DNA of 56,204 nucleotides from Lachnospiraceae bacterium (GTDB lineage: Bacteria > Bacillota > Clostridia > Lachnospirales > Lachnospiraceae), in the NCBI GenBank assembly GCA_017624835.1, contig JAGAMG010000027.1, positions 1 through 56,204 on the forward strand, read 5' to 3'. The notes under the pieces were generated by a model that searched no databases, was not told the origin of the DNA, and saw only the letters and a list, made by a program, of their open reading frames with translations. Of this stretch, positions 1 to 56,204 are shown piece by piece (positions within the stretch are counted from its first letter, which is position 1; each line of letters begins with the position of its first letter). Both the position numbers and the translations under genes were made by a program.

Positions 1-83
1 ACCGGCATAATCTGCTTGGAAATTGCCTTGGTTAAGGGATATAATCTGGTGCCGCTTCCTCCGGCTAATATAATACCTTTCAT
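1..83 (-). CDS. rfbA: Glucose-1-phosphate thymidylyltransferase, N-terminal 27 codons only
   Basis: The start of RfbA, reading off the left edge of the window: the ATG is at 83-81 and the nucleotide-binding [13 protein letters not shown] motif follows. It is the same DNA as 56064-56146, where the full gene is present, so it is not a second gene if the contig is circular. The start is supported by GAGG eight bases upstream. It lies 92 bases downstream of rfbB, as expected for an rfbB-rfbA pair. Confidence 0.85.
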
Positions 84-141
84 ATTTCGTACCTCTTTTT
101 TCTATCTTTTTTCGCTACTTTTAAACGCACCGAATGGGAAC
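1..141. repeat. Terminal direct repeat, left copy
   Basis: These 141 bases are identical to the last 141 bases of the window. They hold the first 27 codons of rfbA on the minus strand, its ribosome binding site and part of the rfbB-rfbA spacer. The repeat stops exactly at both window edges and cuts through a hairpin, so it has no biological boundary. This is the pattern of a circular contig written with a k-mer overlap; 141 is a k value used by some assemblers. Confidence 0.95.
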
Positions 142-160
142 GACGGTAATCGTTCCCATT
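133..160. other. Perfect hairpin between rfbB and rfbA
   Basis: An 11-bp perfect inverted repeat (AATGGGAACGA / TCGTTCCCATT) with a 6-base loop sits just after the rfbB stop codon. On the minus strand, the direction of transcription, no good T-run follows, so it may act as a weak terminator, an attenuator or an mRNA-stabilising element. The window's terminal repeat ends inside the left arm (base 141). Confidence 0.55.
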
Positions 161-175
161 TTGGTTCATTTTTGT

Positions 176-1258
176 TTATTTTTCATACATGTCTGTATAA
201 TATTTCTGGTAATCACCGCTTGTCACATTCTTCATCCAGTCCTCATTTTCAAAGAACCATGCGATGGTCTTTTTAATACCTTCCTTAAACATGGTTTCGG
301 GATACCAGCCGATTTCTGCCTTTATCTTATCCGGCGCAATGGCATATCTGCGGTCATGTCCTTTGCGGTCCTCCACATAGGTAATCAAATCCGTGGTAAC
401 CAGTTCCTTTCTGGGGTCTCCCTCAGGAAGCATCTCCTGCAGAGTCTCTATAATGATGTGAATGATTTCAATATTCTGCTTTTCATTGTGACCGCCGATA
501 TTGTAGGTTTCAAACAGTCTGCCCTGCTCCTGTACCATATCGATGGCCTTTGCATGATCCTCTACAAATAACCAGTCACGGACATTCTTGCCATCCCCGT
601 ATACGGGCAACTTCTTACCCTGCAATGCATTGTTGATAATCAGGGGAATCAGCTTCTCAGGGAACTGATAGGGTCCGTAATTGTTGGAGCAGTTGGTAAT
701 GTTGGCAGGGAACTTGTAGGTATCCATATATGCCTTTACCAGCATGTCCGAGCTTGCCTTGCTTGCAGAATAGGGACTATGAGGGTCGTAAGGAGTTGTC
801 TCATAGAAGAAGGCATTCTCATCATCGGGCAGGGAGCCGTACACCTCATCAGTGGATACATGGAGGAATTTCTTGCCCTCCTTGAAGGTACCGTCGGGAA
901 GCTCCCAGGCTGCCTTGGCACAGTTTAACATAACCGCAGTACCCAATACATTGGTCTGTACAAACACCTCGGGATTGCGGATACTTCTGTCCACATGGCT
1001 TTCTGCTGCAAAATGTACCACTCTGTCGATATCATTCTCTGCAAAAATCCTGCTGATGGCTTCCTTGTCACAGATATCTGCCTTTACAAAGGTGTAGTTG
1101 TCTCTGTTTTCAATATCCTTTAAATTTTCCAAATTACCCGCATAGGTCAACACGTCCACGTTGATAATACGGATATCGTTGTCATACTTTTTAAACATAT
1201 AGTGAATGTAGTTGGAGCCGATAAAACCGGCACCGCCTGTTACCAGATAGGTTCTCAT
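176..1258 (-). CDS. rfbB: dTDP-glucose 4,6-dehydratase
   Basis: Cytoplasmic NAD-dependent enzyme that converts dTDP-glucose to dTDP-4-keto-6-deoxyglucose. The 360-residue protein is the usual length and begins with the Rossmann motif GGAGFIGSNYI. It has the TDEVYG segment and a YSASK catalytic Tyr-Lys pair near residue 160, all typical of RfbB/RmlB. The ATG is preceded by AAAGGAG. The gene lies upstream of rfbA if the contig is circular, and has its own likely promoter at 1289-1317. RmlC and RmlD are not in the window, so its product most likely feeds the amino-sugar transaminases here (10186-11316, 34105-35214) rather than rhamnose synthesis, unless rmlCD lie elsewhere. Confidence 0.96.
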   Translation of the reverse strand: MRTYLVTGGAGFIGSNYIHYMFKKYDNDIRIINVDVLTYAGNLENLKDIENRDNYTFVKADICDKEAISRIFAENDIDRVVHFAAESHVDRSIRNPEVFVQTNVLGTAVMLNCAKAAWELPDGTFKEGKKFLHVSTDEVYGSLPDDENAFFYETTPYDPHSPYSASKASSDMLVKAYMDTYKFPANITNCSNNYGPYQFPEKLIPLIINNALQGKKLPVYGDGKNVRDWLFVEDHAKAIDMVQEQGRLFETYNIGGHNEKQNIEIIHIIIETLQEMLPEGDPRKELVTTDLITYVEDRKGHDRRYAIAPDKIKAEIGWYPETMFKEGIKKTIAWFFENEDWMKNVTSGDYQKYYTDMYEK

Positions 1259-1288
1259 TTGATTTCTCCTTTGATTGATAATACAAAT

Positions 1289-1317
1289 AGTATACCACTT
1301 TTTGCCATACCTGACTA
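1289..1317 (-). promoter_or_regulatory. Probable sigma-A promoter for rfbB
   Basis: On the minus strand an extended -10 box (TGG then TATACT, -10 at 1294-1289) lies 17 bases downstream of a weak -35 (TAGTCA, 1317-1312). It is about 30 bases upstream of the rfbB start codon. The -10 is strong and the -35 is poor. Confidence 0.5.
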
Positions 1318-1350
1318 CAAAAACATTTTTAAGTTATTCTTAGGATTCCC

Positions 1351-3888
1351 TTAATATCCCAGATAACTAATATTCAAATCTACACTGCCACTGATACCGC
1401 TGATGCGCCCTGATTCGGTATACTGCCATAAATCATACTTTCCGGTATAGGTAGGGGTAACTGCATATTGAGCAAGCCATATTTTGTAGTTACTAAGTGC
1501 GGATGCATCGATTTTGCTGGTCAACCAAGTCTTATTGGCATAAACGCCTGCGGTATAGCCTGCATCCTGAATAGTAGCACAGAATGCCTTGCAGACTGCT
1601 GTTCTGGTGGCCTTATCAATACCGTCGGCACGACCGCCGCTGGCTTCCACATCCAGGAAAATGGGGTAGGATATTTTATATCCCTTGATTAATTCCAATA
1701 CCATGGATGCTTCCTCTACTGCTTCTACTTCGTCAACTGCCTGAGTAAAGAAATAAACACCAACCTTTAACCCTGCATCAATTGCTCCTTTAATATTGCT
1801 CTTATACTTGGGATCTTCAATTAATGCCCCGGCAGAGGAACCTCTGTAACCGCAGCGGATAATAACATAGGAAACACCGGAATTCTTTACAGCCTTCCAA
1901 TCAATGCTGCCATTCCATTTGGATACATCAATTCCCATGGTACCACCATCCGTCACTAGGGAACCATCACTGGCAAAATTATATTTTGCACCTTGAATAA
2001 CCTGCTCTCCGGTTACTTTTTTACCGGAGGCATCAAAGAAATATACCTTGCCGTCAATGGTCTGCCAACCGGTATACTTGGCATCCCCTCTCAGGAAAAA
2101 CTGCTCTGCGGTATAATAATCCGCATAAACCGCTTCTCTATATTTATTTCCATCCATAACATAGAGCTGCTTTCCATTTGCATCCAGCAATTTGCTGGTG
2201 GTATCGTCCTTAGGATGGGCTTTTACGGTAACTGCACAGGTTGCCACTGCTTCCACGCCGTTTTCCGTATATTTTACGGTAATGGTGGCACTACCGGTCT
2301 TCACACCTGTTATGGTAACTGCTTTACCGCTTGCAGTAGCAGTTGCAATCTCATTGTCGGAGGATTCCGCCGTTACTGCACTCTCTGTTGTTGCATTGGC
2401 AATCGTGGCATTCACAGTAATGGGTGTATTTAAATATACCGTTACTGCCGTTTTATCCAAGGTCATTGCCAAAGGCTGGGGAGCCACATTTCCACCGGAT
2501 ACGGTGACGGATGCAGTACGCATAAATTTAGCACTTGCAATCAAGGTAAGAGGATCCGGAACTATGCTTTTCGGAACCTCCACATAGGTATCCGCAACTA
2601 CCGTACTTTCCACCCAATTAATAGTATCCTGCAAAGTGGACTCCACAACGGTTTCCTTTTTCTTGGTATCCTCCTTGGAAGCATTTACCTGTGCCTCCGT
2701 CTTAATTTCATTCTTTACATCCACCTTCTCATAGGCAATATCCTTCTTTACTTCTATGGATTCCGTACCTGCGGGAAGAATATAATCCTTGTATTTGGAG
2801 TCGGTCAAAGCATTTACGGCAACCTTATATTTGCCGGGAGTAATTCCCTTTTTGTAAATAATACCGTCCATATCATCGTCTTCCCAGACAGCGGTTTTAC
2901 CATCCGGGTCTGTAACAGTTACTGCAAAGGGCACATTGGGAATCAGCTTGTCTGTTTCCTTATTGGTAAACTTGATTTTTAAATCCTTTTGGATGGAAAC
3001 CATATCCAATACCACGCCTGCCACATTGCTGTATTCGTTTTCCTCATATTCCGGCGTTTTTTCCGCTTCTTCCAATGCCACAAGCTCTGCCGCCGCAAGC
3101 TTCGCCTTCTGGGCATCCGCCACTGCCATTAACCCTTTTTCACCAATCATTTCAATATCTGCCAATTGGTTTCCCACACTTACAAATTCTGAGGTCTTTT
3201 TCTCTCCGGTTCGACTTATCAAAAATACGCCCCCGGTAATCATGGCAAGCACTAAAACCACAAGACCGGTAGCCGCTACGATACAATCCATCTTGTTCAT
3301 AGCCAATAGACCGCCAAGGAAGGATTGCTTCTGTCTTTTATCCGCAACCTTTCTTCTATTATTATAATTTTTATAATAATATTCCCGGTCGTCTTCCGCT
3401 TCTATCTCTTCCGCATAGTAAGCACTCTGCTCTGCATAGGCCTCTTCCGCCTCTTCTGCATAGTAAGCTTCCTGCTCCTCGTAGACCTCATCCGCCTCTT
3501 CTGCATAATAAGCCTCCTGCTCCTCGTAGACCTCATCCGCCTCTTCTGCATAATAAGCCTCCTGCTCTACATAGACCTCATCCGCCTCTTCTGCATAGTA
3601 AACATCCTGTTCTACATAGACCTCATCCGCCTCTTCCGCATAGTAAGCCTCCTGCTCAGCATATGCTTCTTCTGCTTCTTCCGCGTAATAAGCTTCCTCT
3701 TCTATATACTCCTCTTCTATATACTCCTCTTCTATATACTCCTCTTCTTCTGCATAATATGCATCCTCTGTTGCATATTCTTCCACAGCTTCCTCTTCCG
3801 TATCATCCCACAGGAAATCCTCTTCCAGATATTCCCTTTCGTCCCATTTTTTATAAGGTTTCTTGGTCTGATTAAAAAATTTCTTCAT
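1351..3888 (-). CDS. Membrane-anchored GH25 muramidase with acidic repeats, Big-type and wall-binding domains
   Basis: An 845-residue type II membrane protein predicted to cleave peptidoglycan. Residues 1-200 are very acidic and cytosolic, with YIEEE repeats (about 51-65) and six 15-residue EAYYAEEADEVYVEQ-like repeats (65-154). A basic stretch (RRKVADKRQK) and one membrane helix (about 202-225) follow, giving an N-in topology. Outside are an Ala/Lys-rich linker, a Big-type Ig-like domain (about 475-560), choline-binding-like repeats with GWQTIDGKVYFF (about 600-640), and a GH25 domain (651-845). The GH25 domain has GIDVSKWNG at its start and the FLDVE acidic pair (D746, E748). The start has RBS AAGGGAAG and a strong promoter. 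It may remodel the wall where the glycan is attached. The cytosolic repeats are unusual for a lysozyme. Confidence 0.9.
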   Translation of the reverse strand: MKKFFNQTKKPYKKWDEREYLEEDFLWDDTEEEAVEEYATEDAYYAEEEEYIEEEYIEEEYIEEEAYYAEEAEEAYAEQEAYYAEEADEVYVEQDVYYAEEADEVYVEQEAYYAEEADEVYEEQEAYYAEEADEVYEEQEAYYAEEAEEAYAEQSAYYAEEIEAEDDREYYYKNYNNRRKVADKRQKQSFLGGLLAMNKMDCIVAATGLVVLVLAMITGGVFLISRTGEKKTSEFVSVGNQLADIEMIGEKGLMAVADAQKAKLAAAELVALEEAEKTPEYEENEYSNVAGVVLDMVSIQKDLKIKFTNKETDKLIPNVPFAVTVTDPDGKTAVWEDDDMDGIIYKKGITPGKYKVAVNALTDSKYKDYILPAGTESIEVKKDIAYEKVDVKNEIKTEAQVNASKEDTKKKETVVESTLQDTINWVESTVVADTYVEVPKSIVPDPLTLIASAKFMRTASVTVSGGNVAPQPLAMTLDKTAVTVYLNTPITVNATIANATTESAVTAESSDNEIATATASGKAVTITGVKTGSATITVKYTENGVEAVATCAVTVKAHPKDDTTSKLLDANGKQLYVMDGNKYREAVYADYYTAEQFFLRGDAKYTGWQTIDGKVYFFDASGKKVTGEQVIQGAKYNFASDGSLVTDGGTMGIDVSKWNGSIDWKAVKNSGVSYVIIRCGYRGSSAGALIEDPKYKSNIKGAIDAGLKVGVYFFTQAVDEVEAVEEASMVLELIKGYKISYPIFLDVEASGGRADGIDKATRTAVCKAFCATIQDAGYTAGVYANKTWLTSKIDASALSNYKIWLAQYAVTPTYTGKYDLWQYTESGRISGISGSVDLNISYLGY
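3427..3696 (-). repeat. Six tandem 45-bp coding repeats
   Basis: Six in-frame units of 45 bp each encode 15-residue repeats related to EAYYAEEADEVYVEQ, followed by a partial seventh. Units 2-5 are most alike. They lie in the cytosolic part of the GH25 protein. The near identity of the units makes copy-number change by slippage likely. Confidence 0.9.
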
Positions 3889-3934
3889 TGATACTTCCCT
3901 TCTAAAGCGTTACCGCTGTTAACAATTCTGTAAC

Positions 3935-3963
3935 ATTATATCATCGCTATTTATGCACTTCAA
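3935..3963 (-). promoter_or_regulatory. Strong sigma-A promoter for the GH25 gene
   Basis: On the minus strand TTGAAG (3963-3958), a 17-base spacer and TATAAT (3940-3935) with an upstream TGA extension match the sigma-A consensus very well. The start codon is about 47 bases downstream. Confidence 0.75.
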
Positions 3964-4008
3964 GTGGAATTATTTATCTTCATAATTTCTTAAATCTTTT
4001 TAATAATG

Positions 4009-4037
4009 TGGACTTTCTTGCCACATAATAGTAAAAT
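4009..4037 (+). promoter_or_regulatory. Possible promoter for the first SGNH gene
   Basis: TGGACT and TAAAAT are separated by 17 bases on the plus strand, divergent from the GH25 promoter. The match is moderate and the site is proposed mainly from position. Confidence 0.35.
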
Positions 4038-4103
4038 AGAGTAGATTGAAAAACAGATGAAGTGAAAGGAAGGTTTTGGCAGCAGCCTAAGCCCGGTAAA
4101 TTT

Positions 4104-5161
4104 ATGAATAAGAACTTACACAACAAAAACCCAAAGCAAATGCCCCAGATTCCCGAAGAGGATTGGCGCGATGAGGATGATTCCGATTTCCCAAAAAAGG
4201 AATCTATCGTTTTTTTAACATCCATGTTATCTTCCTTGTGCTGGTGCTTCTCTTGGTTGGATTTATTTTCTTCCGTATTCAGAATTGGGGAGAATTTGTT
4301 GATTTGGACAAAATTTTCGAAGATGGTCCCGGGGAATACGATGACAGTCTGGATTCCGTACTTCCGCTGTTGGATGAAGAACGGAATATTATCAAGCATC
4401 CGGAACCCCCAACTATTGTAGCATTCGGTAACGCTCCTTTTGCGGATGACAGGAATTCCAAGGATAACCTTGCCAATCTGATTGCGGATGCCACCGGTGC
4501 CACGGTATACAACTGCGCGGTCAGCAATAGTTACCTTGCCTGCAGCTTCAGTGACATGGACTTTTTTACTTTTTATTGGCTGGCGCATTTGGCTTGCGGT
4601 TCTGATGTGGCGCATAACTACGAAAATATTAAGGAACCCCTTGGCAAGGATTACCCCAAGGATGCCGATGAAGTCGTAAAAACTCTTACCACTTTGGATT
4701 TTAATGAGGTGGATGTAATTACCATTATGTACGATGCCACCGACTATCTGCAAGGACATTGGATGTACAATGACAGCAACGAAACGGATACCTTTTTCTT
4801 TACAGGAAACCTGGAGGCAGGAATTGAACTGTTCCAGCAAACCTACCCCCATATCCGCATTATTGTAATGTCTCCCACCTATGCTTATGCCGTTGATGAG
4901 AAAGGAAAATATGTCAGCAGTGACCAATATATTTACAATGATCAGGATGTATTGTCTACTTATGTGATTAAAGAATACGCCTCCAGCTCCGCACGCAGCG
5001 TATCCTTTATTGACCATTTATACAATACCATTACCGAAGAAAATGCTGACAAATATCTGATTGATAATCTTCACCTCAATGCAGAGGGACGCAAGCTTAT
5101 CGCTGAGCGTTTTGAATACTTCTTAAACTACTATAATAAAGGCTATGCGGATATCGATTAA
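4104..5161 (+). CDS. SGNH-fold membrane protein, reading frame changes at an A AAA AAG site
   Basis: The complete protein needs a -1 frame change. The first frame (GTG at 4062 or ATG at 4104) encodes an acidic hydrophilic N-terminus up to FPKK. At A AAA AAG (4193-4199) the -1 frame continues as GIYRFFNIHVIF, then a membrane helix and an outside SGNH domain of about 270 residues, ending at 5161. Without the shift the first frame stops at 4421; the -1 frame alone can start at GTG 4238. The SGNH domain resembles those at 13928-14764 and 29403-30827 but has GNAP where the others have GDS, and DATD where they have GxND; the last motif DNLHLN is kept. It may be a non-catalytic SGNH protein or a decaying gene. 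Neither start has a strong RBS. Confidence 0.7.
4193..4199 (+). other. Candidate -1 frameshift slippery heptamer
   Basis: A AAA AAG lies in the correct register of the upstream frame (codons CCA AAA AAG), the same heptamer used for programmed -1 frameshifting in dnaX. The -1 frame reads directly into the membrane helix of the SGNH protein. A short inverted repeat (TAACA...TGTTA) lies about 17 bases downstream. An ordinary indel in the six-A run is the alternative. Confidence 0.5.
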
Positions 5162-5179
5162 GATATCTGCATAGCCTTT
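5138..5179. terminator. Bidirectional intrinsic terminator between convergent genes
   Basis: An 18-bp stem (AAAGGCTATGCGGATATC and its complement, one G-U pair) with a 6-base loop spans the stop codon of the SGNH gene. It lies just before the convergent minus-strand gene that ends at 5185. T-rich sequence follows on both strands. Confidence 0.85.
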
Positions 5180-5184
5180 GGCTT

Positions 5185-5949
5185 TTACCCCACTGTCAAA
5201 TCCACTGTGGCATCCTTATAAATCACATACTCATCAATCTCCGCAAAAACTTCAAAATCATAATCTGTAAGGCTGCCGTTTACCGGCTTATCCTTAGGCA
5301 GAATAATATATGCCGTCCACTGTTCCCTACATCCGGAAGCCAAGAGTCCCGGATCTATTACATCCGCTTCCATTACATCGTACAAGGGATTCCAGAATTG
5401 CCAGCTTTCCACTATGATTTCTCTTCCGTAAGGCATACAGATTACCGGAGAATACTGCCTTACATATTGTACCATTTCCAAAGGGAATATGGCTTTTACC
5501 TCACGTCCTTCCACCTCAATGGCATCACAGATATCCACCACCGTCTGAGGAATGTGATATAGATTTTCTGCCTTTTGAAAATACTCATTACTGTAAACAT
5601 ATTTTCCGGATATCACAATTATCGCCACTGACGCCACCAGAAAGCAACTTTTCCGACGCCCTTCCAAACGTTTCCAGATTTCCACAGTAGCAAAAGCAAT
5701 TACCACTGTTATGGGCAGCAGCCATAGGATACGATAATAAATTTCATCCCCCGCTGCTTCAAACACCAGCTTTGCAAAAACAGGATTAAAAAAGAGAAGC
5801 AATAAAATCAAGGGGACATACAAAAATAAAATACGAATTGGCTTTCTTTTTTCCGTAATCCACAAATAAATCAGGGAAATCAGAAACCAAATTACAATCA
5901 AGCCACTTCCCATATATTCCTGAAACAAATTTAACATATGACTCCACAT
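5185..5949 (-). CDS. Membrane protein, possible C-terminal part of a split GT-C-like protein
   Basis: A 254-residue protein with about four membrane helices in residues 15-140 followed by a hydrophilic C-terminal domain (about 150-254). I chose the ATG at 5949 because AAGGAAACA lies just upstream; the frame is open to 6048 but the extra residues are not membrane-like and overlap the previous gene. It starts 20 bases after the stop of 5970-7031 in another frame. Together the two would make a protein of about 600 residues with the many-helices-plus-outer-domain plan of GT-C enzymes, so it may be a split gene. No motif fixes a function. Confidence 0.6.
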   Translation of the reverse strand: MWSHMLNLFQEYMGSGLIVIWFLISLIYLWITEKRKPIRILFLYVPLILLLLFFNPVFAKLVFEAAGDEIYYRILWLLPITVVIAFATVEIWKRLEGRRKSCFLVASVAIIVISGKYVYSNEYFQKAENLYHIPQTVVDICDAIEVEGREVKAIFPLEMVQYVRQYSPVICMPYGREIIVESWQFWNPLYDVMEADVIDPGLLASGCREQWTAYIILPKDKPVNGSLTDYDFEVFAEIDEYVIYKDATVDLTVG

Positions 5950-5969
5950 ATTGTTTCCTTTCCGTCCTT

Positions 5970-7031
5970 CTAGCCAAGAATCAGATACAAGCCTGCATAT
6001 ACTACACAGGGAACACAACAGGTCGCCATGGGAAACAGAAATTTCCATTTTTTATAGCATGCCGCTGCACACAATCCTGTGACTCCAATCAGCACGCAGA
6101 CCAGCAACGCTCCTAAAGTACTGCACAGACAGCCTGTCGTCATGGTTGCTCCCAAAAGAATCCAATATCCCAAAGAAATTCGTTGATTTTCCTGCATTTT
6201 TTCCAAGAAAAGTAATAACAGAAAAAATAAAACGGGTATAATAACGCTTCCAAGTGCCGCTTTTCCCTGTCTGCTTCTGGCAATCATAAAACGCTCCGCA
6301 GTGTAATAGGAATAATCCCCAAAAAGCACCAACAATTCCGTAATAATCAAAAATACAGGAATCCCTTCTTTCTTTTTAGAAAAGAGCTTTTCTGCCAGCA
6401 AATAGTAAATGGCATAAGTCATGGGAATCAGCATCAGAGGCATTACAATATGATTTACCGTGGATACCTCCATACCGGAAAGCCGGATTAAATAGGCAAT
6501 CCAAATAGGAAAAGGTGCCATACCATGGCGCACATCCAGCACGGAGGGCCAACCGGTATAAGCAATTTTCTGATACATCCATTCTGAATCCTCTGCCATG
6601 CCTGATATTGCCACATAAAAGGCATCATCCCCATCTCCATAGGCAAGCCGCACCGCCTGTATTAGCTGAAAAACCAACAATGCCCAAAAGATAATCCAAG
6701 CCACTAAAGTAGTTTTGTTTAATGCTTCTTCTTTTGTTTTTACCGGACGCAGCTTTGTCTTTTTCCGCCGAACACACCAAAGTATCACAGCACCCACAAG
6801 CATCACTGCCGTATAAACATTATAGATATTTACTACCTGACTAAATCTGCCCACCTTCAAAATAATGGGAACGGATAAAAGTTGAAATCCTGCCCACAAC
6901 ACCAATTGACCAAATATCCACATGAAAGGAAGTCCCTGAGGCTTTTTATCCACAGTTACAAAGGCACTTCCTATTATGATGGGAACTACACCCAATAAAC
7001 CTATTAATATAAGCATTCCCGATATCGTCAT
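5970..7031 (-). CDS. Multi-pass membrane protein, GT-C-like N-terminal part
   Basis: 353 residues with about nine membrane helices. A loop near residues 130-175 carries acidic residues (YGDGDDAFYVA) after the third or fourth helix, resembling the D/E-containing catalytic loop of GT-C glycosyltransferases that use polyprenyl-phosphate sugars. It ends abruptly after a helix, and the next gene downstream supplies further helices and an outer domain. It may belong to a DUF6077-like family, but this is a guess from layout. It sits in a run of membrane proteins with only short gaps, consistent with one transcript. Confidence 0.6.
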   Translation of the reverse strand: MTISGMLILIGLLGVVPIIIGSAFVTVDKKPQGLPFMWIFGQLVLWAGFQLLSVPIILKVGRFSQVVNIYNVYTAVMLVGAVILWCVRRKKTKLRPVKTKEEALNKTTLVAWIIFWALLVFQLIQAVRLAYGDGDDAFYVAISGMAEDSEWMYQKIAYTGWPSVLDVRHGMAPFPIWIAYLIRLSGMEVSTVNHIVMPLMLIPMTYAIYYLLAEKLFSKKKEGIPVFLIITELLVLFGDYSYYTAERFMIARSRQGKAALGSVIIPVLFFLLLLFLEKMQENQRISLGYWILLGATMTTGCLCSTLGALLVCVLIGVTGLCAAACYKKWKFLFPMATCCVPCVVYAGLYLILG

Positions 7032-7043
7032 ATGCGCTCCTTC

Positions 7044-8819
7044 TTACTTTCTCTCAAATAAGCAGATTCTATCTCCGTAAACACTGTTTTCCAACAATTC
7101 TTCTTTCAAAACCAAACCATACTTCTGTGACATCAGGTCACATATCTGCAAGGTATCCACATTCTGTTTTATCAACAGCACTACTTCTTCCAGTTCTTCT
7201 ATGGACTCCGTCTCCTTACGGCTCTCCAACTGATTATAGGTTACCAGCAAAGACTTCTCATATTGGGCAAGTTCCAAAAGATTTTCATAATAGCCCACCC
7301 CGTCATAAACACAGATACAGGGCGTATCAGCATACTCCTCAGCCACCTGCTCCTGGGCTTCATACCCCCGATAAAGATAAGTACCATCGTATTCCAGCAG
7401 TCCAAACAACTGTAGCGCCACCAAAATAACACATACAACCGCAAGAATCTTTTTTTCTCCGGTTCTTTTTTCTATATAGCCGGCGATTCCTACCACTGAA
7501 ACTGTTCCTGATAAAATTACAAAAGGAAACAATGCCATAATATATCGGTCTACCAAATAGGGCGACATTCTCGCTGCCAACAAAAAATAACCCACCAAAG
7601 GAATGATAAGCAACAAAATGTAAGAAAGCTTACCATGCATCCATTTGCCCCATTCCGAAAGTTCTTCTTTCCAATTTATGGGCTTACATTTATTTGCTTT
7701 TCCATAATACCAAAAAAAGCAAAGTATCAGTACCACCAATAAGAGAAATAATTCTCCATCAAAGGTTCTTTCCCTTAAAATATTCCAGAAGCTTGCCAAT
7801 CTGGTGCCATAGCCGCTTAAGCCTTGAGAGAGGTTTCCCAAAGCCTCCACTCCCCGCTCACTGGAAAACACATCCAATACGGCAAAGGGAAATATCACAA
7901 GACCAATGATTGCTGCGCAAACCATGGAACGAATATAAATCCAAAGCTCCTTTGTCCTCTTTTGACACCACAAAAGCAGAGCCGTAACCGCAGCCAACAC
8001 CAAACAATAAAAGAGGAAAAAATACTGAGTCAAAAAGCCCAACACCGTCACAGTAATCAAGCCTTTATTTTTATGTTCAAATTCCTTTTGCTGCCATTTT
8101 TTGAGGTGGCAATAAAAAAGAGCCACACACAAACAGGTCATTACACAGTACATACGAATCAAAAGCACTGAGGCAAGTGCACCTGTGGAAACACCATAAA
8201 GCAAAGCAGACAAAATTCCCAACAGCCTTCCTTGCTTCTCCATTCCAAATGCCTCTGCCAGCAAATATCCCAGCTTCATCAAAAGCCCCATAGTAATTGC
8301 CACTGCAAGCATATTTATGGCACAGCCCATAAAAGGCTGAAGGGTTCCTCGAAACAGAGAAGACATGGTATGAAGCAGCATAAAATGTACAGGAGGATGA
8401 TTGTCATCCTTTACATTAAAATAAACCGACAGATAATTAAAATCATCCCGGTTATCCACATAAATATAATCCTGAAACTGTTCTCTGCTAATCCACGTGG
8501 GTTCCTCATACACATCCGCCGTATAGGAAAGTAAAAGGCTGTCACCCCGGTTTTGTATCACATCTTTGACAACCTTCATTAAATTTCCTAAGTTTTCTCC
8601 AAGGTTTTCCCCATCAATCTCATTATGCACAAACTTGGCAAGTCTCCCCTCCGGCTGGGTAGGAACAATCCAAGGATTAAACTCCGCATTGGCCAGCTCG
8701 AAGCTTAAAAGTTCATCCATATGATAGCCTTCCTTGAGACTGACCCCCACCCCTAATATGAACATACAAAGGAGTATTACTGCAATCTCAGGTAGCTTTT
8801 CACGTATCTTTTGTATCAT
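7044..8819 (-). CDS. GT39-like (GT-C) membrane glycosyltransferase
   Basis: 591-residue protein with about ten or eleven membrane helices. After the first helix comes EGYHMDELLSF, placing an acidic pair where PMT/ArnT-type GT-C enzymes have the D/E motif of their first outer loop. A second outer-loop motif DDNHPPVHF matches the (D)xHPPL motif of the GT39 family. A hydrophilic C-terminal domain ends the protein. Such enzymes take a sugar from a polyprenyl-phosphate carrier outside the membrane. The ATG at 8819 is preferred over the frame start at 8840 because GGAG lies seven bases upstream; it begins one base after the stop of the preceding gene. Confidence 0.75.
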   Translation of the reverse strand: MIQKIREKLPEIAVILLCMFILGVGVSLKEGYHMDELLSFELANAEFNPWIVPTQPEGRLAKFVHNEIDGENLGENLGNLMKVVKDVIQNRGDSLLLSYTADVYEEPTWISREQFQDYIYVDNRDDFNYLSVYFNVKDDNHPPVHFMLLHTMSSLFRGTLQPFMGCAINMLAVAITMGLLMKLGYLLAEAFGMEKQGRLLGILSALLYGVSTGALASVLLIRMYCVMTCLCVALFYCHLKKWQQKEFEHKNKGLITVTVLGFLTQYFFLFYCLVLAAVTALLLWCQKRTKELWIYIRSMVCAAIIGLVIFPFAVLDVFSSERGVEALGNLSQGLSGYGTRLASFWNILRERTFDGELFLLLVVLILCFFWYYGKANKCKPINWKEELSEWGKWMHGKLSYILLLIIPLVGYFLLAARMSPYLVDRYIMALFPFVILSGTVSVVGIAGYIEKRTGEKKILAVVCVILVALQLFGLLEYDGTYLYRGYEAQEQVAEEYADTPCICVYDGVGYYENLLELAQYEKSLLVTYNQLESRKETESIEELEEVVLLIKQNVDTLQICDLMSQKYGLVLKEELLENSVYGDRICLFERK

Positions 8820-8820
8820 A

Positions 8821-10176
8821 CTACAGCTCCTCTTCCACACCTTTCACAGCTGTCACCGTCATCCATACAATCCACAGAATTCCTACAAATAAGCCATTCT
8901 TATAATCCCAGCTTCCTACACAGGTTATGGTATACCAGGCTGTCATAACAGCCGCCGGCAGGGCACAGAGCAGATATCTCCATAAACGTTTTCCAAGCCA
9001 GACTTTTTTTCTTCCCAAAAAGCCCAATAAAAGCTGCACTGCTGCCAATACCATTCCTATGGGAAACCACCAGATTTCATAATTGATATAGCAGCTTGTA
9101 AGTGCCGGACAATCCTGACGAAGGGTTTCATAATTGCGAACACAATAGGAACGGTAACCATTCCCCTCCAAAATCTTATCCGTTGCAATTACCGGGAACA
9201 GATTTCCCAAAGCATCCCAGCCCATTTCATAAAAAATCTGATAATAATTATTCTTAAGCACATGGATACTCATATCCCAATAAAAATCCTTTGCTCTCTC
9301 CAAACCTACCTCGGATTCTATCCGGGGCAAAAGAATCCTGTCCATATTTTCCACATATTCTTCTGAACGCTGAAACTCCTCCGTGGTAAAGGTATCCTGT
9401 ATATCCTCCGGCCAATCGAAATAATATTTTTCCATACTGGACCAGACTATTCTCTTGAAAATTGCTGCTTCCGCACTTGGAGTGCTTCTTTCATATGCTC
9501 CTTTTGTCTGCGTTAACCCATTGATGGATAAAATCAATCCGGCAAAAGCTGCTACCAGCAGCAAATGACAGCATACACGCCAGCCTGCTTTCTTACAATA
9601 TTTCACCACATCATAAAGCCAGAACAATATAACCGGCACTGCTCCCAGATAGAAATACTCCGTCTGAAGCAGGGAAGCTCCCAACCACAATACATGTACT
9701 CCGAACAGCTCTACCATCCAGCTTCTTTTCTGCTTTTTGGTTGCCATAAGCACCAATGCCACCTGCAAAAGAAAGCAGGAAAAAGCAAAGGAATTGGGCA
9801 AAACTGCCATATGGCACTGTAATGCAAATGGATAGGTCAAAAGCACAAGACTTCCCCAAACCCGCCAGCAGGTTCTTTTCACCCCCAATGCTCCCAAAAA
9901 GCAGAAACCTGCCGCTAGAGCCAAAGCTATCTGCAACAGACACAAAAGCGTGGTATTCTGTCCGGTAAGCATCAAAAGAAACGGGTACAAAATACCCGTA
10001 TACTCATCACACACCATGCTTTCGCTGACCCTTACATAAAAGCTGCTTTCTGAAAACCACTGCAAATGGGTAAAGGAACAACACATCCAAAGGATGCCGA
10101 AGACAACCTGTATGCTCAAACCTATGAAGATGATCCTGCCAATAACGGCTCTGATATGGATTACTGCCTTTTGCAT
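8821..10176 (-). CDS. Multi-pass membrane protein, GT-C-like
   Basis: 451 residues with about nine or ten membrane helices. The first outer loop has SMVCDEYTGILYP, with an acidic pair placed as in GT-C enzymes, and a large hydrophilic loop lies near residues 235-330. No clear family is recognised. It follows wecE by nine bases and precedes a GT39-like gene by one base, so it is very probably co-transcribed and co-translated with them. A role in moving or polymerising lipid-linked sugars is inferred only from context. Confidence 0.6.
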   Translation of the reverse strand: MQKAVIHIRAVIGRIIFIGLSIQVVFGILWMCCSFTHLQWFSESSFYVRVSESMVCDEYTGILYPFLLMLTGQNTTLLCLLQIALALAAGFCFLGALGVKRTCWRVWGSLVLLTYPFALQCHMAVLPNSFAFSCFLLQVALVLMATKKQKRSWMVELFGVHVLWLGASLLQTEYFYLGAVPVILFWLYDVVKYCKKAGWRVCCHLLLVAAFAGLILSINGLTQTKGAYERSTPSAEAAIFKRIVWSSMEKYYFDWPEDIQDTFTTEEFQRSEEYVENMDRILLPRIESEVGLERAKDFYWDMSIHVLKNNYYQIFYEMGWDALGNLFPVIATDKILEGNGYRSYCVRNYETLRQDCPALTSCYINYEIWWFPIGMVLAAVQLLLGFLGRKKVWLGKRLWRYLLCALPAAVMTAWYTITCVGSWDYKNGLFVGILWIVWMTVTAVKGVEEEL

Positions 10177-10185
10177 CCTTCTCTC

Positions 10186-11316
10186 CTATTTTTCATAAAA
10201 TGCCTTTACCTTACCGGAAATATAATCCACCTGCTCCAAGGTAAGACCATAGAACATGGGCAGACGAAGCAGACGTTCACTTTCTTGGGTGGTATAGCGG
10301 TCTTCCCCATGGAAACGTCCAAATTTCTTTCCTGCAGGAGCAGAATGAAGGGGAATATAATGGAATACCGCATGAACTCCATTTTCGCTGAGATAATCAA
10401 TTAATGCAGTTCTTTCCTCAATATCCCTTGCCTTAATATAAAACATATGGGCATTGTGCACACAGCCCTCCGGTACTACCGGCAAATCAATTTTCCCACT
10501 CTCAGCAAGAGAAGTAAGATTTTCATAATAGCGATTCCAGCAGGCAAGTCTTGCCTCATTGATTTCATCCGCAATTTCCAACTGGGCATAGAGATATGCT
10601 GCATTCATATCACTGGGAAGATAAGAAGAACCATAGTTCACCCAGGTATATTTATCAATCTGTCCCCGATAAAATTTACTGCGGTTGGTTCCCTTTTCCC
10701 GGATAATTTCAGCCTCTTCGATATCTTTTTCATGGGCAATTAACAGGGCACCACCCTCTCCCATGCTGTAATTTTTGGTTTCATGAAAACTAAAGCATCC
10801 GAAATCACCGATACTACCTAAAGCTTTCCCATTATAGGTGGACATAATACCCTGTGCTGCATCTTCAATCACTACCAGATTATGCCTTTTTGCAATATCC
10901 ATAATTTTATCCATCTCACAGGCAACTCCCGCATAGTGCACCGGTACAATGGCTCTGGTTTTGTCGGTAATTGCTGCTTCAATTAAATTTTCGTCTATAT
11001 TCATGGTATCCGGACGAATATCCACAAACACCGGAATAGCGCCTCTCAGTACAAAAGCATCCGCTGTGGATACAAAGGTGTAGGAGGGCATAATCACCTC
11101 ATCACCGGGCTGAATCTGAGCAAGTAATGCCGCCAGCTCCGTAGCATGGGTACAGGAGGTGGTAAGCAGGCACTTGGCGGTACCGGTACGCTCCTCAATC
11201 CATTCATTACATTTTTTGGTATAAGCACCATCACCGCATATTTTTTGATTTTTTACACATTCCTGAATATATTCTGCCGCTGTTTCCACATAGGGAGGTA
11301 CATTAAATGTTATCAT
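10186..11316 (-). CDS. wecE: dTDP-4-amino-4,6-dideoxygalactose transaminase
   Basis: PLP enzyme of the DegT/DnrJ/EryC1/StrS family that aminates dTDP-4-keto-6-deoxyglucose, the RfbB product, to dTDP-4-amino-4,6-dideoxygalactose (Fuc4N). The 376-residue protein follows the WecE/RffA family almost block for block: PPYVETAAEY at the N-terminus, IQPGDEVIMPSYTFVSTA, VPVHYAGVACEMD, FSFHETKNYSMGEGG with the PLP lysine, and VFHYIPLHSAPAG. In enterobacteria it serves enterobacterial common antigen; here it would supply an amino-sugar for the surface glycan. It needs only RfbA and RfbB upstream, both in this locus. Confidence 0.92.
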   Translation of the reverse strand: MITFNVPPYVETAAEYIQECVKNQKICGDGAYTKKCNEWIEERTGTAKCLLTTSCTHATELAALLAQIQPGDEVIMPSYTFVSTADAFVLRGAIPVFVDIRPDTMNIDENLIEAAITDKTRAIVPVHYAGVACEMDKIMDIAKRHNLVVIEDAAQGIMSTYNGKALGSIGDFGCFSFHETKNYSMGEGGALLIAHEKDIEEAEIIREKGTNRSKFYRGQIDKYTWVNYGSSYLPSDMNAAYLYAQLEIADEINEARLACWNRYYENLTSLAESGKIDLPVVPEGCVHNAHMFYIKARDIEERTALIDYLSENGVHAVFHYIPLHSAPAGKKFGRFHGEDRYTTQESERLLRLPMFYGLTLEQVDYISGKVKAFYEK

Positions 11317-11351
11317 ATTTCTAACCTTGCCTTTCTTCGTTCAGCCAACCA

Positions 11352-12311
11352 CTAAACACGTTTACGCCATGCACCAAGCACGGATTCCTGCACATTGTCA
11401 GTGATTTTACTGATAATATATTTGGGTCTTCCTTTTACTTCCTCATAAATTCGGGCAATATAATGTCCGATAACGCCCATACTCAGCATGATAAATCCAC
11501 CGATAATCAATATCAGCAAAATTACAGTGGTAAAGCCTTCTACAGCAGTACCGGTTAAATATTTCACCAAAGTCTGCACTGCAAGAATCACACTGAAAAA
11601 AATAGATACAATTCCCATAACTGTTACCATCTGTAGGGGCAGGGTACTAAAGGAGGTGGCATTTGAAATAGCATAGCGCATCAAACTCCAGAAAGACCAC
11701 TTGCTTTCTCCAAACTGACGCTCCTGCACCTCATATTCCACTGTTTCGGTACGGAAGCCCGCCCAAAAGGTTAATGCTCTGAAAAAGGTATTTCTCTCCG
11801 GGAGCTCCAAAAGCACCTGCACCACCTTGCGATCCATCAGCTTAAAATCAGAAGAGGCGTTCATATCCATCTTAATCAGCTTACTCATTATTTTATAAAA
11901 AAGTCCTGCTGACAGCTTATAGCCCAGACTTTCTTTTCCTCGATTGGACTTGATTCCCTCTACAATCTCTGCTCCCTTTTGCCACTTTTCCCACATCTGT
12001 GGAATTACCGTGGGGGGATGCTGCAAATCGCAGTCCATGACAATAACCGCATCCCCTGTGGTTAACTCAAGTCCTGCAAAAATTCCCGCTTCCTTACCAA
12101 AATTCCGTGAGAACTCTGCTCCCTTAATCCTTGAATCCTCCGCTGCAGCCTTCTGAATCTCCAAAAAGGTTCCATCCTTTGAGCCGTCACTGATAAAAAC
12201 CAGCTCATACTCAATACCTGCCTTCTCCAAGTGTTCCTTTAACACAGCCGCAGTATTGGCAATATTTTGCTCTTCATTATAAGCCGGCAATACAATAGAT
12301 AACAGTGCCAT
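11352..12311 (-). CDS. GtrB/DPM1-like polyprenyl-phosphate glycosyltransferase (GT2)
   Basis: 319 residues: a GT-A domain beginning LSIVLPAYNEEQNI, the donor-binding DCD of VIVMDCDLQHPP, and two C-terminal membrane helices (about 230-295). This is the GtrB/DPM1 plan: transfer of a sugar from a nucleotide donor to undecaprenyl phosphate on the cytosolic side. It sits between wecE and a GtrII-like membrane transferase, and a GtrB plus GtrII pair is a known surface-decoration arrangement. The donor sugar cannot be read from sequence. Confidence 0.85.
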   Translation of the reverse strand: MALLSIVLPAYNEEQNIANTAAVLKEHLEKAGIEYELVFISDGSKDGTFLEIQKAAAEDSRIKGAEFSRNFGKEAGIFAGLELTTGDAVIVMDCDLQHPPTVIPQMWEKWQKGAEIVEGIKSNRGKESLGYKLSAGLFYKIMSKLIKMDMNASSDFKLMDRKVVQVLLELPERNTFFRALTFWAGFRTETVEYEVQERQFGESKWSFWSLMRYAISNATSFSTLPLQMVTVMGIVSIFFSVILAVQTLVKYLTGTAVEGFTTVILLILIIGGFIMLSMGVIGHYIARIYEEVKGRPKYIISKITDNVQESVLGAWRKRV

Positions 12312-12333
12312 TTCTTTTCTCCTATGCTTTTCC

Positions 12334-13893
12334 TTAATCTCTTCCTACATTTTCTGTCTTTACATACATAATACCATCCACTACCTTCACGGAATTGGCT
12401 GCCGGGAAGGTATCCATGGCAATATATTCCTCATCAAAATAAATTTCTCCCACGGTTTCCACATCCAGGAAATTTAATGTTGCTCCCAGATAATTTTTCA
12501 TAAAAGCCTGATAATTATCTGCCGTATATAAAAGAGTATCCCCACTGAGTCCTATCATCCCCCCGGTTACCTTTTCGGTAATATCCGTGGTAGGAAACTC
12601 TGTATATCCTACAATCCCCACCATTGCTATGGGAATCCCATGATAATAGCCTTCCGCCTGCTCTATCCTGTCTAAAAGTCTGACACAGTAGGCATAGGTT
12701 TTTTCATATCTTTTTTGCAAATTGGAATAGCCGATATGATCTGTTACTCCATAATTAAACAATAATACAAAGGCTCCAAGAACCATCCCCCATTGGATGA
12801 TACAAATCCCCTTATCTTTCCATTCCGTACGATATCTGTTACAGAAAGCTATCATTAAAATTAACAAAAGTACCCACTGATAACGCATCAGCAGATGGTA
12901 GGTTACATTGGGGGAAACCAGCAGAATCAAATTGGCAGAAATAGGAAGTCCTATTGCCAACAGCCCTATTATAACGAAAAATCCAAGATTCTTCCACCAT
13001 TTTCTCCTATATTCCAGCAAAACCAAGGTAGCACCAAACAACACTACTAAAACCAATAATGCTACCACAGAAAAAGCATTATTAAAAAACACATTTCCCT
13101 TTAAGGTAAATACAAAGAAATCACGCCACATATTTAACAGCGTATTTACAATCCCGGCACCTTGGGCATTTTCACCGCCCATGCCGTTTATCCCCTGATA
13201 GGATGCTAATTCTTTCCCCTGAATTTTCAATAGCACCTGCAATATCACATAATAAAGCCCTGCACCGATTCCCCCCATATACAAATAGGGACAGGCAGAC
13301 AGAAGCTTCTCTTTTATGGTTTTCTTTTCTATTAGCAGAATTGCCACCTGATAAATACACAAAATCACAGCAAAGGGTAAGTATGCCTGATAAATTCCCA
13401 TACTGAATGCCAGACAAATTCCACCGGCAAGAAAACCCTTTTTGTATTTTGCAGTCAGGAGTACGGAAAGTACTGCCAAAAACAATGCCATCATATAACC
13501 ATCCATGGTAAATACATAAGCATAGGTGGAAGCCACCGCGGGAAATGCCACCAAAAGTCCACTCACCAATACAATCAGCATGCTGTCTTTTATTTCCAGC
13601 AATTCAACCAACGCTACCGCAGTCCCTGCCAAAAACAAAAGTGCCAAAATTCCAATCAGCCAGGGCAACGTAAAGTAGGAGGAAAATCCACAGGCAATGG
13701 TTAAAAACCATCTGCCGGAGGTAATCATATTCTGGTCAAAATACATACTGCTTAAGCCGTCATGATTGGGAATATCGGACACCATAATGGGCAAATGAAT
13801 CAACAGCCCTATCAAAAAGGCCGCACCAAACGCAATCTTCCATTCCTGCTTCGTATTCTGTTTGCATCTTATCCAAACTTCTTGGGGTGTCAT
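12334..13893 (-). CDS. GtrII-like membrane glucosyltransferase-domain protein
   Basis: 519-residue protein with about eleven membrane helices and a hydrophilic outer C-terminal domain (about 400-519). The start has IPNHDGLSSMYFDQNMITSGRW; the acidic residue, the conserved SGRW and the following helices resemble the Glucos_trans_II family, represented by phage GtrII. Such proteins transfer a sugar from undecaprenyl phosphate to an outer acceptor. It lies 22 bases upstream of the GtrB-like gene in transcription order, so the two probably work as a pair. Substrate unknown. Confidence 0.75.
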   Translation of the reverse strand: MTPQEVWIRCKQNTKQEWKIAFGAAFLIGLLIHLPIMVSDIPNHDGLSSMYFDQNMITSGRWFLTIACGFSSYFTLPWLIGILALLFLAGTAVALVELLEIKDSMLIVLVSGLLVAFPAVASTYAYVFTMDGYMMALFLAVLSVLLTAKYKKGFLAGGICLAFSMGIYQAYLPFAVILCIYQVAILLIEKKTIKEKLLSACPYLYMGGIGAGLYYVILQVLLKIQGKELASYQGINGMGGENAQGAGIVNTLLNMWRDFFVFTLKGNVFFNNAFSVVALLVLVVLFGATLVLLEYRRKWWKNLGFFVIIGLLAIGLPISANLILLVSPNVTYHLLMRYQWVLLLILMIAFCNRYRTEWKDKGICIIQWGMVLGAFVLLFNYGVTDHIGYSNLQKRYEKTYAYCVRLLDRIEQAEGYYHGIPIAMVGIVGYTEFPTTDITEKVTGGMIGLSGDTLLYTADNYQAFMKNYLGATLNFLDVETVGEIYFDEEYIAMDTFPAANSVKVVDGIMYVKTENVGRD

Positions 13894-13927
13894 CCTCTTC
13901 CTACCCTTCTGCTACTGCTTTTTATCC

Positions 13928-14764
13928 TTAATATAAAAAGAAATCTACAATTTCACCGGCAACTCTGTCCCTGCCCTTTTTATTGGGATGAAGACCATCC
14001 ACCGTATATTTCATCCACTTTTCCCATGTATCATGGGAATAAATGTGATAAGCATCCACAATCTCCAGCCCCAATTTTTCTGCCGTATATATGGTAGCAT
14101 TCACATAATCCTCAAGGGTATTGTCCCCCAATATATATTCCTCACAGGTAAGCCCCAATTCCGGGTACCATGTATAGGTGGGAGTTACCAATACAATCTT
14201 TAGTTCAGGATATGCACTTTGCAGCGTTCGAACTCCACTGCACAGAGCTCCCACATAGGTATTTTCATCATAGGGATTCTCATCCTCAGGGTATATCTTT
14301 TCTCCTGCATGATAATCATTAACCCCATAGCATACCAATAAAACTTCCACTTCTGAAAAATCAATCTGAGAAATCTCCCATAAAACATCGGGGAAGTGCT
14401 GGGTACCATTTTCCTCCAGATTTAACAACATCTGGGTTGTAAAGTCTCCCGATACAATGGACTTGGAAAGGCTGGCAAAAGATAACACATCCTTGGTATC
14501 ATCGGGATAAACGGATTCCTCCAGTCTGCCCATACAGGTTCCTCCCAGCGCCCCATTGTAAACGGTCATATCTAACGCTTTTCCCACCATATAAGGAATG
14601 GCAGTTTCGTCCCGAATTTGTCCCATAATGCTGTCTCCCAGCACTACCATTTCAAATTCCTTTTTTTCTTCTTCCTCTTTCTTAAAAAATGTAGTTCCTG
14701 CCAATACAGCAAAACACAGCACTGCCAGGATACCATATATTATTTTTTTCTTATTTCCATTCAT
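13928..14764 (-). CDS. SGNH/GDSL hydrolase-type protein, membrane anchored
   Basis: 278 residues with an N-terminal membrane helix (about 6-24) and an outer SGNH domain. All key blocks are present: VVLGDS (catalytic Ser), the GG of GALGG, YGVND, and DGLHPN with the Asp-His pair near the C-terminus. Such proteins de-esterify or O-acylate cell-surface glycans. I chose the ATG at 14764, with AAGGA just upstream, over the open frame to 14929, because the extension overlaps pseG. It is a paralogue of the proteins at 4104-5161 and 29403-30827; of the first two it is the one with an intact active site. Confidence 0.85.
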   Translation of the reverse strand: MNGNKKKIIYGILAVLCFAVLAGTTFFKKEEEEKKEFEMVVLGDSIMGQIRDETAIPYMVGKALDMTVYNGALGGTCMGRLEESVYPDDTKDVLSFASLSKSIVSGDFTTQMLLNLEENGTQHFPDVLWEISQIDFSEVEVLLVCYGVNDYHAGEKIYPEDENPYDENTYVGALCSGVRTLQSAYPELKIVLVTPTYTWYPELGLTCEEYILGDNTLEDYVNATIYTAEKLGLEIVDAYHIYSHDTWEKWMKYTVDGLHPNKKGRDRVAGEIVDFFLY

Positions 14765-14807
14765 GCTGTCCTTCACCGTCCTTGACTTTCCTTCACTGTC
14801 CTGTAAC

Positions 14808-15851
14808 TTATTTCCATCCTGCCATTTGACAAAGCTCTCCGGCAAGCCTTTTGGCACCATTTCCATCCACCAAAGCCCTCTGCCTGTTGCTATAGCTTCT
14901 TCTAAGCTGCTCATTTGCCGCAAGCTCACGCAAGGCTTCTGCTACATTTCCTGCAAAGGCTTCCTGCTCCTTTAAATAGTTACCGCCATAGGCAACTAAG
15001 CCCTTGCGATAAAAATTCTCCACAATCAATTCCTGATTATCCACAAAGGAAAAACAAAGTGTAGGTACTCCCGCCGCACTTAATTCATACATGGTGGAGC
15101 CCCCCGCTGTTATGGCTATATCACATTCCTTCATCAGTCCTGCCATATCCGTCACATTACAGTGCACCTTGATGTTGCCATTTTTTTCAGCCAGCTTTTC
15201 CAAATATGTCCGATGGGGATTGAAAACTCCACTGACTACATGGTAGCAAAGCTCCCTTGTGCCCTCTTTTGTCATTACCTCATCCAGAATTTTCCCTGCC
15301 AAATTATATTTATCACTGCCACCGGTGGTAATTAAGACATTTTTTGCCTCCGACCTTACCTGATACTCTACCTTCTGAAACTGTTTTCTTAAGGGTGCAA
15401 AGCCGGGGCCTAAAAAAAATGTTCCACATTCCCCGTCATATTCCATATCTTCCCCATAAATATTGTAATTTACAATTGCATCCACAGGGTAGGCGAAACG
15501 GGGAATATCATCCATATACACTACTTTGGCATATTCTCTCAAAGCTTTCAAATACTGCTCTGTTACAAAATAGCTGTCTATTAAAAGAAGTCCATGGGGA
15601 TGCTCTCCCAATAGCCTTTGCAGCTGTCGCTCTCCCATACCGGGCTGCAATTCTTCTTCCATCCTCTGATAGTCGGTACCTAATACGATATAATCATGCC
15701 CCCGCTTGGAAAGCAATTCCACGCCGCCTTCATCCGCTATCAGAAAGCAAACCTGCTCTCCCAATTCCTTACAGGCATCTGCAATGGAAAGACAGCGCAT
15801 CATATGCCCGGAGCCGATTTCCGAATTGGCATCTGCACGAATCCAAATCAT
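14808..15851 (-). CDS. pseG: UDP-2,4-diacetamido-trideoxy-altropyranose hydrolase
   Basis: Removes UDP from the PseH product to give the free 6-deoxy-altrose diacetamido sugar used by PseI to make pseudaminic acid. The 347-residue GT-B-like protein starts IRADANSEIGSGHMMRC, the PseG signature with the catalytic His of GSGHxMRC, and has TTGGSDK and AITAGGSTMYEL in the nucleotide-binding half. There is no fused acetyltransferase domain, unlike some PseG proteins. The stop lies close to the pseI stop side: only three bases separate it from 15855, implying coupling. Confidence 0.9.
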   Translation of the reverse strand: MIWIRADANSEIGSGHMMRCLSIADACKELGEQVCFLIADEGGVELLSKRGHDYIVLGTDYQRMEEELQPGMGERQLQRLLGEHPHGLLLIDSYFVTEQYLKALREYAKVVYMDDIPRFAYPVDAIVNYNIYGEDMEYDGECGTFFLGPGFAPLRKQFQKVEYQVRSEAKNVLITTGGSDKYNLAGKILDEVMTKEGTRELCYHVVSGVFNPHRTYLEKLAEKNGNIKVHCNVTDMAGLMKECDIAITAGGSTMYELSAAGVPTLCFSFVDNQELIVENFYRKGLVAYGGNYLKEQEAFAGNVAEALRELAANEQLRRSYSNRQRALVDGNGAKRLAGELCQMAGWK

Positions 15852-15854
15852 ACC

Positions 15855-17501
15855 CTACACTCCACTGTTTTTCTTTACCTCTGCAATAATATCACTCCAT
15901 GCAAAGGGGTGCTTATTTCGGATTTCCTCCAATTCCTTCATACGATGATAGGTACCCTCTCCCTGTTGCTTCTTAGGCGCAAGAGTTCCTGCTTTGATTG
16001 CTTCCCAATTCTCCTTAAAAAGCTCCTTCATTTCTGTAAGCAAAGCATCGTAGGTAGAAGCAAAGCTCTCCTTTGTCTCATCAAAGGACATTTCTCTCTG
16101 ACAAAGGATATCCCCGGTGTCCAGCTTTTCATCCATCAAGTGAATGGTTACCCCCTTGGGTGTATTATCCCAAAAGCTAAAGAAATTAGGACTGGAGCCT
16201 CTGTTATAGGGCAAATAGGAGGTATGCAGATTCAAAACTTTGCCGGGCATGGCGTCCAAAATCTCCTTACCAATCAAATGACGATAATTAAAGCTGATAA
16301 TCAGACTGGGCTCTAATTGCTGTATCATTTCCAAAGATATCTTATTTTCTATTTTAATAACCTTTTCTTCCTTGCTTTGGAGCCATTCATACAAATCCAG
16401 GGCATTGTCATTATTGGTTAAAAAGAGAACTGCTCCCTTTTCCATCAAATCAAAGGACATAGGCGTGCCTCTCTCAATATCCACCGCCGCTTTCATTCCC
16501 AAAATATCCGACAAGTATTTGGGCTTTACTCCATAACCGGGACGGATAATCCGGGTATTCTGCTCCGTAAAGGTTTCTCCCGCCTTCATATCCTCTACCA
16601 CAAAAACAGAACGTCGGAATACCATACTGCTTTCTTCCTGCTTGCTGACACCATAAACAGGCACTCCCTTGGCAGCCTCCACATTACGGATATCTGAAAC
16701 CATAGCCTTAAATTCCTCAGGAGGCATAGAAAAGGATGCATCGGGATTTTCAATTTCCCTGCTGATACAAAAATGCTTTTCAATAATGGATGCTCCCATA
16801 GCTACTGCCGTGGTAGCACTTAGAGAGCCCAGTGAATGGTCTGACAAGCCCACAGGAATTTCAAACCGCTTCATCATATCACAGATGGTCTGTAAATTCA
16901 TATCCGCCGGATTGGCAGGGTATGCGCTGGCGCACTTCATAATCGCCAATTGTCTGTTTCCTGTTTTGTAGATAGTCTCTATGGACTCCTTTATTTCCTC
17001 CAGACTTCCCATTCCCGTGGACATAATAATGGGCTTACCCTTTTGTGCCACATAAGTAAGAAGAGGTAAATCTATCATTTCAAAGGATGCAATCTTATAA
17101 AATTCCAAGCCTAATTCTTCCAAAAAATCCACCGAGGTTCTGTCAAAGGGTGTGGAAAGAAAATCAATCCCCACCTTGTCCGCCTCTTCCTTCAAAATCG
17201 GCTGCCAGTCCCAGGGGGTATATGCCTTGCCATACAGACCGTAAAGATTTTCTCCCTCCCAGGTACCGTTTTTTACCTGAAAATATTGATTATGGCAATC
17301 TATGGTCAGGGTATCCGGTGTATAGGTCTGAATCTTGATACAATCCGCACCACTTTCCTTTGCCGCATGAATAATCTCCTTGGCACGCTCCAGACTTCCT
17401 GCATGATTGCCGGACATTTCCGCAATAATATAGGCCGGTGCACCTGTACCTACAGGTCTGCCCTTGATATAAATTTGTGTATTACTCTTGTTTGTTTCCA
17501 T
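15855..17501 (-). CDS. pseI: Pseudaminic acid synthase fused to a formyltransferase domain
   Basis: 548 residues with two enzymes in one chain. Residues 1-350 are a NeuB-type synthase (TIM barrel with SDHSLGSL and IIEKHFC, then a SAF/antifreeze-like domain with IRPGYGVKPKY) that condenses phosphoenolpyruvate with the PseG product. PEFKAMVSDIR-like and FRRSVFVVEDM-like segments favour PseI over NeuB. Residues 357-548 are a formyl-transferase fold with the catalytic Asn-His of VLNLHTSYLP (N424, H426) and the Asp of KLDTGD (D461), the N-H-D set of enzymes that use N10-formyl-tetrahydrofolate. The fusion suggests an N-formylated pseudaminic acid or precursor. Usual PseI is about 340-350 residues. 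It lies between pseF and pseG in one operon. Confidence 0.9.
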   Translation of the reverse strand: METNKSNTQIYIKGRPVGTGAPAYIIAEMSGNHAGSLERAKEIIHAAKESGADCIKIQTYTPDTLTIDCHNQYFQVKNGTWEGENLYGLYGKAYTPWDWQPILKEEADKVGIDFLSTPFDRTSVDFLEELGLEFYKIASFEMIDLPLLTYVAQKGKPIIMSTGMGSLEEIKESIETIYKTGNRQLAIMKCASAYPANPADMNLQTICDMMKRFEIPVGLSDHSLGSLSATTAVAMGASIIEKHFCISREIENPDASFSMPPEEFKAMVSDIRNVEAAKGVPVYGVSKQEESSMVFRRSVFVVEDMKAGETFTEQNTRIIRPGYGVKPKYLSDILGMKAAVDIERGTPMSFDLMEKGAVLFLTNNDNALDLYEWLQSKEEKVIKIENKISLEMIQQLEPSLIISFNYRHLIGKEILDAMPGKVLNLHTSYLPYNRGSSPNFFSFWDNTPKGVTIHLMDEKLDTGDILCQREMSFDETKESFASTYDALLTEMKELFKENWEAIKAGTLAPKKQQGEGTYHRMKELEEIRNKHPFAWSDIIAEVKKNSGV

Positions 17502-17556
17502 ACACTGACCTTTCCTTTTTTATCTGCATTAACCTATCCACATTTCACAAACCTGT

Positions 17557-18252
17557 TTATTGGTTCCTGTTATTGATTAACTGATACTTCAATTCCGCCA
17601 GCTTCCAATCCACTTCATTATCAATATCCTGCACTTCCATCTCGGACAATTCCAAGGGAACGGTTTTGGTCATAAACAATCTGTTCTCTGCAAGGAAGCT
17701 CTCCGTACGCATACAGTAAAACTGCCCTGCATCATGGTAAAAGGGCTGTAAGTCCTGGGAACGGGAAAACATATATTCCGGCCATTTAAACTGCAGCATT
17801 CCCTCCTCCACAACGACACTTCTCTGGGGTGGGAATCCAAAACGTACTACGGGTATTACACTGTCCGCCTGATTCTCTTCCAAAAGCTCCACTGCCTTTT
17901 TTAAGGTCTCCCCGGTAAGAAAAGGGGCTGTGGGATAAATACAGCAGGCAATGTCAAAGCATTCCCCATGCTTGGCGTAGGTATCCAGCACTTCCTTTAC
18001 CACATCATTGGTTGCCGCATAATCATTGGCAGTAGCCTCACTACGCATAAAGGGAACCTCCGCCCCATAGCTTCTGGCAATCTCCGCTATCTCATTATCA
18101 TCCGTAGACACCATAACTGTATCAAAAATCCCTGCTGAAAGTGCTGCATTGATGGAATATGCCAGAATAGGTTTCCCACAAAACTCTCTGATATTTTTTC
18201 TTGGAATTCTCTTACTGCCACCCCGGGCTGTAATAATCGCTACCGCTCTCAT
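17557..18252 (-). CDS. pseF: CMP-pseudaminic acid synthetase (cytidylyltransferase)
   Basis: 231-residue nucleotidyltransferase that activates pseudaminic acid with CTP. It starts with the NeuA/PseF signature AIITARGGSKRIPRKN, followed by VSTDDNEIA and CIYPTAPFL. The segment FGFPPQRS and the ending QDIDNEVDW are typical of the PseF branch. It is first of the pseF-pseI-pseG group and 55 bases upstream of pseI. Confidence 0.92.
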   Translation of the reverse strand: MRAVAIITARGGSKRIPRKNIREFCGKPILAYSINAALSAGIFDTVMVSTDDNEIAEIARSYGAEVPFMRSEATANDYAATNDVVKEVLDTYAKHGECFDIACCIYPTAPFLTGETLKKAVELLEENQADSVIPVVRFGFPPQRSVVVEEGMLQFKWPEYMFSRSQDLQPFYHDAGQFYCMRTESFLAENRLFMTKTVPLELSEMEVQDIDNEVDWKLAELKYQLINNRNQ

Positions 18253-18276
18253 AATTACTATCTCCTGTCATTGGCT

Positions 18277-19293
18277 TTACTTACGCAGCTTCCATACCAA
18301 CTGCTTTAACCGATAATACCCAAAAAATGCTGCATCGGACTTGCCCTGCAAGGCTATGAATTTCTGTTCTTCCGATCCTGTTTCCTTCAAATAATAGGGA
18401 TTCTTTTCAAATTCCGGGGTTATCTTCACCGCTCCAAGGCGCAGCTTCTTTATAAAGCTTATCCGTGGCTTTTCCACTCCGGTCATATAAGAAAATAAAG
18501 TAATCACATAGTAGAGCTCCACAAAACGATACTCTATCTCCTTACGATAGTTCTCCAAAAATCCTCTCTTTTTGCATTCCTCATATAATAAACTTGCCGC
18601 TGTCATACGGTCATGGCACTTAGCCTCGGTAATATGATGGACTGTGGATGCCTGATGCTGATAATAAAAATATAAAGGCTCTTCCACCTTCTCAAAATGT
18701 TTAAAATACAGGCTCCACAAAGGTCCTGCACAATTATCTTCATAAAAGATACCTTCCGGGAAACATAAATGATTTTCCCGAATCACTTCATGCTTATAAA
18801 TCTTCACCACCATACTGCCGGGACGCATTACCAGCAGCTTGTGTTTTTCCAAATCCAACACTCCGGTCTGCTCAAGGGAATTAATGGGGACTACCTGTCC
18901 AACCTCCATGGTATGACTATTTACCAGGCTGTAATCACAGCCCACCATGTCCGCTCCGGTTTCCTGTGCTTTTGTCAAAAGCCTCTCATAATAATCCGGT
19001 GCTACCCAATCATCACTGTCAATAAAGCCAATCCATTCACCTTTGGCAACCTTTAAGCCCTCATTCTTGGCGCCCCCTTGGCGCTTGTTCACTTCATAAT
19101 GAATCACACGAAACCGCTCAGGGTATTTTTCCTCATACTTCTTTAGGATTTCCAAGGAGTTATCCGTGGATGCATCATCCACCGCGATGATTTCATAGTC
19201 GGAAATCGTCTGATTTATCAAACTATTTAAACAATATTCAAGTTTTCCATCCGCCGCCATGTTATACACCGGCACAATGATGCTTAGCCTCAT
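18277..19293 (-). CDS. Family 2 glycosyltransferase
   Basis: 338-residue cytosolic GT2 with a GT-A domain: LSIIVPVYNMAA, VDDASTDNS and the donor-binding DSDD of IGFIDSDDWV. The C-terminal third has no clear membrane helix. This is an ordinary inverting transferase that adds a sugar to a lipid-linked chain on the inner face. It is next to pseF and the ABC flippase, so it may add a sugar to the pseudaminic-acid-containing unit; donor unknown. Confidence 0.85.
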   Translation of the reverse strand: MRLSIIVPVYNMAADGKLEYCLNSLINQTISDYEIIAVDDASTDNSLEILKKYEEKYPERFRVIHYEVNKRQGGAKNEGLKVAKGEWIGFIDSDDWVAPDYYERLLTKAQETGADMVGCDYSLVNSHTMEVGQVVPINSLEQTGVLDLEKHKLLVMRPGSMVVKIYKHEVIRENHLCFPEGIFYEDNCAGPLWSLYFKHFEKVEEPLYFYYQHQASTVHHITEAKCHDRMTAASLLYEECKKRGFLENYRKEIEYRFVELYYVITLFSYMTGVEKPRISFIKKLRLGAVKITPEFEKNPYYLKETGSEEQKFIALQGKSDAAFFGYYRLKQLVWKLRK

Positions 19294-19304
19294 GAAATCT
19301 CCTT

Positions 19305-21053
19305 CTATCGGTTATCCCGTTCTATGGTAGCCTTGCCGTTCTCCACACGATAAACAATGTCACATTTCTCAATGGTCTGCAATCTGTGGGCAATAATAAT
19401 CAGGGTCTTTTTGCCGTGAAGTCTGTTGATGGACTCCATAATCGCAGCCTCCGTATCATTATCCAGCGCAGAGGTAGCTTCATCCAAAATCAATACCTCA
19501 GGATTATTGTACAAGGCTCTTGCAATACCGATACGCTGTCTCTGTCCACCGGATAAGCGGATACCACGCTCACCGATTCCCGTATCCAAGCCCTCGGGAA
19601 GGGTCTTTATAAATTCATCCAGCTGGGCTTCCTTCAAAACCGCCCAAAGTCTCTCCTCGTCAATTTTATCCTCCGGTACACCAAAGGCAACATTCTTGCG
19701 AATGGTATCATCCAGCATAAAAATCATTTGGGGAATATAACCGATATTTTTTAACCACTTACGGTAGTGCTGCTTTACCTCCACACCATCCGCATAGATG
19801 GTTCCGGTTTTTACCTCCAAAAGCCCCAGCAAAATATCCACAACCGTACTCTTTCCGGCACCGGAGGTTCCCACAATACCCACGGAGGCTCCCACAGGAA
19901 TCTCCAAATTTGCATGGTCAAAAATCAGCTTCTCCGTATTGGGATATGCATAGGTAATATCCTTCATTTCAATGGACTGCTCCACCGGAAGCTTTTCCTC
20001 TTCATCGGTGGCAAAGGACATATCCACCTTGTCCCCTGCAATCTCATCCTGGAGATTGTCACTGACTCCCATAAAGAAGGGTTCAAAATAAGCAATGGAA
20101 TTAATCTGATTATTAATACGATTGACACTGGGAAGCAATACAAATGCCGCAGCCGCCAGAGTACTAAACACCTCAATCATATTTTCCGAGGACTCTCCCA
20201 TCAGGGTCAGAAAAATCATATATCCCACCATGGTGCCCACACAAACCGTCTCAATCAACAGCTTGGGAATCTGATTGTACAGACTATAGCGTTGTACCGC
20301 ATTAACATAGCCCTTGCCGCACTTTTTATATTCCGAAACAAAATATTGCTCCTTGCCGGCAATCTTCACTTCCTTAACACCCTGTACGGTCTGAGAAATC
20401 CATTTAAACAACCCACTGTAATAATCCTGATTGTCCTTACCCGCCTTGTACATAATGGGCTTCAGCACTCTCTTAATCACATACATCAGGGTCAGCAATA
20501 CCACCGCCAGCAAAATGGTCATAACACCGCTTCTGCTTAAGCAATAACAAACAATAAAGACAGAAACCACCCCATCGGATAAAAGCTGCAATATCGCAAG
20601 AATCAAGGCATACATATTGTTTACATCGGAGGTAATACTTCTCTGTACCACCGCAGTATCCGCATTCAGATAAAATTCATAGCCTCTCCTCAGGTAATTG
20701 CGCATCATACGCTCGGAGGTACGGAACTGATTGGTATATACAAAAGAAAAGGTCAGCTTCTGCTGCACATACATAAAAATATTTTTTACAATAAAGGTCA
20801 CAATCAAAAGCGCCATAATCAGAACGGAAAAGCTTTGATAGCTCTCCATTCCCAATAACTCATAGGCAAACTGCGCCAATTCATTATTCATAATGGCATT
20901 GGGGTCAATCACAATGCTTACCACCTGCACCAATAGTCCCACTCCCGCCGTCTGCAGGAAGGCACCGATTACCATCAGAATAATCAGTCCCACCATGGTA
21001 CGCTTTTGCTTTTTATCCAATAATACGTTTAATTTTTTTAGTATTTGCAGCAT
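19305..21053 (-). CDS. ABC transporter with fused membrane and ATPase domains, PglK/MsbA-like
   Basis: 582 residues: six membrane helices in residues 1-310 and an ATPase domain with Walker A GTSGAGKST, signature LSGGQRQR, Walker B VLILDEATSALD and switch His in IIAHRL. Half-transporters of this kind include PglK, which flips lipid-linked oligosaccharides, and MsbA. Its place between a GT2 and a sialyltransferase-like gene suggests it flips the assembled lipid-linked glycan outward, the only candidate flippase I recognise in the window. General drug or lipid export is the alternative. Confidence 0.85.
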   Translation of the reverse strand: MLQILKKLNVLLDKKQKRTMVGLIILMVIGAFLQTAGVGLLVQVVSIVIDPNAIMNNELAQFAYELLGMESYQSFSVLIMALLIVTFIVKNIFMYVQQKLTFSFVYTNQFRTSERMMRNYLRRGYEFYLNADTAVVQRSITSDVNNMYALILAILQLLSDGVVSVFIVCYCLSRSGVMTILLAVVLLTLMYVIKRVLKPIMYKAGKDNQDYYSGLFKWISQTVQGVKEVKIAGKEQYFVSEYKKCGKGYVNAVQRYSLYNQIPKLLIETVCVGTMVGYMIFLTLMGESSENMIEVFSTLAAAAFVLLPSVNRINNQINSIAYFEPFFMGVSDNLQDEIAGDKVDMSFATDEEEKLPVEQSIEMKDITYAYPNTEKLIFDHANLEIPVGASVGIVGTSGAGKSTVVDILLGLLEVKTGTIYADGVEVKQHYRKWLKNIGYIPQMIFMLDDTIRKNVAFGVPEDKIDEERLWAVLKEAQLDEFIKTLPEGLDTGIGERGIRLSGGQRQRIGIARALYNNPEVLILDEATSALDNDTEAAIMESINRLHGKKTLIIIAHRLQTIEKCDIVYRVENGKATIERDNR

Positions 21054-21079
21054 TCTTATGCCTCTCCGTCTAATTCTTT

Positions 21080-22183
21080 TTATATCTGTTCATTCTGACG
21101 ATGCTTTAAGGGATCCTCATATTTATCCAAAAAGTCAGGACCCAGACGTATCTCTTCCTCCGCAAAGGAAAGCCCCATTACTTCCGTCAACACTCCCACT
21201 ACCTTTTTAAACTTCAATCCCGGAAAGAAATTCAACAGCTCCATGGGAACAGTAGCATCAAACTGAGGGTACTTTCCAAAAAGGATACGATAATCCAGCA
21301 CATCTCTGGGATGGGGCTTTAAGAAAATGGTCCCCTCCGGCTCATACATAGCGATAATATCCTTAAAAATCTGCTCCCGTACATCCAACTCACAAACAGG
21401 GTTCGTTAAAATCAAAATCTTATCCCCCATCTGATTACTCTCTGCTATCTGACGCTCCAAGCCTTCCTTGTCCCGGATAAATGCCTTTAAAATAATCTCC
21501 TTATCCTCCGCAGTCAGTCTGTCCACCAAAGGCTGTCTCGGTACCTCGATATACTGAGGACAGGGGTATTTAATGGCTGCAATATCATTCACTTCCATAT
21601 CCAGACAATATTTGCCGTAGCCATTCTGAATGAAAATCAAATTCAGTTTCCGGGATAAAAAGACCTTCAACCCAAAATGCCCTCTGTTATCATACCTTGC
21701 CGCATCAATATTTTTCAGACTGTTCAGTCCATCCTCCAAGGCATGATAATAAATCCTGTTCTGATTCAGATAATAGCCTATGGGATCGGAATCGCAATAT
21801 ACATAAATATCCTTATATTCCCGAAAATTCACCGGCACAAAGGGAGCCTCCAGCTTGGCATACCTTTTGGTAAACTGAATACGATACCAAAGATTCCCTA
21901 AAAAATTGCCGGTTCCCTTTCTCCATTTTGCAAGCTCTGGGAAATAATCGTCTCTTTTCTCGTCAAATTCTATTACCACATCAAAAAGACCGGTACTTTC
22001 CACCCGGTCTTTCAGCTTTTCAAAGTCGTTGGACATTTTCGACAGCACAAGTGTTGCGCCGGGCCTCCAATTCTCCAATCCGCAATTTTCCTGTGCACAA
22101 TAGTCCGCTCTCAGCTTCAATTCCTTTAAAAAGGTCACATACACATGATAATAGGTGTGACACACATAAATTCTATCTTTCAT
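21080..22183 (-). CDS. GT52-like (sialyltransferase-type) glycosyltransferase
   Basis: 367 residues without membrane helices. It starts IYVCHTYYHVYVTFLKEL, with a His-rich opening like that of GT52 and related sialyltransferases, and carries FLKPHPRDVLDY near residue 280, matching the KPHP motif of those nucleotide-sugar enzymes. In a locus that makes CMP-pseudaminic acid, the natural guess is the transferase for that sugar. The family call rests on overall form and the two motifs. It begins the run toward the ABC flippase, and its upstream gap (22184-22257) is AT-rich and could hold a promoter. Confidence 0.6.
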   Translation of the reverse strand: MKDRIYVCHTYYHVYVTFLKELKLRADYCAQENCGLENWRPGATLVLSKMSNDFEKLKDRVESTGLFDVVIEFDEKRDDYFPELAKWRKGTGNFLGNLWYRIQFTKRYAKLEAPFVPVNFREYKDIYVYCDSDPIGYYLNQNRIYYHALEDGLNSLKNIDAARYDNRGHFGLKVFLSRKLNLIFIQNGYGKYCLDMEVNDIAAIKYPCPQYIEVPRQPLVDRLTAEDKEIILKAFIRDKEGLERQIAESNQMGDKILILTNPVCELDVREQIFKDIIAMYEPEGTIFLKPHPRDVLDYRILFGKYPQFDATVPMELLNFFPGLKFKKVVGVLTEVMGLSFAEEEIRLGPDFLDKYEDPLKHRQNEQI

Positions 22184-22257
22184 AAGCCGATTTTAACACA
22201 TTTTTTGCCAGTAGTAAAATATACCACGAAATATTCAAAAAAATTTAAGAAAATCTT

Positions 22258-23991
22258 CTAAAAATGCACAATAAGATATTCTCCCGCATCCCCTATGGAG
22301 CCCTCCATAGGAAAAGAAGGCCAGGAAGCGGACAATTCCTCCGCCTCACTATAATCCCTATCCACCAGGGGGTACAGCTTGTAGCCGTGCATTTCAAAGA
22401 ATTTTACCAATTCCCCATCCGTTCCAAAGGCAGTTCTTCCCCATTCGATTACGGACAGGGTGGGCATTTGTGCCACAATGACTCCCTGGTCTCTGTAAAA
22501 CTTCTCCAGCAAATGCCCATCCAGCCAATCCGTAGCATTTACCATAAAGGTATATTCCTTCGTATCATACCCTACATAAGCAGGCGCAATAATACCGGGG
22601 GGGATTTCATAAATTCCGGTAAACACAATGGGTTTTGAGGTATCAAAGCCCTTTTCCAGCTCATACACCACCTGATTCATGGTTTCTTTGGCTGCCTCAT
22701 ACTTCAAATAATCCACATAAAACCATTTGTTCATATCCGCGCACTGATTCCAAAGTATGGAGGATAATAACAGTACTGCTATCCCTCTTACCGCCATTGC
22801 CGGCTTCGCCCCACTCCCTTGTGGGCTTTCTTTTTGCCCCGGCATTTTAGAAATCAGACTCTCCACTGCATACACAAACAACAGCGCACCCAGCCCACAA
22901 AGCACCGGCAAAAACTGCGCCGCCCGATAATAGGTAGCCTTTCCTTCAATCACAATCAGGGAAAAGGCAGCCACATAGCCTGCCACCGTCAACAAGAATA
23001 TCCACAAATCCCTGCGCCTGATACTCATCCACAAAGCCGTTAGCATAATCACAATCGTAGCCAGCACAAACACAAAAATTGGATAATAGGCACAGCCAAA
23101 CACTCCATACATTAAATAAATACGTTTCAATGCCATGGCAAAATTACTGAAAGCATCCGGCTCCAATATCCAGCCTATCAGCTCCGTAATGGAACGCTGT
23201 ACTGCTGCATCCTTTAAATACCCCAAATCAAACACCGCTGTTATCAAAGATATGGTAATACTACGCAGCACCATACTGCCAATGGCTACCACTCCTGCCA
23301 TAAGAATTGTAAAAATCACTGCCGGCTTTTCTCCACAGATACGCTTTAAAGCAAGCAAAAGACAGACTCCCATAAGCCATACCATCATAAAGGATTCATA
23401 ACAGCCCAGGGCAAGCCACAAACAAATAGCAGAACCGACAAGCAGGAACACGCGCCTCCCTATGGAAGCCGCTTCGCCCTTTTCCGACTGTTTTCTTGGC
23501 ACAAGCCAATTCTCCATCCCCTCCATAAACAGGCATAAAGAAACGCTGCTAAAGAAATACCCCATGGCAATTCCATTATGCAGATAGTAAGGATAAACCT
23601 CACTTATCAAAGGACAGGAAATAAAAATACAGGCAAAAAACAGATAACCATACCAAGGAACTCTGTCTTTCAAAATATGGTAAAGCAGGGTACTCCATAC
23701 CGTTACTGCCACCATAAAAATCAGCACACCTGCCAAATCTGTCAAATAAGGTGCAAATTCTCCGATGTTTATCACCTTGTTCAACAGATACAGCACCCAC
23801 CGCCCAACGATGGCCGCAAGCCCTTCTTCAAAATAATAAGCATAAGGAGTATCATCAATGCTGATGGCATAATTGGTTATCATAAACCCATAGCTACAGG
23901 CTGCGGTAAGAGCCAACGCAATTACATATATTTTCTTTTTCCAAAAATGTGTAAACATATCCACCCATTTTTTCATACACCAATGCTGCAC
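22258..23991 (-). CDS. GtrII-like membrane glucosyltransferase-domain protein
   Basis: 577 residues with about eleven membrane helices and an outer C-terminal domain. After the first helix it has ISIDDTPYAYYFEEGL and then IVGRWVLYLLNKV. The acidic pair and the GRW motif are shared with the protein at 12334-13893 and the Glucos_trans_II family. It would use a polyprenyl-phosphate sugar outside the membrane. A start at an inner ATG (23976) is possible. It is nine bases from the next gene, consistent with one transcript. Confidence 0.72.
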   Translation of the reverse strand: MQHWCMKKWVDMFTHFWKKKIYVIALALTAACSYGFMITNYAISIDDTPYAYYFEEGLAAIVGRWVLYLLNKVINIGEFAPYLTDLAGVLIFMVAVTVWSTLLYHILKDRVPWYGYLFFACIFISCPLISEVYPYYLHNGIAMGYFFSSVSLCLFMEGMENWLVPRKQSEKGEAASIGRRVFLLVGSAICLWLALGCYESFMMVWLMGVCLLLALKRICGEKPAVIFTILMAGVVAIGSMVLRSITISLITAVFDLGYLKDAAVQRSITELIGWILEPDAFSNFAMALKRIYLMYGVFGCAYYPIFVFVLATIVIMLTALWMSIRRRDLWIFLLTVAGYVAAFSLIVIEGKATYYRAAQFLPVLCGLGALLFVYAVESLISKMPGQKESPQGSGAKPAMAVRGIAVLLLSSILWNQCADMNKWFYVDYLKYEAAKETMNQVVYELEKGFDTSKPIVFTGIYEIPPGIIAPAYVGYDTKEYTFMVNATDWLDGHLLEKFYRDQGVIVAQMPTLSVIEWGRTAFGTDGELVKFFEMHGYKLYPLVDRDYSEAEELSASWPSFPMEGSIGDAGEYLIVHF

Positions 23992-23999
23992 TCCTGTTT

Positions 24000-25442
24000 C
24001 TAGTTTTTCTTTGTCAAACGATAAATCACAAAATCATAATACATATAGTCAAAGCTTACTGCCTCTTCATAATCATAATACTCCGCCATCATTTCCGGGG
24101 AACTGTCTCCCATACCGATAAACCAGATATTTCCGGTTACCTCATCCAATTGGCTGTAATCCTCCAATGCATCCGTATTGGAAAAGGGCAGACTGTAAAG
24201 TTTATAACCATGAATATAATATTGGAGCTCGGGATGATATACATTTAAAAATACCGCGTGAGTTCCCGGGGCAATCATTACATCCTCCGGTGTTACCTGC
24301 TCCTCCCAAAACTGTTCGTAAGTTTCCAAGCCTTTATCATACTCCAGACGAAGCTCCGACTGATATTGCAGCCCAAAACACAATACTGCCACTGCTCCCA
24401 GCACATACTTTCCCTTTTTATTTTTTAGCTGACACATTCCCACTGCATATAGCAGCATTACAAATCCAAAGCCCGGAAAAGCATAGCGTCCCATAAAACA
24501 ATTATTGATATATACGGAAATCAAACCACCCACACAGGCAGTCAGTCCAAAGGTTCCTGCCGCAACTGCCGGTGCAAAATTCTGATTTTCCCGCATCCAA
24601 TCCACTGCCAGATACCCTAACACCAGACAAAGTCCCATTCCCAAAAAGACCACCCAGCCTATGGGAGTTTCCAAAGCAGAAAACCACTCCTTACAATAAT
24701 CCATAAAGGAATACAGGGTCGCCCTGTCCGTAACCGAACCGGTATCATACCGCATTCGCAGAATCATTTGCCTGCAGGTTACCAACAGCCATGGTGAAAA
24801 AACAAGTGCCACCGTAAAGCCACAGATAAAAAAGCTCTTTATTTTTTCCCTTTGCTTTGTAAGTACCAATGCAGCCAAAAATAAAAGATAAAACAAAAAA
24901 GTTTGTATCAGCGCAAAGGTATGACAATATACCGTACATATACTGGCAATGCAAAAAAGCTGCCATTTCCGTTTGGTGGCGTCCAAATAAATATCATAGG
25001 CAAGTAATCCGGTGAGGGTCAGGAAGAACAATGCCACCGCATACATCCGCACATTCCCCCCTTGCACGCTCATGATAGGCGCGCAAATGGAAAAAAACAT
25101 AAAATAAATGGATATCTGCTGTCCAAACAGCTTTTTCACATAATATTTCCCCAACAAAATATATCCCATCATAAAAATCAGGGACAGTAGCTTCAGACTC
25201 CAAAAATGAGTCCCACCACCACATAAATGATAGAAAAGCTTTAACAATACATAATAAAAGGGGGAATGGTCATCCGCCGCCGTAATATAAATTAACCGAA
25301 ACCATGACTGGGATACCATGGAGGCAGAATAAGCCTCATCATACCAAAGATTATTAGTAATACATAATGCTCCCCACACCACCAGCGCAACAATAGGCAG
25401 CCCATGCCAAATCAGATTTTGACGCTCCGTCTGTTTCCACAT
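24000..25442 (-). CDS. GT39-like membrane glycosyltransferase
   Basis: 480 residues with about ten membrane helices. LWYDEAYSASMV in the first outer loop and DDHSPFYYVLLK in the second match the acidic motif and the HPP-like motif of PMT/ArnT-type GT39 enzymes; Ser replaces the first Pro-adjacent residue in HSP. A C-terminal outer domain begins near residue 360. It takes a sugar from a lipid carrier and adds it to an outer acceptor. Substrate unknown. Confidence 0.75.
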   Translation of the reverse strand: MWKQTERQNLIWHGLPIVALVVWGALCITNNLWYDEAYSASMVSQSWFRLIYITAADDHSPFYYVLLKLFYHLCGGGTHFWSLKLLSLIFMMGYILLGKYYVKKLFGQQISIYFMFFSICAPIMSVQGGNVRMYAVALFFLTLTGLLAYDIYLDATKRKWQLFCIASICTVYCHTFALIQTFLFYLLFLAALVLTKQREKIKSFFICGFTVALVFSPWLLVTCRQMILRMRYDTGSVTDRATLYSFMDYCKEWFSALETPIGWVVFLGMGLCLVLGYLAVDWMRENQNFAPAVAAGTFGLTACVGGLISVYINNCFMGRYAFPGFGFVMLLYAVGMCQLKNKKGKYVLGAVAVLCFGLQYQSELRLEYDKGLETYEQFWEEQVTPEDVMIAPGTHAVFLNVYHPELQYYIHGYKLYSLPFSNTDALEDYSQLDEVTGNIWFIGMGDSSPEMMAEYYDYEEAVSFDYMYYDFVIYRLTKKN

Positions 25443-25471
25443 AGTCCTTCCTCTCCAGGCAACTGCCTTTC

Positions 25472-26200
25472 CTAATACTGACTCATCAAAACAACAATAC
25501 GATAAATTCCCTTAAATAGTCCTGCTACAAACAATAGATTGCACCATTTTCCAAATTCAGGCAATTTTACATACAGCTTCTCCCAACAGTCAAAGGCAAG
25601 TAACAAACCCATATATCCTATCAAAAATAACAGAAGATTATCTGCCGCAGGTATTATAAAAAGCAAAACCAATGCAAAAATTATCAAAGCCGCCGTTATT
25701 TTATGCCATTTTTCCAATACAAAGCATTGATTGAGTCTTGCAAAACCATACAACAAAATAAACAGGGGCCCCCATACCTGCAAAAGGGGAAGAAGCTTAT
25801 AAATATTCGTCCATGCCTCCCAAGTCCACAAAATCCCCATATCCCACAAGCGTCCGGCCCTCTCACCTGAAAAAAGCGAGATAATTTCAGCAAGACTTAA
25901 CGTAGGTACCATAGCCAGATACCCAATCAGTAAGCGCAAATAAGAATCCACGGAAAGCCACTTGCTTATACGGCAGGGCAAATATATCAAAAGTGCCAAC
26001 GCAACCATTCCCACCACATCCACCAGCATATCCAGAGGCATTCTCTGCTCCATGGTTTTGCCCAGCTTAAAGGTAAAAAACAGACCCACGCCCTCCGCTG
26101 TCTGCATATCATGCAAAGCCAAAAGACAGATTAGAAAAATGGCACCTATGAGCCCCAACTCTATGAAGTTTTTGCTTTTATTCCACTTTTCAAGCATCAT
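25472..26200 (-). CDS. Membrane protein of unknown function
   Basis: About 242 residues with six or seven membrane helices and no motif I recognise. The frame is open to 26269 from a TTG, which would overlap the upstream gene; ATG 26200 with AAGG nine bases upstream is preferred. It is shorter than the GT-C proteins around it and lacks an outer domain, so it may be an accessory or scaffold protein, or a flippase-like protein. Only its location connects it to glycan synthesis. Confidence 0.55.
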   Translation of the reverse strand: MMLEKWNKSKNFIELGLIGAIFLICLLALHDMQTAEGVGLFFTFKLGKTMEQRMPLDMLVDVVGMVALALLIYLPCRISKWLSVDSYLRLLIGYLAMVPTLSLAEIISLFSGERAGRLWDMGILWTWEAWTNIYKLLPLLQVWGPLFILLYGFARLNQCFVLEKWHKITAALIIFALVLLFIIPAADNLLLFLIGYMGLLLAFDCWEKLYVKLPEFGKWCNLLFVAGLFKGIYRIVVLMSQY

Positions 26201-26255
26201 CCGTACAAACCTTTTCTTTACTTCTAAATCTTTTCTTTCACACCCAAACCACTCA

Positions 26256-28160
26256 TCATTCTTCTGCAAAAAGATAGGCTAGCAGAACCGGAATGGTTAC
26301 CATCACAGGATAAGCATAACGCATATTTACTACCGGCCCTAAGAATAAGGTCAATAAATATAATGCAACCAATACACTTAAATACATTCTTTTTGGCTTT
26401 TTCAAATACAGATAAGAAAACAATGCCAATACCATCAGCCAGGTATAAAAGGCAGGCTTAAACAAAAGGGACAAAACCGGCCATCCATAATAACAGTTTC
26501 CATTCAAAATCTTTGCATAAAGGGACAACAAAGCCGGAAAATAAGATTTACTCTCTATTCCCGGAAATACATCCGACTCCGATGCATTAAAGGTATAGAG
26601 AAGTCCCAAATTAGAATCTTCACCATAGCCTAAGACCTCTGCATGGGATACATCATCCAAAAACCAATAGCCACTAGTAAGTGCCAGAAAGGCATCCAAA
26701 TATTCATTGGGATAACGCAGCCCAATTTTCATCCAATCCCGAAGCATCCCGGGAATATCATCCTTCCAGGCCTGATAACTGGTAACTGTAATATAAGCCT
26801 TTATGGTATCGGAAAGTGGTGGATTGTAATCATCCCAGGTTTCATCCGGTACATAATAATCAATCAAGCCCCACTCCTCTTCTGTCAGCTTATCGCCATG
26901 CCTCTGTCCCACTCTGCCCATTTGCTGTACAAACACGCTATACATTTCCATCTGACTGCCCTGTCCAGCATCCATCGCCACACGAAGTCCCGTTCTTCCG
27001 CCGATACCTCCTGCCACAATGGCAAGACACAATAATCCAATGTAAATTCGCTGTCCTTTTCCCCAAAAGACAATGTAAAAAATAGCAAAAATTGCGAAGG
27101 CATAAACCGCATTATTCCGAAAAAGCATGGCAAGCACACCGGACAGCACAGTGGCTATCCCCAAAAGCACCAGCTTTCCCTTGTCCTTGCTACTACCTGT
27201 ATCACTATTTTCCCAAAACCTTTGCTGCTCCCACAGCAGCAATACCAGCAAAAGAAAAAAAGCAGTAAATAAAATATCCTTCGTAGTACTCAAAGCCAGC
27301 ACCGGATGAATGGGCAATAGTCCATACAGGAACACCATTCCCTTTACCGGCCAGCGTTTCCCCGTCATACGTCCTACTACATTACAGGAATAAGCCAGCA
27401 CCCCGGACAATATTGCCATCTGGAATACACTAAACACTGCCATTCCCACTTCATAGGAGCCTATTGCTTCTCCCAATAAAAAGAAAATACGAATTAACAG
27501 CGTATGCAACAGGGGATGATGGTCATTAAACCATTCAAATCCCACATATGCCTCCTGAGACTGTCTGTGAAAATCATAGGACATAATAGCAGGATAATAG
27601 GCCAAAAACACAGGAATCCAACAGACAAAAATAACCAGCCAGCTAAGCAGGAAGGTTTTTCTTCCGCTTACCAACTCCATACCACACGCTCCGGCTTCTT
27701 CCTTGGTTTTTTCCTGCCATTTTTCCAACAGCACAAACCAAAGATTTATCAGCGGTAACAGCGCCACTGCCAATCCACCGGACATAAAAAATATCAAAAT
27801 TTTTCCCTTGATTCCCGGCAGCGTATTTCCCAATAGCCGCATCTGATACCCTAACAAAAAACTAAGGGACAACCAAAAACTAAAGCTTATGGAAAAAACA
27901 AATCTTCTTTTCTGCTTTTCTTTGCTCAGACCTTGATAATCCTTATTTAATCCACGCAAAAAATAACCCACCAGAACAAAGCTAAGAGGAGCCAAAGCAC
28001 TTTGGGTAAAGCCTTGCAAATTTTCCTGTCCGGCAAATCCCGCCATATTCAGCAGATAGCAGACCCCCAAACCGCCAAACAGTGTCAGCACTCCCCATAA
28101 TATATATTTTTTTGTATTTTCATTTCTCTTTTCTTTCACAAATCCAGCCTTTCCATCCAT
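26256..28160 (-). CDS. Large membrane protein, DUF6020-like
   Basis: 634 residues with about twelve membrane helices. A loop near residue 190 has MSYDFHRQSQEAYVG then FNDHHPLLHTLLIR. The Asp and the HHPLLHT motif are a GT-C-like signature also seen in the DUF6020 family of Clostridia. It probably handles a lipid-linked sugar. GTG at 28139 with AAGG eight bases upstream is an alternative start to ATG 28160. It is nine bases downstream of 28169-29284. Confidence 0.65.
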   Translation of the reverse strand: MDGKAGFVKEKRNENTKKYILWGVLTLFGGLGVCYLLNMAGFAGQENLQGFTQSALAPLSFVLVGYFLRGLNKDYQGLSKEKQKRRFVFSISFSFWLSLSFLLGYQMRLLGNTLPGIKGKILIFFMSGGLAVALLPLINLWFVLLEKWQEKTKEEAGACGMELVSGRKTFLLSWLVIFVCWIPVFLAYYPAIMSYDFHRQSQEAYVGFEWFNDHHPLLHTLLIRIFFLLGEAIGSYEVGMAVFSVFQMAILSGVLAYSCNVVGRMTGKRWPVKGMVFLYGLLPIHPVLALSTTKDILFTAFFLLLVLLLWEQQRFWENSDTGSSKDKGKLVLLGIATVLSGVLAMLFRNNAVYAFAIFAIFYIVFWGKGQRIYIGLLCLAIVAGGIGGRTGLRVAMDAGQGSQMEMYSVFVQQMGRVGQRHGDKLTEEEWGLIDYYVPDETWDDYNPPLSDTIKAYITVTSYQAWKDDIPGMLRDWMKIGLRYPNEYLDAFLALTSGYWFLDDVSHAEVLGYGEDSNLGLLYTFNASESDVFPGIESKSYFPALLSLYAKILNGNCYYGWPVLSLLFKPAFYTWLMVLALFSYLYLKKPKRMYLSVLVALYLLTLFLGPVVNMRYAYPVMVTIPVLLAYLFAEE

Positions 28161-28168
28161 CTAATTCA

Positions 28169-29284
28169 TCAGCCTAAAATACCGGTATTCTGCATCACAT
28201 CCACCAGCACCAGTATGCTGTAGCCGCAAGCGCATAGCTGCCAGATATTTACATACTTTTCCATCGCCGGAGCTTTTTTCAAAATCCCGGCAAGTAATGT
28301 ATCAATTAAAATTATCCCCAAAACCATAGTTCCAAAAGTAGCCCTGTCCGGATAATGGGGTGACAGCACCATGGCTCCATAGGATAATACCATCCCCAGC
28401 AACAGCAATATCTGACTCATGCATAGCTTTTCCTTATAATAGCATACCCAAACAAGCAAAAGAACTGCTACTAACATACATGTAGGAAATAAAAAGTCCA
28501 TTCCTGCCTGAAACATGGAAAAGAAACGCTCCTGCAAAGTCAAAAACAGCCCCTTATCCTCAATGGCATTGCTTCTCACAAAATTGCCCGGTGCCACTAT
28601 TACCATCACACTGCCTATCAGGGAGGTAAAGCCACCTGCATACATCCATAAAGGGGGCTTTCTTCTAAGGACAAATTTATGATACAAAATTACCAGCACT
28701 GCAACCACGCAGCAGGTTGGCCCCATATTTTCATTGCTCCAGCCCGTCATCAAGCCTAAAGGAAGCATTCCCATCGTAAGCCATACCCTAAATTTTTCAC
28801 CGGTCTGTTCCTCCGGCTTGTCCGCTACCTTTAAATAAGGCCACAAAAATAATAATATCCACACAGAGGAATAGATATAATTTACAAGCCCGGACTGCCA
28901 AAACATACTCATCTTGGTATTGGCATTTAAGGCTATCAGTAAGGACAGGGACAGTAGAAAGCATTTCGCATTTCTCTGCTTTGCAATGACACAAATCATA
29001 TATGACAACAGAAAGGTCATAATTACATTCAGAATATCCGCACCAAGCTCTCCCGTCATCAGGGTCAGCTGTAAAATCCCATGGGTAATGCTGCGACCAC
29101 CCCAATTCAGATAATGCCAGACCTGTCCCTCCAGCACATCCGAAAAGGTCTTAAGCGGTACCCCGGTAGCCAGATTGGTGGAATACCATTCATCATCCAT
29201 CATAAAAGGGACGCTGCAATGCGCTAAAAATATAAAAAATCCCAGCAGTACTATTCCTACCCAGCTTTTTCCTTTCATATCCAT
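28169..29284 (-). CDS. Membrane protein, DUF6056-like
   Basis: 371 residues with about ten membrane helices. After the first helix it has MMDDEWYSTNLATG and then HYLNWGGRSITHGIL. The acidic pair followed by a GGRxxxH motif resembles the DUF6056 and GtrII group of GT-C-like proteins. There is no large outer domain. It is the first gene of the minus-strand run that starts at the divergent promoter region 29285-29402. Confidence 0.65.
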   Translation of the reverse strand: MDMKGKSWVGIVLLGFFIFLAHCSVPFMMDDEWYSTNLATGVPLKTFSDVLEGQVWHYLNWGGRSITHGILQLTLMTGELGADILNVIMTFLLSYMICVIAKQRNAKCFLLSLSLLIALNANTKMSMFWQSGLVNYIYSSVWILLFLWPYLKVADKPEEQTGEKFRVWLTMGMLPLGLMTGWSNENMGPTCCVVAVLVILYHKFVLRRKPPLWMYAGGFTSLIGSVMVIVAPGNFVRSNAIEDKGLFLTLQERFFSMFQAGMDFLFPTCMLVAVLLLVWVCYYKEKLCMSQILLLLGMVLSYGAMVLSPHYPDRATFGTMVLGIILIDTLLAGILKKAPAMEKYVNIWQLCACGYSILVLVDVMQNTGILG

Positions 29285-29290
29285 CCTGCC

Positions 29291-29319
29291 TTGTGAAAAA
29301 ATATTGTAACAATTATACT
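29291..29319 (+). promoter_or_regulatory. Promoter for the third SGNH gene
   Basis: TTGTGA and TATACT with a 17-base spacer on the plus strand, about 84 bases upstream of the start codon. Its -10 overlaps the -10 of the minus-strand promoter in the same gap. Confidence 0.6.
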
Positions 29320-29340
29320 ATATATTTCCCCCGATTTCTA
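29312..29340 (-). promoter_or_regulatory. Promoter for the minus-strand membrane-protein run
   Basis: On the minus strand a perfect -10 TATAAT (29317-29312) lies 17 bases from a weak -35 TAGAAA (29340-29335). It shares four bases with the plus-strand -10, so both promoters cannot be occupied at once. Confidence 0.5.
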
Positions 29341-29402
29341 TGCTAAAATGTTTTTACTCAAATTACTTGAAAATTTGTTAAAAGCTTGAAAGGTTCTCCA
29401 TC

Positions 29403-30827
29403 ATGAAGAAAATATTACGTTCAAAAATATTATTACTGTTGGCTGTTTTTTTCGCCTTAGGTCTATTGGCTTGGATACTCTTTTTCGGCGTTATTTTTCC
29501 CAAGGATATGCGCCGGGATTTTAAACGTTTGTACTCCGAGGACTATGATACTGTGGTTCTTTCCATGTATCCCATGAACAATTGCCCGGAGGAACGTTAT
29601 ACCTACTGGCGTGGAATGGATGCGGTGGTAACGGAGCACGAAATCCCCAACCTTTTCACTCTGAAATGCTATTTAAAAATGTTGGGACACAAGGGAACTG
29701 TCACCAACGTTTATCTGGGGGTTCGCCCGGAGGAACTGGATGCTTCTGAGCTTGCTCCTTTGCTTTTGGCATATCCCGGCACCAAATTTGAAGTAATCCT
29801 GCCCCACCCTCAAATAGATTATTGGCTTTCTTTGTCCACTGAGGAATGCGACAATCTCTTGCAAACCTACCGGGATTTTATTCCACCCCTTTTAAATCAT
29901 TTTACCATTTCCCCCTATTTTTTCGGGGGCACAGAATGGCTTGTTTGCAATCCTGCCAACTATGAGGATACCTTCGAGACCACCCCTCAGGCTACGGAAA
30001 CCCTGATGCTTCACTCGGATGTGGATCATGAATTTGTAATCACCTCGGCTACCAAGCCATCCCCCACCGCACCAATTGATGCCTTGGCGGATTTGATTGT
30101 AACGTATCGGGAGCAGCCTGTAGAATACCCTGATTTATCCGATTGGAACATTGTCTTTCTAGGAGACAGCGTAATCGGCAATTATACCAATACCACCTCC
30201 ATTCCCGAGGTGGTAGGAGGACTTACCAAAGCCAATATTTACAATCTGGGGTTAGGAGGCGGCAGTGCTTCCAAATACCCGGAACGGGAGGATTATTCCC
30301 TGACAGATATTGTAAATGCTCTGGTTACCGCAAATCCCCAAGCACTTCCATCGGACAAGCAGGTATATACGGGCATGACAGAGCTTTTGGCAGACAACCC
30401 GCAAGGGGCATATTGCTTTGTCATCAACTATGGTTTAAACGATTATTTTGCAGGTGCCCCCATTGCCTCCGACGACCCCTACGACCGCTATACCTTCAGC
30501 GGCGGATACCGACAGGCCATACAGACACTAAGGGAAGCCTACCCGGATGCCTGTATTCTCCTTAACACCCCCAACTATACCGTAAACTTTAATTACGGCA
30601 TGGACTACCGCTTTGACCAGCAATCCACTATTGTGGATTATGTAAATACCTTGCAGGCATTGGCTAAGGAATTGAATGTGGGACTGCTTGACAATTATAA
30701 CGAACTGGGAATTACCAAAGAAAATTTTCCTTCCTATCTGGCAGACGGCTGCCATCCCAATGAAACAGGACGTTTCCTGATAGGAAAAAGAATCGCTCTC
30801 AAGCTGGATGAAATGCTTACAGAATAA
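29403..30827 (+). CDS. Two-domain membrane-anchored SGNH/GDSL protein
   Basis: 474 residues: N-terminal membrane helix (about 8-30), a first outer domain (about 40-230) with EWLVCNPANYED, and a C-terminal SGNH domain (about 240-474). The latter has VFLGDS with the catalytic Ser, YGLND, and DGCHPN with Asp-His near the end. It most probably acylates or deacylates a surface glycan. It is the longest of three SGNH paralogues in the window and reads against its neighbours from its own promoter. The ATG follows GAAAGG. Confidence 0.85.
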   Translation: MKKILRSKILLLLAVFFALGLLAWILFFGVIFPKDMRRDFKRLYSEDYDTVVLSMYPMNNCPEERYTYWRGMDAVVTEHEIPNLFTLKCYLKMLGHKGTVTNVYLGVRPEELDASELAPLLLAYPGTKFEVILPHPQIDYWLSLSTEECDNLLQTYRDFIPPLLNHFTISPYFFGGTEWLVCNPANYEDTFETTPQATETLMLHSDVDHEFVITSATKPSPTAPIDALADLIVTYREQPVEYPDLSDWNIVFLGDSVIGNYTNTTSIPEVVGGLTKANIYNLGLGGGSASKYPEREDYSLTDIVNALVTANPQALPSDKQVYTGMTELLADNPQGAYCFVINYGLNDYFAGAPIASDDPYDRYTFSGGYRQAIQTLREAYPDACILLNTPNYTVNFNYGMDYRFDQQSTIVDYVNTLQALAKELNVGLLDNYNELGITKENFPSYLADGCHPNETGRFLIGKRIALKLDEMLTE

Positions 30828-30852
30828 CAAAAAACATTGCAATAAATAAGAT

Positions 30853-30897
30853 AGCCGACAAGGGATATCGGATAATTCATCCTTTCCCAAGTCGGCT
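30853..30897. terminator. Intrinsic terminator between convergent genes
   Basis: AGCCGAC and GTCGGCT form a 7-bp stem around an inner weaker AGGGAT / ATCCTT pair. CATTTTATTATT follows on the plus strand and AT-rich sequence on the other side. It separates the SGNH gene (ends 30827) from the convergent gene ending at 30914. Confidence 0.65.
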
Positions 30898-30913
30898 CAT
30901 TTTATTATTATCT

Positions 30914-32512
30914 CTAATATCTCTGATATACTACCAAATCAGCATCCCTGCCAAGTTCTTCATATCCGGCATTCTGACACATTTGGTCAATTTCTCCACC
31001 ACTTACAGTACCGATATAACGATTTTGTAAGCTGTCAAAATTAGCAATAATATAATCCCGCATACAACAACTAATACCAAAGCCGTTCGGCAATCCATAA
31101 TACAGCTGCCACTTATTGGTAACACTCTGTCCATCAACCATGTCACTAAATACCCAAATAATAGCATTGTCATAATTGGGGATATTCTCTTCCACTAAAG
31201 TAAGCTTTTCGGCAAAGACTTCCTCCCATTCCTGCACCTGAGCCTGTCGACTCTCCTCTACAAAGGGCACCTGATAGTCATAGGGGTCTATCGCCATATA
31301 GCTGTAAAAATAAGCAAATACCACACCTATCAAAACAGCCTTTTTGTAGAATTTAGTGCGCATCAGACTAACTATAAAAACACCTGCTGCCATAAAGGTA
31401 AGCAAATGCTTGCTGCCTTCTGTAAGCTTATACATTAACAATAATGCAAACAACATTGCCACAAAGCTGAAGGCTAGATGGGCTTCGATGATTAGTATAT
31501 CTCTAAGATTTTTTTCCTCTGTATTTCTTTCACCCTTCCGCAGTTTCCCAAAATCTGCCACACTCTGCCAAAGAAGTACCAGCATCATTACCACATAACC
31601 GCTAAAGAATGCTCCTGAAGCCAGACCATCCTGAATACCACTGTTCATATGCTGCAAAAAGCCCAGTCCATTCCAATAAAGCTTTCCGAAAAAGTAACGG
31701 ATACCGCCCAAAAGTCCCTGCTCAAAAAAGGCAGTTACCCAATCTGTAAAAAATAACGGAGCAAAATATTCTGCTCCCAGATAATGCTTAATTAATATAT
31801 AGGTTACCCCTACCACACCGGAAACTGCCAGCGAGCCGATGATTCCCTGCCATTTGTTTTTCCGAATCCAGAATGCCATGGGCAACAGCATAAACACCAG
31901 CATATAGGGACGCATTAAGGTCAGAAGACCACTAAACACCAGCATCCAAGCAATCTTGCCATAGGATTCCTTTTGCAGAAAACTAATGGCAAGTCCGTAA
32001 AACAAAATTAAAAAGCTAAAACAGATAATTTCCGGCATTCCCGAAAGCATATAGCGCACAAAAGGTGTATACAGGAAAAATAACAGAGTTAATATCCCCA
32101 TCTGCTTCCAAGTGGGCTTCACCAGCCATACAAATCCTGCCACAGCAATCGTCAATAACACGATATTACAAATAATGGGGGATAACATATTCCAACCAAA
32201 GACAAGCCCCCACAGTACCCAAGGGAATACCAGCACCGGGCTCCAGGCTGCATAGGAGAGCTTCAGCGCATGGCTTTCATTGAATCCAAAATATCCCTTG
32301 GGATATCCAAATTCCACCATTGCCTCCACCTGCTTATAATAAAACAATTCATCGTTCCACTCAGAGCCGGGCAGATACACCTCCCCAATGGACCTTCCCT
32401 GCATGGCGCAATAAACAACACAGCCTATAATGGGAAATAACCCGGCAAGTAAGGTTTTTAACAGCAAAACATATCGTTTATCTGCTTTCCACCAATTTAT
32501 AAACTTATCCAT
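30914..32512 (-). CDS. Multi-pass membrane protein, GT-C-like
   Basis: 532 residues with about eleven or twelve membrane helices. The first outer loop carries GSEWNDELFYYKQVEAMVE, with an acidic pair placed as in GT-C enzymes, and there is a short outer C-terminal part (about 420-532). No exact family is recognised. It follows a GtrB-like GT2 gene (32571-33509), so the two may form a lipid-carrier-dependent transferase pair. It is last in its transcript, ahead of a terminator. Confidence 0.65.
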   Translation of the reverse strand: MDKFINWWKADKRYVLLLKTLLAGLFPIIGCVVYCAMQGRSIGEVYLPGSEWNDELFYYKQVEAMVEFGYPKGYFGFNESHALKLSYAAWSPVLVFPWVLWGLVFGWNMLSPIICNIVLLTIAVAGFVWLVKPTWKQMGILTLLFFLYTPFVRYMLSGMPEIICFSFLILFYGLAISFLQKESYGKIAWMLVFSGLLTLMRPYMLVFMLLPMAFWIRKNKWQGIIGSLAVSGVVGVTYILIKHYLGAEYFAPLFFTDWVTAFFEQGLLGGIRYFFGKLYWNGLGFLQHMNSGIQDGLASGAFFSGYVVMMLVLLWQSVADFGKLRKGERNTEEKNLRDILIIEAHLAFSFVAMLFALLLMYKLTEGSKHLLTFMAAGVFIVSLMRTKFYKKAVLIGVVFAYFYSYMAIDPYDYQVPFVEESRQAQVQEWEEVFAEKLTLVEENIPNYDNAIIWVFSDMVDGQSVTNKWQLYYGLPNGFGISCCMRDYIIANFDSLQNRYIGTVSGGEIDQMCQNAGYEELGRDADLVVYQRY

Positions 32513-32570
32513 ATATGGATTCCTTTCTCATTTGGACTCCTTTAAACGGATTCCGCTAACATATTCCGTT

Positions 32571-33509
32571 TTATCTGGGCTCTTCAATATTCAATCTTTC
32601 CCTGATTACATATTGAGGAGAATTATTCATACTGATATAAATACGACCGATATACTCTCCTATTAACCCCAGCATTACCATAATCATTCCGCCAAAGAAA
32701 ACAATGGCAGCCATGGTGGAGCTAAATCCCATGGGTACATTGGGATTTAGCAGCCTTTTGATAATCGTGTAAAGTCCATACAAAAATCCTACACAGGCGG
32801 AGCCGCCACCTATTACCGTAGCAATACGCAGTGGCTTTACGGAAAATGCGGTAAATCCGTTAAACCAAAGCCCCAAAAGCTTTTTTAAGGTATATCCGGA
32901 GGCACCTTCCTCCCGCTCCCTGTGCTGCACCATTACATTGGTAATGCTCTTGGTAGCACGCAACACCAGACCAATTACATAGGGGTAGGAATTTTCATAA
33001 CGAATCATATCCTCCACCACAAATCTTTTCACCGCAAAATAACTGGAAACATATAATTCCTTGGGCTTATCCAGCATGATTCGAAGCATTAATTCATTTA
33101 CCTTGCTTCCCAGATTACGAAATGTGGAATGTTGCTTATGGTCATACTTGGCATAAACAGCATCATAGCCCTCCTCCAACTTTGAAAGAAGCTTATCCAC
33201 TTCATCCGCAGGAGTTTGACCATCATCATCCAGACATACCACATACTCACCGTCCGAATGACGCAGTCCTGCCATTAGGGCAGAATGCTGACCAAAATTT
33301 CTTGCAAAATTAATCCCCTTAATATTTTCATTTGCTTCACAGAGCTTACGAATGACTCCCATGGTATTGTCAGGGGAACAATCGTTTATCAAAAAGATAT
33401 CGTACTCATACTCTGTCAATTGCTTCATTTTGTCCTGAATTTCCGTTATCACATGGGGCAATGTATGCTCCGAACGATAACAGGGAATTACAAAACTTAC
33501 TTTTTTCAT
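32571..33509 (-). CDS. GtrB-like polyprenyl-phosphate glycosyltransferase (GT2)
   Basis: 312 residues: GT-A domain (VSFVIPCYRSEHT, LINDCSPDNT, and donor-binding DDD of VVCLDDDGQTP) and two C-terminal membrane helices (about 228-295). This matches GtrB/ArnC proteins, which load a sugar on undecaprenyl phosphate. The donor may be one of the activated amino-sugars made by the next two genes upstream (33551-35214), with which it is co-oriented. Confidence 0.85.
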   Translation of the reverse strand: MKKVSFVIPCYRSEHTLPHVITEIQDKMKQLTEYEYDIFLINDCSPDNTMGVIRKLCEANENIKGINFARNFGQHSALMAGLRHSDGEYVVCLDDDGQTPADEVDKLLSKLEEGYDAVYAKYDHKQHSTFRNLGSKVNELMLRIMLDKPKELYVSSYFAVKRFVVEDMIRYENSYPYVIGLVLRATKSITNVMVQHREREEGASGYTLKKLLGLWFNGFTAFSVKPLRIATVIGGGSACVGFLYGLYTIIKRLLNPNVPMGFSSTMAAIVFFGGMIMVMLGLIGEYIGRIYISMNNSPQYVIRERLNIEEPR

Positions 33510-33550
33510 ACTTTTTATTCCTTTTTATCTACTTATACTGTCATAAGGTG

Positions 33551-34087
33551 TTAAACTTGCGCCGTATTCACTGCCGCCATCCGGACTACATCACAATACA
33601 CACCATCGATACAGACATCATCCTTTAAATAGCCTTCCTGCACAAATCCCGCCTTTTCATAGCTACGGATTGCCTGTGCATTTCCCGCAAGCGCACGAAG
33701 ATATACCCGATGTAACTTTTCTTCTTCAAAACAGTAACGTAACATCAGCCTTGCAGTGGCAGTGCCAACTCCTCTGCCTCTGGCATCCTCTTCTCCTATA
33801 AAGATTCCGTACTCCGCTTTATGATGTTGTCTGTCAATGTCCCTGATATACACGGTTCCCAACGGCCTATCTGTAGCCAAATCACAAATAATCAACTGTA
33901 CCACATGCCCGGTTTCCACCTGAGTACGAATCCAATTTTCATGGCTTTCTCTGGTAAACAATGCTTGGTAGATAAAATTCTTACGAACAAAGTCGCTATT
34001 ACGCCAGCGTACAATTTCGTCCGTGTCCTCCCAGGTCATGGGACGCAGATAAATTCCTGCTGCTTGGTCAAAATATTTTTCCTTCAT
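33551..34087 (-). CDS. GNAT-family sugar N-acetyltransferase, PseH- or WecD-like
   Basis: 178 residues with a full GNAT fold: LRPMTWEDTDEIVRWRN near the start, the acetyl-CoA loop ARGRGVGTATA, and the C-terminal NAQAIRSYEKAGF. It would acetylate an amino-sugar nucleotide. Two roles fit: PseH in the pseudaminic acid pathway, otherwise missing from the window, or acetylation of the product of the adjoining transaminase (34105-35214). I chose ATG 34087 over GTG 34099. It lies 17 bases after the transaminase, which slightly favours the second role. Confidence 0.8.
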   Translation of the reverse strand: MKEKYFDQAAGIYLRPMTWEDTDEIVRWRNSDFVRKNFIYQALFTRESHENWIRTQVETGHVVQLIICDLATDRPLGTVYIRDIDRQHHKAEYGIFIGEEDARGRGVGTATARLMLRYCFEEEKLHRVYLRALAGNAQAIRSYEKAGFVQEGYLKDDVCIDGVYCDVVRMAAVNTAQV

Positions 34088-34104
34088 ATCCACACACACG
34101 CCTT

Positions 34105-35214
34105 CTATTTGCCCTTGTATGCATTACAAAGATTAATGACTCTCTCCACCTCATCCTCACGCATTCCCGGGAATAAGGGCAGAGTCACACAATGGGATGC
34201 CAAATATTCTGCATTGGGGCAATCCCCTTCTTTATATCCCAGATGGGCATAAGCCTTTTGGAGATGGCAGGGAACGGGATAATGCATATTACACTCCACA
34301 TTTGCTTCTGCCATATAATTTACAAAATCATCATGATCCGGCACTGTAATTACAAACAAATGATACACCGGCTTGGTATTCTCAGGATGCTTTTGCATGG
34401 TTATCAAGGGATTGGTAATCTCTCTGATATAACGTTCTCCAATCTCCTGACGTCTGCGGGTCCATTCCGGTAAATACTTCAGGCTGACACTGAGCACTGC
34501 TCCCTGAACACCCTCCAAACGATAATTATATCCGATTTCATCATGATAATAACGAACATCACAGCCCTGATTCTTTAAACGGGTCATGTGACGGAAATAT
34601 TCTTCTTTATCACAGGTTACACTTCCACCTTCACCAAAGGCATACAGATTCTTACCCGGATAAAAGCTAAAGCAAGCCATTTCTCCCAGCGTTCCAACAT
34701 TTCTGCCATCATACTGCGCACCATGGGATTGGGCACAATCCTCCACCACAAAAAGACCATGCTTGTCTGCAATTTCCTTTACTTTAGAAAACTCAAAGGG
34801 CTGTCCATAGAGATGCACACCTATGATTCCTTTGGTTCGCGGAGTAATCTTGGCTTCAATTGCCTCCGGATCAAGTTCCCAGGTATCCGCAGTACAATCC
34901 ACAAATACAGGGGTTGCTCCCGTGTAGCTGACACCCCAAGCAGTTGCAATATAGGTATTGGCAGGTACAATTACCTCGTCCCCTGCACCTACTCCCAATG
35001 CCAGCATGGCACAATGAAGTGCGGATGTACCGTTATTTACCCCCACTGCATACTTAGTTCCTACATAAGCTGCAAATTCCTCATCAAATTTATCTGCATA
35101 CTTTCCACCGGAAAAAGCAGTTTCCTTACAAACTGTTTCTATTGCCTGTAAATACTCATCCTTATGGGCTTCATAATCCCTGGTCAGGTCAATTCGCTTA
35201 ATATGCTCTGCCAT
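34105..35214 (-). CDS. DegT/DnrJ/EryC1/StrS-family sugar aminotransferase
   Basis: 369-residue PLP enzyme that transfers an amino group to a keto sugar nucleotide. It has NNGTSALHCAMLALGVG, GDEVIVPANTYIAT, VVEDCAQSHGA and FSFYPGKNLYAFGEGG with the PLP lysine. It is not PseC (39581-40777) or WecE (10186-11316) and resembles the QdtB/FdtB/VioA group acting on dTDP-keto-6-deoxy sugars. No ketoisomerase is present, so a 4-amino product (VioA-like, Qui4N) is more likely than 3-amino. ATG 35214 has AAAGGA upstream; the frame is open to 35286 but that part overlaps the next gene. Confidence 0.85.
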   Translation of the reverse strand: MAEHIKRIDLTRDYEAHKDEYLQAIETVCKETAFSGGKYADKFDEEFAAYVGTKYAVGVNNGTSALHCAMLALGVGAGDEVIVPANTYIATAWGVSYTGATPVFVDCTADTWELDPEAIEAKITPRTKGIIGVHLYGQPFEFSKVKEIADKHGLFVVEDCAQSHGAQYDGRNVGTLGEMACFSFYPGKNLYAFGEGGSVTCDKEEYFRHMTRLKNQGCDVRYYHDEIGYNYRLEGVQGAVLSVSLKYLPEWTRRRQEIGERYIREITNPLITMQKHPENTKPVYHLFVITVPDHDDFVNYMAEANVECNMHYPVPCHLQKAYAHLGYKEGDCPNAEYLASHCVTLPLFPGMREDEVERVINLCNAYKGK

Positions 35215-35257
35215 GGTTTTCATCCTTTCTGATTCCATTTCTATCTTTTCGTTCTGC

Positions 35258-35983
35258 TTAAATATGCTTCTTAATATTAAACTCAATAAACAATCTGGTA
35301 ATCTGCTTTAAATAATTACATACCGTCTTAAATATTTTTACTGTGGTATTGTAATCCTCCTGCCACTCCACCGGATAATCCAAAATTTCCACACCACGCT
35401 TTTCGGCACGAAGAAGATATTCAATCATGTAAAACCAACCATTATCCTGACTACATCCCTCTACCAACGAAAGTGCTGTCTCTCTACGCACAAAAGTAAA
35501 ACCACAGATAGCATCGGTACACTTCATTCCCAGGAAAAGTTTTAATAAAATTAATAAGCCCTGAGAAGTAATTTTACGATACCATTTTCTGCCCTGAGTG
35601 TCGGACTCTTTTGCAAAACGGCTGCCATTAATATACTGTATCTCTTCCTTGGTCTTAAAAATGTGGATGGCTTCTCCCAGATGCTTGATGTTGGTGGAAA
35701 GGTCAATATCCATATAACCAACCACATCACCCTTGCTCAGTTCCACACCACGACGGAAGGCAGCACCTACACCACGGATATTGATACGCTCGTACTGTAC
35801 CTTAGGGTACTTTTCACAGAGTTTTGCCGCAATCTCCGGAGTCTCATCCTCAGAGCCGTTATCCACAATAATGATTTCATAATCCTCATATGCAATATCG
35901 GAAAGATACTCTACGGTACGTGTAATACCACTTTCCAAACGAAGTCTTTCATTTAATACCGGAAATATAATTGTCAACATCAT
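35258..35983 (-). CDS. DPM1-like GT2 without membrane helices
   Basis: 241 residues, a single GT-A domain: LTIIFPVLNERLRLESG, VDNGSEDETPE and the donor motif DID of GYMDIDLSTN. This matches the dolichol-phosphate-mannose-synthase type that lacks membrane helices. It would transfer a sugar to polyprenyl phosphate. Its start overlaps the stop of the GT2 at 35980-36927 by four bases, so translation is coupled, and the two may act together. Confidence 0.8.
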   Translation of the reverse strand: MMLTIIFPVLNERLRLESGITRTVEYLSDIAYEDYEIIIVDNGSEDETPEIAAKLCEKYPKVQYERINIRGVGAAFRRGVELSKGDVVGYMDIDLSTNIKHLGEAIHIFKTKEEIQYINGSRFAKESDTQGRKWYRKITSQGLLILLKLFLGMKCTDAICGFTFVRRETALSLVEGCSQDNGWFYMIEYLLRAEKRGVEILDYPVEWQEDYNTTVKIFKTVCNYLKQITRLFIEFNIKKHI

Positions 35984-36927
35984 TTTGTCAGTTTTTCCAC
36001 TCCTTCTATTACATAACGCTGCTTTTTAAAGCTCATATTCAAAATCACTGACAGATATTTCAATACCATGGTCAGCATTACCGAGGTCATAAAGAATCCG
36101 AAGGAAATCAAAGCCATAAGGGACATCCATCCTTCTACGGGACGTACCTCACTGAAAATGGAGTATACAATCCAGCAAAACATTAAAATCAATACCCCAA
36201 GCAATATGGTACTTACCAGCATAGAAAATTTTTCCAATACATCCGTGAAAATAATGATGGTATCAAAAGCCAAATCGCTTCGTTTTCCACGCTCTTCACT
36301 GTTCCTGCCCTTGCGAGCCATGCTTTTATTATCATACACAATGGTATCCGTTTTTAAACCGCAGTTCATATACATAGCCTTACGATAGGGTGTGTATATA
36401 TTCATCTGATTGACACGGTTAATGGCTCTGCGGGAAATAATGCGGAAACGCTCCTGACGAAGCTGATAGCGATTCCTGCTGCTGAAATTATACACCGCAT
36501 AAAACAGCTTGGAGGAAAGAGGTACTCCGTTTTTAGGAGCCGCTGCCACCACATCATAGCCCTCCAGGGCTCTGCGATAAATGTCCATTATCAAAGTCCC
36601 ATCAAAGTCCAGACTGCATTTATCAAACTCAAAGAGGAAATCTCCTACTGCCAAGTCCCGTCCGGCATTCATTGCAGATTCCACCCCCTGATAATAGCTT
36701 AAATTAATGAGACTCACCACAATTCCCTTTCCGCTTTCCTCCAGAAAATTATGAATCTGTCCAATGGTATCATCCGTACAGCAGTCATTTACACATACAA
36801 TCTCGTATTTTTCAAAATTGTCCTGCATCACATTGCAAACTTCCTTTAAAAAGGGCTTTATCGCTGTCCCTTCGTTATGCAGATATACTACGCAGGATAC
36901 AAAATTCTTTTCCTTATTCTGTGTCAT
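35980..36927 (-). CDS. GtrB-like GT2 with altered donor motif
   Basis: 315 residues: GT-A domain (VSCVVYLHNEGTAI, VNDCCTDDTI) and two C-terminal membrane helices (about 232-290). Where relatives have a D-x-D, this protein reads FEFDKCSLD, so the first acidic residue is Glu and the motif is unusual. It overlaps the DPM1-like gene downstream by four bases. It may be a partner or regulator of that enzyme, or an active enzyme with a shifted metal site. Confidence 0.7.
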   Translation of the reverse strand: MTQNKEKNFVSCVVYLHNEGTAIKPFLKEVCNVMQDNFEKYEIVCVNDCCTDDTIGQIHNFLEESGKGIVVSLINLSYYQGVESAMNAGRDLAVGDFLFEFDKCSLDFDGTLIMDIYRRALEGYDVVAAAPKNGVPLSSKLFYAVYNFSSRNRYQLRQERFRIISRRAINRVNQMNIYTPYRKAMYMNCGLKTDTIVYDNKSMARKGRNSEERGKRSDLAFDTIIIFTDVLEKFSMLVSTILLGVLILMFCWIVYSIFSEVRPVEGWMSLMALISFGFFMTSVMLTMVLKYLSVILNMSFKKQRYVIEGVEKLTK

Positions 36928-36946
36928 TTTATTTCACTCTCCGGGT

Positions 36947-38098
36947 TTATACTAAAAATTCGTCCAAATCATATACCGTATTAATCTTGCCTGACAATAC
37001 GCTGATAAAGGTAGGCTCATTGGAAATGGCGCGTATTACTGTAGGTCTGGAATCATCAATCTCGGAAGCCTTTAAAATGGGCTTCATGGAAAACAGGGAT
37101 TTTTCATAAGTAAATCCATATTCCTCACGCATATACTTTCTTGCCAGCGTGGACATATACTCCCATGCACTGTCCGGCTTATTTGCACAGCCGTCACAAT
37201 TCCCCAGCCACATATTAGTACAGCTACTGCCTTTCTCATCCACACAGGGGAATTTAGGCGTAGCGTCATAGCTTGTCTTATGAGGAGTAAAGGTTACTGA
37301 GGTCAAGGAATGATAGCCCGTCTTTCCAAAGGGCATAATGGAAAAGAAAGGACCATCCATTACCGTAAAGCCTATATTTTTAATTTTTTCACTTGCCTGA
37401 CAGAGAATAATCTCACAGAGCTCATATTTTAACTTAAAGGGCTCCGTCTCTACTCCTTCCACCTGCTCCAATACCTGATTTACGGAAGCGTAAGTGGCAT
37501 TTAATACAAAGGGTGCCTCGTAATGCTCTTCCTTATTGCTATGTTCTTCCCCACCCTGATATACTGCATAAATATCATATCGGTCACTGCCCTTCACTAT
37601 CCGGGTAATCCTTCGTTCAAAACAAAGGGTTACATTGGGATATTTTGCCAATTCTTCCATCAAAAAATCTCTTAAAATATGGGCATCATAGGTGTATTCC
37701 TCAGTTAAGAAAGCTCCGTCACACTGCCCCGGCTTAAAATATTCCTCCACAGGAAGCACCTTACAGGGAATATCCGCTGCTTCACAGAATTTACGAAATT
37801 CTGTTGCATCCGTCCAAGAAAAATGCTGGGAGGTTGCATATATCTGTTCAAAGGAGGAATGAATACAAAAGGAATAATCCTCCACAAATCGTTTAAAATA
37901 TCCTGCGGACTTCATTGCCGTGGACAGGGAACGGGGATAGTGATAGCCCATATGCACTCTTGCCTGATTAATATAGGTGGCTCTGGTAAAGGGAGCCGGC
38001 TCTATCTCCAGCACAGTGACTGTCTGTCCTCTTTTGGCACAAAATAACGCAGCATAAAGCCCGTACAGCCCCGCGCCTATGATTAGTTTATCTGTCAT
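36947..38098 (-). CDS. FAD-dependent oxidoreductase, DAO-like
   Basis: 383 residues with an N-terminal dinucleotide-binding fold (LIIGAGLYGLYAALF, then VTVLEIE for the FAD ribose). A short Cys-containing stretch, CTNMWLGNCDGC, lies near residue 295. No membrane helix. FAD proteins like this are sometimes found in surface-glycan loci but their reaction is mostly unknown. The start and operon position (20 bases upstream of the GT2) show it belongs to the locus. Confidence 0.75.
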   Translation of the reverse strand: MTDKLIIGAGLYGLYAALFCAKRGQTVTVLEIEPAPFTRATYINQARVHMGYHYPRSLSTAMKSAGYFKRFVEDYSFCIHSSFEQIYATSQHFSWTDATEFRKFCEAADIPCKVLPVEEYFKPGQCDGAFLTEEYTYDAHILRDFLMEELAKYPNVTLCFERRITRIVKGSDRYDIYAVYQGGEEHSNKEEHYEAPFVLNATYASVNQVLEQVEGVETEPFKLKYELCEIILCQASEKIKNIGFTVMDGPFFSIMPFGKTGYHSLTSVTFTPHKTSYDATPKFPCVDEKGSSCTNMWLGNCDGCANKPDSAWEYMSTLARKYMREEYGFTYEKSLFSMKPILKASEIDDSRPTVIRAISNEPTFISVLSGKINTVYDLDEFLV

Positions 38099-38197
38099 GT
38101 TATTTTCCTCACATGCATAAATTTACATACTCTTTTCAGTTTAGCATATTTTTCAGATATTCGCTACTGTTAATGTTAATACGCCCCATATATGCAC

Positions 38198-39505
38198 TTA
38201 ATAATACATTTTTCCTTGGGCAATGCCGGCAAAATAGTACAAGCCGCAGACAACATGCCATAACAAAGGGAGCCATTGTAGTGCCAGCCACCACCACTTT
38301 CGCTTTTCTCCGGTTCTACGAAGAAGTACTACCACTGCACCTACGAAGGCAAAGAAAATGCCATACATGTAGCCCCATGAGAAATTAAAGTCTGCCCAGC
38401 GGAAGCCTTTTTCGTAAAGAAAGAATGCCATGGCAAAGCTCATCAGGTAGATCTGCCAGGAAAAGCGGAATAGGGTATTGGTTTTCAATTCCTTATAATT
38501 AAGAACTAACACCGCTAAGGGAAATCCTACTGCAAGACAAATAGCCAATGGTATGTTATCACAGTATAATGCCCAGATTTTGCCAAAAGTAAATCCCATA
38601 CCACCTTCTTCACCGGCATCGGGAACAAACACGCCTTTGTACTGGTATAGCAAATCTATAAAGGTGGGGATAAAGGTTAATCCCAATTGAATGGTCGGTA
38701 TGAAATTTTTAAATTTACTGCGAAACATCCGCCACAGCATGATTAAGCCCGCCGCCCCTACCAACACGATGGTAAAGCTGGGTTTCGTCATAGTGGCTAA
38801 TAGCAGAAATATGGCAAATAAAACATAGTCACATAAATCCGCCTTGTCCGTTTTGCTTCCCTTCCCCTGCATAGGCTCATCCGCATTACCACTGCATTTC
38901 CACATTCCACTGCTCTTCCACTTACCACTACACCCGCCTTCATAAGTATCCAACAGCTTCACATACCACAAAAATGCCAAAATAGCAAAGGGTCTCGCCG
39001 CCATGTAGGTAGCATTATGAAAGGGATTTGCAGAAAATACCCCAAGGTAATTGTACTTAATACCGGGCAGATAAATTCCTTGTGGCGGGAACAGCATGGA
39101 TATAAAGAATAAGGAAATGGATACCACACTGATAATTGCGCCTGCCAACCACTTGTTTTTGACAAAAGCATTTTCCAACTGCTCAAGAGCATAGTAATTT
39201 AGTGCCCACTTCATGATAATCATGGCACCACTGTTTAACACCAGCGTAGCAATTGCCACCGCCAGCTCCGGCGCCACAAAGAGGTCAAAAAAAGCGGACA
39301 ACTTAAAGAAGACCGGATAGGGGAAGCTATAGCCGCTATCCAGCCCCTGCATTTCCAGAATGTAAGCCTTCATATCAGAATGATAGAGGGCTTCACTCCC
39401 TGTGGTCTGATGATAAAAAAGTTGAAAGGTTATGATGGATGCTGCCAGTAATAATATCGCAAAAACAGCAACATCTATTCGCTTGTTCATCTTATTTTGT
39501 GTCAT
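38198..39505 (-). CDS. Multi-pass membrane protein, GT-C-like
   Basis: 435 residues with about ten membrane helices. The first outer loop has GSEALYHSDMKAYILEMQG with acidic residues near the membrane, as in GT-C enzymes. No clear family. An inner ATG at 39490 is an alternative start. It follows pseC by 75 bases and precedes the FAD protein by about 100 bases, so it may be in the pseC transcript. Function inferred only from context. Confidence 0.6.
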   Translation of the reverse strand: MTQNKMNKRIDVAVFAILLLAASIITFQLFYHQTTGSEALYHSDMKAYILEMQGLDSGYSFPYPVFFKLSAFFDLFVAPELAVAIATLVLNSGAMIIMKWALNYYALEQLENAFVKNKWLAGAIISVVSISLFFISMLFPPQGIYLPGIKYNYLGVFSANPFHNATYMAARPFAILAFLWYVKLLDTYEGGCSGKWKSSGMWKCSGNADEPMQGKGSKTDKADLCDYVLFAIFLLLATMTKPSFTIVLVGAAGLIMLWRMFRSKFKNFIPTIQLGLTFIPTFIDLLYQYKGVFVPDAGEEGGMGFTFGKIWALYCDNIPLAICLAVGFPLAVLVLNYKELKTNTLFRFSWQIYLMSFAMAFFLYEKGFRWADFNFSWGYMYGIFFAFVGAVVVLLRRTGEKRKWWWLALQWLPLLWHVVCGLYYFAGIAQGKMYY

Positions 39506-39580
39506 TTTATCTCCATATATTTCTTATAAATTTCCCACAACACACTTTTCACAATTTCCTATAGTTCTACACAATCCATT

Positions 39581-40777
39581 TTACACTTTCCTATAATTCT
39601 CCACAACCTTCTTTACTGCATGGATTACATCCGCTACATCCGCATCCGTCATTTTGGGGAACAAAGGAATACTCATAATCCTGCTGTACAGCTTCTCTGC
39701 ATTGGGACAGCATCCCTTCTCAAAGCCCAGCTTCTGATAATGAGGAAACCAATAGGTAGGCACATAATGTATCTGGCACTGCACATTTTCTGCTGCAAGA
39801 GCATCAAAAAATTCTCTTCTGGTACAATTTAGCTTTTCCAACTCAAGCTGAATAATATACAAATGCCTACAGGTATCAGCTTCCGGAATTTCCTTTTGCA
39901 CAATTATCTCAGGAATTTCAGCAAAAGCCTCATTATAAGCCGCTACAATTTCCTTCCTGCGACTTACAAATTTATCTAATTTCTTCATCTGGCTAACAAT
40001 CAAGGATGCCTGAATATCGGTAATACGATAATTGTAACCTAGCATAATCTGTTCATAATACCAGGGTCCTTCCGGTTCCACACTCATTTCATTGATATCA
40101 CGGGTAATGCCATGAGCACGAAGCAATAACAGCTTGCGATAAAGTTCTTCGTTATCTGTTAATATGGCACCGCCTTCACCGCCGGTTATGGTCTTTACCG
40201 GATGAAAACTCATGGTAGTCATATCCGCAAGGGTTCCCACCTGCTTTCCCTGATATTTTGAGCCCAAAGAATGAGCAGCATCCTCAATCAAAATTAAATG
40301 ATATTCCTCACAGATTTTGCGGATTTCTTCCATTTCCACTACCTGTCCGGTAAAGTCCACTGCAACAACAGCTTTGGTTTTGTCCGTAATATGTTCTCTG
40401 ATACTCTTAGGGTCAATATTGTAGGTTTCCGGATTGATATCTGCAAATACCGGCATTGCACCACAATACAGTGCACAATTTGCACTTGCTGCAAAGGTGA
40501 TGGGAGTAGTAATCACCTCGTCCCCGGAGCCTATTCCTGCTGCCAGACAGGCACAATGCAGTGCTGCTGTTCCATTACTGATTGCCACAGCATATTTCGC
40601 TCCGGTGTAGTCACAAAGCACCTGCTCCATCTCAGATATCTTAGGACCACAGGTCAGGAAATCTCCTTTTAAGGTCTCCACCACTGCGTTAATATCATCT
40701 TCCTCTATCCAATGTCTTCCGTAATTGATTTTCTCTTTTCTTACCGGTTCACCACCATGAATTGCCAGCTTTTCCAT
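39581..40777 (-). CDS. pseC: UDP-4-amino-4,6-dideoxy-N-acetyl-altrosamine transaminase
   Basis: 398-residue PLP enzyme, second step of pseudaminic acid synthesis: amination at C4 of the PseB product. Diagnostic parts are AIHGGEPVRKEK at the N-terminus, ISNGTAALHCACLA, GDEVITTPITFAASANC, VDFTGQVVEM and FHPVKTITGGEGG with the PLP lysine. It lies downstream of pseB with a terminator hairpin between them, and far from the pseF-I-G group. Confidence 0.93.
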   Translation of the reverse strand: MEKLAIHGGEPVRKEKINYGRHWIEEDDINAVVETLKGDFLTCGPKISEMEQVLCDYTGAKYAVAISNGTAALHCACLAAGIGSGDEVITTPITFAASANCALYCGAMPVFADINPETYNIDPKSIREHITDKTKAVVAVDFTGQVVEMEEIRKICEEYHLILIEDAAHSLGSKYQGKQVGTLADMTTMSFHPVKTITGGEGGAILTDNEELYRKLLLLRAHGITRDINEMSVEPEGPWYYEQIMLGYNYRITDIQASLIVSQMKKLDKFVSRRKEIVAAYNEAFAEIPEIIVQKEIPEADTCRHLYIIQLELEKLNCTRREFFDALAAENVQCQIHYVPTYWFPHYQKLGFEKGCCPNAEKLYSRIMSIPLFPKMTDADVADVIHAVKKVVENYRKV

Positions 40778-40800
40778 TTTTAGACACCTCGCATTCTTTT

Positions 40801-40840
40801 TAAAAACCCCAACACACCGGCTACCACCAGCATGTCGGGG
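40801..40840 (-). terminator. Intrinsic terminator or attenuator between pseB and pseC
   Basis: On the minus strand CCCCGACA and TGTTGGGG pair (one G-U), with a further inner stem, followed directly by TTTTTA. It lies between the pseB stop and the pseC start, so it would reduce pseC expression relative to pseB. Confidence 0.7.
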
Positions 40841-40866
40841 ACTCTAAAACTACTTCTCTAGCTATA

Positions 40867-41862
40867 CTATTTTTCCAAATCCACAGTCTTAATCAACTCG
40901 CGAATCTCTTCCACAGTAAGCCACTCAGTATTATTACCGGAGCTATAGTAGAAGCCTTCCGGTACCTTCTTACCTGTAGGAATTGCTTTTTTATTCTCAT
41001 CCCATACCATCTGGGGATAAATGATAAAATGCTTGTCGTACTCGTAGGTATTGGGGGCATCTTCTACAGTAACCATTACCTCATGTAGCTTTTCTCCCAC
41101 ACGGATTCCCACCTCGGGCATGCTGCAACCGGGCATCATAGCCTCAGCCAAATCCGTAATCTTGAAGGAAGGAATCTTGGAAATAAAGGTTTCACCGCCC
41201 TTGGCTTCCTCCAAAGCTTTAATAACCAGCTCCACACCCTGACGGAGACTAATCCAAAAACGGGTCATACGGTAATCCGTAATAGGCAGCTCTGTACCAC
41301 CATTTTTAATAATGTTGTGGAAGAGAGGAATAATAGAGCCACGGCTTCCCGCCACATTACCATAACGCACGATGGAGAAGCATACATCCTTACTTCCTGC
41401 ATAAGCATTAGCTGCGATAAATAACTTATCGGATACCAGCTTGGTACCACCATAAAGATTTACCGGATTTACCGCCTTATCCGTAGATAATGCCACTACC
41501 TTCTTTACATTGGTATCCAATGCTGCATCGATTACATTTTGAGCACCATTGATATTGGTCTTGATTGCTTCTGCAGGGTTATACTCGCATGCAGGCACCT
41601 GCTTTAAGGCAGCTGCATGAATCACATAATCCACGCCCTCAAAGGCACGGGTCAGTCTCTCCTTATCACGCACATCCCCAATGAAGAATCTCAGTTTATC
41701 CGCATGCTCCTTAAATTCATTCTGCATAATAAACTGCTTAAATTCATCCCTGGAGTAAATAATAATCTTCTTAGGATTGTAATTTTCCAATACGTATCTG
41801 GTAAATGCTTTACCAAAGCTTCCGGTTCCTCCGGTAATTAAAATTGATTTATTGTTTAACAT
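40867..41862 (-). CDS. pseB: UDP-N-acetylglucosamine 4,6-dehydratase (inverting)
   Basis: First step of pseudaminic acid synthesis: UDP-GlcNAc to the 4-keto-6-deoxy-L-sugar with C5 inversion. The 331-residue short-chain dehydrogenase has GGTGSFGKAFTRYVL, YSRDEFKQ, AALKQVPACEYNP, STDKAVNPVNLYGGTK with the Tyr-Lys pair, and GNVAGSRGS, all typical of PseB. It follows a GT39-like gene with an 84-base gap that contains a hairpin, and sits upstream of pseC. Confidence 0.95.
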   Translation of the reverse strand: MLNNKSILITGGTGSFGKAFTRYVLENYNPKKIIIYSRDEFKQFIMQNEFKEHADKLRFFIGDVRDKERLTRAFEGVDYVIHAAALKQVPACEYNPAEAIKTNINGAQNVIDAALDTNVKKVVALSTDKAVNPVNLYGGTKLVSDKLFIAANAYAGSKDVCFSIVRYGNVAGSRGSIIPLFHNIIKNGGTELPITDYRMTRFWISLRQGVELVIKALEEAKGGETFISKIPSFKITDLAEAMMPGCSMPEVGIRVGEKLHEVMVTVEDAPNTYEYDKHFIIYPQMVWDENKKAIPTGKKVPEGFYYSSGNNTEWLTVEEIRELIKTVDLEK

Positions 41863-41946
41863 GTAAGCTTCCTCTCACTTTCAAGTCTATAAACACTTTA
41901 AAATCCAACACATCCCAAGGGACATGCACGGCATAATCATAGCATA

Positions 41947-43692
41947 TTATCCCCTATCTGTCAAAGGCGATACATTTATCAGCCGATAAACGTGAAACAG
42001 ATTATATCCCAACATGGCATTATGGCATTCTTCCACCACTTCATAATTACAATCCGCAAGCCATTTTACTTCGTCCTCATTTAAATCTGAAGCCCATATC
42101 AACCAATAGGTTGTATCCGAATCAAATTCCTGAAATCCCGGAACAATTTCCCGAACCTCTATATGTGGCATATAATAATCCAGTATAGTCCAGGTCAAAT
42201 GGGATTTGGTGGTCACAATGACATCACCTTCCTTCATCAGATTCTGCAGGGTTTCATGAGTACGGGTACATGCCTCATCCAATCCTTTTTCCCGATAATA
42301 AATATCCCTATAAGTGGGAAGGGAGGTTACAAGCGTAAGCACCATAATAATGATTGCACAGGCTCTCTTTCTCTTACATTTTGTGATGCTGACGCATAGT
42401 GCAAGCCACATAACCGCAACCACAGGATACAAATATCTTGAAAGGAATGCCGGTCTGATTAATACGGAAATAAGCTCCGCTATTACCAGCGTTCCCACCG
42501 AAGCAGCAAGTCCCCAAATAATCCAAACTGTATTGTAGGATAACTGCTTATTTTTCTTTTTATCAAGCAAAATTACATTTATCAGGAATACCACGGTAAG
42601 CCCCAGCATTAACCAGGCATACCATCTGTCTCCTTCATAAAAAAACAACAAGCCTGCCAAAAAGGTGTGATTATCTGCCTCTGTTATCCAAAAGTCCTCC
42701 GCCGTGCGTTCAAAGGTTGTAAGCATCGCCATCAACCAGGGTAAATACCCCACTATGGTTATCAGATAGGTAAGAATCAGCTTCTTTGGCTTTATTTTCT
42801 TTAATACCATAAACAAAAGCAATGCACCATACAAAACAGCCACCGACATCATTGCATAATAATGACTGTATGCAGCCCCTAGAGAAGCTACGATGAATAA
42901 AATGTAGCCCTCCTTTTTGTCGTTTTCCAAAATCATATAAAACCCATAATATGCTAAGAGCACAAACATAGCTGATAAGGAATACATTCTCGCTTCCACA
43001 TTATATGTTATCGGGTTCGCCATAATAGAAACAAATGTAATCATTAACAATCCCGGAATCTTACCGAATTTTTTCCATACAATGGTATGTATAAAAATCA
43101 ATACCACCAAATAAGGCAGCATGGACACGACATGGAACACCCAGCCATGCTCTCCCAATAAACGATATGCTCCCATGACTAATATATAATATAACGGAGG
43201 ATGCACATCATTGGCAGTTGCGGTCAGCATATCCACGAAACTCATCTTAGCCAGCTTTATGGTGTAGGCCTCATCTCCCCAAAAATTATTATCAAAAATT
43301 CTGATAAAATTCATCAAAAAAAGAGGCACTGTATATATAATTGCCGCAATTCGCCAAAGTAATTCATATTTCTTTTCAGACAGTCTTATAATTCCGGCCA
43401 GACTCTCTTTTTTATCAATCCAAAACAAGAAAGGAATGGCAGCCGCAAATACACAGGCAAGAAAAACATACTTTAAGGCAAATCCCATGCTCTGATTCAG
43501 CTGCAGCATTATGTCGCCTTCATTTCTAATCAAATGCTTTACTACCATTCTGTTTAATATATTAATCACCAACGCAGATGCAATATAGATACATCCGATT
43601 CTTTTTATATCCAATTTATTTTCAGCCACTATCTTTTGCCATAAATAAACTGTAATCCCCGCCGGCAATAGCATACAAAGTAATGCAATCAT
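41947..43692 (-). CDS. GT39-like membrane glycosyltransferase
   Basis: 581 residues with about twelve membrane helices and a C-terminal outer domain (about 480-581). NFWGDEAYTIKLAKM and ANDVHPPLYYILVM are near-perfect matches to the two outer-loop motifs of PMT/ArnT-type GT39 enzymes. It would transfer a sugar from a polyprenyl-phosphate carrier to an outer acceptor. Co-oriented with 43708-45660, with a 15-base gap. Confidence 0.82.
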   Translation of the reverse strand: MIALLCMLLPAGITVYLWQKIVAENKLDIKRIGCIYIASALVINILNRMVVKHLIRNEGDIMLQLNQSMGFALKYVFLACVFAAAIPFLFWIDKKESLAGIIRLSEKKYELLWRIAAIIYTVPLFLMNFIRIFDNNFWGDEAYTIKLAKMSFVDMLTATANDVHPPLYYILVMGAYRLLGEHGWVFHVVSMLPYLVVLIFIHTIVWKKFGKIPGLLMITFVSIMANPITYNVEARMYSLSAMFVLLAYYGFYMILENDKKEGYILFIVASLGAAYSHYYAMMSVAVLYGALLLFMVLKKIKPKKLILTYLITIVGYLPWLMAMLTTFERTAEDFWITEADNHTFLAGLLFFYEGDRWYAWLMLGLTVVFLINVILLDKKKNKQLSYNTVWIIWGLAASVGTLVIAELISVLIRPAFLSRYLYPVVAVMWLALCVSITKCKRKRACAIIIMVLTLVTSLPTYRDIYYREKGLDEACTRTHETLQNLMKEGDVIVTTKSHLTWTILDYYMPHIEVREIVPGFQEFDSDTTYWLIWASDLNEDEVKWLADCNYEVVEECHNAMLGYNLFHVYRLINVSPLTDRG

Positions 43693-43707
43693 TAGTTAAT
43701 CCTCTCT

Positions 43708-45660
43708 TTAGTGCGCCATCTCTAATAAATATTTATCTACCGCATATTCCTTATATATCGAATATTCCTTTCCATTCCACTGGAAGTTTCCCTCCGGTGG
43801 ATTGCCTATCCAGATAATTGTTTCTGGCACAAATGTTTCATCCATATAAACCGCAGATTCATTTGTTACATTTACATGCTCTATCTCTACATCGCTATCC
43901 TTAAGCATTGCCCAGAAAGGATATTCATAATGATTTTCTCCCATATAAATTCCTACCCGGCTATATCCCTGCGCCTTAATATCCTGTGCAATAGAAAGAT
44001 AGGCGGGATATTCATGGGGTCTGACTACAAAATATCCATAAGGTCGGGTATCCGCATCATCCACGTTACAAACATTTCTGTGATACATACACATACTTGC
44101 CAAATTCATAATTGCCACAAAGCAAATGGCTCCTACCCACATGTTCTGACAGGAAATACTCATTCCTTTTTCAGGCAGCTTTTGCATCTGCAATGCAAGC
44201 ATGGGGCACAGAAGTGTCAAATAAGACAGCATATACCTTGTAACAAAGGGCTCCCAACGCAAAATAGTACAAAAGATTAGAAAACTAACTACTGCAATCA
44301 AGGAGTAACTATGTAACAGCTTCTTCCATTCCATCTTTTTAATCTTAAAAATCACCAATACAATACAGAATATAAGTAACCATACAATCAAAGGATTTGC
44401 TGCCGTATCATGCCCAAAATTAGGCGCATCACTTAATGCATATGCTCTGCCATCCTCCGAGATTGCCGGATTGTTCAAATCCACCCGTAACAGACGCGCC
44501 AATATTTCCGGTACTTTTGCAAACTGTCTGGCATAGTCATACAAATAAACTGTGGGAAGATTTATCACAAAATTCTTACTAAAATTCACAAGCAGCGCTA
44601 AAGGATTTAAGGTTCCTACCAGCTGACGCTGTCCTGCAATGGGACTGCTGATAGCATGGAAAGTACTTATATTACGGGCAAGCTCCGGTACTATGGGCAG
44701 TACAATACAGGGTATGGTACACAAAATCAAGCGAAGCAAAACACCTACCTTATCCTTTCTGCGAATGCATACCACCAATAGCCATAATACAAATATCACC
44801 ATTGCAATACAAACAGAAGGCTTGATTAAATATCCCCATGCCACACAGAATCCCATAATGCACACTTTTCGTATATTCGTTCTATTCCACTGAATCAATT
44901 CCCCGGTCTGCGTAAAATCCAAAAGCAAATACACAAAGAACAACAGCCAAACCGTGGCAAAATTGTCCACCTGAGTAGTCAACGCTTCCCCAAAAGCAAT
45001 GGGCATGGACATGTATAAAAGACTTGCCAACCGACAGAAGCTTTGCTTACAGCCTATTTTGCCGGCTATCCCATATACCATAACCGCACAGGTATAATAG
45101 GAAATACACTGCAAAAGATTGATACAGATATCGCTTTTTCCAAGCAATACATATACATGAAGATTTACAAACTCTCCCAGCATGGGGCTGGCAATTTGCC
45201 GTATAATATTGGTAGCATAATGCTCCACCGAACCATTTTGCGCCCACGCTGCAATACGGGACATGTGATAGGTCATGGAATCCCAATTATAGGGAGCGGT
45301 TTTTACCGCCAAGATACCCACATATCCTGCTACCAGCAGCATAATTAACAGCAAAAATCTTTCGTTCTTTGCCGGAAGTTTTATCTGCACTATATCTCTG
45401 ATAATATTTTTATACGCATTATTTTTTTTGAATTTCAACAAGAATAGCAGTACTAATAAAACATCCAGGATACCCCAAAACAGTGCCAGGGAAGTCCTGT
45501 TAATCCCCTGAAATAGGGATAAAATTTCTGTGCTTGTAAATAAAAGCAGCATCCATATGGTGGCACCACCTATATATGCCTCCAGTCTGGCATTCTGTTT
45601 CTCACGTTCTTTCGTATATCCGTATACATTTAAATATAATAGTATATTTGCTGTAAACAT
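43708..45660 (-). CDS. Large GT-C-like membrane protein
   Basis: 650 residues with about twelve membrane helices and an outer C-terminal domain. The first outer loop carries YNWDSMTYHMSRIAAWAQNG followed by HYATN, a form seen in GT39-like and related bacterial GT-C proteins. It is the first gene of the segment downstream of manA; the 122-base AT-rich gap at 45661-45782 could hold a promoter. Substrate unknown. Confidence 0.72.
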   Translation of the reverse strand: MFTANILLYLNVYGYTKEREKQNARLEAYIGGATIWMLLLFTSTEILSLFQGINRTSLALFWGILDVLLVLLFLLKFKKNNAYKNIIRDIVQIKLPAKNERFLLLIMLLVAGYVGILAVKTAPYNWDSMTYHMSRIAAWAQNGSVEHYATNIIRQIASPMLGEFVNLHVYVLLGKSDICINLLQCISYYTCAVMVYGIAGKIGCKQSFCRLASLLYMSMPIAFGEALTTQVDNFATVWLLFFVYLLLDFTQTGELIQWNRTNIRKVCIMGFCVAWGYLIKPSVCIAMVIFVLWLLVVCIRRKDKVGVLLRLILCTIPCIVLPIVPELARNISTFHAISSPIAGQRQLVGTLNPLALLVNFSKNFVINLPTVYLYDYARQFAKVPEILARLLRVDLNNPAISEDGRAYALSDAPNFGHDTAANPLIVWLLIFCIVLVIFKIKKMEWKKLLHSYSLIAVVSFLIFCTILRWEPFVTRYMLSYLTLLCPMLALQMQKLPEKGMSISCQNMWVGAICFVAIMNLASMCMYHRNVCNVDDADTRPYGYFVVRPHEYPAYLSIAQDIKAQGYSRVGIYMGENHYEYPFWAMLKDSDVEIEHVNVTNESAVYMDETFVPETIIWIGNPPEGNFQWNGKEYSIYKEYAVDKYLLEMAH

Positions 45661-45782
45661 GTTATCTCTCCATCCTGTTTCATGCTCTACATATTGCTCT
45701 AATCGAGTTTATCATATTTCTATCCAAAAATCCATCCGGCCTTTACATTTTTCAACCGAATAATGTTTTGAAAATCATTTCA

Positions 45783-46766
45783 TCAACAGGACACATTCAA
45801 CATCTGTGCCTTTCCATGTATCTTAAGGGGTATGGAATCCGCCGGGACAAAGATACAGTCCCCCTTAAAAAAGTTCAGCATAATACCCTCTCCAAAGATT
45901 ACACCACAGCCCTCCGTACACAATAATACATGGAAGGAATTCTCAAGAGTCCCAAAATCCACCAATTCACGATTCTGCTCTGTATTTAGGAGCATACGCT
46001 CTACCTGAAAGTATTTGCAACGGCACAAAAGCTCGGAAGCATAACCCTTGCGATATTTGAGCACACGCATGGGCTGCATGGGTTCGCTGCTGCTTTTCAA
46101 TTCGGCTACGTCTAGTGCCTTATCAATGTGAAGTTCTCGCTTCTTCCCATTTTTATCCACTCGATTATAATCATACAAACGATAGGTCAGATTGGAGTTT
46201 TCCTGTATCTCTGCAATCAGCGCACCGGCTCCAATAGCATGCACGGTACCTGCCTCAATATAAAAAACATCATCCTTCCTAACAGGCACCTTCTGCAAAT
46301 ATTTTTCTATGGTTCCATCCATAATACTCTGACGAAGCTTCTCCTTCTTAATATCATGACAAAAGCCATAAACAAGCTTCGTATCCTTTTTGGCATCCAG
46401 CACATACCACATTTCGCTCTTGCCCAGAGAACCATTCTCATGCTCACGAGCATACTCATCATCCGGGTGCACCTGTACGGATAAATCCTTTTTGGCATCG
46501 ATAAGCTTAATCAATATGGGAAGCTCTCCTTTGGTACGAGGATGTGTGCCCAGAAATTCCGGATGCTCCTTTAATACCTCCGTCAAGCTTTTCCCTGTAA
46601 ATTCTCCACTGACCACCACACTGGGACCATCCGGATGGGTAGAGCATTCCCAGGTTTCTGCCAAGGGCTCCATGGCAATATCCTTGGAGAAATCGTCATT
46701 CAACCTGCTTCCACCCCACAAGTAATCCTTTCCTGCGGGGCGCAATAAGAATGGCTTATTTTTCAT
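45783..46766 (-). CDS. manA: Mannose-6-phosphate isomerase, class I
   Basis: Zinc enzyme interconverting fructose-6-P and mannose-6-P, entry to GDP-mannose. The 327-residue protein has SVQVHPDDEYA with zinc ligands, GKSEMWYVLDA and YIEAGTVHAIGAG, typical of type I PMI of Firmicutes. I chose ATG 46766 with AAGGAG ten bases upstream; the frame is open to 46787. It follows fcl by about 30 bases. The C-terminal cupin of ManC (49905-51221) may be a second isomerase. Confidence 0.93.
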   Translation of the reverse strand: MKNKPFLLRPAGKDYLWGGSRLNDDFSKDIAMEPLAETWECSTHPDGPSVVVSGEFTGKSLTEVLKEHPEFLGTHPRTKGELPILIKLIDAKKDLSVQVHPDDEYAREHENGSLGKSEMWYVLDAKKDTKLVYGFCHDIKKEKLRQSIMDGTIEKYLQKVPVRKDDVFYIEAGTVHAIGAGALIAEIQENSNLTYRLYDYNRVDKNGKKRELHIDKALDVAELKSSSEPMQPMRVLKYRKGYASELLCRCKYFQVERMLLNTEQNRELVDFGTLENSFHVLLCTEGCGVIFGEGIMLNFFKGDCIFVPADSIPLKIHGKAQMLNVSC

Positions 46767-46796
46767 CAACATCCATCTCCTTACCAAGCTCTTTTC

Positions 46797-47741
46797 TTAA
46801 CGCTCTGCGCGCATAGGATTATGCAGGAAATCATCATAAGCCATTGCAATACCCTTTTCCAGTTCCACCTTGTATTTCCAACCTAATTTTTCCAATTTGG
46901 ATACATCTAAAAGCTTTCTGGGGGTACCATCCGGCTTTGTAGTATCCCATTTGATGGTGCCGGTATAGCCGATTACCTTAGCGGTCAGCTCCGTCAGCTC
47001 CTTAATACTCAATTCCTTGCCGGTGCCGATATTTACCGTTTCATTACCGGAATAATGATTCATCAGGAACAGGCAGGCATCTGCCAAATCATCCACATAC
47101 AAAAACTCCCGAAGGGGGGTACCGGTTCCCCAGCATTCCACTTCCTGCAAGCCTGCCACCTTTGCTTCATGAAATCTGCGAATTAATGCCGGAAGCACAT
47201 GACTGTGGGTTGGATGATAATTATCATTGGGACCATACAGATTGGTGGGCATTGCTGAAATATAATCCGTACCGTATTGTTTATTTAAATACTCACAATA
47301 TTTCAAACCGGAAATCTTAGCTAATGCATAAGCCTCATTGGTTTGCTCCAGTTCAGAGGTTAGCAGACAGCTCTCCGGCATGGGCTGGGGTGCCATACGT
47401 GGATAAATGCAGGAGGAACCCAAAAACAAAAGCTTCTTACAACCATTCTGCCATGCCGAATGAATCACATTCATCTCCAAAATCATATTTTCATACATGA
47501 AATCTGCAAGCGCCTCCGAATTGGCAATAATGCCACCTACTTTCGCAGCCGCAAGAAATACATAATCCGGCTTTTCTTCCGCAAAGAAGCACTCCACCTG
47601 ATCCTGTCTGCACAAATCCAGTTCCTTATGGGTTCTGACTACTATATTGGTGTAGCCTTCCTTTTCCAGGGCACGGACAATGGCAGAGCCCACCATCCCT
47701 CTGTGACCCGCCACATATATTTTCGCATTTTTTTCCATCAT
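46797..47741 (-). CDS. fcl: GDP-L-fucose synthase
   Basis: 314-residue epimerase-reductase that turns GDP-4-keto-6-deoxymannose into GDP-L-fucose. It has [31 protein letters not shown], the Tyr-Lys of YALAKISG, and [11 protein letters not shown], all characteristic of Fcl/WcaG. It lies 24 bases after gmd, the enzyme that makes its substrate. Confidence 0.95.
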
Positions 47742-47765
47742 AACCTTATCTCCCTCACCAGCGAC

Positions 47766-48818
47766 CTATTCTTCTACAGCTTTCAAAGCACGCTCTCTTT
47801 TAGCCAACGCACGGTCATGCTTTGCCATGATTTCCACCAGCTCTTCATAGGTGGTTTTTTGAGGATTCCATCCCAGAACTGTTTTGGCCTTGGTGGGATC
47901 TCCCCAGAGATTATCCACATCCGTAGGTCTGTACCACTTAGGATTTACACATACCAGCATTTTACCGGTATCTGCATCATACCCCTTCTCGTCCACTCCG
48001 GTTCCTTCCCATCGGATACAAATCCCATTGGCTTTAAAAGCTTTTTCCGTAAAATCTCTGACTGTGTGCTGCTCTCCGGTAGCAATCACAAAATCCTCCG
48101 GCGTATCATGCTGCAGAATCATCCACATACACTCCACATAATCCTTAGCATAGCCCCAATCTCTTAAGGAATCCATATTTCCAAGCTCTAAGTGATCCTG
48201 TAATCCCTCTGCAATTCTGCCTGCTGCCAAAGTAATCTTGCGGGTTACAAAATTCTCTCCACGTCTCTCGGACTCATGATTAAATAAAATACCGTTTACT
48301 GCAAACATTCCATAGGCTTCCCGATATTCCTTGGTAATCCAAAAACCATACTGCTTTGCCACTGCATAGGGGCTATAGGGATGGAAAGGTGTGGTTTCTT
48401 TCTGAGGTACCTCTTCCACCTTGCCATATAATTCTGAAGTGGACGCCTGATAAAACTTGGTCTTCTCCGTTAAGCCCAAAATCCTGATTGCTTCCAGGAT
48501 TCGCAGTACTCCAATGGCATCCACATCCCCGGAATATTCCGGCACGTCAAAGGATACCTGTACATGGGACTGGGCTGCCAGATTGTAAATTTCATCCGGC
48601 TGCACCTTAGCAATAATTGCTGTCAGAGATGAGGTATCGGACAAATCTCCATCATATAATGTAATCATATTCTTTGCAATCAAATGATCAATTCTTGCCG
48701 TATTAGAAATAGAAGCACGTCTCACAATACCATGCACCTCATATCCCTTTTCCAATAAAAACTCTGCCAAATAAGAGCCATCCTGTCCTGTAATTCCTGT
48801 AATAAGCGCTTTTTTCAT
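47766..48818 (-). CDS. gmd: GDP-mannose 4,6-dehydratase
   Basis: 350-residue enzyme giving GDP-4-keto-6-deoxymannose. Motifs: [46 protein letters not shown] and [13 protein letters not shown], all Gmd hallmarks. I chose the ATG at 48818 (MKKALITG) rather than the open-frame start at 48842. A promoter lies in the divergent region with araC, so the AraC protein is a likely regulator of gmd-fcl-manA. Confidence 0.95.
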
Positions 48819-48908
48819 AATATCTATCCATCCTTTCCTCAATGAACTACGTGTACCCGATAGTGCATCCTGTTATTCGCACAAATTTAATTTATTGTAA
48901 CCCATGAT

Positions 48909-48937
48909 TTTATAGTTTTTAATAGAGTTTTTTGCAA
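48909..48937 (-). promoter_or_regulatory. Probable promoter for gmd-fcl-manA
   Basis: TTGCAA (48937-48932) and TATAAA (48914-48909) lie 17 bases apart on the minus strand, about 90 bases upstream of the gmd start and in the intergenic space shared with the divergent araC gene. Confidence 0.5.
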
Positions 48938-48952
48938 ACAACTAGCATTATA

Positions 48953-48982
48953 TTGACTTTCTTTATTTTCATCCTTTATAGT
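48953..48982 (+). promoter_or_regulatory. Probable promoter for the AraC regulator
   Basis: TTGACT and TATAGT with an 18-base spacer on the plus strand, about 50 bases upstream of the araC start codon and divergent from the gmd promoter. Confidence 0.55.
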
Positions 48983-49031
48983 ATCATTATAATAACTTTT
49001 CATTTAAAATTGATTGGAGAGATATCCCCTT

Positions 49032-49892
49032 ATGAATACTTCCCTTTTTCATGGTAATTTAGTAAATTCAAATCGTATTATTTATACACCCTCTGCATTT
49101 GCCAAAGATAGCCTGCTGCATTTACAGGAAACCGGCCAATTGGAAGCCCGAAAGCCTCACACCAGCAGCAGAGAAAATCTGCTGTCCTATCTCTTTTTTG
49201 TAGTGCTGAATGGCAGTGGCACACTAAACTATAACGGACGGGAATATTCCCTGTCCAAGGGGAACTGTGTATTTATCGATTGTCGCAAACCCTATTCCCA
49301 CTGTTCTTCCGAAAATCTCTGGACATTAAAATGGGTCCATTTTTATGGACCCAACATGCACACTATTTATCAAAAATATTTGGAACGTGGAGGACTGCCC
49401 CTTTTCAACTCTCAAAGAGCGGAGGAATACGCCGGACTACTACAGTCGATTTTTACCCTCGCCTCCTCTGACAGCTATGTAAAGGATATGCAGATCAACG
49501 AAAAGCTATCTGCATTGCTGACCATGCTGATGCAGGACAGTTGGCATCCCGGTGAAAACAACTCCCGGCATTCCCAAAAACGAAATCTTCGGGAAATCAA
49601 GGACTATATTGACCTTAACTACGCTCGGGAAATCACTCTGGATAGTTTGTCCAACCACTTTTTTATCAATAAATTTTATCTGACCAGACTCTTTAAAGAA
49701 CAATTCGGCATCTCCGTAAATCACTATCTGCTACAGGTGCGCACCACTCAGGCAAAACAGCTGTTACGCTTCTCCGATTTGTCCATCGAAGAAATCGGAC
49801 AGAAATGCGGTATCAAAGATCCCAATTATTTTTCCCGGATGTTTAAAAAAATGGAGGGAAGTACACCGGGGGAATATCGGAGACGGTGGTAA
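49032..49892 (+). CDS. AraC-family transcriptional regulator
   Basis: 286 residues. The N-terminal half is a cupin sensor domain (NGSGTLNYNGREYSLSKG near residues 65-82). The C-terminal third is the AraC DNA-binding domain with two helix-turn-helix units (LDSLSNHFFINKFYLTRLFK and LSIEEIGQKCGIKDPNYFS, ending TPGEYRRR). I chose ATG 49032 with GGAGAG upstream; a TTG at 49014 would extend it by six residues. It is divergent from gmd and convergent with manC, and is the only transcription regulator in the window. The cupin suggests a sugar-like ligand. Confidence 0.88.
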   Translation: MNTSLFHGNLVNSNRIIYTPSAFAKDSLLHLQETGQLEARKPHTSSRENLLSYLFFVVLNGSGTLNYNGREYSLSKGNCVFIDCRKPYSHCSSENLWTLKWVHFYGPNMHTIYQKYLERGGLPLFNSQRAEEYAGLLQSIFTLASSDSYVKDMQINEKLSALLTMLMQDSWHPGENNSRHSQKRNLREIKDYIDLNYAREITLDSLSNHFFINKFYLTRLFKEQFGISVNHYLLQVRTTQAKQLLRFSDLSIEEIGQKCGIKDPNYFSRMFKKMEGSTPGEYRRRW

Positions 49893-49904
49893 GGCGAAGT
49901 GCAC

Positions 49905-51221
49905 TTACCTCTCCAACTCATACTTCCGCTTATCATCAACGCTAATCTCTTTTCCCAGCTGCACTTCCATTACCTTCAATTCCGTATCTGCAATAATGGT
50001 ATGCTTGCAGCCGGCCTGTATGGTTATTACATCTCCGGGACCTACAATCTGCTCCATGCCTTCCACTATTGTCCTACCTTTGCCGGACAGAATAGTCCAG
50101 ACCTCATTGCGCCGCTCATGACTGTGATAATTCATCTGATGTCCGGGATTCAGAGTAACCTTGATGGTCATACTGTTCTGCTCTATATCGATTACCTCAT
50201 AACTGCCCCAGGATTTCTCTGCAAACATGACTTGCTGATTTATCTGGTCTACAAAGGGCTTAATCTGAGCGGACTGCTCTTTTTCCGCTACCAGGATTCC
50301 CTCTGCACTGGCTGCCACAATGGCATCCTTCATACCCATACATAGTATGGGCACGTTTAACTCATTAATGACATAGAGATTTTCACAATGTTCATTGCAC
50401 ATCACCTTACCAATGGTATTTTCCACCATTGCTTCCGAAAGGCTGTTCCAGGTACCTAAGTCCTTCCATTCTCCGGCAAAACGCAATACCTGTATCTTTT
50501 TTTCCTGCTCTACCACAGCATAATCAAAGCTGATTTTATTTAAGGTATCATACTTGGCATATAAATCATCATAATCCACGAAATCAATTAATTCATGAGC
50601 TTTGTCCAAGACATATTTCAGCTTATAGGCAAACACTCCGCCATTCCACAGGGCACCTTGGGCAATATACTGCTCCGCTGTCTTGGCATCCGGCTTTTCC
50701 TTAAAGGTTTCTACTCTGCTGACATTCTTTTTATCAGTGGGAATAATATAACCAAATTTTTCACTGGGATGGGTAGGTTCCATGCCCATCAGTACTAAGT
50801 TAGCCTCACCCTCCTTGGCAAGTCCGTCCAGCTTCTGCAATGCTTCAAAATAATCTGCATTTACGTAAGGGTCTACAGGACACACTACCACCGTATCATT
50901 TTCATCAATCCCCTTCACATCATGCAAAAATGCAGTTGCCAAGGCAATGGCAGGAAAGGTATCCCTGCGACAGGGCTCTACACAAACGTTTACTCCTGCC
51001 CCTAACTGGTTAGTAATAAAAGAAACCTGATTTTTACCGGTAGCAATGGTAACAGTAGCATCCTTGTCCACGGAACGAATCTGTCCATATACACGCTGTA
51101 TCATGGACTCATACTGTCCATCCTCTTTTTTAAATATCTTTATAAACTGTTTGGAACATATATCATTGGAAACCGGCCAAAGGCGTTTGCCGGAACCTCC
51201 GGATAGTAATATGATATTCAT
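49905..51221 (-). CDS. manC: Mannose-1-phosphate guanylyltransferase with C-terminal cupin
   Basis: 438 residues. The N-terminal GT-A domain starts LLSGGSGKRLWPVSND and holds the pyrophosphorylase site; the C-terminal cupin (about 345-438, with NYHSHERRNEVW) is the type II phosphomannose isomerase domain. The enzyme makes GDP-mannose, the substrate of Gmd. I chose ATG 51221, not the open-frame start at 51308: LLSGGSG follows, GAGGAGAG lies five bases upstream, and the extension is a decayed rfbA fragment in another frame. The ribosome binding site lies at the edge of that rfbA relic. It converges on araC, 13 bases apart. Confidence 0.93.
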   Translation of the reverse strand: MNIILLSGGSGKRLWPVSNDICSKQFIKIFKKEDGQYESMIQRVYGQIRSVDKDATVTIATGKNQVSFITNQLGAGVNVCVEPCRRDTFPAIALATAFLHDVKGIDENDTVVVCPVDPYVNADYFEALQKLDGLAKEGEANLVLMGMEPTHPSEKFGYIIPTDKKNVSRVETFKEKPDAKTAEQYIAQGALWNGGVFAYKLKYVLDKAHELIDFVDYDDLYAKYDTLNKISFDYAVVEQEKKIQVLRFAGEWKDLGTWNSLSEAMVENTIGKVMCNEHCENLYVINELNVPILCMGMKDAIVAASAEGILVAEKEQSAQIKPFVDQINQQVMFAEKSWGSYEVIDIEQNSMTIKVTLNPGHQMNYHSHERRNEVWTILSGKGRTIVEGMEQIVGPGDVITIQAGCKHTIIADTELKVMEVQLGKEISVDDKRKYELER

Positions 51222-51228
51222 AAGCACT

Positions 51229-51320
51229 CTCCTCAATATAGGAAATATACAATCCCTGTCTCTTCTAGAAGACCGCCACAAAGTCTGCAGCCTCCCAAAG
51301 AACATCATATTCCCCTTACC
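51229..51320 (-). pseudogene. rfbA: Decayed internal fragment of an rfbA gene
   Basis: Translating the minus strand gives WEAADFVAVF, a TAG stop, then [12 protein letters not shown], clearly matching intact RfbA ([23 protein letters not shown] at about 55393-55460). The stop replaces the Gln codon of FQKR. The fragment holds only part of the C-terminal third: its left end runs into the manC ribosome binding site and its right end fades near 51320. It shows a second rfbA once lay directly before manC, and it marks the edge of the AT-rich segment. Confidence 0.88.
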
Positions 51321-51397
51321 ACTACGCCATTAGAACTGTATAAGATGGCGACTAGGAATGGAAAAGAAAACGTCAGACAAGTCAATCAAGTAGTTCT

Positions 51398-52531
51398 TTA
51401 GCTAAATTTTTCGTATTCATCATTTATATTGATTTTACTTAACCCATCAGCCATCATTTGGAGTGTTTTTAAGCGGTCATTCAAAATATCAAAAATTGCC
51501 TCAGGATTTTCTGTTATTGCAATTAATTTTTGTAACATATCCCAAGATTCTTGTTCTATTTTTTCTATAACAGCAGGGCCACTCGCTTGATTAAATATAG
51601 CAACTATTTCATTAACTCTATTTTTTAACTCTTGTTCATTTGCTGAGAAAGTATTACTGTGTAGAGATAAAAAATAATACAACAAATCAATCCGATACTT
51701 ATTTGTATATGTATCCGTTAGTGACATTTTTTGTAATTGAACTATTGAGAGTAACAACGCCATAATATCTGTAATTCCTAAATCTCCAGAATTAAAAAAT
51801 AAAATTAATGCGGCTAAATCAGCCAATACTTCTTCTTTTGGCATTTCGCAATATATTGGATAATCTATACATAAATGCGAATATATAATGGCTGTTTGCA
51901 ACATTAATCTATTTTCCTTCTCATTAGAATTATTACTAAACGTTCTTATTATGTAATGTGAATACTCATGATAAATTATAAAAAGATCCATCACAACTGA
52001 AAAATCTGCCGCTTTCTGTAATAAATCATAAATACCTAATTTATTGAGTACAAGTTCTGCATAATATAATGTATCACCCGGTTCAATTTGTGAACCATAT
52101 CCAGTGTGAATACGTCTGATTAAATCATTTTTGAGAATTACTTTGTATATTTTATATTGTTCATTATTAAATAATTGGAAATCCATTAAGTAATTTAATG
52201 CATAATACTTAGCTAAAACATACGAATTCTCAGTTAACCCAGAAGTTATACAAATAAGGCAACCTTCTAAAATATCATCATTAACATTATAGCAATTCGG
52301 ATAGGAATTTACCAACTTGCCTATAAATATATTACTTCCCGAAAAATAAATATTATTTTTCAGACATTCATTTATTAAAATTTCAAATTCCATGTTATTA
52401 CTATATTTATTGTCCATATCCATTTGAAAATTTAAATTAAGTCCATTGATTAATGGCTCATTGATACTATCTTTATTTCCTATATTTTCTCCGTTTTTAA
52501 AATTTAATTCAAAATATTCTTTAGGTAACAT
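51398..52531 (-). CDS. HExxH metallopeptidase-like protein of unknown function
   Basis: 377 residues, no signal peptide or membrane helix. It has a zincin motif HEYSH (188-192) and, about 42 residues on, EVLAD (E234, D238), arranged like the ExxxD of gluzincins, so zinc binding and peptidase activity are plausible. The N-terminal 90 residues are Asn-rich and the C-terminus helical. Base composition is far more AT-rich than the glycan genes. It starts after AAGGAAATAT, 12 bases downstream of the Cys-rich gene 52544-53113, so the two form a pair. No known family recognised; it could be a toxin, a regulator-cleaving protease or a defence effector. Confidence 0.7.
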   Translation of the reverse strand: MLPKEYFELNFKNGENIGNKDSINEPLINGLNLNFQMDMDNKYSNNMEFEILINECLKNNIYFSGSNIFIGKLVNSYPNCYNVNDDILEGCLICITSGLTENSYVLAKYYALNYLMDFQLFNNEQYKIYKVILKNDLIRRIHTGYGSQIEPGDTLYYAELVLNKLGIYDLLQKAADFSVVMDLFIIYHEYSHYIIRTFSNNSNEKENRLMLQTAIIYSHLCIDYPIYCEMPKEEVLADLAALILFFNSGDLGITDIMALLLSIVQLQKMSLTDTYTNKYRIDLLYYFLSLHSNTFSANEQELKNRVNEIVAIFNQASGPAVIEKIEQESWDMLQKLIAITENPEAIFDILNDRLKTLQMMADGLSKININDEYEKFS

Positions 52532-52543
52532 ATATTTCCTTCT

Positions 52544-53113
52544 TTATGCCAAACTAATAATATTATTTTCACTTTTTATAACACCATTTGAAATTAATTT
52601 ATTGATTATTAATCGAATATCTAATTCTTTGATAATACATTTTCCTTCATTTTTATAAAAAGAACAACGTTGATAATTATTATTAAAACAATCTGTTGTA
52701 TATTCACACACTAAACTGTTTATATTTATTCCTTCTGATATAGTACTATAAAATAGAACCTTAGCAAATATACAACAATCTTCTTTTTCTAATTTGTAAA
52801 TACAAGGATTTATCTTCCCCAAAGCAACACCTAATGCCGTTATTGCTCCTTTTGTAATAAAAATATCACAAACACATGCCAATGTTAATACGGTCAGTTT
52901 TTTCAAATTAATATAAATATTTTTGTTAGGTATAAATAAATTATCGCTATTATTTATTAACACATTCTCCTCTACAATTGGTTTGACATATTCATTAGAA
53001 TTACTTTGAAAATCTTTTAATAAATAATGTCTTACAATCTTTTGGGCTTCATTATCTGATGTAATATTCTTATTGATAAATTCACAGAATTCTTCATATG
53101 TTATCTCTTTCAT
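52544..53113 (-). CDS. Cys-rich protein of unknown function, paired with the HExxH protein
   Basis: 189 residues. The middle (about 85-105) is hydrophobic and the last 80 residues hold about nine Cys (for example KEDCCIFAK, VCEYTTDC, NYQRCSFYKNEGKC), suggesting metal or Fe-S binding. The end (IRLIINKLISNGVIKSENN) looks like a short helical, winged-helix-like tail. I chose ATG 53113, with GAGGAA upstream, over 53164. It is very AT-rich. Its start lies inside the 3' end of a broken gene (53094-53433). Function unknown. Confidence 0.65.
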   Translation of the reverse strand: MKEITYEEFCEFINKNITSDNEAQKIVRHYLLKDFQSNSNEYVKPIVEENVLINNSDNLFIPNKNIYINLKKLTVLTLACVCDIFITKGAITALGVALGKINPCIYKLEKEDCCIFAKVLFYSTISEGININSLVCEYTTDCFNNNYQRCSFYKNEGKCIIKELDIRLIINKLISNGVIKSENNIISLA

Positions 53114-53433
53114 AAATTTCCTCGTACAATTCTTTAAATTGAAATAATACACTCCCATGTTCACTACATATCTTATTTATATCAATGACATCCTCCCCCT
53201 GTTCAATAGAAAAAACAGCGATGCCGATATTTCAATTCCATAATCCACTGAATTGACACCTGCAATCGCTGCAAATTTTGATACCTCAACTATTTTGGCT
53301 ACTTCCATTTTCATTTCTTCAATAGTCAATAAGCTTCACAAGTCAATCAGTAAACCATTATCTCCTTTTATTGATAAAGCTCTGAGCTTCTATCTGATAG
53401 CAGGTGATGCGCTGACATAAACATCAAATCCTC
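53094..53433 (-). pseudogene. Remnant of a gene broken by two stops and a frameshift
   Basis: This 340-base stretch has no intact gene but shows one interrupted coding path on the minus strand. One frame reads RGFDVYVSASPAIR, TAG, KLRALSIKGDNGLLIDL, TGA, SLLTIEEMKMEVAKIVEVSK and on to VDYGIE. A one-base shift then gives NIGIAVFSIEQGEDVIDINK through to YEEIYERDNI and a stop at 53094. I do not recognise the family. It lies between the RelA/SpoT gene and the Cys-rich gene, and could be a former member of the same operon. Confidence 0.5.
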
Positions 53434-53435
53434 GT

Positions 53436-54293
53436 TTATTTATTCATCAAAAAATCATTTAATATATCTTTCATAACTTCACTCTCTGACATATGTACAC
53501 CTTTAGTATCTATCGCCTCACTCTTTCTACGCATATATTCATCATATATATTCTTCATAAGCATTCCCAAAGTATCACAATTTCCCACTAGCGTACTCAA
53601 AATTTTTGATGCCTGCAACAAAGCAAAATAATCAGCAACGTCTTGATTCTTATAGACAAGTTTATGATTAATTTCACTCCATCCTTCTTCAAAGATTGTT
53701 CTGGTTTGAATCTCCAAACGAACACCTTTCAAATTATTTTTCTCTGCACATAAAGTGTAATGAATTGAGCGATAGGTACTATTATATTCCGGTATAGGAT
53801 CACAATCTAAAATCTTTTCATAGATGGAGTTATCATCTCCCTTTTGCAGCTTTATATGTACATTCTCAACCAGTTGATGCTGAAATTCACCCATTAACTG
53901 TTTATGAACAGTATAATAGTCCTCTTTAAAAACATATAATACTCTTATTCCCAATAAATCTGTTATATTAATCAAATAATTATCTAAACTGACCTTCTTT
54001 CCCTTCCCACTTGCCTTAATAATCATTTTTTTAATAAAACTATCTGTTTCCTTTATTCGATATCTATATGAATGAATCGAACTAAAGGTTGCAATCTTGG
54101 AAATATAGGTTTGGATAAGTTTAGGATATTTACTAGTTCTATTTTTTTCATACTGTTCAGCTATCTGCATAAGCTCATCCCATTCATAGCCGGACTTTTT
54201 AAATTCTTCTACAAGCTTATATTCTCTAAGAAATAATTCCTTATTATCCTTAATTTCTGCAAATGTCATTCTTGCTTTATACAATTCATTCAT
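53436..54293 (-). CDS. RelA/SpoT-domain nucleotide pyrophosphotransferase (small alarmone synthetase or toxSAS-like)
   Basis: 285 residues with a single synthetase domain (about 60-235): YRYRIKETDSFIKK (ATP site), TDLLGIRVLYVF (D112), TYRSIH (174-178), and EIQTRTIFEEGWSEINHKL with the catalytic Glu (E194), Arg and Trp. There is no hydrolase, TGS or ACT domain, so it is a small stand-alone synthetase. The active residues are kept, so it probably transfers pyrophosphate to GDP/GTP, or to another acceptor as in toxSAS toxins. Its start overlaps the stop of the upstream gene by eight bases (ATGAATGA), so it is translationally coupled. GTG 54305 is the alternative start. Not the housekeeping Rel. 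Confidence 0.85.
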   Translation of the reverse strand: MNELYKARMTFAEIKDNKELFLREYKLVEEFKKSGYEWDELMQIAEQYEKNRTSKYPKLIQTYISKIATFSSIHSYRYRIKETDSFIKKMIIKASGKGKKVSLDNYLINITDLLGIRVLYVFKEDYYTVHKQLMGEFQHQLVENVHIKLQKGDDNSIYEKILDCDPIPEYNSTYRSIHYTLCAEKNNLKGVRLEIQTRTIFEEGWSEINHKLVYKNQDVADYFALLQASKILSTLVGNCDTLGMLMKNIYDEYMRRKSEAIDTKGVHMSESEVMKDILNDFLMNK

Positions 54294-54801
54294 CTGCCTC
54301 TTCACCCACCTTCACACTATAACCACAAAAGAAAGATTCAATCATAAGTTCCAACGACTGTTGTGTATATAAACGATACTTAAAATTATAATACATTAAT
54401 TCCAGAAAATCTTTAAATCTCTGATTTTCTGCCTTCAAATCTATTCCCATCTCGGCAAACATTTTAGGAATCATAATGGCAATACAAACCTTTTCATTAA
54501 TATACCAAAAACGATCATCTATTGTCTTATCAATAATCTGAATCGGATGACGTCTTAAAAACCAAAAGGCTCCATAACTATATATTTTATCAACATTCAC
54601 CCGCGGGATATTCTCAAAATCTTTTAAACGGTCTATATCTTCGAAATAATCCACTACGGCTCTACCCAACAAATCTGTATCAATTAGAACTTGATCAATT
54701 ATCCCCATCTTTACCAAAACTTCTTGTATTTGTTCAAGTAAATTACTAAATCGTTCTTCTATTGGATAAATGTTACCCAAATCTTTTGTTTCTGTTCCCA
54801 T
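54286..54801 (-). CDS. Unknown protein coupled to the RelA/SpoT gene, possible antitoxin or partner
   Basis: 171 acidic residues, no signal or membrane helix, few landmarks: helical N-terminus, YSYGAFWFLRRHPIQI and DRFWYINEKVCIA in the middle. I do not recognise it. It lies 9 bases after the 62-codon gene and overlaps the RelA/SpoT gene, the layout of an antitoxin or accessory gene before a toxSAS toxin, but no homology supports this. Start ATG 54801 is preferred to TTG 54810. Confidence 0.65.
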   Translation of the reverse strand: MGTETKDLGNIYPIEERFSNLLEQIQEVLVKMGIIDQVLIDTDLLGRAVVDYFEDIDRLKDFENIPRVNVDKIYSYGAFWFLRRHPIQIIDKTIDDRFWYINEKVCIAIMIPKMFAEMGIDLKAENQRFKDFLELMYYNFKYRLYTQQSLELMIESFFCGYSVKVGEEADE

Positions 54802-54810
54802 TTTACACAA

Positions 54811-54999
54811 CTACCTCATCTCTTTAATATATTCAAACAATTCTGTTTGCGTATATGCCTTAACTGCCTCCGTATCTCTTAACTCTTTTTCCTGTGCATA
54901 GTTTACTTCTGTATTTTTGGAACGTTCCTGTGCAAAATAACCACTTCTCAACTTCTCTCCAAATATTTTCGTCTCCTCCTGTACGTTAACGCGTGGCAT
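54811..54999 (-). CDS. Small 62-residue protein, first gene of the RelA/SpoT operon
   Basis: 62 charged residues beginning MPRVNVQEETK and rich in Glu, Lys and Gln, probably helical. ATG 54999 is chosen because AAGGAGAG lies just upstream; the frame is open to 55125 but that part covers a hairpin and reads Lys-rich. It is nine bases before the next gene. A small antitoxin or DNA/RNA-binding regulator is possible. No family recognised. Confidence 0.6.
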   Translation of the reverse strand: MPRVNVQEETKIFGEKLRSGYFAQERSKNTEVNYAQEKELRDTEAVKAYTQTELFEYIKEMR

Positions 55000-55043
55000 A
55001 TCAGCTCTCCTTCTCTTCTTTTTTTTGATATGTTTTAAAGACT

Positions 55044-55083
55044 TAAAAAACACCACTAAGACAATTTGTTCTAATAGTGGTGT
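55044..55083 (-). terminator. Terminator-like hairpin in the leader of the RelA/SpoT operon
   Basis: On the minus strand ACACCACTA and TAGTGGTGT form a perfect 9-bp stem (16-base loop) followed at once by TTTTT. It lies about 45 bases upstream of the first start codon and downstream of the promoter, so it could attenuate the operon or terminate rfbA transcripts. The 277-base gap 55000-55276 also holds a CTGTT-GGGG-AACAG hairpin and a palindrome at 55238-55251 after rfbA. Confidence 0.65.
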
Positions 55084-55163
55084 CAGAATCATCATGCTAT
55101 TATATTTTGTCCCAACCACACACAATTAGCAATTTCTAGCTGTTCCCCAACAGTCTTGGATAA

Positions 55164-55192
55164 ATGGTATCATTTTTAAGTTATATTTGCAA
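55164..55192 (-). promoter_or_regulatory. Probable promoter of the RelA/SpoT operon
   Basis: TTGCAA (55192-55187), 17 bases, then TACCAT (55169-55164) with an upstream TGA extension on the minus strand. The resulting leader of about 155 bases contains the terminator-like hairpin. Confidence 0.45.
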
Positions 55193-55276
55193 GAAGATTT
55201 TTGTAAATTTAACTTAAAAAACAAATAATTTGCAAGCACTCTGCACAGAGTACCTATAAAAAATAATGGGGATTCA

Positions 55277-56146
55277 CTACAGTCCTTCGGCTACCTCAAG
55301 CAAATACTTCCCGTAGTTGGTCTTAAGCAGGGGTTCTGCCAGCTTAATTAACTGCTCCTTATCAATAAATCCTCTCTTAAACGCAATTTCCTCAATACAG
55401 GAAATGTAAAGTCCCTGTCTCTTCTGGAAGGCTGCCACAAAGTCCGCCGCATCCAAAAGGGCATCGTGATTGCCCGTATCCAGCCATGCAAAACCACGTC
55501 CCAAAGTCTCTACCCGCAGTGTTCCTCTCTGTAAATACTCATTGTTAATGCTGGTGATTTCAATTTCTCCACGTGCGGAAGGCTTTACATTCTTAGCGAT
55601 TTCCACTACATCATTATCGTAGAAGTAAAGTCCCGGTACCGCATAATTACTCTTGGGATGCTCCGGCTTTTCCTCAATGGAAAGTGCCTTGCCGTTTTCG
55701 TCAAATTCCACCACGCCGTACTCTCTGGGGTCACGAACGTAGTAGCCAAAAATAGTAGCTCCGCTCTCTCTGGATGCCACCTCCCTAAGTACCTTGGAGA
55801 AGCTCTGTCCGTAGAAAATATTGTCTCCAAGCACCAACGCTACTCGGTCATTCCCGATGAAATCCGCACCAATAATAAAGGCATCTGCCAAGCCCCTTGG
55901 CTGCTCCTGCACTGCATAGGACAGCTCCATGCCAAGCTGATGTCCGTCTCCCAAAAGCTCTTTAAATACCGGTAAATCCCTGGGAGTGGAGATAATCAGA
56001 ATCTCCCGGATTCCCGCTAACATCAGAGTTGACAGGGGATAATAAATCATGGGCTTGTCATAAACCGGCATAATCTGCTTGGAAATTGCCTTGGTTAAGG
56101 GATATAATCTGGTGCCGCTTCCTCCGGCTAATATAATACCTTTCAT
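55277..56146 (-). CDS. rfbA: Glucose-1-phosphate thymidylyltransferase
   Basis: 289 residues, the standard length. It makes dTDP-glucose from glucose-1-P and dTTP, the substrate of RfbB. Motifs: [59 protein letters not shown], and [11 protein letters not shown]. The ATG follows GAGG eight bases upstream. If the contig is circular it is the gene directly downstream of rfbB. A decayed copy lies at 51229-51320, about 4 kb to the left. Confidence 0.96.
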
Positions 56147-56204
56147 ATTTCGTACCTCTTTTTTCTATCTTTTTTCGCTACTTTTAAACGCACCGAATGG
56201 GAAC
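56064..56204. repeat. Terminal direct repeat, right copy
   Basis: Exact copy of the first 141 bases of the window. It covers the start of rfbA and about 58 bases upstream of its start codon. Joining the two copies gives a 56,063-bp circle in which rfbB lies directly upstream of rfbA with a 92-base spacer. Confidence 0.95.

What the first reader, a model, noticed from the sequence alone, without database searches (positions are those of the whole stretch)
1..141. Identical 141-base ends: the window is a closed contig of 56,063 bp without replication genes
Bases 1-141 equal bases 56064-56204 exactly and the match ends at both window edges. This is the form in which k-mer assemblers write a circular contig (k = 141). 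Closing it puts rfbB upstream of rfbA with a 92-base gap, a sensible arrangement. Yet the content is a chromosome-like glycan locus with no rep, par, mob, integrase or phage gene. It could be a real circle (an excised or amplified capsule-type locus), a tandem duplication, or a graph loop from repeated rfbBA copies.
Basis: partly seen in the sequence, partly recalled or inferred. Interest (0 to 1): 0.75.

Follow-up and report, generated by a model that had tools for sequence, protein, structure and literature searches.

The report
Assembly graph loop at duplicated rfbA
The identical ends of this 56-kb piece are most likely the overlap left by a short-read assembler where a duplicated sugar gene confuses it; the piece looks like an ordinary stretch of a gut bacterium's chromosome that builds surface sugars, not a separate DNA circle.

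Summary
The closed-circle reading is not supported. The window is contig C21 of a 55-contig draft genome, and the same 141 bases also end another contig, C23. The 141-mer is thus a branch point of a k=141 assembly graph, not the seam of an isolated circle. Seven other groups of contig ends in this genome share 140-141 bases, five of them exactly 141. C23 ends in a second rfbA, 91.5% identical to the rfbA at the window's right end. In 17 of 20 fetched loci of related genomes, including a single-contig 4.08-Mb one, the genes of the window's left end (GH25, rfbB) lie next to the genes of C23's end (rfbA, rfbC, ABC exporter). So base 1 most likely continues into C23, and the window is a linear piece of a chromosomal glycan locus that looks circular because rfbA is duplicated. 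What follows the right end is not in the bin. Contigs alone cannot exclude a circle: a toy graph of circle plus empty site gives the same contigs as the linear model.

The parts
1..141 (.). Shared 141-mer X, left copy: 5' end of rfbA (1-83, minus strand) plus 58 bases upstream of it
   Evidence: Identical to 56064-56204 and to C23:50122-50262
56064..56204 (.). Shared 141-mer X, right copy
136..157 (.). Hairpin GGGAACGA/TCGTTCCC between rfbB and rfbA, perhaps a terminator or attenuator; X ends inside its first arm
   Evidence: Only exact occurrence of the pattern in the held genome; RNA fold of 50-180 minus strand, z -5.05; similar sequence upstream of rfbA in many of the 20 relatives' copies printed. 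Function is inference.
   Evidence: Pfam GDP_Man_Dehyd 6.6e-93; near rfbA in 17 of 20 relatives' loci
1351..3888 (-). GH25 / choline-binding-repeat protein
   Evidence: Pfam Glyco_hydro_25 4.3e-35; same place in relatives
10186..41862 (.). Surface-glycan synthesis genes (aminotransferases, glycosyltransferases, NeuB-family protein, cytidylyltransferase, ABC transporter and others), mostly collinear with relatives' chromosomes
45783..51308 (.). Mannose/fucose-type nucleotide-sugar genes (phosphomannose isomerase, epimerase, GDP-mannose dehydratase family, nucleotidyltransferase with mannose-6-P isomerase domain) and one AraC-type regulator (49014-49892, plus strand)
   Evidence: Pfam
51224..51318 (-). 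Relict of the 3' part of an rfbA gene at the start of the guanylyltransferase-type gene
   Evidence: 80-83% identity over 96-98 columns to bases 669-766 of the rfbA copies
51319..55276 (-). AT-rich island (29.3% GC against 43-46% in five other stretches measured) with a RelA/SpoT-domain protein and four ORFs without a Pfam hit
   Evidence: GC; Pfam RelA_SpoT 5.8e-16
55277..56146 (-). rfbA copy 1 (glucose-1-phosphate thymidylyltransferase; name recalled)
   Evidence: Pfam NTP_transferase 8.5e-78; 91.5% DNA identity over 928 bases to rfbA copy 2 at the end of C23

Best explanation
The window is a linear contig from the chromosomal surface-glycan locus of a Lachnospiraceae bacterium, assembled with k = 141, which fits MEGAHIT. 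The chromosome carries two rfbA genes in the same orientation, one at each end of this 56-kb stretch. Their first 83 coding bases and the 58 bases before them are identical, so the assembler has a single 141-mer for both and stops there. Each contig touching that node keeps the 141-mer, so this contig starts and ends with it and C23 ends with it (shown). The true neighbour of base 1 is C23 (inferred from gene order in relatives). The true neighbour of base 56204 is a sequence missing from the 84.8%-complete bin (inferred).
For: Three contig ends share the 141-mer: C21 left, C21 right, C23 right. The sequence shared by the C21 and C23 right ends stops at exactly 141. All 110 contig ends were compared: 13 ends fall in six groups sharing exactly 141 bases, ours included, and 5 more in two groups sharing 140. 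Such maxK end overlaps are what MEGAHIT leaves at repeats in most simulated cases (COBRA paper PMC10914622, passages seen). Relatives: 17 of 20 loci have GH25-rfbB-rfbA followed by rfbC and the ABC exporter genes that lie on C23; two have this order without rfbB; one is a second rfbA copy with a 40-residue rfbB piece. An unannotated 8.1-kb human-gut record filed as a phage, MT836978.1, has the same order across the join. In the single-contig genome G006, 32 of 46 window proteins match within about 60 kb beside the C23 homologues. A toy k=141 graph of a linear C23-C21-Z sequence returns C21 and the C23 tail letter for letter. G030 has two rfbB copies, 95.7% identical over 1,103 bases and 51 kb apart on one 187-kb contig, so rfb duplication at both sides of this locus occurs elsewhere.
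Against: No contig leading out of the right end was found, so the exit is inferred. If the exit also leaves at X, the repeat must be exactly 141 bases long; otherwise the exit branch was lost. An excised circle plus an empty chromosomal site gives the same contigs. No reads or coverage were available. The C21-right order (rfbA beside the RelA-type island) was seen in none of the 20 loci or the 80. 18 of those 80 rfbB loci have room for rfbA downstream but none within 1 kb.
Confidence: 0.87

Rival explanations
1. A real extrachromosomal circle of 56,063 bp, excised by homologous recombination between the two rfbA direct repeats, coexists with a chromosomal empty site.
For: The repeats have the same orientation and are 91.5% identical over 928 bases with 141 identical. 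The toy graph of circle plus empty site gives the same contigs as the linear model.
Against: No replication or mobility family among 46 Pfam-scanned ORFs. No megablast match of the window to plasmid records (which together cover it). The locus is chromosomal in the single-contig genome G006 and linear in eight other extended relatives. Without replication genes such a circle could only be transient (inference).
Confidence: 0.05
2. A tandem duplication or amplification of the 56-kb stretch in the chromosome, formed by unequal crossing-over between the rfbA copies.
For: Direct repeats are in place; C21's right and left ends can be joined by overlap.
Against: Nothing requires it; none of the 20 loci or the nine extended loci shows it. 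No coverage data.
Confidence: 0.05
3. A strain mixture: the C21 and C23 ends come from different strains and the loop is a chimera of strains.
For: Metagenome bins can mix strains (general knowledge). The two rfbA copies are closer to each other (91.5%) than to the best match in any of the 60 relatives searched (82%).
Against: The two copies have different downstream genes (island against GH25-like, rfbC and ABC exporter genes), so they are not simple alleles at one site. Listed contamination is 0.53%.
Confidence: 0.03

Closest known systems
maxK end overlaps left by de Bruijn assemblers at repeats (COBRA paper, PMC10914622, passages seen)
   Same: Contig ends share exactly k bases with more than one other contig end; joins must be checked by coverage and read pairs
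   Different: Here one repeat copy lies at each end of the same contig, so it looks self-circular
Chromosomal dTDP-sugar / ABC-exported surface-glycan locus of Lachnospiraceae
   Same: GH25-rfbB-rfbA-(GH25-like)-rfbC-ABC exporter order as in relatives
   Different: A second rfbA and an AT-rich island with a RelA/SpoT-domain protein at the far side

Membership tests
Circular replicon (plasmid, phage or excised element) written as a contig with k-mer overlap | Terminal overlap equal to k | tested here: met
   141 bases; 141-base sharing elsewhere in the assembly
Circular replicon (plasmid, phage or excised element) written as a contig with k-mer overlap | The overlap k-mer joins only the contig's own two ends | tested here: not met
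   C23's right end carries the same 141-mer
Circular replicon (plasmid, phage or excised element) written as a contig with k-mer overlap | Replication, partition, mobilisation or integration genes | tested here: not met
   46 ORFs against Pfam, none of these families at E up to 0.001
Circular replicon (plasmid, phage or excised element) written as a contig with k-mer overlap | Reads spanning the join and none leaving | not testable with these tools
   No reads held
Chromosomal contig broken at a repeat of at least k bases | Second genomic copy of the terminal sequence at another contig end | tested here: met
   rfbA copy 2 at the end of C23
Chromosomal contig broken at a repeat of at least k bases | Conserved gene order continues from the contig end into the other contig | tested here: met
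   17 of 20 relatives' loci; nine extended loci; MT836978.1
Chromosomal contig broken at a repeat of at least k bases | An exit contig for the second repeat copy | tested here: inconclusive
   None among the contig ends of this bin; the smallest contig is 2,510 bases, so shorter contigs are not in the bin

The most novel reading that the evidence does not exclude
The two rfbA genes act as direct repeats by which the cell loops out or amplifies the whole 56-kb glycan cassette, the 141 identical bases being the trace of recent exchange between them, and part of the population carried the circle when sampled.
Probability: 0.06. Interest if true: 0.5.

Novelty: not a real feature. Interest (0 to 1): 0.12.

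Why it matters
It shows how a draft chromosome piece can pass for a circular element: equal ends of length k are not proof of a circle unless the k-mer is absent from every other contig end and reads span the join. The biology left over is modest: rfb genes are occasionally duplicated at both sides of this glycan locus and seem to exchange sequence, which could help reshuffle it (inference).

Tried and rejected
A 46-base piece of X was sought in viral contigs and genome contigs: no exact match in either (both may leave out the window's own genome). The far flank of the locus was sought in the own genome with a 9.6-kb piece of G006: nothing, and by the tool's own note an empty answer shows nothing. 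Megablast of the window against plasmids in three pieces: no match. Against phages in three pieces: two matches, both to unannotated records filed as 'UNVERIFIED: Bacteriophage sp.' from human feces. MT837289.1 matches window 46804-47741 at 73.9%. MT836978.1 matches 1-1260 at 81.6%. Neither has equal ends (lengths 20-999 tested), and both carry glycan-locus genes in relatives' order. I read them as stray bacterial chromosome fragments, not as phages carrying the locus.

Functional constraint as the reason for the 141 identical bases was considered and not favoured: in 20 relatives' rfbA copies (19 genomes) the first 83 coding bases are 75-90% identical to this gene and the rest 75-82%, so the start is only slightly better kept. 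A second, identical rfbB beyond the right end was considered: only one rfbB was found in this genome, and a longer repeat should have broken C21 elsewhere.

Paper searches: searches gave the two papers cited, read as passages only. A search on rml genes as capsule recombination sites was seen as a listing and not used.

Full report
What was claimed. The identity is exact, and 141 is the full overlap.

The window in its genome. It is contig C21 of a 55-contig draft genome of 2.93 Mb, 84.8% complete. G016, of the same genus, has a contig of 100,790 bases with rfbB at 45933-47012. The named record DXGH01000072.1, Candidatus Acetatifactor stercoripullorum, has the same length and gives the same rfbB position. 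So the genus is most likely Acetatifactor in the sense of GTDB (inference).

A third copy of the 141-mer. The same 141 bases are the last 141 of contig C23, which is 50,262 bases long. Reading back from the right ends, C21 and C23 agree for exactly 141 bases and then differ. I compared all 110 contig ends (2 kb each). Exact 141-base sharing occurs in six groups: C1/C50, C6/C33, C6/C16, C36/C49, C53/C55 and ours. Two further groups share 140 bases (C10/C18/C39 and C29/C54). I left out of this count a 108-base overlap of C22 and C24, and contig C4, which is a palindrome. C21 is the only other contig whose own two ends can be joined. This is the signature of a k = 141 assembly graph. Several records in the genome collection bear names starting with k141_, which I recall as MEGAHIT's style. 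The COBRA paper (PMC10914622, passages seen) reports that, in most simulated cases, MEGAHIT and metaSPAdes leave maxK end overlaps when repeats break contigs, and that such joins need checking by coverage and read pairs. Chen et al. 2020 (PMC7111523, passages seen) note that some assemblers keep nonunique sequence at scaffold ends and that small linking scaffolds are easily missed by binning. The smallest contig here is 2,510 bases.

What the repeat is. C21's right end and C23's right end both carry an rfbA gene on the minus strand, 91.5% identical over 928 bases. All 79 differences lie outside the first 141 bases of that stretch, counted in gene direction. With 79 differences scattered at random over 928 bases, 2 of 20,000 shuffles gave a run of 141 or more. 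In 20 relatives' copies the first 83 coding bases are 75-90% identical to this gene, against 75-82% for the rest. So the identical tract is better read as recent exchange between the copies than as constraint (inference).

Where base 1 leads. Of 61 genomes searched with the rfbA stretch, 45 had a match, the own genome included. I fetched 20 loci from 19 of the relatives, chosen by hand for good matches. In 17 of the 20, GH25 and rfbB (C21's left end) lie next to rfbA (gaps up to about 1 kb), then rfbC and the ABC exporter genes (C23's end). Two have this order without rfbB. One is a second rfbA copy preceded by a 40-residue piece of rfbB. The genes that tell C23 from C21's own right end are those beyond rfbA. 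On C23 these are a GH25 protein, a dTDP-4-dehydrorhamnose 3,5-epimerase (rfbC) and an ABC ATPase with a Wzt C-terminal domain, by Pfam. The ORF between them had no Pfam hit; I call it the exporter's membrane part (wzm) from recall. The best 80 named loci around rfbB, a capped list, give: 56 with rfbA within 1 kb downstream, 18 with room but without it, and 6 without room. 54 have rfbC downstream, and none has any of the five island genes of C21's right end. The record MT836978.1 has the same GH25-rfbB-rfbA-GH25-rfbC-exporter order.

The rest of the window in relatives. In the single-contig genome G006, 32 of 46 window proteins match between 10.6 and 70.0 kb of the stretch, beside the C23 homologues. 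Some matches are weak (about 30%) and a few are out of order. Eight other extended relatives continue linearly in the same way to varying degrees; G004 has about 30 kb of other sequence in between and G015 shares fewer genes.

Where base 56204 leads. This is unknown. No other contig end in the bin starts with the 141-mer. The right end holds rfbA copy 1, then a 4-kb AT-rich island (29.3% GC against 43-46% in the five other stretches measured), then a relict of an rfbA 3' part. In G030, the best match to the rfbA stretch among the relatives, a second rfbB and an rfbC-like gene lie at the far side of the same locus. The two rfbB copies are 51 kb apart and 95.7% identical over 1,103 bases, on one 187-kb contig. 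In the genus, more than one strong rfbB match is found in 3 of 138 genomes (G030, G073, G088; some copies partial). A second rfbA of 85% or more is found in 2 of 138 (this genome and G003); two others have second copies at 64-71%.

What contigs can and cannot decide. A toy k = 141 graph of a linear C23-C21-Z sequence, Z being random, gives C21 and the C23 tail back letter for letter. A circle plus an empty site gives the same contigs. A circle alone was also run, but the script starts at branch nodes and printed nothing for it, so that case tells nothing. The choice between linear and circular therefore rests on gene order in relatives, on the lack of replication genes, and on the lack of plasmid relatives. 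All favour a linear chromosome piece.

Verdict. The terminal identity is real as sequence but is an assembly feature. The window is an ordinary chromosomal glycan-locus contig broken at a duplicated rfbA.

Noticed in passing
51319-55276: AT-rich island (29.3% GC) with a RelA/SpoT-domain protein and four ORFs without Pfam family. Three of its genes (54811, 54286, 53436) have homologues at 66-73% identity side by side in genome G133, with no rfbA match in the 20 kb fetched there. Weak PADLOC matches (PDC-S33, 5.7e-06) and phrog_2211 (3.3e-32, unknown function) hint at a defence- or phage-related cluster.
   Followed up: partly
51224-51318: Relict of the 3' part of an rfbA gene at the start of the guanylyltransferase-type gene, in the same orientation as the intact copy 4 kb away.
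   Followed up: partly
136-157: Perfect hairpin between rfbB and rfbA, found once in the held genome, with similar sequence upstream of rfbA in many of the relatives' copies; perhaps a conserved attenuator.
   Followed up: partly
3406-3717: Tandem repeats inside the gene of the GH25 protein: exact 25-mers spaced 45 bases apart, and copies 81% alike at 90 bases.
   Followed up: no
L062 and L119 (contig C4 of the same genome): Contig C4 (2,510 bases) is its own reverse complement over its whole length, probably an assembly artefact.
   Followed up: partly
L292, L293 (MT836978.1, MT837289.1): Two unannotated human-gut records filed as 'UNVERIFIED: Bacteriophage sp.' carry pieces of this bacterial glycan locus and look like misfiled chromosome fragments.
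   Followed up: partly
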